IMG/VR virus record: IMGVR_UViG_3300045738_002026
Coordinates: 1-33,675 of that record
Reading direction: 5' to 3' (one strand)
Source of the DNA: a virus
DNA length: 33,675 nucleotides
Part shown: positions 1-33,675 of the stretch, piece by piece
Layout: each line of letters opens with the position of its first letter
How positions within the stretch are numbered: position 1 is the stretch's first letter
Program-made: the position numbers and the translations under genes
Notes under the pieces: generated by a model
Database searches by the model: none
The model's input: only the letters and a program-made list of their open reading frames with translations
Told to the model about the DNA's origin: nothing

Positions 1-1
1 T

Positions 2-40
2 TCATTTGTTTCTGATGGAACAAACTGGATGATATTATGA
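2..40 (+). CDS. C-terminal end of an upstream gene (partial)
   Basis: The reading frame is open from the window edge and ends in TGA at 38-40. It encodes the last 12 residues SFVSDGTNWMIL. The SDGTNW ending resembles C-termini of phage tail or fibre proteins, which would suit the rightward virion genes that follow. Too little is visible to name it, and a chance open frame cannot be excluded. Confidence 0.4.
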   Translation, partial: SFVSDGTNWMIL

Positions 41-70
41 TATGTGATACGGATAACAGGAGGCGGCAAC

Positions 71-727
71 GTGATTTTATCAGATAAATTAGACCCGACT
101 ATTAATGTCGCCATAGGTGTCTACGAAGATGGAAAACTCGTAGATAGGCGTTTGGGGCATAATGTTGTCACTAACACAGGACGAAACTGGTTGACCTTAC
201 TGGTTGGCTCTAGTGACTACCAAACTGATCCCCCCAGCCCACACGTCACCTCTAAAATTGGTTATGTTGGGTTTGGGTGCGGTGGTGCACTACAGACTAA
301 TAGTCTCTTCGCGGCTACCCAGACGGAGCTTATTACGGTTACAGCCCTAGAAGACCCGATCCCTATTCATGTTGTAGGGGCTGAGCGCTTTTATTTGAAA
401 CAGGTGGACAACCAGACAAATAGCAGTATCTACTTTCCCGGTGATTTTAGGACTAGGTTTATTGTAGATGTGGCAGAAGACGAGCTTTCTTTTGCGGGAA
501 ATATAACACGGGTGTCAAATGTGGATGTTGGAACTTCTGTTCCAATTTCTGAGGCGGGCTTGTACTTAACTGACGCTAATACTACCTTTACTCATGAGGC
601 GGTTCCACCGAGCAGCAATGAAGCTGACCCCTCACAACCGAATTATCTTGTTGCTTATAATATCTTTGACCCAATTTCAATAACACCAAATGTTGTTCTT
701 AGGGTTGAGTGGGAACTTAGATTTTAG
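71..727 (+). CDS. Putative virion (tail/baseplate-region) protein, 218 aa
   Basis: This is an acidic, beta-rich 218-residue protein without a signal peptide or membrane segment. The start chosen is GTG at 71, because AGGAGG at 58-63 lies 7 bases upstream. The in-frame GTG at 44 has no ribosome site. The N-terminal region contains a GHNVVTNTGRNWLTLLVG segment, a pattern I associate loosely with phage structural proteins. The C-terminus (LRVEWELRF) looks like a terminal beta strand. It lies 12 bases upstream of the giant fibre gene and is probably co-transcribed with it, so a role in attaching or assembling the fibre is plausible. That role is inferred from position only, and no catalytic motif was recognised. 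Confidence 0.6.
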   Translation: MILSDKLDPTINVAIGVYEDGKLVDRRLGHNVVTNTGRNWLTLLVGSSDYQTDPPSPHVTSKIGYVGFGCGGALQTNSLFAATQTELITVTALEDPIPIHVVGAERFYLKQVDNQTNSSIYFPGDFRTRFIVDVAEDELSFAGNITRVSNVDVGTSVPISEAGLYLTDANTTFTHEAVPPSSNEADPSQPNYLVAYNIFDPISITPNVVLRVEWELRF

Positions 728-739
728 GGAGGCCCGAGA

Positions 740-3700
740 ATGTCTTACAAATATTACGGAAAATTAGCTGGAAGTACCCCCGCACACAAGTCGTTGACTA
801 TGACGACTCCGCCGGACACGACAACGCCATTTAACCCCCACGCCCCAGCCACTAAATTTATGGCCTACGGTGAGGATGCTACCAGTCTGGCCTTCAATCG
901 GGCCTTCTCTGCGATATCTTCAAACATTGACTTCATAAAGGGAGTTTTAGACGCCCCGGCCCTCCGTCCAGAAGTTCTTTCACCAATAAGAGATTCTACG
1001 GATTTTGGTGGCAGCAAAGCTGGATTTTTTGTTCTTAATGAGAAGGATGCAGTAACAAATCCAAATGGGCTTATACACGACACAAATAGAATTGATTTAG
1101 CCGGAGCACTACAAGCGGATACAGTCCCCCCAGTTTGGGTGTATTTGGGTCTACACCAAAAAGACCTAAAAAACTTTGTGCGTTTTTACGGAAGTGGGAC
1201 AGACCAAACTCTGTACGATTCTCGTGGAGATCTCGCTAGACGGGAGATAGTTGTACCTACTGACGCCAAGACAAACGCTATTGGTGGAGATTCCTTTTTT
1301 CCGCCGACCGAGTACCATGGTGATGACTTACATGCGGTACCATACAAGATTCCGCCCATAGCCCCAGTAAGAGTTTCTCTTAGCCCGTACTCTGGTAGTT
1401 CTAGAAAGTTCGATATTCTTAGGTGGGAGTCTGATGGCCTAACAATTCGGTCCTCTGGGCTTAGCTTCTCAGACTTATATCTTAGGCCTGGTTGCTACCT
1501 TTATGTCGAAAATGATGGTGACCCGCTTGTAAGCGGAAAAAATAATAATGGCTTGTACCAAATAGCCTCCATACAACACAGCCAGGATGTTGGTCCTGGT
1601 GGAGCTGGGGATAAGGCGGTCCTTACCCGTGGAAATTTAGCGAAAGTTACTGTTAACGATCATTCGAAATATGATCCTGGTGATCTTGTAACTTGGAGGC
1701 CTACTCCAGAGCACAATAATCCGGTGGATACGCCAGAGGAGCGTGTTCATTCCGCGCACGTTGCTTTTATTGTTCCCAGACCAGATCTTCCATCTGTAGG
1801 CGTAGAATATGGTGATCTCTATCTCGCTCAAATTGGGGGGAGTGAAGATTTCACAGGGCAGAAGTCTTCGGATACATCCTGGCAAAAAGGTGGCAGGAGA
1901 CTTTACGGAAATGTTGGCCTTCCTGACAAGGAAGAGGGTGCCTTTTCCAATTGGACTATGCCCAAACCAACCCCACTAAGTTCTGGGACTTTGCTTTGGA
2001 AATGGGATGGGGCAAATTGGGATAGAGCCGAAGTTGTCGAGGTTATTTCTCCAAGCGCACCCGTTTACTTTAGAAGAGATATTAATCCCGGTATTGTGAC
2101 TCCTTGCAACCCTCTTGGGTTTCTTTTGAATCCGTTATTGATTTTTGGGTTCGGTAGTTATCTGGGGAAAAACGATTATTACGTGCATTGCAACACGTTG
2201 ACCACGGTTGGTGAGCAGCTTAGATCAAGAGGTAGTTCGGCTACTTTGGGTAGCTATGAAGATCCCTCGTCACCCATGATTGTGAATCAAGGTGATATGC
2301 GGGCCATTACCGATTTCGCCCGCCACATCCGAATGGGCTACGATCAGTGGGCACCACCACTTATTGATGATTCCCAATACGGGGATAAGTTCTCTCCCTC
2401 AAGATTAAGCCTGGGGAATGATCTTTATTCGCTAAGGTTAGCAGTAGATGCTGGGCCAGGACAAACCTTTGAGGACGCTTGTAACGCTGTCGGTTTGGGC
2501 GTTGGGGACACTATTGTCTTTGGGCACCCTCTTGAGGTTGTTGAACCAGATCCCCCATTTGTTGTGGGGCAGTCTAGAAAGGCCGTTGGGAAGATTGTCA
2601 GCTTTTCTTTTAATCGCGTAATTATAAAGAACGTACAATTTCGTCCAGGAATTGGGCAGAATATGCAGACCGGTGGTCAGATGCAGGTTCTTGTCTCCCA
2701 AGACCAAGGACTGGGTCTTCCCGGCCCCGGGGGAAGTTTTACAACTGTTAATGGGACAATTTTTGTAGTTGAGAAACTGTATAGTGGTAATGTCTCTAAC
2801 GCTAATATCCCGCATCAGTTTACACCGACAGGTGGCCTAAACGCGGCGTTCCACAATGACTATTCCGCAGATCCTGAGGAGCGAGGACAACATGGTAGCG
2901 GTAACTGGATATCTTACGCCAGTAACGCTAACCCAATAACTGTCTTCTTGTCAGACGACCTGACCGCCATGCAGCGTTTGTTTGTAGCGCGGACTGATTT
3001 GTCCCCAGATCCGGCGGATGCCTCCCCTCAAGATCAAAGCATTGGTCTCATTGAAGTAACAAAACGTAAAAATTTAAATACTGGTAGTAATAATCTTCAC
3101 GGCCTACTTGCTGGTATCAAACTTAGTAGTAACAAGAGTTATATTGAGGAACTTTACGGGGTAAATTATGCCTCTGGGACACTTCCTGATTGGCGCGGCT
3201 TAACTTTTTATGATGAACGAAGCGCCTCATGGACATTTGGCAGTAGTTTTGGTTTGGGTTTTATCGGTGACCATGATTATGGTTCATCTGTAGGTATTCC
3301 GTTAACATGTGGTAATAGTCACTCTCGACATTTGACGCATGGCAAACCACCCGCCCAAGGAGACGGTCCTGGAACTCTAACCACTTATGGGGGCACGGGT
3401 ATCACGGGTGGTGGTCCTGGGGCCTTCAATTATTCAAATACTCCTATAGAGGTCAGTACACATAGTTCGGAAGCCTCATCATCAGTAATGGCTGCCCTGG
3501 AAGCAGCGTTAACTGGGAACTACCTTCCTTATCAAGATGCCGTTCCAGTCAATTCGGTCATTAACAGACCACAGAGACAAAATTCTTTTGGTTCTCTCTC
3601 TAATGGTGTCATTAAGGGTGCGGAACAATCTTTTTGGATGAGCCCAGAGGATACATTTGGCAACACACAGCAATATGATCCTCAGCACAGACACTGTATA

Positions 3701-6700
3701 GACTTTAGAGAGGCTTGGTTCTTGAAAGGTGGGGCTAAAGTTTATTGCCCAGAAACTCGGATATCGCTCCCAAATGTTAGTGGTAAGTATTATATCTTCT
3801 TTGATTTTCATGTTGACACCCTTCCTATGGGACCCCGAGACCATGGTGGGTATGTGGCGATTGAAGAGTCCGATTTACCGACTAATTTTGGTTTATGGGA
3901 AGATCCTTGGCGCATCCCCATATGTGAAACTGTAGTAAAGGCTCTACCCGGCACTGATCCACTGCTTACCTATGTTTCTGATGCACGACAAAGGATATCT
4001 AGGCAGGATAAACGATGCCACATTTATGTTGGTCAAACCGGTGGCCATGAACCAACCCCAGCGATTGATGATGAGGCAGGGCCTTACGCTAATGATATAG
4101 CCCATTTTAATACTTTAGGTGCTGCGCTTAAAGCCATTGAAACCTGGGAAGCATTGAGAGCAAACGGTAACGAGTTTACCGGTGCTCGTCACTGGACTAT
4201 CGAGGTAATAAGCTGGACCTGGGAAAGACAAGACGCTGCACGAGGCATAAGTTGGCCCTATAGGATGCCCGCAGACGGTATAACTATTCGTGGTCGAGCA
4301 TGTGATCGAGGCGGCCTCCCCGGAGCTGTGGTTCCTCCCACTATCCCAGACAATGGGACTCCGCTTATTCTTTGGGGTGAGCTACCTGTTGAGGGTGAGG
4401 AGCAAAATCTTCTCGACATCAATCAAAAACACGGCCTTGTTTTCAGGGACCTATCCTTTACTTGGCTGAATGCTGAGATTTCGCCCGGTCTGAATGAAAT
4501 TGCTGTGAATCGGAATATTGTTTGGGGGGCCGCAGGGAATGAATATGCAGAAATGCCTGGGGTCAATCTGTTTATCAATAGAACTGCTAATCCAGTAGGA
4601 CAATCAAATAGAGGGTTTGATTTTTTGCTGCCGCAGGGCGAAAACCCAATTTTCCAAAATAGATCGTCTGATATTTTGATCGAAAACGTTCACCTAAAAG
4701 GTGGGACGGGATTCTTTTTCCATGTGGATCACGGAAACATGGAAAACCTAACAATCAGAGATTGCTCTGCCATAGATATAACAAATACGTTTGTTACTCT
4801 AGAACCCGTCTCCCATGACCTACACAATGGGGGCGTTGGCACAACAAGTGGCTATCATCAGAATATAACTATCGATAATTGTACAGCGATATCACAGGAC
4901 AACACTAATGCTACTACCGGAGTAGAAGCCCTCTATTGTAATGCAATTCACCTAACTGCTGTTACTGATTTCACTGTATCCAATTGTAAAATTATTGGCT
5001 TCAAAGATGGCGTTTGTTGTCGGGATGCAACTCTTTTCTTCACACAAGGAAGCCCTGGGGGGTCTGGCCCATTGTACGGGTTCACGGGGGTGCATGTAGA
5101 TAGTTATGGGACCATTAGTGATTGCCATTTTTCCTACCAGTGGCACCACGGTGTCTTCGCCCAGAATCGATGGGAGTCCATCACAGAAGGTGGGTATGGG
5201 GGGTACAGGGTACTAAATTGTACTTTTAAGGATTTTGCAAATAATCGCGATCTCTTCTTTCTCCCGACAAGCCCTTTTTGGGGAGGATGGACGACGAATT
5301 ATGAGGCACCAGCCATAGACATCACAGGAAGTGATGCACAAATTGATGGCAATCAAATTATCCGACTCCAGCTCGCTAGAGGATGGGAAGAGCCGACCAC
5401 AGCTGGAAATCAGAGACATCATTATTTAATAGCTTGTGGTGGTGATGTAAATGTAATGCCGGGGGCAGACGCTTTAGCGTACAATGTTCAGGTTACTAAT
5501 AATAGTGCCACGTGTCTCCCGGGGCATAGTTTTATTCGGATGGTAAATGCGGTTAATTGTACTATTTCTGAGAATAGAGAAGATTTGATGACGCGACCAG
5601 CTTTAGCTTCAGGTCTGCCCCATTCATTTTACAATACTGACCCAGGAACAGGGCCTAATAATTACTTGCCGGTTCAAGCATCATTCCGAGGCCATAAACT
5701 AACAGACTGTACAATTACCAATAATATTTTTGCAGCACTACCTGAGTATGGAAGTTATGAAGTTGACTTCATAAGATGTAACAATATTAAGAACGTTGGG
5801 AATGTTTGGGCTGGGTGGTGGGCGTATAGTTTTCGGACAGCTGCTGGGTACTGCGAAGCTCTTAATCACTTGGTTGAGGGGAACGACTTTAATGGTGTGA
5901 GTGTCCTCTTTTCCGGCTCAAATTCACACGCAGATAATACGAAGGTACTCAACAACAACTTCTCATTGAATCGAAATTACTTCGGCAACGATTTCTCGAA
6001 TGGAGAACCGTGGGGCTTAGATGAACTCGGAGCACCCTATGAGGGCAATGAGGGTGGAGATATCATCTTTGGCGGGGGGCTTAATTCTAATCAGCGTAGT
6101 TATTTTGACCAAGTACATATATGCGGCAACACTACCCAAGGTGGGTCCATTAAGATTGCAGAGGAGTCACTAATTGGTGGGGCAACCCATATGCAATACC
6201 TGGGGATGGTTATTGATAACAACAATCTTTTGAGTTCCGTTAGGGGAGAAACGATTGGAAGTTCAACCCACGAAATCTACCCAAAGACTAAGATGGGGTC
6301 AAAAGCGGGTGGAATGGTTTGGATGGAAGGATTTCCAGTAGGCTGTAAAATAACCAATAACCTTGTTGGACAAGCAAATTATGCAGAGATTTTTGCTGGT
6401 TCTGGAATTGTGTCTGCTGGAATTGCGGTCGGCTGGACTAATGCGTCTGGGGGGGCCAATGAATTTGACCAACCAGAGGACTGTTTAATTGCTCATAACG
6501 AGTTGTGGGGCTCCAAGATACTGACAGCTGGGTCTCGATTTGAGATATCACACAATAAAGGTGTTACAGATATTTGGCATAATGTTGACCCGAATAATGG
6601 CCTGAGTACGGGTCTGAAGCCATGGACAGGGGCCGCATATGGGCAAAGGGAAAGTGGCGCTCTTGGGGCTAAGATTTGTTGGAATGAGCACGTCTACCAA

Positions 6701-8209
6701 CTTGAAACAATACATTACAATAATATTTTTGATAGTGATTATGCAACTTCGATCATGATGGTTGAGGGTGTCGGAGGGAAAGTCAGTAACAATACTAATT
6801 GTATGTGGATGAACTTTGTTGCGTGTTCTGGTTTAGATGTTTCATACAATGACTTTAATCCAAACTGTAGTTTTTGGCAGGGTGGCCACGGCATAACTTT
6901 GGGCTTTGGTGGTTGGTTGAATTTTGAGGATGGTTGCCACGACTTAAATATCGAGGGTAACGATCTTTTGTGGAACTTCGATAGTATGATTGGTTATAAC
7001 AGAGATCAATTACCATTGAGCATAAACTGGGACCCATTCCAGGGGGCCGCCATACCAGGGTGGTTCTCCGGTTGGTGGAACGACCCCGGTATGCTCCCCG
7101 AGAACGAACCTAATTTACCATGGAACCCAGCATTTCAATTAAACACTGGAAGGACTGGATACATAACAGTCTCGGAAGATGGGGTTAGTTGGCAACCTAA
7201 GCGGTGGCGGGTATCAAATAACACTACCCACGGAATCCGTGATCCGAGTCTAAGTAACGTTGGTCTAACAGATTGCATTATTACCGCTAATCAATTTACG
7301 ACCAATATGTGGTTCGATTCAGGATTTAAAGATCTAGAGGACGATCCCATGCGGCTTTACAGTCGTCCGTTTTGTATTGAGGCAACTCTGAGTAGAGGCC
7401 ACAACATAACCGGCAACACAGCATATGCTGGGTTTATGCTTGGTTGGGCTCCGTTTCATGTTATAGGTAGTGCTTGGCCATACGATCCTGAAGTAGCCAC
7501 GGCGGGTATCGTGTTTTCGTCAAACAATCTTAGAGGAAGTCTTGCCGATACTTATGTTATGAGTGGCGGAATCACTATGGTTGGTAATAACTACGCAACT
7601 TGGTCATCTCTGCCTTTATTCGGGGCGGAGTTAAATCAAGGGCACACTCCAATGGGCGTAGCAGAACGCTGGTCATACCTGAATCCCCTTGCGAGTCCTC
7701 AGCCAAATCCACAACTAAGTAGAGGGTCTGCTCATATTAGCGCCGCACATCCCATATTCTACCCCATTGGTGGTACTGGTTTGATCAATCAATATTGGGC
7801 ATCTTCTAGTGGCATCACTTCTATGGGAGAGGTGGGTAGTGAGCTTATCAACATAGATACCCAAGTTGATGTGTGTGCGGGTGATGGTATCTTTGGTGGG
7901 GGAGCAGGGGCTGTTGGTGATATTGACCCTGTCACCGGGGAGGCAGCACACCAGTGGCAATCTATTGCTTGCGGTATTTTGAACAGTGCGGCACCGAAAC
8001 CTGGCGTTCCGTCCAACACAGATTTGAACGGAGACTTCTATGGAGACTACCACCCCTTTTCGTGGATTCAAAACCAACAACTTGGTGCATTCAATAATCA
8101 GAACCAAGGTTGGGGAGTGAATACCAACCCAGACGTTCTTGGCAATTATGTTACCACCGGAGCTTTCCCAATTATTGGACCATCCAACAAGTGGCTTGAT
8201 CACGAGTAG
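740..8209 (+). CDS. Giant tail fibre/tailspike with right-handed beta-helix region, 2489 aa
   Basis: This is a very large virion protein, most likely the receptor-binding fibre or spike. GGAGG at 728-732 precedes the ATG. Residues 1-100 are Pro/Thr-rich and then helical (MAYGEDATSLAFNRAF), as expected of a virion-anchoring head. From about residue 1100 there is a pectate-lyase-like entry (FNTLGAALKAIETW, then HWTIEVIS and GITIRG). After it come more than 20 degenerate coils built on N-N/G-N turns, such as ITIDNCTAIS, RVLNCTFKDF, VQVTNNSATC, CKITNNLVG, FEISHNKGV and LNIEGNDLLW, out to about residue 2250. Regularly spaced asparagines and short strands are typical of parallel beta-helices (PbH1 type). 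Many tailspikes of this fold cut host polysaccharide, but I could not assign catalytic residues here. The last 200 residues are Gly/Asn-rich and could be a trimerisation or tip region. Confidence 0.8.
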   Translation: MSYKYYGKLAGSTPAHKSLTMTTPPDTTTPFNPHAPATKFMAYGEDATSLAFNRAFSAISSNIDFIKGVLDAPALRPEVLSPIRDSTDFGGSKAGFFVLNEKDAVTNPNGLIHDTNRIDLAGALQADTVPPVWVYLGLHQKDLKNFVRFYGSGTDQTLYDSRGDLARREIVVPTDAKTNAIGGDSFFPPTEYHGDDLHAVPYKIPPIAPVRVSLSPYSGSSRKFDILRWESDGLTIRSSGLSFSDLYLRPGCYLYVENDGDPLVSGKNNNGLYQIASIQHSQDVGPGGAGDKAVLTRGNLAKVTVNDHSKYDPGDLVTWRPTPEHNNPVDTPEERVHSAHVAFIVPRPDLPSVGVEYGDLYLAQIGGSEDFTGQKSSDTSWQKGGRRLYGNVGLPDKEEGAFSNWTMPKPTPLSSGTLLWKWDGANWDRAEVVEVISPSAPVYFRRDINPGIVTPCNPLGFLLNPLLIFGFGSYLGKNDYYVHCNTLTTVGEQLRSRGSSATLGSYEDPSSPMIVNQGDMRAITDFARHIRMGYDQWAPPLIDDSQYGDKFSPSRLSLGNDLYSLRLAVDAGPGQTFEDACNAVGLGVGDTIVFGHPLEVVEPDPPFVVGQSRKAVGKIVSFSFNRVIIKNVQFRPGIGQNMQTGGQMQVLVSQDQGLGLPGPGGSFTTVNGTIFVVEKLYSGNVSNANIPHQFTPTGGLNAAFHNDYSADPEERGQHGSGNWISYASNANPITVFLSDDLTAMQRLFVARTDLSPDPADASPQDQSIGLIEVTKRKNLNTGSNNLHGLLAGIKLSSNKSYIEELYGVNYASGTLPDWRGLTFYDERSASWTFGSSFGLGFIGDHDYGSSVGIPLTCGNSHSRHLTHGKPPAQGDGPGTLTTYGGTGITGGGPGAFNYSNTPIEVSTHSSEASSSVMAALEAALTGNYLPYQDAVPVNSVINRPQRQNSFGSLSNGVIKGAEQSFWMSPEDTFGNTQQYDPQHRHCIDFREAWFLKGGAKVYCPETRISLPNVSGKYYIFFDFHVDTLPMGPRDHGGYVAIEESDLPTNFGLWEDPWRIPICETVVKALPGTDPLLTYVSDARQRISRQDKRCHIYVGQTGGHEPTPAIDDEAGPYANDIAHFNTLGAALKAIETWEALRANGNEFTGARHWTIEVISWTWERQDAARGISWPYRMPADGITIRGRACDRGGLPGAVVPPTIPDNGTPLILWGELPVEGEEQNLLDINQKHGLVFRDLSFTWLNAEISPGLNEIAVNRNIVWGAAGNEYAEMPGVNLFINRTANPVGQSNRGFDFLLPQGENPIFQNRSSDILIENVHLKGGTGFFFHVDHGNMENLTIRDCSAIDITNTFVTLEPVSHDLHNGGVGTTSGYHQNITIDNCTAISQDNTNATTGVEALYCNAIHLTAVTDFTVSNCKIIGFKDGVCCRDATLFFTQGSPGGSGPLYGFTGVHVDSYGTISDCHFSYQWHHGVFAQNRWESITEGGYGGYRVLNCTFKDFANNRDLFFLPTSPFWGGWTTNYEAPAIDITGSDAQIDGNQIIRLQLARGWEEPTTAGNQRHHYLIACGGDVNVMPGADALAYNVQVTNNSATCLPGHSFIRMVNAVNCTISENREDLMTRPALASGLPHSFYNTDPGTGPNNYLPVQASFRGHKLTDCTITNNIFAALPEYGSYEVDFIRCNNIKNVGNVWAGWWAYSFRTAAGYCEALNHLVEGNDFNGVSVLFSGSNSHADNTKVLNNNFSLNRNYFGNDFSNGEPWGLDELGAPYEGNEGGDIIFGGGLNSNQRSYFDQVHICGNTTQGGSIKIAEESLIGGATHMQYLGMVIDNNNLLSSVRGETIGSSTHEIYPKTKMGSKAGGMVWMEGFPVGCKITNNLVGQANYAEIFAGSGIVSAGIAVGWTNASGGANEFDQPEDCLIAHNELWGSKILTAGSRFEISHNKGVTDIWHNVDPNNGLSTGLKPWTGAAYGQRESGALGAKICWNEHVYQLETIHYNNIFDSDYATSIMMVEGVGGKVSNNTNCMWMNFVACSGLDVSYNDFNPNCSFWQGGHGITLGFGGWLNFEDGCHDLNIEGNDLLWNFDSMIGYNRDQLPLSINWDPFQGAAIPGWFSGWWNDPGMLPENEPNLPWNPAFQLNTGRTGYITVSEDGVSWQPKRWRVSNNTTHGIRDPSLSNVGLTDCIITANQFTTNMWFDSGFKDLEDDPMRLYSRPFCIEATLSRGHNITGNTAYAGFMLGWAPFHVIGSAWPYDPEVATAGIVFSSNNLRGSLADTYVMSGGITMVGNNYATWSSLPLFGAELNQGHTPMGVAERWSYLNPLASPQPNPQLSRGSAHISAAHPIFYPIGGTGLINQYWASSSGITSMGEVGSELINIDTQVDVCAGDGIFGGGAGAVGDIDPVTGEAAHQWQSIACGILNSAAPKPGVPSNTDLNGDFYGDYHPFSWIQNQQLGAFNNQNQGWGVNTNPDVLGNYVTTGAFPIIGPSNKWLDHE

Positions 8210-8217
8210 TCATAGGT

Positions 8218-8248
8218 AAAAAAGAGAGACGCCTGAGCGGCGGTCTCT
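8218..8248 (-). terminator. Intrinsic terminator for the leftward transcript
   Basis: Read leftward, GAGAC-C-GCC, loop GCTCA, then GGC-GTCTC forms a GC-rich stem with one bulged C. It is followed by TC and six T (8218-8223). It sits 74 bases beyond the stop of the leftward 81-aa gene and just past the stop of the rightward fibre gene. Read rightward, the stem is followed only by TTCTCC, so termination in that direction would be weak. Confidence 0.7.
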
Positions 8249-8251
8249 TCT

Positions 8252-8269
8252 CCGGGAGTAACTCCCTGG
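8252..8269. other. Second hairpin of the convergent junction
   Basis: CCGGGAG (8252-8258), loop TAA, then CTCCC-T-GG (8262-8269) pairs in both strands with one bulged base. No T-run follows on either side. It is one of three stacked hairpins between convergent genes and probably supports transcript ending or 3' end stability. Confidence 0.5.
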
Positions 8270-8272
8270 GGG

Positions 8273-8308
8273 GCCATCCGGGTAGCACTACAGAGTGCAT
8301 CCGGTGGC
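8273..8308. other. Third, longer stem-loop of the convergent junction
   Basis: GCCA and CCGG (8273-8276, 8278-8281) pair with CCGG and TGGC (8301-8308). Inside them GCACT (8285-8289), loop ACAG and AGTGC (8294-8298) form a perfect 5-bp tip. This gives 13 Watson-Crick pairs with a bulged T and a small internal loop. A further 11-base palindrome, AGGCT-A-AGCCT (8320-8330), straddles the stop codon of the leftward gene. No T-run follows, so function as a simple terminator is not obvious. Confidence 0.5.
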
Positions 8309-8322
8309 AGTTACCGCAGAGG

Positions 8323-8568
8323 CTAAGCCTGGGCAGGTTGTTCCTGCTGAGTGGCCTTCTGGGCTTCCTTCTGAGCTTTTCGGGTCGCGTAGGCTGCCTT
8401 AGCAGTTTCTTCCAACGCTTCCAGGCCAGCAACGACCCTATTCACCGCGTATTGCGCGATGACTGCAACAGCAAATGCTTTCCCAACTTTACCGGCTTGT
8501 TGTCGCCGCGTTGGTTGAGGTGCTTGCTTTTTGAAGGGATTGTTGATTTTGAGGTTAGCTTTGTTCAT
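8323..8568 (-). CDS. Small basic Ala/Gln-rich protein, 81 aa
   Basis: A clean AAGGAGG lies 5 bases before ATG, which supports a real gene. The N-terminal 30 residues are strongly basic (KKQ, TRRQQ, GKVGK). A helix-prone central segment (AFAVAVIAQYAVNRVVAGL) follows, then a Lys/Ala/Gln tail resembling linker-histone-like low complexity. It could bind nucleic acid, or the central helix could contact a membrane, and neither is proven. The gene is separated from the replication operon by two terminator-like hairpins and a parS-like site, so it probably has its own promoter. No family was recognised. Confidence 0.65.
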   Translation of the reverse strand: MNKANLKINNPFKKQAPQPTRRQQAGKVGKAFAVAVIAQYAVNRVVAGLEALEETAKAAYATRKAQKEAQKATQQEQPAQA

Positions 8569-8570
8569 GT

Positions 8571-8636
8571 AATCCTCCTTGGATTATCTGGTGACGAGTA
8601 TTTCGAAAGAACGGCTATGTCCTTCCTTCAATACTC
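8571..8636 (-). promoter_or_regulatory. Structured leader of the 81-aa gene
   Basis: Upstream of the start codon, AATCC-AAGGA-GGATT (8571-8585) could form a 5-bp hairpin that partly hides the AAGGAGG ribosome site. Further upstream, GAGTATT (8596-8602) and AATACTC (8630-8636) form a perfect 7-bp inverted repeat with a 27-base loop. The leader could hold a promoter after the upstream terminators, but I see no convincing -35/-10 pair. Confidence 0.4.
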
Positions 8637-8644
8637 TTATCCCC

Positions 8645-8677
8645 AAAAAGGGGTCTATTTTTGCACTTTTTGACCCC
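8645..8677 (-). terminator. Second terminator downstream of the replication operon
   Basis: Read leftward, GGGGTC (8677-8672) pairs with GACCCC (8655-8650) across a 16-base A-rich loop and is followed directly by five T (8649-8645). An overlapping alternative, CCCC-AAAAA-GGGG (8641-8653), would compete for the same arm. It is tandem to the stronger dyad at 8690-8740. Confidence 0.55.
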
Positions 8678-8689
8678 CTAAAATGGAAA

Positions 8690-8740
8690 GCCCCCCGCAC
8701 ATCAAATGTTCCACGTGAAACATTCGAGTATACGGGGGGC
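8690..8740 (-). terminator. 51-bp dyad with G6/C6 arms, terminator-like, parS at its centre
   Basis: GCCCCCCG (8690-8697) and CGGGGGGC (8733-8740) form a perfect inverted repeat whose centre coincides with the 16-bp parS-like palindrome. In leftward RNA the inner part also pairs: TCGAATGTTTC, loop ACGT, GGAACATTTGA, 11 pairs including two G-U. The RNA hairpin is followed by TTTCCATTTT, so it can act as an intrinsic terminator for the leftward operon ending at 8769. Confidence 0.6.
8707..8722. promoter_or_regulatory. parS: parS-like ParB-binding site
   Basis: TGTTCCACGTGAAACA matches the bacterial chromosomal parS consensus TGTTNCACGTGAAACA at all 15 defined positions. With equal base frequencies such a match is expected about 0.00006 times in this window. 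parS is the loading site of the CTPase clamp ParB (Spo0J), which spreads on DNA and recruits SMC and ParA. No parA or parB gene is visible here, so the binding protein would come from elsewhere in the phage genome or from the host. The match is seen in sequence; function is inferred. Confidence 0.6.
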
Positions 8741-8768
8741 CAAGTTAGCCCGAAGGAGGGACGGACCT

Positions 8769-9710
8769 CTACTCTTCTATATCTAGGTAAGTAGTCGGCT
8801 CAGGCACTCCTGATAGGTCTTCCTTCTCTTCGCCATTTCCGAAGACAACTGAATTCAATAAAAATAACATTGAATTCCCTAATAGATTATTTGAGGCTGT
8901 TTGCTCCTCGCGAACCGCAGATACCTGGGCACTGATTGTTTCAAAACCATCTTTAATTCCTGCGGCCAACCCATTAGTATAATCACTAATATTTGACATT
9001 GTATTAGCAATTTCTATCATGCGCTCGTTTAGTGTATTGACTGCTCCAAGAAGCTCACCAAGATCCCCACTTTGGCTGGGTGTCGTTCCCACAGGTTTTG
9101 TAACCTGTGGCTTGGCGGCAAGCGTGACCTTCTTAATCTTTTGCTTGGCTTGCTTTGGGGCAGCTGCAATAGGCTTCTTCGGTGCAGCTTCTGCGACAGC
9201 TTCTGTGGCAGCTTCTGCGGCGGCAGCAGCAACGTCCACCTTACGAGGTCGCCCACGCTTCTTTCCGGTAGGCTTTTTGGGGGCGCTGGCAATCTTACTT
9301 TTCTTGGGGATTTCCTTTTCGATAGGTGTTTCTTCCACATCGATTTCACTACTTTCTTCAAGCGTTGCTGGATCACTTGTTGCTGGCCATGTTGGCGCTC
9401 CTGTGGCTTTCCCGCGAACGAAATCTTGAAGTTGCGTAATATAGTGCATTACTCCATCTCGGAAATATTCACTATCTATGGAATCTAGATCCGCCTCGAC
9501 GAATGGTCGTGGGTCTCTATCCCTATCCCCATTAACCTCGCTAGAGGGGACTTCTATTGCGCGTTCATGAACCCAAGACACTAAGGTCTTAAAATCCATC
9601 GTGTAGGCTTTGGCCGGAGCTAATTTCATGCCAATGATCGCCAGCTTCCGTACCTCTGCTCGGTCTAAATTCTCAAACATTTTCTTTGAATATTTAGCTC
9701 TTGTGGCCAT
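8769..9710 (-). CDS. AT-hook, Ala/Lys-rich putative DNA-binding protein, 313 aa
   Basis: Residues 1-110 are a folded-looking domain. A charged linker follows, containing a classic AT-hook core KKRGRPRK (about 150-157), which in other proteins inserts into the minor groove of A/T-rich DNA. Residues 160-210 are Ala/Pro/Lys low complexity. Residues 215-290 form a predicted helix with a hydrophobic end (LLGNSMLFLLNSVVF). GAGAGG precedes ATG by 7 bases, and the start overlaps the upstream gene by 17 bases. It is the last gene of the leftward operon and lies directly before the parS-centred dyad. A nucleoid-organising or partition-related role is possible but inferred; the enclosed fold is unassigned. 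Confidence 0.7.
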   Translation of the reverse strand: MATRAKYSKKMFENLDRAEVRKLAIIGMKLAPAKAYTMDFKTLVSWVHERAIEVPSSEVNGDRDRDPRPFVEADLDSIDSEYFRDGVMHYITQLQDFVRGKATGAPTWPATSDPATLEESSEIDVEETPIEKEIPKKSKIASAPKKPTGKKRGRPRKVDVAAAAAEAATEAVAEAAPKKPIAAAPKQAKQKIKKVTLAAKPQVTKPVGTTPSQSGDLGELLGAVNTLNERMIEIANTMSNISDYTNGLAAGIKDGFETISAQVSAVREEQTASNNLLGNSMLFLLNSVVFGNGEEKEDLSGVPEPTTYLDIEE

Positions 9711-10002
9711 TTTGTTCCTCTCTTAATTGTTGATGGCAGTAGATGACTACTCCATCTGTGTGGCGATAACAATTGCCATCGCACGGCAGACTTAACATAT
9801 TTCTGTGTTCCTTTATATATAGCATGATTTCATCACGCATACAGTTAAATGGGCTTTCCATAACTTCGTCAGTCTTATACGACAAAAGCTCTTGAATTTG
9901 CTCGGGATTATCGTCTTCATGAATAGCTATACGCTTGCCATGATTTTCCCAGGCAATATGAGTAAGCTCCAGTGGTCTTAATTTAGGGTGTTTCAATTTC
10001 AT
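9694..10002 (-). CDS. Conserved-looking small protein, 102 aa, unknown function
   Basis: This is a hydrophilic protein with a C-terminal Cys/His cluster (C-DGN-C-YRH, then YCH near residues 74-90) that could bind a metal. The start ATG lies inside the end of the RusA-like gene, a 20-base overlap. The 3' end overlaps the AT-hook gene by 17 bases. No clear ribosome site is seen, so translational coupling is likely. No family recognised. Confidence 0.6.
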   Translation of the reverse strand: MKLKHPKLRPLELTHIAWENHGKRIAIHEDDNPEQIQELLSYKTDEVMESPFNCMRDEIMLYIKEHRNMLSLPCDGNCYRHTDGVVIYCHQQLREEQNGHKS

Positions 10003-10414
10003 AAACTTTGGCTTTTATTCCGGTGAATCCGAATGTTGGCCCGTCTAGCTTCTGAACAGATACTTCCAAAAAACAAGAGTCGTCTATCCCTAAACACCAA
10101 GAAAGTAAATCCTCAACTATTTTTATTAAATTTGAAACATCCTTTCTTTTGTATTTTGTTTTTGCTTTTTTGGGCCACCCCTTGTTGAACAGCGACGGTA
10201 GGTAAAACTCCAATCGAAGTGCATAAGGGGTGTTCTGGTCTAATGGGGGGTCATCCCATAAAATTTGCTTGGCCAGTTCAGCGCTAGCTTTGGCTTTGAA
10301 TTTTTTCATCTCACTAGATGGTCTGGGACCACGTGTAGTGTAGATATACATACTGTTTACTGAGGGCGGCAAAATTGATATTTCTGCTTGAAATACACAC
10401 TTACGATCCGTCAT
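9983..10414 (-). CDS. rusA-like: RusA-family Holliday junction resolvase, 143 aa
   Basis: RusA-type enzymes are small dimeric nucleases that resolve four-way junctions. The sequence has the family layout: an N-terminal strand with PPSVNSMY (residues 16-23), then KRKDVSNLIKIVEDLL (89-104) corresponding to the D-x-D-N-x-x-K core, then GIDDSCFLEVSVQK (109-122). Candidate metal ligands are D92, D102, D111 and D112. A basic stretch (KKAKTKYKRK) precedes the active site. The length fits the family. It overlaps the upstream gene by 14 bases and the downstream gene by 20. It probably removes branches from recombining phage DNA before packaging. Confidence 0.82.
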   Translation of the reverse strand: MTDRKCVFQAEISILPPSVNSMYIYTTRGPRPSSEMKKFKAKASAELAKQILWDDPPLDQNTPYALRLEFYLPSLFNKGWPKKAKTKYKRKDVSNLIKIVEDLLSWCLGIDDSCFLEVSVQKLDGPTFGFTGIKAKVYEIETP

Positions 10415-10979
10415 CGATTACTCGTTTATAGGCTGTGTGAAACCCAGGTTCCACAGTTGACCGCGCATCTATACTAGAATTTTTTTGCTTATAAAACTCT
10501 TGGGGGTTATCATCCTGCGTTCTTAGCCACAGTTCCCTACCAATACGGTCCATAGCCCTCTTATATTTATCTCTCCGCTCTTGCTGCATAGCCAGCTTAG
10601 CCTTGAAATATGTATAATCTCTTAGAGCCCCAACGTAGTCAGAATCTGTAATTACAGCAGCTTTACGCTGTTCTGCGTTTTTCAGTGAAGAATCGTTGTG
10701 GACTTTTTGTGTTGCGGTAGCGTGTATTTGCTCAAGCCGTGCCTTACTGACTATAACAAACCCAATATCAGTTGCTATTTGATCGGTAATATAATCGTAG
10801 AACGCCAAGAACTCATCGTAGAGATCTTTTAATGCTGGTGCGTCTAGACCACTGATGGAACCTCTTATTTTTGGTTCCTCTCCTGGAGGATTGGTGTCGG
10901 GATTAAATCCCGTTTTCTTAAGATCCTCTTCTAGTGTGCTCCTTAGCTCCAGAAAAAGATCTTTCTTCTCCTGGGACAT
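10401..10979 (-). CDS. Helical protein of unknown function, 192 aa
   Basis: This is a mostly alpha-helical, highly charged protein with an unstructured Pro/Gly linker near residues 26-40 and a long helical stretch at about 75-155 (AKLAMQQERRDKYKRAMDR). AAGGAGG, which overlaps the stop of the Cas4-like gene, gives a strong start. Its place between the Cas4-like nuclease and RusA suggests a recombination or repair accessory, but no motif supports a named function. Confidence 0.65.
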   Translation of the reverse strand: MSQEKKDLFLELRSTLEEDLKKTGFNPDTNPPGEEPKIRGSISGLDAPALKDLYDEFLAFYDYITDQIATDIGFVIVSKARLEQIHATATQKVHNDSSLKNAEQRKAAVITDSDYVGALRDYTYFKAKLAMQQERRDKYKRAMDRIGRELWLRTQDDNPQEFYKQKNSSIDARSTVEPGFHTAYKRVIDDGS

Positions 10980-10991
10980 ACTGTTTCCTCC

Positions 10992-11690
10992 TTAACTAAG
11001 GTCTGGTTCACATACGTGATAGAACTTGCATGAACGGCATTTATATTTGTCAATTTCTTGTGGGGGCGGCTCATCTCGTTCTACATGGTCTTCCACGTAG
11101 CCTATAACCCCTGTAATTTCCTCCCAGATTTCATTAGAGAACTCTACTTTGAACAGCCTCTTTGTTCCCGTTGCTCGGTTAACATAAAGAAGCTGTGTTC
11201 TGGGAATGTCTAAAGCAAACATGTAACAATGGATTTGCCATATATGCTCTATCTTGGGCTGGACTAAAGTCCGGTAGACAGTCTCTCCTACAGTCTTAAT
11301 TTCTAGTACCCAGTCTTCATTTCGGAATACCCCGTCACAATGTCCATAGATATTTAGGTCGGGAAACTCCACCGCTACTTCTGATTCGAACCCATCAATA
11401 TTACTGAAGTATTCTTGAATCATATCGTGGAGTGCGTGCCCCATGTCAAAAAGCATACGCAGATCCGCATGGATTCTAGACCTAGGCTCCGCCCCAATTC
11501 TGTCGTAGTACATAGACCGCTTGCACCCTTTTATGGATGATGGGTGATAGTGGCCTATTTTTCTAGTCCAAGGTTTCGTGTTTTCATTCTCAAGTAAACA
11601 CTCAAACTCTGTTGCAATATTGAAGCTTCTATTTTTCCTTGGTTGCTTGCCACGGAGACATCGAATCGGCATTAAATTTTTATCACTCAT
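10992..11690 (-). CDS. Cas4/RecB-like PD-(D/E)XK nuclease with Fe-S cysteines, 232 aa
   Basis: The protein has the Cas4/AddB-type arrangement. One cysteine comes early (C56 in SSIKGCKRSMYY) and three at the end (C218, C221 and C227 in CRSCKFYHVC), as expected for a [4Fe-4S] cluster. The nuclease core lies between them: H85 in GHALH, D119 in GHCDG, E130-x-K132 in VLEIKT, and the QxxxY motif (Q152-Y156). All core residues are intact, so it should be an active 5'-3' exonuclease or flap nuclease. No cas genes or CRISPR array are nearby, so the context is phage recombination and end processing rather than spacer acquisition. The start overlaps the upstream gene by 4 bases. Confidence 0.82.
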   Translation of the reverse strand: MSDKNLMPIRCLRGKQPRKNRSFNIATEFECLLENENTKPWTRKIGHYHPSSIKGCKRSMYYDRIGAEPRSRIHADLRMLFDMGHALHDMIQEYFSNIDGFESEVAVEFPDLNIYGHCDGVFRNEDWVLEIKTVGETVYRTLVQPKIEHIWQIHCYMFALDIPRTQLLYVNRATGTKRLFKVEFSNEIWEEITGVIGYVEDHVERDEPPPQEIDKYKCRSCKFYHVCEPDLS

Positions 11691-12448
11691 AATCCCCTCT
11701 TGGCTACCTCTAGAAAGAAGCAGTAGCTGACCAGGGCGTAGGTTGTTTGTGATGTCTCAACCAACGCACAATTATTATCTGCAATCCAATCGACCAGCCC
11801 CGTACCAATAGAAAGGGACTTCTTATTCTTACAGTTCAAAATCTTTTTATCTGCAAACTCCTCAAACACCTCCTCAGTGAACTCTTGTGCCGGGATGAGT
11901 ACGACCTCTTCTTTTCTGCCAATTCCTACAATGTACGCTGGGACCTTTCCTTGTTGGTACGCCTGCTTGGTCAGAAATAGAAGATCTTTGATAGAAACGA
12001 CTTGTCGTGGGGAGTTTGTTGTCTTTGCTTCTATGAGGAGTTTTGGGGTTACGACATCTCTTTTGCTACCCCATCTAGACCCAGAGGCTGGTTGGCGTTT
12101 ACCATCCACATCTTTGGCTATTTTTTCTTCCTGTTTCTTACTTCGTTTGTGGTTGGACAACACTGCACTGGCCTCCTTTATTAGGTTGTAATAATTCTCT
12201 TCATCAAAAATATGCTCCTCTGACTTTTCCCATAGCATTCGCCCGAGGATCATTCTGATAAGCTCAAGATCTTTTTCCTCTATATAAGACAGGACCGCAA
12301 GCCCGCTTTGCACATGTGTTATGTTGAATAGGTCTTCATTTTTACTTGCGTATGGAATTTTGTGCATACACAAACCAGGTAGAAATGGAAGACCATCAAC
12401 GACACACTTTGCGAACTTGGGTCCAACTCTTACACAGACTTTAGCCAT
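11687..12448 (-). CDS. Hjc-like PD-(D/E)XK nuclease, 253 aa
   Basis: Residues 117-175 carry GKRQPASGSRWGSKRDVV, then LLIEAKTTNS, then a helix and GKVPAYIVGI. This matches the archaeal-type Hjc resolvase pattern also common in phages: the G-S entry loop, D130 in KRDVV, E-x-K (E139, K141) and a following Ser. Residues 1-110 and the C-terminal 75 residues are extensions without a recognised fold and make it roughly twice the length of a minimal Hjc. The start overlaps the RecA-like gene by 8 bases. It may cut branched intermediates made by its neighbour. The catalytic core looks intact, but the exact substrate is inferred. Confidence 0.7.
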   Translation of the reverse strand: MAKVCVRVGPKFAKCVVDGLPFLPGLCMHKIPYASKNEDLFNITHVQSGLAVLSYIEEKDLELIRMILGRMLWEKSEEHIFDEENYYNLIKEASAVLSNHKRSKKQEEKIAKDVDGKRQPASGSRWGSKRDVVTPKLLIEAKTTNSPRQVVSIKDLLFLTKQAYQQGKVPAYIVGIGRKEEVVLIPAQEFTEEVFEEFADKKILNCKNKKSLSIGTGLVDWIADNNCALVETSQTTYALVSYCFFLEVAKRGL

Positions 12449-13502
12449 TCCCAGTTGTTTTCCCTAAGACGGCCTGTCTAACTTCCTCACAAAGTTTCGG
12501 GGATTCCTTCAGCATCGTAACGACACCAGCGATTCCTCCCTTTACTTTGTCGGTATAGTCCAAAATATAGTAAACAGGCCCCGAGCTTTTAATGACCCCA
12601 AGAGACTTCGCAGTGTTTGCAAGGTCTTCGATTAGGTCAACTCCCTGGTTGAATATGAAAGAATATCCGCCCTCAGCACCTTCACTGACACCGTGCTTTC
12701 CTTTACTAATTTTCCATTTAATTTCTTTACCTATCTTCTCACCACCAGACTTTATGGTACTGCCTACTCGCAAATGGAGATCAACGGCCTTCGCATGTTT
12801 TAAGGCGTAGCCCCCTCCTTGAGAATATGGGAAATACTTAGCCGTCCTTGCATCAATATTTGCTCGCACGGGGTTGATCATAATAACGCACGTTTTATTT
12901 GGGGTTCCATCGTCTTCTATTTTTCGCATAGCGCTGTAGAATTTTTGACAGAATGTGGCCATGAGAGATGCCCAAGTAGCTATTCTAGCGTCCTCGTGCA
13001 ACTTCTTCTTTACATTGTCTTTTGTCTCACCAGAGCCAAGCTCATTTATGATCATGAGTTGAAATTTGTTGGCTCTAATTAAATCCAACATGGCGGTTAG
13101 AAGTGATTCTGCTGGTTGATCTAGTGCTTCTTCATTGCCCACATCGATGAACATCAGGTTACCAACGTCCATGTCAATGCCACACATCTCCATAAATGGG
13201 ATATCCGGTTTATAGCCAAAACTCATCCAAGCGATATTGGCTTTCTCCTCATATGTTTTCTGTACCTGCGCCATAATCAGATTAGACAAATAGTCCTTTC
13301 CAGCCCCATCTGGCCCAAACAATTGGTGCATGGACCCGCCTGGGAAACCACCGTTTAGAGCGAGATCCAGGCTTAAAATCCCTGTTGGGAGCCTGGTAGC
13401 GAATGGCGCAATGACTTCCGACATTTGTGAGATTTTGGCCGCCCCACCCAGGTCTTTTTGTATGGCATGGATGAGCTTAGACAGGTTGTCTTTTTTGGAC
13501 AT
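12441..13502 (-). CDS. RecA-like recombinase homologue with altered ATPase motifs, 353 aa
   Basis: The chosen start is ATG at 13502, with GGAGG 6 bases upstream and the previous stop 1 base away. An earlier in-frame ATG at 13520 lies inside the upstream gene. The alignment to RecA is clear over the core: LPTGILSLDLALNGGFPGG, the P-loop region, MINPVRANI for FINQIRMKI, and GGGYALKHAKAVDLHLR for the GG-NALKFYASVRLDIRR region. Key residues differ. The P-loop reads GPDGAGKD (K69, D70), so the usual Thr/Ser is Asp. The position of RecA E96 is in MSFGYKPD. Walker B reads LMIINE, with Asn for Asp. The Gln of INQ is Pro. Either it is a non-hydrolysing filament or mediator, or its chemistry is unusual. 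Confidence 0.75.
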   Translation of the reverse strand: MSKKDNLSKLIHAIQKDLGGAAKISQMSEVIAPFATRLPTGILSLDLALNGGFPGGSMHQLFGPDGAGKDYLSNLIMAQVQKTYEEKANIAWMSFGYKPDIPFMEMCGIDMDVGNLMFIDVGNEEALDQPAESLLTAMLDLIRANKFQLMIINELGSGETKDNVKKKLHEDARIATWASLMATFCQKFYSAMRKIEDDGTPNKTCVIMINPVRANIDARTAKYFPYSQGGGYALKHAKAVDLHLRVGSTIKSGGEKIGKEIKWKISKGKHGVSEGAEGGYSFIFNQGVDLIEDLANTAKSLGVIKSSGPVYYILDYTDKVKGGIAGVVTMLKESPKLCEEVRQAVLGKTTGNG

Positions 13503-13503
13503 A

Positions 13504-13779
13504 TTAGTCCTCCGACGCATTCCGAAGGGCGATTAGTTCATTCAATTCCTCAATTCCCTCCTTGAGTTCGTCAATTCTCTCAGCGTTGTAGATTCCTCTA
13601 CCATCTGTGTGTTTGAATTCAATTTCTAGGTTGTAAAGCTCTTTGACTTTGCTCTCTTTTAGGGCGTCCAGAGCCTCCCCTGAGGCGACCTTCTCTAAGG
13701 CCTCCTCCTCATCACTGGCCATCCCAGAACGCATTAGGTCGTCAATCAGAGCCTGTGGGACTGCATATTTCGTCTTCAT
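13504..13779 (-). CDS. Small acidic helical protein, 91 aa, unknown
   Basis: GGGAGG lies 8 bases before ATG. The protein is charged and helical, with two Glu/Lys-rich helices (about 23-55 and 66-86) and a short GRGIYN turn between them. It ends 1 base before the RecA-like start, and its last codons contain that gene's ribosome site, so the pair is translationally linked. It could be an accessory factor of the recombinase, but no family is recognised. Confidence 0.65.
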   Translation of the reverse strand: MKTKYAVPQALIDDLMRSGMASDEEEALEKVASGEALDALKESKVKELYNLEIEFKHTDGRGIYNAERIDELKEGIEELNELIALRNASED

Positions 13780-13794
13780 CTAACTTCCTCCCTT

Positions 13795-14010
13795 CTACTG
13801 ATATTTTGTTTGTTCCGGGACTCCATTACCGCTAATAATCTCCTTATCGATAAGTTTGCACTCATCGCGGACAGAGGGGTGCCACTCACTTTTGACATGG
13901 CCCCCGGCTTCATAATTTTCCCGAGCCCATCCACGAAAAGTTTTCTCCTCATCGGGCTCTAACATCCTGTAATAACTGTCGGGCATAGCCCCCATATACT
14001 TATCTTCCAT
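13795..14010 (-). CDS. Small conserved-type phage protein, 71 aa, unknown
   Basis: The chosen start is ATG at 14010, preceded by AAGGGAGG at 6 bases. In-frame upstream ATGs at 14034 and 14079 lack ribosome sites, and using the latter would create a larger overlap. The core FRGWARENYEAGGHVKSEWHPSVRDECKLID resembles a widespread short phage protein pattern (RxWARxNY...WHPVxxxEC) of unknown function. It is part of the run of small genes after DNA polymerase. Confidence 0.65.
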   Translation of the reverse strand: MEDKYMGAMPDSYYRMLEPDEEKTFRGWARENYEAGGHVKSEWHPSVRDECKLIDKEIISGNGVPEQTKYQ

Positions 14011-14045
14011 AGCTGCCTCCCTTGTAATATTCATGAATACTACTT

Positions 14046-14306
14046 TTATAGATCGAGGGCTAGCTGGTCGGGTTCCCATTCGAAATAGAACCTTGGTTGA
14101 TGTTGGAATTTCAAAGAGCCCTTCTCACCATTGCTTATTTTTCGCACTACTACGAAGGGGGCCATAAAACCTGTTACTTCAAAATTCTCTGAGAGTTCCT
14201 TGGTATCCCAGACAGTTCCGTACCTAGCTTCTAGAGTCTTACGATCCGCAGCGTTACTGTTTATCTCTTCTACCATTTCTTGTCTGGCTAGTTCTGTTTC
14301 GTCCAT
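14046..14306 (-). CDS. Small phage protein, 86 aa, unknown
   Basis: The start is ATG at 14306, with AAGGGAGG 5 bases upstream. It shares one base with the preceding stop (TAATG). An earlier ATG at 14330 lacks a ribosome site and lies within the upstream gene. The N-terminus is helical. The C-terminal half (FEVTGFMAPFVVVRKISNG, then SLKFQHQPRFYF) is a beta-rich module of a type I associate with short phage proteins. Function unknown. Confidence 0.65.
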   Translation of the reverse strand: MDETELARQEMVEEINSNAADRKTLEARYGTVWDTKELSENFEVTGFMAPFVVVRKISNGEKGSLKFQHQPRFYFEWEPDQLALDL

Positions 14307-14572
14307 TATGCCTCCCTTACCCAGTGCCATCCATGATGTGTAAACCCATACTCGTCAGATAACCAATCAGTTATCACTTCTGAGCCCAATATTACCAAGC
14401 CTGGTTCCCGGCTTTCACTTCTGTATTCTTCTAGTATATGTTTCGGTAATACTACGATCTCAGGCAACCCAGAGGTAGTTAGGGCCTTTGAGTATTCCTC
14501 ATCTTCTAGGTCCGTGTCCCCGAAGTCCCATCGGACTTTTACTGTACTCGATTGTACTGTTGTTTTGGTCAT
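14306..14572 (-). CDS. Small protein, 88 aa, unknown
   Basis: ATG overlaps the PolA stop codon (ATGA), with GGAAGGA just upstream, so translation is coupled to PolA. The protein is acidic, with a beta strand segment (TVKVRWDFG), a hydrophobic core (GLPEIVVLPKHILEEY and GLVILGSEVITDWL) and an aromatic C-terminus (YGFTHHGWHWVREA). No family recognised. Confidence 0.65.
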   Translation of the reverse strand: MTKTTVQSSTVKVRWDFGDTDLEDEEYSKALTTSGLPEIVVLPKHILEEYRSESREPGLVILGSEVITDWLSDEYGFTHHGWHWVREA

Positions 14573-16455
14573 TTACATTCCTTCCAGTTTTCCCCATATT
14601 TGCTTGATGTTTCCAAAGGAACAATCAGATCGAAATCAAAGGGGTGCGTCATCAGTTCTACGACGCGCTGGTTAAATTCAACGTTATCTACAAATTCATC
14701 AGGGACGGAGAAAACTATTTCATCGTGTACCTGAATCAACATTTTGGTCCCAGACATTTCAATAAGCGGGTCTTCCCACAAACGAATCATCGCAAGCCTT
14801 GTAATATCCGCAGCACTCCCCTGGATAGGTGAATTTTTGACCTGTCGTTCTGCGTCACTCCTATCTCTATTGCTATTCGAGTGGAGCCCAGGGACTAACC
14901 TGCGCCTACCCAAGATAGTTGAGCAATAACCTACGTCAGCCGCTTTCGAGATGGCGCTTTTGAAATACTTGGTTATTTTTGGGAATGTGGAGAAGTATTG
15001 GCGGATTAACATTTTAGCTTCATCAATGGAGCAACTTAGAGTGTCAGCCAAACGCCCAGACCCCTGGCCGTACATCAGGCCAAAATTGATGGCTTTCGCA
15101 CTAGTTCGACACTTGAGTAGTTTCTGCTCCCCATCGGACAGTTCTTCCCCGTCGTCATCTTTCTTTCTGGCTGCCATAATATCCTCGTATGGCACCTTAA
15201 ACATTTTAGCTGCTGTGCTCGTATGCACATCCTGCCCACTCTTAATTGCATTTATGAGTGCGTCATCCCCCGAAAAATGCGCCAAAATACGCATCTCTAA
15301 TTGGGAATAATCAGCTGCGAACAGGCTAGTTCCATTAGACGACACGAAAGCATTTCGAATAAACCTGGGTTGGTTTTGTAGGTTCGGGACTGAGGAGCTT
15401 AGCCTTCCGGTGCGGGCACCAGTTTGGTTAAACGTCGCATGAATACGGTTATCGGTATGAATCTCTTTGAGTAGATTCGTGATATATGTACCTAGTTTTT
15501 TGTCTATCTCACGGTAGCGTCTTATGGCTCTTGCATATTCACACCCCTTTTTATCCCACTTTGACAATGTCGCGTCATTTAGCTGTGCTGCACCTTTGTC
15601 TGTGTAAGATACGGGTTTGTATCCTAGTTGCCCAAAGAACAATTCCGACAATTCTTTATTTGAATTTGGGTTTACGTAGAGTTTGCCCATTGACCTACCA
15701 AGCCATTTTTGTATTTTTACTAATTCTTCTTCGATGGCGGGGGCCTGTTCAAGCAAAGCTTCCTTATCGATCTCTATCCCTTCGTATTCCATTTCAAACA
15801 GAATTCGTGTGTAAGGGACTTCTGTCTTAAAGAAGTAGTCCCACAAAGTTTGGTAGCCATTTTTTGCTGGGAGTGTCTTAAGTTCTTCTTGTAATACAAT
15901 GAACAATTTGTACGTTGCATACGCATCCAAGGACGCATAGCTGGTAGCAAGTTCCTCATTGGCAGGGTCAAGAAAAACTTCTTCGTAAGATCGTTTTCGT
16001 AATTGTTTAGCAAACAATTCGTTGAACGGGGTCATTTCAATTCCCAGGTATTGTTTTGCTAACGGCTTTAGTCCATGTGCCTCTATCTCGTCGATTAACG
16101 TGTGCATAACCATAGTATCGTAGATACGGTAGTGGTTCCTCACACAATGACGGTTCAGGTTTATGCCTGAATTTAATAACATCCACTGGTCAAAATTTGC
16201 GTTATGCGCAATGAGTTTTACTTCCGGGTTCTCAAGGAAATCCTTGAAATACGGAAACATTTCTGGATAAACACAGTAACGAGATTTTCCATTACTGAGA
16301 GCTAAAAGAACCGCACGGTCTCTTGATCTTGATAAACCAGTTGTTTCCGTATCATACGCAAGTATTTTCTCGTTTTGGTATTCACTCAAAACCGCGTATG
16401 CCTGCTCCGGTGTTTTCACAGAAATCGGCGTTGGAAGAAGCGTAAACATCCCCAT
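14569..16455 (-). CDS. polA-like: Family A DNA polymerase with 3'-5' exonuclease, 628 aa
   Basis: This is the replicative polymerase. The proofreading domain is intact: ExoI AYDTETTGL (D35, E37), ExoII AHNANFD (N85-D89), ExoIII YASLD (Y173, D177). The polymerase domain has motif A AADYSQLEMR (D382), motif B R450-TSA-K454-AIN-F458-GLMYG, and motif C QVHDE (H577-E579). There is no 5'-3' exonuclease domain, as in many phage enzymes. F458 is the position of E. coli F762, so this is the Phe type rather than the Tyr type found in T7. AAGGAGGG lies 6-7 bases before ATG. The 127-base leader upstream is highly structured and may control expression. Confidence 0.97.
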   Translation of the reverse strand: MGMFTLLPTPISVKTPEQAYAVLSEYQNEKILAYDTETTGLSRSRDRAVLLALSNGKSRYCVYPEMFPYFKDFLENPEVKLIAHNANFDQWMLLNSGINLNRHCVRNHYRIYDTMVMHTLIDEIEAHGLKPLAKQYLGIEMTPFNELFAKQLRKRSYEEVFLDPANEELATSYASLDAYATYKLFIVLQEELKTLPAKNGYQTLWDYFFKTEVPYTRILFEMEYEGIEIDKEALLEQAPAIEEELVKIQKWLGRSMGKLYVNPNSNKELSELFFGQLGYKPVSYTDKGAAQLNDATLSKWDKKGCEYARAIRRYREIDKKLGTYITNLLKEIHTDNRIHATFNQTGARTGRLSSSVPNLQNQPRFIRNAFVSSNGTSLFAADYSQLEMRILAHFSGDDALINAIKSGQDVHTSTAAKMFKVPYEDIMAARKKDDDGEELSDGEQKLLKCRTSAKAINFGLMYGQGSGRLADTLSCSIDEAKMLIRQYFSTFPKITKYFKSAISKAADVGYCSTILGRRRLVPGLHSNSNRDRSDAERQVKNSPIQGSAADITRLAMIRLWEDPLIEMSGTKMLIQVHDEIVFSVPDEFVDNVEFNQRVVELMTHPFDFDLIVPLETSSKYGENWKECK

Positions 16456-16483
16456 CAGAATCCCTCCTTGTGTTGTGATGAAA

Positions 16484-16592
16484 TTGGGTAGGAAGCACCA
16501 GCCCCCTTCTAAACAAATGAAGAAACTCGCCGTCTACACGGTGAATGAGGACTGGTGCAATGTCCTACCCAAACAGTTTTACTTAGAAGGGG
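16484..16592 (-). ncRNA. Predicted pseudoknotted leader RNA between SSB and DNA polymerase genes
   Basis: Stem P1 has a perfect 10-bp part (16484-16493 with 16563-16572, TTGGGTAGGA/TCCTACCCAA). A 1x4 internal loop follows, then a perfect 7-bp part (16495-16501 with 16552-16558, GCACCAG/CTGGTGC). Helix P2 pairs the loop segment 16503-16512 with 16583-16592 outside P1 (CCCCTTCTAA/TTAGAAGGGG, 10 bp). That makes an H-type pseudoknot whose helices could stack. A small hairpin CCGT-GTAG-ACGG sits in the loop. P2 includes the SSB stop codon, and the polymerase ribosome site begins 15 bases after P1. It may be a translational operator, a processing site or an RNA-stability element. No known RNA family is claimed. 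Confidence 0.6.
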
Positions 16593-17728
16593 ATTCCGTC
16601 GTCGTCCTCGTCATTTGGGTCTACCGACTCTACTGGATCATCCGTAAAGAATTCATCCACTAGAGCTTGGTCTGACGGATTGAAGGGCATATCGACACCC
16701 ATTGTATCCGCTTGTTCCTGTAGGCTCATATGGCCTAGGAACTCTCCAAAATTATAGCCCGTCATCATCCAGTCAGGGATTTTGACACTGGGGTCAGCTG
16801 GAGCAAACTCCAACACCTCAATGGCAGTACCCTTACCAGCCGGAACAGCCTTTACGACAAGGTCAACTGGTTCTGTCAGAGACACCCTTACTGGGTTGCC
16901 GCATCCTTCAGACCACTCTCCCTTATAGCCATCTTGCTGTACACATTCGTACATCTCAACAGCACTCACGTTAGCCTCACACTCAGGGCAGACCACATCA
17001 CCACTACGAAGAACCTGTTCGGTTTCTCTGTCAATTGGGTCGTCTTTGTGGTTGGCCATAATTGCTTCGCACTCAGGGCATTTAAACGCATAAGTGCTAA
17101 TCTCACCCTTGTCACAACTGGCACATTTTTCGGTGAGCCCCTTTAGGGTTGCCGTGAAATTACGGTGTGCCGCTCCTGACATTGACCAGTGCAGTTTTCT
17201 GCCGAATACCTTGTCGTTTCCTTGGTGCTCAGCAGAGTCCAGGGAGCGACCGTGCTTGTCTACCCCAAGACTTCGTTCGTAAATGAAATACTCATTTCCC
17301 TTTTTGGATTGTTTTGGGATTTTATAGAAGTCTTCCAAAACAACTACGCTAACAGCGAACTGCTCACGAGATTGGAGATCTGGATTCTCGGTCTCTAAAC
17401 ATTGATGGTAAAGCACACATGGGACATCTCTTTCTCCGTGCCAGGAATTAGAGATGACTTGTCTTTTACCCCTAGGGGTTGTTGCCCACGCACTTTGGAA
17501 TGGGTACCAAAGTTCACCGTTTTGTCGTGGGAGAAGTCGTATCTTCGTCAACTGTTGTAGAGTCGGGCGAAAATACTCCATTCGTAGTTTCCATGCGGGG
17601 ATCTCAAAACTCCCCCCACTACTTTCGTTGCCGCTGTTGTTGTTTTGTTTACGTCCCGTTTTTTCGTTGAGGCGCTGTCTTTTCTGCGCCTGCATTTTGC
17701 GGAACTCATTGTAGTCTATCGTACTCAT
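16583..17728 (-). CDS. ssb-like: Phage single-stranded DNA-binding protein with zinc ribbons, 381 aa
   Basis: The acidic C-terminal tip (DPNDEDDDGIPF) is the classic SSB tail that docks replication and repair partners. Residues 1-40 are basic and Gln/Asn/Ser-rich. The central region, about 45-200, should contain the DNA-binding fold. Two four-Cys clusters follow, C202/C205/C217/C220 and C247/C250/C262/C276, consistent with one or two zinc ribbons. GGAGG lies 7 bases before ATG, and the start overlaps the primase gene by 23 bases. Position between primase and polymerase supports the assignment. It coats single-stranded phage DNA and likely contacts primase, helicase or nuclease partners through its tail. 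Confidence 0.85.
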   Translation of the reverse strand: MSTIDYNEFRKMQAQKRQRLNEKTGRKQNNNSGNESSGGSFEIPAWKLRMEYFRPTLQQLTKIRLLPRQNGELWYPFQSAWATTPRGKRQVISNSWHGERDVPCVLYHQCLETENPDLQSREQFAVSVVVLEDFYKIPKQSKKGNEYFIYERSLGVDKHGRSLDSAEHQGNDKVFGRKLHWSMSGAAHRNFTATLKGLTEKCASCDKGEISTYAFKCPECEAIMANHKDDPIDRETEQVLRSGDVVCPECEANVSAVEMYECVQQDGYKGEWSEGCGNPVRVSLTEPVDLVVKAVPAGKGTAIEVLEFAPADPSVKIPDWMMTGYNFGEFLGHMSLQEQADTMGVDMPFNPSDQALVDEFFTDDPVESVDPNDEDDDGIPF

Positions 17729-18713
17729 TGGATCTCCTCCAAGTAATCGGTGTCAGTGCCGTCTCTATTGCGGCTTGCACCTCTGTTTGTGACAAATCAT
17801 CAGGGGACCTGTCGTTACTATTTGCTCTATAGTTCGCTATGCGAACATCAAGACCACGAAGCTGATTCTCCGAAATCTTATTTACTGCTTTCCTTCCTGC
17901 ATCATCATTATCTAGAAATAAAACAACCCGATTTGTGACTCTAGTTAACAATGCTTCTTGTTCCCTACTCAAGTAGGAACCGAGAATAGCTACGGTATGT
18001 GTGTACCCGCTTTGAATAACCCACAAAGCAGCCTTGAAACCCTCACATACCACTACTGGCATGTCAAGATTTGTATCAGTATACATTCTGGTTTCATAGA
18101 ACCTATCCAGTCCCCAGAGGACTGTCTTTTTGTCGAAGGAATAATTTGGTATCACTTCGGTTAGCTCATTTTTGTAGATTTTGTAACGTGGCCACTCATC
18201 CTTCACAGTTCTCCCACTGAGTGCCACAAGCTCTCCTAGATGGTTTCTTATTGGGAATATTATACGCTTTCTTCCCCTATCAAAACCAATTTCATATTCC
18301 CTTAAAATACTCTCAGCAAAGCCCGTGCTTAAAAGCTTTTTTGGTATATAGGAAAACATGCCTAATATTGCCTCTGGCAAGATGTCCCAACGAAACTCTA
18401 ATTTTTGGATCTTTTCTTGCTCTGGGCAAATGTCATCTAGGTGTTTTCTAACCCCATCTATTATTGGATTAGGGACAGACAGTTTCTTCAATAATCCCGT
18501 AAAACTCCAGCCCTCTGCACATGTATGGCAAAAGGAAGCCCCCGGGGATTTATTTCTTGTGGGTGTACCTACGTAGACATAGAAGGACGGTTTGGCTTCT
18601 TTTCCTCCTTTGTGAAAAGGACAGTATGCTGCGTAGTTTTCTGACGAAGATTGGTGCTTTTGGAATTTAATATACTCACTTAATATGGATACAACCTCGT
18701 CGCGGTACTCCAT
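17706..18713 (-). CDS. dnaG-like: DnaG-type primase (CHC2 zinc finger plus Toprim), 335 aa
   Basis: The N-terminus has the CHC2 zinc finger: C31-PF-H34 and, after an insert, C62-HT-C65, followed by GWSFTGLLKKL. The middle region (IIFPIRNHLGELVALSGR) is typical of the RNA polymerase domain, and the Toprim domain has E224 (VVCEGFKAAL) and D268-x-D270 (LFLDNDDAGRKA). All catalytic residues are present. The C-terminal helicase-binding domain is short or missing, so the protein is shorter than host DnaG. It starts 1 base after the helicase stop, so the two are translationally coupled and probably form the phage primosome. Confidence 0.93.
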   Translation of the reverse strand: MEYRDEVVSILSEYIKFQKHQSSSENYAAYCPFHKGGKEAKPSFYVYVGTPTRNKSPGASFCHTCAEGWSFTGLLKKLSVPNPIIDGVRKHLDDICPEQEKIQKLEFRWDILPEAILGMFSYIPKKLLSTGFAESILREYEIGFDRGRKRIIFPIRNHLGELVALSGRTVKDEWPRYKIYKNELTEVIPNYSFDKKTVLWGLDRFYETRMYTDTNLDMPVVVCEGFKAALWVIQSGYTHTVAILGSYLSREQEALLTRVTNRVVLFLDNDDAGRKAVNKISENQLRGLDVRIANYRANSNDRSPDDLSQTEVQAAIETALTPITWRRSNEYDRLQ

Positions 18714-18714
18714 A

Positions 18715-20127
18715 CTAGATCCCTAGGTCATCATCTATTTCGTCACGTTCTCTACTGATATTCATAAAAGGACTGTTGACACCACTTTGCTCTGTGGGCT
18801 CGTTGATTGTCGTTGGGTACTGCGCCAAGGATTCTTCAACATTGTAAACATCCTCTAGGGTATACAATTCATCGTGAGCGTAGGAGAAATTTTCCGAGGC
18901 CCTTGCGTTGATTGTGAACCCATGGTCTTTGGTTTCACGCGCAGCAGCCAGGTGGATTGAGATTTCCTCCTTATTCTTATTGTATATTAGGCGGATACCA
19001 ACATCACAGTCCATGACCGCACCACTGTTCATTGCTAATGAGGCTGTCCCTCGTGACTTTGAGTATTTTAGTGCACTCCGTTCGTTTTCTTGCAGGATTG
19101 CCATAATTGGAATTCCTGTCGTTTTTGCGATCTGTTTTAGTCTTCTGTTCACCATAGATAGCTGCTTCCAGTCCAAAGCATTTGAGCCCGCTTTAGGAAG
19201 TTCCAACATATATGCTGAGTCGAGAAGCACAAAATGTGGTCTGTAGACTTCTATTTTTCTTCGGATGTCGTCCGGTCCTCCGGGGTCCCCACCGTGCCGA
19301 TCCGCTTGTGTGAAGACTAATTCACTAGAGTGTTTAGGATCGGTGATAAGTTCTAATTTATCTAAATAAGCAGTTTCCTCTTCGGCGCTGAGCGCATTTT
19401 CTTTCAGCTTGGTGTAATCTGTTTTTGACATAAGAGATGCTACTCGACGCCGAATTTTTTCCCAGGTCATTTCTTTTGAGTAGACCAAAACTCGACGACC
19501 TGTCTCCATGAGGTGCGCTGCAACGACCAACCCAAACCAGGTCTTCATAGACTTAGGCAGGGCCCACACCATTATGTAGTCCCCTTTTTGGATTCCTTGT
19601 GTTGCTGCGTTCATTCTTGCCCAGGGCCAAGGCATCCCGATCATTCCCGCCGTTTCTTTAAGGGCACGTAGTTCATCTATACTTTCTTGGAAGGCCACCC
19701 TGGAAAAGATTACATCTGTGTCTGTGGCGTTTGTCTCCAGGATCTGGCCGAGTTGCTCATGAAGCTTCGCTACAATAGGTAATCCGTTACCCGGCTCTAC
19801 CCCAGACAAATATTTATTCACAGCACTTTCTGTTTCTCTCCGAAGGTGCCCATCCCGAACCTTTGTGCAGAGATCTAAAAAATTCTCCACAGGTTTAGGG
19901 AAATCTAGTGACGGAAAACTTTCCTTTAGGGTCTGTTCGCTAGGAACATGCCCAAAATTATGAGGTCGTCTATAGTGTGCGTCTATAGAGGCCCAAAGAT
20001 TTTTAGCTTCCATGCCTCCGAATGTCCGAAATTCGATGCCCTCTTTTTGGGCAGACTCGAAAAGGTCACCAGGTGCTTCTCCGCGCACGATTGAAGATAT
20101 TAATTGTAGTTCCCAGTTAGCCGCCAT
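18715..20127 (-). CDS. dnaB-like: DnaB-like replicative helicase, 470 aa
   Basis: This is a RecA-fold hexameric helicase of the DnaB family. Residues 1-130 are a helical N-terminal domain. The ATPase domain then runs MPWPWARMNAATQGIQKGDYIMVWALPKS in short segments, with P-loop ALPKSMKTW (K195, T196). Motif 1a is VLVYSKEMTW (for SLEM), Walker B is FVLLDS (D303), a Gln-containing sensor is ILQENERS, and the C-terminal core ends near residue 420 before an acidic tail. The Gly before the P-loop Lys is Met, a deviation from GKT that UvsX-like and some phage helicases also tolerate. GGGAGGG precedes ATG. It works with the adjacent primase at the fork. Confidence 0.88.
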   Translation of the reverse strand: MAANWELQLISSIVRGEAPGDLFESAQKEGIEFRTFGGMEAKNLWASIDAHYRRPHNFGHVPSEQTLKESFPSLDFPKPVENFLDLCTKVRDGHLRRETESAVNKYLSGVEPGNGLPIVAKLHEQLGQILETNATDTDVIFSRVAFQESIDELRALKETAGMIGMPWPWARMNAATQGIQKGDYIMVWALPKSMKTWFGLVVAAHLMETGRRVLVYSKEMTWEKIRRRVASLMSKTDYTKLKENALSAEEETAYLDKLELITDPKHSSELVFTQADRHGGDPGGPDDIRRKIEVYRPHFVLLDSAYMLELPKAGSNALDWKQLSMVNRRLKQIAKTTGIPIMAILQENERSALKYSKSRGTASLAMNSGAVMDCDVGIRLIYNKNKEEISIHLAAARETKDHGFTINARASENFSYAHDELYTLEDVYNVEESLAQYPTTINEPTEQSGVNSPFMNISRERDEIDDDLGI

Positions 20128-20141
20128 GTAACCCTCCCAGC

Positions 20142-20441
20142 CTAAAAATCAGATAACCCAGCGGGAGGCTCCCCAGTTGAGTGTTCTGTGTCGTCGCTTA
20201 TTACACCGATAGTAGTAGAAAACGCTTTTTCGACAGCCCTCACAAGAGCTACCGCCGCTTCGAAAACTTCTTCGTGCTCCTCTAACCCATTTACTGTTAC
20301 CTCTCCTACAGGCTTCCCAGACGCACGATAGCCAATTTTTGCTGCCACAGCGGCCTGCCCGTCACCATCAGTAGATGGGCAGAAAATTTCAACGCTATGT
20401 GCGTGTAGGGAGTCTATAGAGCACCGTAATAGTTCTGCCAT
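20142..20441 (-). CDS. Small protein, 99 aa, unknown
   Basis: AAGAGGA lies 5 bases before ATG, and the start is 1 base past the upstream stop. The fold looks like beta strands (SVEIFCPS, AAKIGYRA, VGEVTVNG) followed by one long helix (HEEVFEAAVALVRAVEKAF). The C-terminus is an acidic Ser/Thr/Pro tail. The strand-strand-helix layout resembles its upstream neighbour at 20443-20868, so the two may be distantly related. No function is assigned. Confidence 0.6.
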   Translation of the reverse strand: MAELLRCSIDSLHAHSVEIFCPSTDGDGQAAVAAKIGYRASGKPVGEVTVNGLEEHEEVFEAAVALVRAVEKAFSTTIGVISDDTEHSTGEPPAGLSDF

Positions 20442-20442
20442 T

Positions 20443-20868
20443 TTAATCCTCTTCCGGGAAAGATCCAGAACAGAGTCGTTCTTTGATATCGATCATGTGC
20501 CCAGCGACAGCCTTCATGATGTGTTCACGAGATGCGTCCCAAGCTAGGTCGTAGGCCATATTGTGAGCCGCTCTGACCGTTTCATCGTTTTGATCACATT
20601 TTAAAGTTACGCTAGAAAACACCTCTACACTAAAGGGGATCTTATCCCAATCCCCAGCCCCATAAAAAACCGCGTCACTTATTTTTGTGGATACACTTGC
20701 GGTGACGGAGGCTTCAAAAGCTTCACCATCTTCTCGCAGGCTATCAATTGGTAATTGTTTCTCCATTCGTTCGTCCTTGCTCCTTAAATTATTCTTCGCT
20801 CCCCAGGTTTTAACGATGGCTAAGCGTAGGGAGGCAAAGGCCTCCCCAGTACGTGGGTCACCATACAT
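20443..20868 (-). CDS. Protein of unknown function, 141 aa
   Basis: The preferred start is ATG at 20868, because GAGG lies 7 bases upstream. A GTG at 20874 is possible but too close to that site. After a basic N-terminal arm (SLRLAIVKTWGAKNNLRSKDER), the body contains beta segments (FEASVTASVSTKISDAVF and FSVEVFSSVTLKC) and a long helix (ETVRAAHNMAYDLAWDASREHIM). The strand-then-helix plan is common among short phage operon proteins of unknown role. It lies in the replication operon directly upstream of another such protein. Confidence 0.6.
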   Translation of the reverse strand: MYGDPRTGEAFASLRLAIVKTWGAKNNLRSKDERMEKQLPIDSLREDGEAFEASVTASVSTKISDAVFYGAGDWDKIPFSVEVFSSVTLKCDQNDETVRAAHNMAYDLAWDASREHIMKAVAGHMIDIKERLCSGSFPEED

Positions 20869-20886
20869 GGTCACACCTCATCTTTG

Positions 20887-21327
20887 CTACTTCTTGCCAC
20901 CAACAATATCAAACATAATCTCTTTGGGTCCGAATACTTTTGGCCTACCGTATTCCACACTTTGTCCTCCCTCTACATCGGCATGTGAGATTCTTCCCGT
21001 AAGGATTAGATCCTCAACTATTTTTGGATCAATGGATTTCACAACACCCTTCAGAAGTAAAACTTCTGGGTTAATTTTTGTGGCGTCGTACTTAACAGAT
21101 TTAGATTTTGCCGAACGTGTGAAGCTTCCGATACTGATTTTATCAGGACCGGTCATTTCCCGAACTTGGTCTTTGGCATCCTTTAATAGTGTATTGTATG
21201 CCTTCATTATTGGTATGAAAGAGTCCAGAAACTTTTGGTTTTCTGTCTTCTTGAAAAAGACATGTAAGTCATCCCTTGCTTTTTCATACTCTGCTACGGC
21301 CTCTTTTGCGTCTGAGTTTTTACTCAT
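20887..21327 (-). CDS. Protein of unknown function, 146 aa
   Basis: AGGAG lies 8 bases before ATG, inside the last codons of the UDG-like gene. Residues 1-60 are helical and charged, resembling a coiled coil (AEYEKARDDLHVFFKKTENQKF). Residues 65-146 are basic then mixed, ending in a hydrophobic strand (EIMFDIVGGKK). The neighbours are helicases and a DNA repair-like protein, so a DNA-metabolism role is plausible but unsupported by motifs. Confidence 0.6.
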   Translation of the reverse strand: MSKNSDAKEAVAEYEKARDDLHVFFKKTENQKFLDSFIPIMKAYNTLLKDAKDQVREMTGPDKISIGSFTRSAKSKSVKYDATKINPEVLLLKGVVKSIDPKIVEDLILTGRISHADVEGGQSVEYGRPKVFGPKEIMFDIVGGKK

Positions 21328-21330
21328 TGG

Positions 21331-22002
21331 CTATCTCCTTTTTTTCATTAATGTTTCTGAAATATCTACAGCCTGTTTGAAGTGGCCAATGGTCTTATTC
21401 CAAATACCCCTGACATTTTGTGAGGGATCTCGGTACAATTTATTCATTGAATTTGTGACCATCATGGGCACTGGGTACACGCCCATATCCCCCTCTATAT
21501 ACGCCTCAACGACCCTACCCAAATTTGTTCCATGAGGGGTTGCCGATGCGGGCGTGACAGCTTTATAGGCTGCTGTCCCACAAGCGATAATAATTGATGG
21601 TTGTATGGTGTGTATCTCCCCAAACAACCTCCCAGAACAGGCTGTTGCTTGTTTAGAGGAGGGAGAAGGAAGAAACTCTAATTGAGTCTTTCCAATTTTC
21701 TTGGTTGGACAAATAACAACAGGAGTAATCCAGAGAAGATTGGATCTTATTACTGGGTAATCCTCGGCTACAAACCTGAGAACTTGCTGTAGTGTTTTTC
21801 CCTCACCACCATCTAATATATTACCACTAGATGCCGCCCGGGGACTCACTTTATCCAACAGGATTATTATGGAAGCTTTTACGCTTCCCCTTCCGAGGAT
21901 TAATGTTTTTCTGTTTTTATGGAGACTGCAATCTTCACAGTCACGAAATGTTCGAAGGAAAGATTTGAGGTCATCCTTCGACGGTTTTGAATGATAATCC
22001 AT
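21331..22002 (-). CDS. Family-4 uracil-DNA glycosylase-like Fe-S protein with changed active-site motifs, 223 aa
   Basis: The layout follows family-4/5 UDG: an opening CEDCSLHKNRKTLILGRG (C22, C25), then IIILLDK, a GEG-KTLQQVL segment, WITPVVICPTKK (C98), QATAC (C122) and QPSIIIACGTAAYKAV. The four cysteines fit the family's [4Fe-4S] cluster. The catalytic signatures are not conserved: the expected GEAPG is LDKVSP (49-54), and the late HPS motif is replaced near VTNSMNKLYRDPS. It may therefore bind rather than excise uracil, or have another base specificity. The ATG at 22002 lies 32 bases inside the helicase gene with a distant AAGGA. Earlier in-frame starts would add sequence fully overlapping the helicase. 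Confidence 0.7.
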   Translation of the reverse strand: MDYHSKPSKDDLKSFLRTFRDCEDCSLHKNRKTLILGRGSVKASIIILLDKVSPRAASSGNILDGGEGKTLQQVLRFVAEDYPVIRSNLLWITPVVICPTKKIGKTQLEFLPSPSSKQATACSGRLFGEIHTIQPSIIIACGTAAYKAVTPASATPHGTNLGRVVEAYIEGDMGVYPVPMMVTNSMNKLYRDPSQNVRGIWNKTIGHFKQAVDISETLMKKRR

Positions 22003-23374
22003 GTGACACAATATTCCTTTTGAGTGCGCGACACATGTGAGTAGAAGGTCCGAGGTAGATGTCATCCATAACCAGGACAAGGGGAGTCTTTTTGTTTTTG
22101 GCTTGACGCTCGATACGCCCCTTCCCTTGCTGGAAAGACCCCCAGGATTTAAAGGGGGTAGTGAACACAAGAGTGTCCAAAGCCTCAACATCCAGACCTT
22201 CCTTTGCTACCTGGAAAGTGGCGAACGTCACATCAGAATCTCTAATGACACGGGTACGGTCCTCACCGGAAGTGTCCCCAGTGACAACGCCGCTCGTATA
22301 CCTATTCATACGAGGATTGTCGAGGAAATTTTCGTGTAAAATTTTGGGGTGCACCTTGCTGTGAGCCAGAACAAGGATCTTCCTGTTTTTGAGTAAAGCC
22401 TCTTCGACAAACTTCAAAATTCTTCTGTTTCTATCCTTGTGGCTGGCAAGGTATCTATACATTTTTGGGGCAGAAAACTCCCCAGTTTTATCTCTTAATA
22501 TTGACTCGTTTTTCGGTTGCTCCGTGGGCAACTTCACAAAATAGGTATCTGCGGACAGGTCTCCCTCAAGATCACTGTGAAAAATTCCCCCTATGTGTGC
22601 ATAATAAACATCTTCTAAGCCGTCCTCCCTACGCGGGGTTGCGGTTAGTCCATATCTATTACCGAGAAATAAATCAGCGGTTTGACTAAATTTGGTAGCA
22701 CTTAGATGGTGCACTTCATCAAAAATAATTGTTCCAAACCGGGTTCTGATATCCATATCTAACCCACGCTGTGCATGGTTTGCTAATGAGTGTATCATTG
22801 CTAATACTATAGGTTTGTCCCATTCAGCTTTTGGGCCCTGTACGATTCCAATATCACTCTCATTCATATCAAGAAATTGGCAGGTACGATCTACCCATTG
22901 CTCCATTAGTCCGCTATTGTTCACAATAACTATGGCGGGGAAACCACGCTGTTGTATCTTCCTGAGCGCCAGGACTGTCTTCCCCTTTCCGCAGGCTAGG
23001 TTCAAAACACCGTTCTCTGCCGCCGAAAAGGCTTCCCAAGCTTCCTTTTGGGCCGTATCTCTTGGGGTGATATTTCCCCCAAAAGATACGGATTCCCACA
23101 TTAACTCTAATGCTGGGATGGACCAGTTGCCTAGTTTTTTGATCCATTCCTCCTCAGAAAACAAGTGCTTAGCCACTACTATGTGGTAGATATCCTTACG
23201 GGCCAGTGCGATTTTACGTACCTCCCCTGTATGTGAGTTTTCTGATCTTATTGTGGCTGCTCGTATAAAAGCCTCCATATTACTAATTACTGATTTAGGG
23301 ACCCACATATTAGATGAACAGAAAGCATTATCGATAATAAGCTTTCCGTTATCTACCTCTGGGAGATACATCAT
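21971..23374 (-). CDS. SF2 DNA helicase, UvsW/XPB-like, 467 aa
   Basis: The superfamily 2 motifs are in order: I ACGKGKT (127-133), Ia VNNSGLMEQW, II DEVHH (219-223), III LTATP (243-247), IV region ILVLAHSK, V EGLDV, and VI QGKGRIER (416-423). This layout matches the branch-migrating or annealing helicases such as T4 UvsW and the XPB/RadD group. The first 100 residues are an accessory domain. GGAG lies 5 bases before ATG, overlapping the upstream stop. It probably remodels recombination intermediates and stalled forks, and works with the nucleases downstream. Confidence 0.9.
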   Translation of the reverse strand: MMYLPEVDNGKLIIDNAFCSSNMWVPKSVISNMEAFIRAATIRSENSHTGEVRKIALARKDIYHIVVAKHLFSEEEWIKKLGNWSIPALELMWESVSFGGNITPRDTAQKEAWEAFSAAENGVLNLACGKGKTVLALRKIQQRGFPAIVIVNNSGLMEQWVDRTCQFLDMNESDIGIVQGPKAEWDKPIVLAMIHSLANHAQRGLDMDIRTRFGTIIFDEVHHLSATKFSQTADLFLGNRYGLTATPRREDGLEDVYYAHIGGIFHSDLEGDLSADTYFVKLPTEQPKNESILRDKTGEFSAPKMYRYLASHKDRNRRILKFVEEALLKNRKILVLAHSKVHPKILHENFLDNPRMNRYTSGVVTGDTSGEDRTRVIRDSDVTFATFQVAKEGLDVEALDTLVFTTPFKSWGSFQQGKGRIERQAKNKKTPLVLVMDDIYLGPSTHMCRALKRNIVSHGLSFKTVEG

Positions 23375-23376
23375 AT

Positions 23377-23811
23377 TTACTCCAATATTTTGATAATTCT
23401 TGTCCTCAAAAAGTGCAAGAAGCTGGGACTCTGTCTGTCGGGGCTGATATACTCTGAAAACAAAGCAAGCAGTTGCTCTACCTTATCATCAGATACTGCC
23501 GAGTCGTCTAAGTATCTAGAAAGCTCTGCGTTTGCTGCGACCCCATAAGACCTCTTTTCCCCTTCTTTCCTGTTCCGCCTCCCTTCGTGTAGGGCTGCGA
23601 CCACTTCCTTTGAGCCCTCTGAGTCTAGGTTGAGGTCAAGCACTTTGAGCATTTGCAATAAAGCCTGGTTTGAGGGCATAGTCTGTCCAGACTCATAATT
23701 TCTTATGGTTTCTCTGGAGAGACCACAATCCCTAGAAAACTCCCTGCCGGATGTGTATCCAGAGGAGATCCTTAGATTTTTTAATACACGCCCAAACCTG
23801 GATTGTGTCAT
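23377..23811 (-). CDS. XRE-family HTH transcriptional regulator, 144 aa
   Basis: The N-terminal helix-turn-helix is clear: FGRVLKNLRISSGYTSGREFSRDCGLSRETIRNYESGQTMP in overlapping segments (residues 6-46), with the SRETIRNYESG recognition helix typical of the XRE/Cro group. The C-terminal half is helical and may dimerise or bind a partner. The gene is second in the leftward operon and starts inside its neighbour's stop codon (ATGA). It lies about 300 bases from the divergent junction, so autoregulation of the early operon is plausible. Confidence 0.85.
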   Translation of the reverse strand: MTQSRFGRVLKNLRISSGYTSGREFSRDCGLSRETIRNYESGQTMPSNQALLQMLKVLDLNLDSEGSKEVVAALHEGRRNRKEGEKRSYGVAANAELSRYLDDSAVSDDKVEQLLALFSEYISPDRQSPSFLHFLRTRIIKILE

Positions 23812-24071
23812 TCTTCTTCCCTACTCGCTGTTTCCTCTTGAGGCGAGGATTCTGTTGCAGTATCAGACTCCTCATCAGAAGGTAGTTTGATTTTTGGGAC
23901 CTCGATTGTTAATTCCACACCACTCCTGTTATTATCTTGTGATATTATGCTTGATAGAGCATTCACAGCTTCTGCGAGACCAGCCATGCCAGCTTCGATT
24001 AATACGTCTTTGAGCTTTGTCCGCTTACGTGGTACTTCCACTGTCAGCGTACATCTTTTATCATTGTCCAT
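23808..24071 (-). CDS. Small acidic-tailed protein, 87 aa, unknown; first gene of the leftward operon
   Basis: GGAGG is followed by two ATGs. The second, at 24071, has a 5-base spacing and is preferred over 24074 (2 bases). Longer starts reaching 24140 have no ribosome site and would run into the divergent promoter region. Residues 1-35 contain beta segments and a basic patch (PRKRTKLK), then a helix (VLIEAGMAGLAEAVNALSSII), a second strand (GVELTIEVPKIKL) and a long Glu/Ser/Thr tail. The acidic tail could mimic DNA or dock partners. No family recognised. Confidence 0.6.
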   Translation of the reverse strand: MDNDKRCTLTVEVPRKRTKLKDVLIEAGMAGLAEAVNALSSIISQDNNRSGVELTIEVPKIKLPSDEESDTATESSPQEETASREEE

Positions 24072-24158
24072 CATAACCTCCGGGTTTTGAATTAGAAAAA
24101 GTTTAGGGCTTTCCAGTTGACTTATACCAAAAACATTCAAACCCTTGTGGGAGAAAAA
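24072..24158. promoter_or_regulatory. Divergent intergenic region, leftward operon and rightward head genes
   Basis: The two transcription units start back to back across about 87 bases, so both promoters should lie here or just inside the genes. On the minus strand GGTATAAG (24128-24121) is preceded by T, giving the extended -10-like TGGTATAAG, about 47 bases before the first leftward start. The same octamer occurs upstream of the small leftward genes at 28184-28177. No convincing -35 box accompanies either copy. Confidence 0.4.
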
Positions 24159-25157
24159 ATGAAAGAATTACCAGCAATTCTAGACCAATACGACGATGGG
24201 GGGCTGCTCCTCCGAAAAGAGTTTTCTGAGCGCGGTATCCCGCACATCATCAAAGTTGCGGCTGATTTATCGCAGGGACAGAGTCCCCAGGACAATGACT
24301 ACGCTTTAGTGGTGAATACAAAGGGCGGTATTGCCCACAAACTTCCTATTATTGACGCTGGAAATACAATTGCATCTGCTATGTATTTCTCAGAGTATGG
24401 TGGCACTTTATCAGAAGATCTTCAGAAAGAGGCAGCAAGCAATTTAAGCAATGCCCTAGTTTCTTTTGGATTCACCCCACCTGACTCCTTGACCAAGACG
24501 GCTGCTTTGGAGCTTGGGTACAGCGGGGAGGCGGAGGATCGAAGTCTTGAGGAGATTTTTGGTGTTACTAAGGATGACCAGTTTGAGGTTGTGAAAGACG
24601 CTTTTAGCGCATGTAGCCCTAGAGGGAAACGACGGTTGATGCTTCAGGTTAAAGAAGCTGGGGCCTTCAATGGGTTGTTCACAGACGATATGGAAGACTA
24701 CTCCAGAACAAAGTTAGGCAGTGATTTTGCTGTGGGCATTGATACACGAAAATTGGCAGTTATGGAGGGCGATGGTATTGCTGAGCTAGAAGCCATGAGA
24801 GTAAAGGCAGCCTCGGTAGACCCGGAATCCTTAGCAGAGTCAGTTGCAGACTTCGACATTCGTCATGATCTTACCCGACTATATAACAAGGTAATACCAG
24901 ATCCATACCAGACTGTCTTCGGGACGACCGTGGAGAAGAGCGCATCCGTCAGCCAACCTCTTGAGATAGATGGGCGTGAGTATGCTCCGGGCGTCATCAC
25001 TTCTTGGGTTGAAAATGGTGGAACTGCTAAATTGGTTGACTCCTTTGGCAAAGACTTCGCTAGTGAATTCGAAGCAGATCCTGTATCAGTGCTCGGTAGT
25101 TTACCAGTAACACACAGGCAGGCAATTGCTCGGATGATAGATGAACCTGGCTATTGA
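24159..25157 (+). CDS. Putative head/virion-associated protein, 332 aa
   Basis: The start is ATG at 24159 with GGGAG 5 bases upstream. The frame stays open back to a TTG at 24117 with no ribosome site. The segment KLPIIDAGNTIASAMYFSEYGGTLSEDLQ, then AASNLSNALVSFGF, loosely resembles a module (KYPIdtaaHVRnAlarf) found in phage head-region proteins. The rest is acidic and mixed helical/beta. It is the first gene of the rightward unit, two genes upstream of the portal, so a scaffold, internal or head-assembly role is plausible. The family match is weak and the name is provisional. Confidence 0.6.
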   Translation: MKELPAILDQYDDGGLLLRKEFSERGIPHIIKVAADLSQGQSPQDNDYALVVNTKGGIAHKLPIIDAGNTIASAMYFSEYGGTLSEDLQKEAASNLSNALVSFGFTPPDSLTKTAALELGYSGEAEDRSLEEIFGVTKDDQFEVVKDAFSACSPRGKRRLMLQVKEAGAFNGLFTDDMEDYSRTKLGSDFAVGIDTRKLAVMEGDGIAELEAMRVKAASVDPESLAESVADFDIRHDLTRLYNKVIPDPYQTVFGTTVEKSASVSQPLEIDGREYAPGVITSWVENGGTAKLVDSFGKDFASEFEADPVSVLGSLPVTHRQAIARMIDEPGY

Positions 25158-25806
25158 AACACAGGCACCGGTAGGGCCGCAAACCCCCAAACAGGCCTTT
25201 ACAAATCGTGAGACGCATCCACTTGTTCTGAATTTGATGCTTCTCAAAGAGTTTGGACCCGATTACCTTGGCTGGGAACCGGAGACATGTTGGATAGAAA
25301 TAAGTAGATCTTGGAACACTACAATCTCTGAGGCTAGCAAGAACAAAATCCAAGCTGTGAGGACATGTCATACGTCAAATGGTCCGTATGACCGCTGGGA
25401 AATTTTTGAGAAGATAGCTATGGGGTTCGTTGGTCTGCCCCCAAAGTTTGATCTAATACAGAAGCCGACACCACATAGAGCGGCGCTAGCGTTAGATATC
25501 ATGTCCCAACTTAGGGAAGACGCAAAGGTGTCGAATGAGGTATATAGGTATATCGCAGCTGCTATGTTGGATCACGGGCTTTCTTATGGTCCTGGACCAT
25601 TAGAACCAAGTAACAAATATGTTACTAAATTTATCAATCCTGAGTCACAGCGGCGCATAAAAGGGGCTGTTGATCTTAGGAGGAAGCCGACGTTTAGTGG
25701 AGAGAACGGGGATGATGTTCAAATTATGAAAACCACCTCCGTTAAAGATTTTCTGGAGTCAGCCTCCAGGACATTGCTCGCACAGTTGAAACGATTGCTT
25801 CCATAG
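25141..25806 (+). CDS. Protein next to the portal, 221 aa, unknown
   Basis: ATG lies inside the end of the previous gene (17-base overlap), so translation is coupled. GGATG sits a few bases upstream. The protein contains an acidic-aromatic stretch (FGPDYLGWEPETCWIEISRSW), a helical middle and a short basic segment near residues 175-188 (RRIKGAVDLRRK). No motif was recognised. The position 12 bases before the portal gene suggests a head-assembly or packaging-linked role, which is inference only. Confidence 0.65.
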   Translation: MNLAIETQAPVGPQTPKQAFTNRETHPLVLNLMLLKEFGPDYLGWEPETCWIEISRSWNTTISEASKNKIQAVRTCHTSNGPYDRWEIFEKIAMGFVGLPPKFDLIQKPTPHRAALALDIMSQLREDAKVSNEVYRYIAAAMLDHGLSYGPGPLEPSNKYVTKFINPESQRRIKGAVDLRRKPTFSGENGDDVQIMKTTSVKDFLESASRTLLAQLKRLLP

Positions 25807-25818
25807 AAGGGGTGGCTA

Positions 25819-27807
25819 ATGAGTTACGGTTCCGAAAGGTATGGGATATCTTCTTCAGGCTCGAAGGCTAAATCAGTCGGTCGCCCTGAAAGTTTTTACC
25901 CATCCCCATTTTTTGATATTGCCCAAAATTATCTCCCCAAGACAATCAAAGAGACATTTGATTGGTGTCATTACTACCAACTATCCAATCCAATAGTTAA
26001 CTCGATTACCCAGAAGCTAGCAACATATCCCATCACTGATTTGGTCTATGAAGAAGACAATGAAGGTGTTGTTGATATTTATAAGGAGATGTTTGAGAAG
26101 CAATTCCTTCTCAGATCATTCCTGATTGAAATCAACTTAGACAGGTACACCTACGGAAATTGCTTCATTTCTGTTGCCTTCCCGTTCACTAAAATTTTGA
26201 AGTGTACGAATTGTGGTTGGGATAGCCCAGCAAAAGAGTCTGGGTATAAATGGAAGGGGTTCCAGTTTCATCTGAATTGCCAACAATGCAATTACAGTGG
26301 AGTTGCGAAGGTCACAGATGAGCCAGTTAAGTCTTCCCTAAAAATTAGGCTCATTCGTTGGAATCCAAAACATATCACCATAAATTATAACGAGATCACC
26401 GGTAAGTATCTTTATTATTATAGAATGCCTAGAGGGTTAAGAAATGATATTACCCTTGGAAAACCGGATGTTTTAGAGACAATCCCACAAGCATTTATAG
26501 AGGCTATCCGAAAGAAGAAATCCATACTTTTGGATAGTGACAAGATTTTCCATAGTAGACGCCCTTCTATCTCAAGAGAGCCTTCGGATAGTGGTTGGGG
26601 AGCCCCGCTAATTCTTCCTGTTCTGAAAGACATTTTCTTTCTCCAGATTCTTCGTAAAGCCCAAGAGGCTGTTGCGATGGAACATGTTGTACCTATGCGG
26701 GTTATGTTCCCGCAGATCACGACAGACGGTAATAATCCTTACGCGCAAATAAATCTCAAAGACTGGCAAGAAGAAGTTCAAAACCAGATCGTTCGGTGGC
26801 GACAGGACAATAACCACATCCCCGTAATGCCAGTACCAATTGGATATCAAATGATCGGTGGGCAGGGAAAAAGCCTCCTGCTGCACCAGGAACTGCGTGT
26901 TTACTCCGACCAAATTATCGCGGGTATGGGGGTTCCGACAGGATTCTTTTACGGTGAGGCTCAATACTCTGGTGCCTCTGTGAACCTACGTGCTTTGGAG
27001 AATGAGTTCTTGGGTAATAGGCAGGACATGCTCCGGTGTGTTGAGTTTATTAGGGATCGTGTTGCCCACTTCTTGGGATTACCAGTTATAGGTTTGAGAT
27101 TCAAACCATTCAAAATGGCTGATGATATTCAAAGAGCTTCTTTTGATATGAATCTAGCTAATGCTGGCATGATCAGCCGACGAACATTCTTGCAGTCGAG
27201 GGACTACAATTTTGATACTGAGCAAGATCTGATGAAAAAGGAGAATGAGACGCTTTCACTTGTTCAACGGGAGCAACAGATCAGACAAACCGAAGCTCAA
27301 GGGGAGTCCATGCTTATTCAGACTCGATACCAAATTGAGTCTCAAAATATGCAGCAAGAAAACACAGCACAAATGCAGCAGCAATATGGCCCTCCTCCTG
27401 GTACTGAGCAGCAACAGGGCGCAGAGCAACAGGGCGCAGAGCAACCAGCGCAACAACAAGCTGGTGCAGAGCAACAGCAGCAAGCTGCCGCTCCTGAGCA
27501 ACAAGAACAGCAACAACAATCTGCCACAGGGCAGGATGCCGGTACCGTTCAGGGGGCTGAGCAAAGCCCCATCCAGGCACAGCAAAGCCCAATGGTTGAC
27601 CTGTTTGCACAGGCAAAACAGCTTTCTAGTGAGCTAAAAAAGATGAATGAAGTAGATAGGTACCGGGCGCTGGCACAGATACGTGCCAGCAACCCGGATT
27701 TATATATGCTTGTGAACAATGCCCTTTCGGGCGGAGGGTTGCAGCCTATGAAGCCTTTACCCGAAAAGTTACCACCGAGATCAGGACCAGGAAGTGCACA
27801 GATCTAA
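25819..27807 (+). CDS. Portal protein with inserted zinc ribbon and Gln-rich C-terminal tail, 662 aa
   Basis: Portals form the dodecameric ring at the unique capsid vertex through which DNA is packaged. Recognisable features are an N-terminal wing region, a crown/stem-like core and VPTGFFYGEAQYSGASVNLRALENEF followed by FIRDRVAHFLGLPV, which is typical of phage portals. A small Cys4 unit, C129/C132 and C154/C157 (CTNCGW and CQQCNY), is inserted in the wing region and probably binds zinc. Residues 484-596 are extremely Gln/Glu/Ala-rich, which accounts for the extra length. The last 65 residues are helical and Pro-rich. AAGGGG precedes ATG by about 8 bases. Confidence 0.82.
   Translation: MSYGSERYGISSSGSKAKSVGRPESFYPSPFFDIAQNYLPKTIKETFDWCHYYQLSNPIVNSITQKLATYPITDLVYEEDNEGVVDIYKEMFEKQFLLRSFLIEINLDRYTYGNCFISVAFPFTKILKCTNCGWDSPAKESGYKWKGFQFHLNCQQCNYSGVAKVTDEPVKSSLKIRLIRWNPKHITINYNEITGKYLYYYRMPRGLRNDITLGKPDVLETIPQAFIEAIRKKKSILLDSDKIFHSRRPSISREPSDSGWGAPLILPVLKDIFFLQILRKAQEAVAMEHVVPMRVMFPQITTDGNNPYAQINLKDWQEEVQNQIVRWRQDNNHIPVMPVPIGYQMIGGQGKSLLLHQELRVYSDQIIAGMGVPTGFFYGEAQYSGASVNLRALENEFLGNRQDMLRCVEFIRDRVAHFLGLPVIGLRFKPFKMADDIQRASFDMNLANAGMISRRTFLQSRDYNFDTEQDLMKKENETLSLVQREQQIRQTEAQGESMLIQTRYQIESQNMQQENTAQMQQQYGPPPGTEQQQGAEQQGAEQPAQQQAGAEQQQQAAAPEQQEQQQQSATGQDAGTVQGAEQSPIQAQQSPMVDLFAQAKQLSSELKKMNEVDRYRALAQIRASNPDLYMLVNNALSGGGLQPMKPLPEKLPPRSGPGSAQI
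27337..27600 (+). repeat. Gln/Glu/Ala low-complexity repeat within the portal gene
   Basis: The coding strand contains repeated GAGCAACAG and GGCGCAGAGCAA units (two near-identical copies at about 27418-27444) and long CAG/CAA tracts. They encode an AEQQ-type tail. Such tracts are prone to slippage, so tail length may vary between relatives. It is not a CRISPR array, because there are no spacers. Confidence 0.6.
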
Positions 27808-28025
27808 TCTACACAAATTAAGATTGCGGACGCTTTGTCACAGCGGTCACATCTTCCTTTTTGGAAAAATGAAGAGGTATTGTCGTTGTGCCTAATGCAC
27901 TTAGAACATATCCAATTATTGGCTCCACTCTTCCAGTCGAGGAAGTAGCTACACACCCCACAGTTCGTGGGCTCTCGGCAGTACCCTTGTTTTATGAAAC
28001 ACCTTATCGATTTTTTGGTTTTCAC
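27804..28025 (-). CDS. Cys-rich zinc-ribbon-like protein, 73 aa
   Basis: Nine of 73 residues are Cys. Three CxxC pairs, NCGVC (22/25), ICSKC (40/43) and RCDRC (59/62), plus C9, C16 and C71, suggest two or more zinc sites. The GTG start has no good ribosome site, but the stop of the preceding 32-aa gene lies 3 bases upstream, so coupled translation is possible. The stop overlaps the portal stop region on the other strand by 4 bases. It runs leftward between two rightward genes. A nucleic-acid-binding or polymerase-adapter role would be speculation; the gene itself is moderately certain. Confidence 0.6.
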   Translation of the reverse strand: MKTKKSIRCFIKQGYCREPTNCGVCSYFLDWKSGANNWICSKCIRHNDNTSSFFQKGRCDRCDKASAILICVD

Positions 28026-28028
28026 AAA

Positions 28029-28127
28029 CTACTTACTGCCGTTCAATGCGTTCTCAACAGCTTTTGCAAGTTCTTCGCAGCTGGACGCATAAGACTCAGT
28101 GTGAGGCTTTTTCCATTTTTTGTCCAT
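28029..28127 (-). CDS. Tiny basic-start protein, 32 aa
   Basis: ATG at 28127 is preceded by AAAGGAG at 9 bases. The peptide begins MDKKWKKPHTES and ends in a short helix (CEELAKAVENALNGSK). In-frame ATGs upstream at about 28163 and 28172 would extend it by 12 to 15 residues with a Lys-rich N-terminus but have no clear ribosome site. It is followed after 3 bases by the Cys-rich gene, so the two form a mini-operon. Codon pattern and ribosome site support it, while length leaves doubt. Confidence 0.5.
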   Translation of the reverse strand: MDKKWKKPHTESYASSCEELAKAVENALNGSK

Positions 28128-28195
28128 AAATACAGACTCCTTTCTCTTTTGTTTGGGGGCCATATTACCCATAACTCTTATACCTAACTACTGTG

Positions 28196-28209
28196 CCGTG
28201 TCTGCACGG
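28196..28209 (+). promoter_or_regulatory. Hairpin abutting the RNA polymerase gene's ribosome site
   Basis: CCGTG (28196-28200), loop TCTG and CACGG (28205-28209) form a perfect 5-bp hairpin. The next bases complete the GGAGG ribosome site, which starts at the final GG of the stem, 6 bases before ATG at 28218. The hairpin could slow or regulate initiation of the polymerase. The rest of 27808-28217 holds two small leftward genes; no rightward promoter was recognised. Confidence 0.4.
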
Positions 28210-28217
28210 AGGATTTA

Positions 28218-31200
28218 ATGTCGAATGTACTCGACCCCCAGAGGGTAATGAAAACCCTTGAAGACGGGACGATAAATGAAATCAAAAAGTTTTTTCCATT
28301 AGAAGGGAAGAAACATACGTTAGTAGCTAAAAATATCTACATTGGTGACCCAGTAGATTTAGATGACATAGCAAGTCAAAAGAAAGCTAGATTGCGGGGA
28401 AGAACCTGGGCACAGGGTATTCTTGGGGACTTTGATCTCATAGAGAATGAGACCGGCAAAGTTTTAGATTCAGTAAAAAAAGTTAAGGTACTCAACCTGC
28501 CAAAGATTACACGCAGGTTTAGTTACATAATTGACGGTACAGAGTACCAAGCAGATAACCAATGGCGTCTGAAATCTGGTGTGTATGCCAGGAGAAAAGC
28601 AAATGGAGAGCTTGAATCCCAGTTTAACTTAGTTAAAGGTAGGGGATTTCGACTTGGTTTTGACCCGGCCAAGAAAAGGCTCCTTATGTCTTATGGGTCT
28701 TCTAATGTTCAGCTACTTCCTGTGCTGCAAGCATTGGGTGTCCCAGATGAGCAGATCAGCGCTACTTGGGGCAAAGAACTATACACAAGCTCCGTAGCGG
28801 CCAAGAAGAAAGGGGAGCTTGTAAAACTCTCAAAGGTTTTTGATAAGTCTGCCGGGGCGAAGACTGATTCAGAGGCAGTACCAATCATCCAAGAAGCGCT
28901 AAAAAATACAGAGCTTCTACCAGAGACAACACAGATTACTTTAGGAAAGGCGTTTACTTCTGTAACCGGTGAAGCGCTTCTCACGTCATCCAATAAGCTT
29001 ATTAATATTAATAAAGGCGTGGACAAGGTAGATAATCGTGATGCCCTACAGTTTAAGGAACTGTGGTCTATTGATAATCACATTCCTGAGAGGCTTGATA
29101 ATTCGAAAAGACGCATTATCTATAAGATGAAAAATAATTTGGATCGAAAGGATAATATTCGGTCTATTATTACTTCTGATATTTTCAATGTCCCTGTGAA
29201 GGCTTTTTTTACGTCAACTTCATTATCCCAACAAACTTCCCAGGTTAATATTGTTGACATGATGGGCGGGTTTTTAAGAACCACAATCATGGGAACTGGT
29301 GGGATTCAGAACGACAGCGCTATTTCAGAAGAAGCGAAACTTATTGATTCGAGTTTTCTGGGGTTCATTGACCCCGTACACACACCGGAAGGGAAAAGAT
29401 CTGGAATTAGTGGTCATCTGACTCTTGGAGTCAGGAAGAAAGGGACCACACCGCAAGTCCGCGTTTTTGACGTAAAGGCCAAGAAATATGTAGATAAATC
29501 CCCAGCGGATATTGTTTTGGGAAATATAGCCTTCCCAGACCAATATGATTTTACATCGGAGAAGCAGCCAAAACCTAAGAGAGACAACATAATTGTTATC
29601 CCTGCGGGTGGTGGGGACCCAAGCAAGGTACCTCTTTCTGAGGTTGACTATATTCTTAGATCCCCAAAGCAAATGTTTTCTATTACCGCTAATCTAATTC
29701 CCTTTCTGTCTTCAGACCAAGCGGGCAGGGCAGGAATGGCAACTAGACACATTGAGCAGGCTATTTCTTTGAAGAATCCTGAGGCACCTTTGATCCAGGT
29801 AGTTTCTGGGAACCCGGATAAAGCATATTCAACATGGGAAAAGATTGTTGGGAGATTCACATCACACTCCTCTCCTGTGTCTGGTTTCATTGACTCTGTT
29901 TCACCTTCTAAAATAATTGTGAAGGATCTAGCCGGTAAAAAACACGAGGTTCAACTCTATGACAACTTCCCCCTAAATGACAAAAAAGCTTTCATCACAA
30001 GTAAACCCCTCGTTAAAAAGGGGGATAAGGTTTCTACTGGACAAACGATTGCGGACACTAATTTTACAAAGGGTGGGACACTTTCATTAGGGACCAATCT
30101 TAGGGTTGGGTACCTACCATATAAAGGTTTGGTGTTTGAAGACGGTGTCGTCATCAGTGAGTCTGCTTCCACCAAATTAACAAGTAATCACCTTCACAAA
30201 GAACGATCCTATATCGATAAAAATATGTCGGTGGGGCTAAAAAAATTCAGGGCCAACTACCCAGGTTTCATATCAGACGAAAATGCGGAAAAATTAGACG
30301 CTGATGGGGTGATCAAGAAAGGTCAGATACTTAACCCCGGGGATACGATCACCACTGTTCTTCAGAAAACAGAACCATCAAAGGAACAACTACTTTTACG
30401 AGGTATTCATAAGTCTTTGGTAAGGCCCTACAAGAATAAATCCTTAGTATGGGACAAACCGTATAGAGGCGAAGTTACTGATGTGGTTAGAAATGGTAGG
30501 GAGATTGTAGCCTACGTTAAGACATCTGAGCCAGCAGATATAGGTGACAAGCTAACGGGCCGTCATGGAAACAAGGGGGTTATCACTGCGGTCATCCCAG
30601 ACGAGGAGATGCCGAAGGATGCCGAAGGAAATACGCTTCAGATTATACTAAACCCATCAGGAGTTCCTGGGAGAATTAATCCAGGCCAAGTTTTAGAGAC
30701 CGCTTTAGGAAATGTTGCCTATAAAAACGGTGACCCAATGGCGGTTGAGAACTTTCAACCAGATGATGCCAAAAAAATTATTCGTGTAAAGGCGCACACG
30801 AGAACTATCCAGACCAAAGAGGGACCAAAACAAATTCAGGTTAAGGGGCACGAGAGAGACCTTGGGTATCGAGATGCTGTTGTTGCTGAACTAAAGAAGG
30901 CTGGGTTATCTGAGACCCGCGAATTGTTTGATCCACAGACAGGCAAGAGCTTGGGGAAGGTATTGGTTGGTCATCAGTATATTCTTAAATTGATGCACCA
31001 AGTAGACAAGAAGCTTAGCGCAAGGGCACACGGATATGGTTACGATTACGATGCCAATCTTGTACCAAAAAGTGGGGGCAAAACCGGGGGAGCACAGAGA
31101 TTCGGTGAACTTGGTCTATACGCTATGCTTGCTCATGGGGCGACTGCAAACATACGTGACGCTCTGACCTATAAGGGCGACAAAGCCCAGGATGAAGTTT

Positions 31201-33675
31201 GGACAGCAGTACAGACCGGAGCAATCCTCCCCGCACCAAAGCCATCCTTTGCCTACGAAAAATTCCTGGCCTACATGAACGCTCTTGGGCTGAATGTTGA
31301 AAAAGATGGTAACGGCCTTATTGTCTCACCATTAACGGACAAACAAATTGTGGATATGTCCAATGGGGAGATAAAAGATGGAAGTCGCGTTATTCGTGGG
31401 AAAGACTTGAAGCCAGAGAAAAATGGATTGTTTGATGAGGATATCACTGGTGGACCTGGGGGAAAGAATTGGTCTCATATAAAGCTTGCAGAATCCATCC
31501 CGAATCCTGTGTTCGAGAAGGGGATTCGCTCACTTTTAGGGATTACAGGAAAAGAGTATGACGCAATAATAGCCAGTAGTCTTGGATTCAACGAAGAGGG
31601 TGAACTCGTACCTACAGAGGACGGGGGAATGACGGGGGCCGCAGCTATTGCGGAACGCCTTAAATCCGTAGACCTCGTAAAAGAGTTGGCAGAAGCGAAA
31701 GAGGCCATAAAAACCGTTCGTCAAAACGACTTAGATAAGGTTAACAAGAAGATCAAATATATTTTGATGCTTCAGAAAAACAACATAAGCGCTGAGGAAG
31801 CATATGTGCTGGACCACATACCAGTGCTCCCACCTTTATTCAGGCCCATAACTGCGATGGAGGGTGGAGACCTGAACATTGATGGTGTGAATATGCTCTA
31901 TAGAGACATCGCACTTCTCAACAAAAAGCTAAAAGAAGCCAAAGGTGTTCTTCCAGAGAGTGAAATTTTTAGGCTTCGTGATGATTTGTACTCTGCCGCA
32001 GAAGCTCTTATGGGAGTCCAAACCGCCACGCAGGGTGGCCTCACCACGGACGGGCAACCGGCACCCCATGGTATTTTACAGATCCTCTCTGGGCGGTCTT
32101 CTCCAAAGCAAAGTTACTTCTTACAGCGGCTTATTGATAGGCGACAAGACATCAGTATGCGCTCTGTCATTGTGCCAGATATGAATCTCCATCTAGATGA
32201 GCTTGGTCTTCCCAGAAAAGGGGCCATGAAAATTTACAGACCATTTGTGGTGAAGGAGCTTGTGAAAATGGGGTACACCCCATTACAGGCTAGGGAGGAG
32301 ATAGAGAAGGGCAGCGATCTCGCAAATAAAGCGCTTGAAATTGCCGTAAACAAACGACCGGTTATGTTTAAAAGAGATCCCGTACTTCATAAGTTTGGGA
32401 TTTTGGCCTTCAAGCCTAGACTTCATAATGAGTCTGCTATTCATATTCATCCACTTGTTGTTGGTGGATTTAACGCAGATTTCGATGGGGACACAATGGC
32501 TGTGTTTGTTCCTGTGTCCCAAGAGGCTGTCGATGAAGCATATAAAATGATGCCTTCTAGGAACTTATTTAATCCAGCCACCGGGCAAGTGATGTACCAG
32601 CCTTCTCTTGAAGGACAGCTGGGTTTATATCTTCTTACTAAATGGGGGAAGAAAAAGAGCAAGTCGTACAAGAACGCTAAGGATGCTATTTCAGCGGCTA
32701 AAAAAGGAGATATCAGTATGACTGATGTCGTCCAGGTTGGAATATTAAAAACAACGGCTGGACGCCTTATTTTTAATAGTAAGTTACCCAAGAAGATTCA
32801 ATCTGAAACGTATCTTACGGACCCCAAGGCTGTCTTAGATAAAAAATTTCTACAGGGTGTCCTCAGAACCCTAGCCACGAAAGCACCAGCAGAATTCGCC
32901 CAGACCGTAGATAAGATCAAAGAACTTGGGTTTGGCCACGCCTACAACATTGGCTTTAGTTTCAGCTTGTCTGATTTCAAACCACTTCGGGACATCCGAG
33001 AAAAGTACATGTCAAAGGCTAGCAGGCAAGAAGCTGTTGTACGAAAACAGTTGGAAATGAAGCTAATTTCTCAAGAAGCGGCTGATGATAATATTGTTAA
33101 GATATATTTAGAGGCTGAAAATGCCATGTCTATAGAGGCTAAAATAGCCTTAGATAGTGGTGGGAATCATTTAAAGTTAATGAATAATGCGGGGATCAAA
33201 CCTGGCTGGGACCAATTAAAACAGCTAATTTTATCTCCAATGCTTTTAGAGAATGCACAAGGCCGAATTATTCCGGTTCCCGTGTCTAGATCTTACGCCG
33301 AAGGATTACAGGCATCCGATTACTGGGTTACGGCTTCTGGTGCCAGGTCTGGTTTGATAAAGAAGGTGCAATCAGTACAGCTTCCCGGTGCTCTGAATAA
33401 GCAAATAGCAAACACTGCAATCTCGTACATTATTACCGCTGATGATTGTGGGACAACTAAGGGGATTGCTCTTGAATCCACTGATTCAGATCTTGTGGAT
33501 CGATATACCGCAAAGGCTATTTCTGTTCCTGGGCTTAAAATACCTGCTGGCTCCCTTATTACCCCTAATATGATTTCTAGGTTTAAATCAGCAAAGGTTG
33601 ACCGAGTTATCGTAAGGACACCTCTGAAATGTGAACTACCCAAGGGGATGTGCGCTCGTTGTTATGGTGTGACAG
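28218..33675 (+). CDS. rpoB-rpoC fusion: Single-chain RNA polymerase beta/beta-prime fusion (3' truncated by window), at least 1819 aa
   Basis: GGAGG lies 6 bases before ATG, and the frame is open to the window edge. The first ~1000 residues are beta: DPVHTPEGKRSGISG, YLPYKGLVFEDGVVISE, GRHGNKGV (781-788) and LMHQVDKKL, then GGAQRFGELGLYAMLAHGA (about 955-975). From about 1040 it is beta-prime: KPEKNGLFDED (near 1070), RPVMFKRDPVLHKFGI, the catalytic NADFDGD loop (1419-1425) and DDCGTTKGI. The second zinc site C1744, C1805, C1812, C1815 (CARCYG) is complete. The beta-prime N-terminal zinc finger (CxCGxxK...CxxC) is absent between NGLFDED and KLAES. By homology, 400-500 residues including the trigger loop remain outside. 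No alpha, omega or sigma gene is in the window. Confidence 0.96.
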   Translation, partial: MSNVLDPQRVMKTLEDGTINEIKKFFPLEGKKHTLVAKNIYIGDPVDLDDIASQKKARLRGRTWAQGILGDFDLIENETGKVLDSVKKVKVLNLPKITRRFSYIIDGTEYQADNQWRLKSGVYARRKANGELESQFNLVKGRGFRLGFDPAKKRLLMSYGSSNVQLLPVLQALGVPDEQISATWGKELYTSSVAAKKKGELVKLSKVFDKSAGAKTDSEAVPIIQEALKNTELLPETTQITLGKAFTSVTGEALLTSSNKLININKGVDKVDNRDALQFKELWSIDNHIPERLDNSKRRIIYKMKNNLDRKDNIRSIITSDIFNVPVKAFFTSTSLSQQTSQVNIVDMMGGFLRTTIMGTGGIQNDSAISEEAKLIDSSFLGFIDPVHTPEGKRSGISGHLTLGVRKKGTTPQVRVFDVKAKKYVDKSPADIVLGNIAFPDQYDFTSEKQPKPKRDNIIVIPAGGGDPSKVPLSEVDYILRSPKQMFSITANLIPFLSSDQAGRAGMATRHIEQAISLKNPEAPLIQVVSGNPDKAYSTWEKIVGRFTSHSSPVSGFIDSVSPSKIIVKDLAGKKHEVQLYDNFPLNDKKAFITSKPLVKKGDKVSTGQTIADTNFTKGGTLSLGTNLRVGYLPYKGLVFEDGVVISESASTKLTSNHLHKERSYIDKNMSVGLKKFRANYPGFISDENAEKLDADGVIKKGQILNPGDTITTVLQKTEPSKEQLLLRGIHKSLVRPYKNKSLVWDKPYRGEVTDVVRNGREIVAYVKTSEPADIGDKLTGRHGNKGVITAVIPDEEMPKDAEGNTLQIILNPSGVPGRINPGQVLETALGNVAYKNGDPMAVENFQPDDAKKIIRVKAHTRTIQTKEGPKQIQVKGHERDLGYRDAVVAELKKAGLSETRELFDPQTGKSLGKVLVGHQYILKLMHQVDKKLSARAHGYGYDYDANLVPKSGGKTGGAQRFGELGLYAMLAHGATANIRDALTYKGDKAQDEVWTAVQTGAILPAPKPSFAYEKFLAYMNALGLNVEKDGNGLIVSPLTDKQIVDMSNGEIKDGSRVIRGKDLKPEKNGLFDEDITGGPGGKNWSHIKLAESIPNPVFEKGIRSLLGITGKEYDAIIASSLGFNEEGELVPTEDGGMTGAAAIAERLKSVDLVKELAEAKEAIKTVRQNDLDKVNKKIKYILMLQKNNISAEEAYVLDHIPVLPPLFRPITAMEGGDLNIDGVNMLYRDIALLNKKLKEAKGVLPESEIFRLRDDLYSAAEALMGVQTATQGGLTTDGQPAPHGILQILSGRSSPKQSYFLQRLIDRRQDISMRSVIVPDMNLHLDELGLPRKGAMKIYRPFVVKELVKMGYTPLQAREEIEKGSDLANKALEIAVNKRPVMFKRDPVLHKFGILAFKPRLHNESAIHIHPLVVGGFNADFDGDTMAVFVPVSQEAVDEAYKMMPSRNLFNPATGQVMYQPSLEGQLGLYLLTKWGKKKSKSYKNAKDAISAAKKGDISMTDVVQVGILKTTAGRLIFNSKLPKKIQSETYLTDPKAVLDKKFLQGVLRTLATKAPAEFAQTVDKIKELGFGHAYNIGFSFSLSDFKPLRDIREKYMSKASRQEAVVRKQLEMKLISQEAADDNIVKIYLEAENAMSIEAKIALDSGGNHLKLMNNAGIKPGWDQLKQLILSPMLLENAQGRIIPVPVSRSYAEGLQASDYWVTASGARSGLIKKVQSVQLPGALNKQIANTAISYIITADDCGTTKGIALESTDSDLVDRYTAKAISVPGLKIPAGSLITPNMISRFKSAKVDRVIVRTPLKCELPKGMCARCYGVT

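Follow-up and report, generated by a model that had tools for sequence, protein, structure and literature searches.

The stretch of viral DNA analyzed here (hereafter the window) is IMG/VR record IMGVR_UViG_3300045738_002026 in full, with a length of 33,675 bases, and it ends in an RNA polymerase (RNAP) gene on the plus strand (28218..33674) that encodes 1,819 of approximately 2,090 amino acids in a stop-free frame, the 3' end being cut by the end of the contig. The beta half covers residues 1 to ~1026 (28218..31295, plus strand), as delimited by Pfam Rpb2_3/6/7 and by phmmer alignment to bacterial beta chains over residues 14-1027, and the beta-prime part, assigned by Pfam and phmmer, runs from residue ~1027 onward (31296..33674, plus strand) minus its last ~270 amino acids. 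The domains follow one another in a single chain in the order Rpb2_3, Rpb2_6 (5.6e-53), Rpb2_7, Rpb1_1, Rpb1_2 (7.1e-27) and Rpb1_3. A phmmer comparison with solved structures gave 202 matching sequences at E ≤ 0.001, the 60 best of which were all bacterial beta or beta-prime. The GRHGNKGV motif of the beta double-psi barrel (residues 781-788; 30558..30581, plus strand) and the NADFDGD catalytic loop (residues 1419-1425; 32472..32492, plus strand) are both intact, and in the alignment of relatives both are invariant or near-invariant. The original prediction, which proposed a phage-encoded single-chain fusion of beta and beta-prime with motifs of bacterial grade, is borne out by the one frame carrying both sets of Pfam domains, by the presence of both motifs and by recovery of the double-psi barrels of both halves. 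As judged from its sequence, the window gene is the core of a bacterial-type DNA-dependent RNAP with beta and beta-prime as one polypeptide.

Directly upstream of the RNAP gene lies a portal protein gene (25819..27807, plus strand) with 29.7% identity (2.6e-98) to portal protein Gp204 of Salmonella phage Arash, and this order of portal then RNAP is common to the window, its relatives, Arash and Vibrio phage D69. Between the two genes, on the minus strand, sits a conserved small Cys-rich, zinc-ribbon-like protein of 73 amino acids (27804..28025), which is recognisable in the window and in 10 of the 12 relatives inspected and has 8-10 Cys. At the other end of the window, a presumed tail protein of 2,489 amino acids (740-8209, plus strand) had no Pfam or PHROG match. 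The interval from 8769 to 24140 is a leftward (minus strand) replication block, in which Pfam and PHROG searches identified a family A DNA polymerase, a DnaB-like helicase, a DnaG-like primase, RecA/UvsX, a ResIII helicase, a Cas4-like nuclease, RusA, a uracil-DNA-glycosylase-like protein and an HTH protein.

Searching viral contigs with the window RNAP returned 30 loci at 31-82% identity, 29 of which were examined; near-duplicates among them bring the number of distinct lineages to roughly twenty. The beta-to-beta-prime frame was complete and uninterrupted in 27 of the 29 and the remaining two run off their contigs. Complete chains without inteins are 2,079-2,154 amino acids long, and longer where in-frame inteins sit. 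The end that is absent from the window comprises, in the relatives, the trigger helix GTNIG(L/V)IAG.(S/A)IGERGTQLSMK.FHTGG and ~180 more residues, and the same 27 loci have the trigger helix region in frame, as for example in locus L020 (CSKCYGITDNG...GTNIGLIAGTSIGERGTQLSMKAFHTGG). The bridge/trigger region characteristic of beta-prime is therefore present, with the trigger helix visible in the relatives only, the window protein being cut. A stop or frameshift just past the window, which the original prediction had named as a possible flaw, was looked for in the relatives and found in none. Since the chain is complete and in frame, with its trigger loop and beta-prime C-terminus, in nearly all loci, truncation or chimerism is excluded for the lineage. 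An AlphaFold model of the beta-prime half of one complete relative was of low confidence (pLDDT 56); its fold matches were bacterial beta-prime, which added little to the sequence comparison. Several of the loci carry inteins with LAGLIDADG or Hom_end domains. One RNAP (L027; contig IMGVR_UViG_3300037483_000453, 9992-19735) has three in-frame inteins, of which one follows DPVRTPE, one immediately follows NADFDGD and one interrupts the trigger helix behind MKAFH, and L023 and its near-copies (L023-L025, L029) have one exactly at the beta/beta-prime junction (LSWK/C...GN/SDR, slashes marking the boundaries).

Phylogenetic analysis was carried out against bacterial references of many phyla (19 phyla or classes, with no archaeal or eukaryotic sequences), and the long-branched phage sequences Carin-5, Va2 and L026, whose placement was unsure, were left out of the careful tree. 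The window lineage clusters with Arash and D69 in one group (100/100) that stands apart from all bacteria (91/97). Cellular rpoBC fusions exist, for example in Helicobacter, and in Helicobacter and its relatives beta is likewise followed by beta-prime in one chain; the phage clade, however, does not fall with the Campylobacterota, a forced grouping with them being rejected (AU p = 0.000324), and the phage chain is without the N-terminal zinc ribbon, alpha and omega (see below). The existence of such cellular fusions is all that could be said for a chimeric assembly with a host rpoBC, a recent capture from a host or a decayed gene, for which we found no support: the loci come from independent contigs of many metagenomes with conserved synteny, the phage clade lies outside all sampled bacterial phyla and the catalytic residues are intact. 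These explanations are refuted for this data set and we give them practically no weight. The depth and root of a phage RNAP branch have been addressed for the mReC enzymes (PMC7481178). GTDB genomes were scanned for copies in cells or prophages with only two short family patterns; none of the 147 matches was a relative, which is weak evidence of absence. Several sequences deposited as phages (among them OR846602.1, OR844998.1 and CAKLQF020000005.1) carry ordinary cellular rpoB-rpoC and, judged from their matches, look like bacterial contamination.

The nearest full-length cultured relatives are the Vibrio phages D69, D148 and D181 (OZ195729, OZ196545, OZ196140) and Salmonella phage Arash (OQ632216; PMC10585845), with 31% identity along the chain. 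The Vibrio phages have the same enzyme family and portal adjacency, and Arash additionally has homologous capsid, terminase, helicase, baseplate and sigma proteins and likewise lacks the N-terminal zinc ribbon. In contrast to the window lineage, the enzymes of Arash and D69 are encoded by two genes, one for beta and the N-terminal part of beta-prime (1,525-1,527 amino acids; Gp206 in Arash) and one for the C-terminal part of beta-prime (606-609 amino acids; Gp216), which in Arash are ~4.8 kb apart. The split falls in beta-prime after the catalytic barrel, at window residue ~1509 and within ~20 residues of the end of cyanobacterial rpoC1 in our reference set; phiKZ-like and cyanobacterial enzymes are divided at the same place (PMC7598289). 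D148 and D181 have this split as well, and in D181 (L174) the beta part is broken again next to a homing endonuclease gene, leaving three coding pieces. The 81% relative G001 has the portal, helicase, terminase, capsid and baseplate proteins and the sigma factor in common with Arash, and on account of this common virion module the window is assigned to an uncultivated lineage of ~180-kb tailed phages that is distant kin of Arash.

The two zinc sites of bacterial beta-prime have fared differently in the phage chain. At the place of the N-terminal zinc ribbon (GLFDEDITGGPGGKNWSHIKL; 31425..31487, plus strand) all 29 phage sequences have no Cys in the segment, versus at least four in each of the 61 bacterial sequences in which the segment was found. 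The second site is represented by Cys 1744, 1805, 1812 and 1815 (33447..33662, plus strand), and the window protein has no other Cys. In 19 of 27 family members the complete chain contains four Cys and no more, all of them ligands of this site, as recognised by the motif in 17 and by matching positions in two. In L026 (contig IMGVR_UViG_3300020567_000242, 31% identity), a single-chain RNAP farther from the window, the second site has been lost as well, and the translated frame has a single Cys. The small Cys-rich protein encoded beside the RNAP gene could be an accessory that replaces the lost ribbon. Elements for sigma docking are recognisable in the phage chain. The helix EQLLLRGIHKS (residues 723-733; 30384..30416, plus strand), near-invariant in the alignment of relatives, resembles the flap tip, the part of bacterial beta to which sigma region 4 binds, and the region at 31881..32015 (plus strand; Pfam Rpb1_1) aligns with the bacterial clamp helices, the docking site of sigma region 2.

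A sigma70-type homologue was found, using a protein of the relative G010 as query, in eight of the nine relatives of at least 134 kb (G001-G006, G008 and G009) and in Arash and D69; no sigma was found in the ninth, G007 (143 kb). The G010 protein (331 amino acids) matches Pfam Sigma70_r3 above the cut-off (1.3e-5), the PHROG sigma factor match of the lineage protein is 3.9e-12, and all 50 best PDB matches of its AlphaFold model (pLDDT 69) are bacterial sigma chains (E 1e-8 to 3e-6). Region 3 is over the cut-off, region 2 is weak and region 4 is seen only by fold. Detection depended on the weak match in G010, as Pfam searches for sigma regions 2 and 4 alone gave matches only in the isolates and, weakly, in G010, and missed the lineage sigma in all long contigs. 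The distance between the sigma and RNAP genes is ~60 kb in G001-G003, which explains why a 33-kb fragment has no sigma, and the genes around sigma in G001 and G010 are homologues of Arash virion genes. Profiles for alpha (PF01000, PF01193) and omega (PF01192) had no match in the long relatives, with positive controls in 13-14 of 14 genomes; alpha appears to be absent by these profile searches, which a very divergent alpha-like protein would escape. The original prediction of an enzyme with no alpha, omega or sigma in sight consequently holds for alpha and omega and fails for sigma, which is conserved in the lineage and lies outside the fragment. Arash and D69 have a second sigma (Gp196, 120656-121693, and 0246, 133187-133963, respectively; 42% identical to each other), possibly for another stage, and no homologue of Gp196 was found in G001 or G004.

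These data bear on whether the single chain might take the place of host beta-beta-prime and assemble with alpha, and possibly sigma, from the host. Such borrowing would fit the good conservation of the flap tip, the clamp helices and much of beta domain 6, and no phage alpha was found, but the lineage has a conserved sigma of its own, the phiKZ-like phage RNAPs offer a precedent for function without alpha (PMC7598289) and the promoter word described below has a G where host sigma70 needs a T. We regard this borrowing as very unlikely.

De novo counting of words in the upstream regions of G001 gave GGTATAAG as the top word after Shine-Dalgarno. Copies that are noncoding and upstream of a gene in the same direction make up 8 of 15 in G001 and 6 of 13 in the held-out G004, and in neither genome did any of 559 letter permutations score as high. 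Genome-wide numbers exceed a Markov model modestly in G001 (15 vs 6-8 expected) and G004 (13 vs 6), compared with 31 vs 4 in Arash; the evidence in G001 and G004 is one of position rather than count, Arash being the exception. When a matrix built from ten G001 sites was applied to G004, 13 of the 19 best matches fell in the 6.7% of that genome that is noncoding. At these sites TATAAG is preceded at ~17-18 bp by a GCAA-like block and followed after ~4 bp by TTGA. The same counting applied independently to Arash again returned GGTATAAG as the top word (11 vs 0.1 expected), with 30 of the 31 copies on the non-structural-gene strand, and in D69 a TATAAGTAAT-type word, missing the leading GG, is enriched upstream of genes.

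The window contains two copies of GGTATAAG, both on the minus strand. One promoter-like element (28177..28184) lies upstream of the small Cys-rich gene and is invariant in 11 of 11 aligned sequences in the midst of variable DNA; the other (24121..24128) lies upstream of the leftward replication block, at the same place as in G001. Two variants, GGAATAAG (21394..21401, minus strand; weight matrix 18.9 bits) and GGGATAAG (8636..8643, minus strand; 19.7 bits), are each ~70 bp upstream of a leftward gene (20887-21327 and 8323-8568, respectively). All four face leftward, to replication genes or the small Cys-rich gene, and no copy or variant in the window faces the RNAP gene, an absence that fits late synthesis of the enzyme alongside virion proteins. 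Exclusion of GGTATAAG from the structural blocks was considered and dropped, as 0 of 17 against ~15% expected falls short of significance after normalisation to noncoding bases. Late-promoter words were also sought de novo in front of structural genes, with no convincing result.

The resemblance of GGTATAAG to the -10 box TATAAT raises the question of whether it is read by host RNAP with sigma70 rather than by the phage enzyme, and T4, a user of host RNAP, does yield GTATAAT-type words (together with GTTTACA) by the same method. The eighth and last base of noncoding GGTATAAN is, however, G in 36 of 44 cases, in place of the conserved final T, and there is no TTGACA-like -35 element. The word is also common to sequence-unrelated phages that have this RNAP and sigma, and it is absent or at background in the examined stretches of T4, phiKZ and TM30. 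Reading by the host enzyme is, in our assessment, unlikely.

Evidence on where the enzyme acts comes from mass spectrometry of Arash particles, in which RNAP Gp206 was the most-detected protein (128 unique peptides/3516 spectra), above the major capsid protein in spectra, and was accompanied by Gp216 (40 unique peptides/1210 spectra) and sigma Gp10 (24 unique peptides/467 spectra, 100% coverage; PMC10585845). Gp10 (11892-12596) is the orthologue of the lineage sigma (match 11910-12542). From the published counts we calculated spectra per residue of ~2.3 for Gp206, ~2.0 for Gp216, ~2.0 for Gp10 and 1.5 for the portal, a ratio of core pieces to sigma close to 1:1:1. The list comprises 116 proteins, several of them clearly non-structural, and its authors allow for carry-over of abundant intracellular proteins; the second sigma Gp196 is not in it (PMC10585845). 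It is conceivable, and left open by the Arash authors, that the RNAP is synthesised in the infected cell to transcribe middle or late genes while host RNAP reads the early genes, its presence in Arash particles being carry-over. The second sigmas (Gp196 and 0246), not listed in virions, could serve another stage. Against this stand the rank of the RNAP in the particles, the near-equal spectra per residue of the three presumed holoenzyme parts, the adjacency of the RNAP gene to the portal gene in all relatives, and the location of GGTATAAG, which in the window goes with the leftward replication genes and in Arash with the strand of non-structural genes, and we consider a non-virion role improbable. 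By analogy with Arash, we infer that the RNAP is packaged and injected in the window lineage as well.

Our data suggest that the enzyme is probably a virion-packaged, alpha-less, one-chain RNAP that works with its own sigma and is injected to start early transcription. According to this model, the RNAP, encoded next to the portal gene, would be produced from the block of virion genes and enclosed in the particle together with the phage sigma70-type factor; it would then enter the cell with the DNA and begin transcription of early and replication genes from GGTATAAG promoters, with the phage sigma docking on the clamp helices and flap tip that the chain has kept. In cells, RNAP assembly depends on an alpha dimer that brings beta and beta-prime together, and the fusion may take over this part of the role of alpha by keeping the two joined, offering a simple answer to assembly without alpha. 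We infer the pairing of core and sigma, recognition of GGTATAAG by the pair and independence from host alpha.

Several phage enzymes resemble the one described here in part. The mReC RNAP of tailed phages (Weinheimer and Aylward 2020) has NADFDGD, can be aligned to the bacterial subunits and branches outside bacteria (PMC7481178), and the window lineage likewise has NADxDGD, with a beta and beta-prime that can be aligned and that fall outside the bacterial clade. The main text of that study describes neither a fusion nor a sigma, and the mReC capsids that were recognised were all PF07068, albeit in only 8 of 97 mReC contigs (PMC7481178). PF07068 was found in none of 14 lineage records (nine of them at least 134 kb), whose capsid is Arash-like, and was found instead in phages with separate genes, namely Rhizobium TM30, whose beta-prime is a separate gene with the N-terminal zinc ribbon kept, and Cobetia Carin-5, with separate beta and beta-prime genes. 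The link to this metagenomic lineage drawn in the original prediction thus stands for the motif and the branch outside bacteria and not for the capsid; we do not file the window lineage as mReC, and overlap is possible because so few mReC contigs had a recognised capsid.

The phiKZ/AR9-like RNAPs are also without alpha and omega, have a virion enzyme that serves early genes and share the beta-prime split site of Arash and D69, but they consist of at least four polypeptides rather than one, have no reported recognisable sigma70-type factor and are far more divergent in sequence (PMC7598289). The expected difference from these split enzymes is therefore confirmed, with one chain and a sigma in the window lineage. 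The crAss-like gp66 resembles the window enzyme in having both barrels in one chain, and crAss-like phages and P23-45, with its tail-tape-fused RNAP (PMC10770324), provide cases of virion-delivered RNAP for early genes. Gp66, however, has minimal barrels versus a full bacterial-type beta-beta-prime, and the crAss-like RNAP sequence is unrelated at profile level (PMC7481178); the predicted distinction from its DxDxD motif agrees with the NADFDGD and the strong Pfam and PDB matches of the window protein. Phage RNAPs that branch deeply, that travel in the virion or that have two barrels in one chain were each already known separately. In the literature covered, which was mostly open-access, we found no description of a phage in which beta and beta-prime of full bacterial type form one chain and are accompanied by a cognate sigma.

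In its most specific form, which we put forward more tentatively, the enzyme may be a two-protein holoenzyme of a ~235-kDa beta-beta-prime chain and one sigma70-type factor, without alpha or omega and packaged in the virion, with GGTATAAG as a private -10 word common to phages whose DNA is otherwise unalignable and with the small zinc-ribbon protein perhaps replacing the lost ribbon in trans. A one-chain bacterial-type RNAP with sigma-docking elements and its own sigma would amount to a minimal holoenzyme open to direct testing, and the question of the deep-branching phage RNAPs gains a cultured handle in Arash and D69 together with a predicted promoter code.
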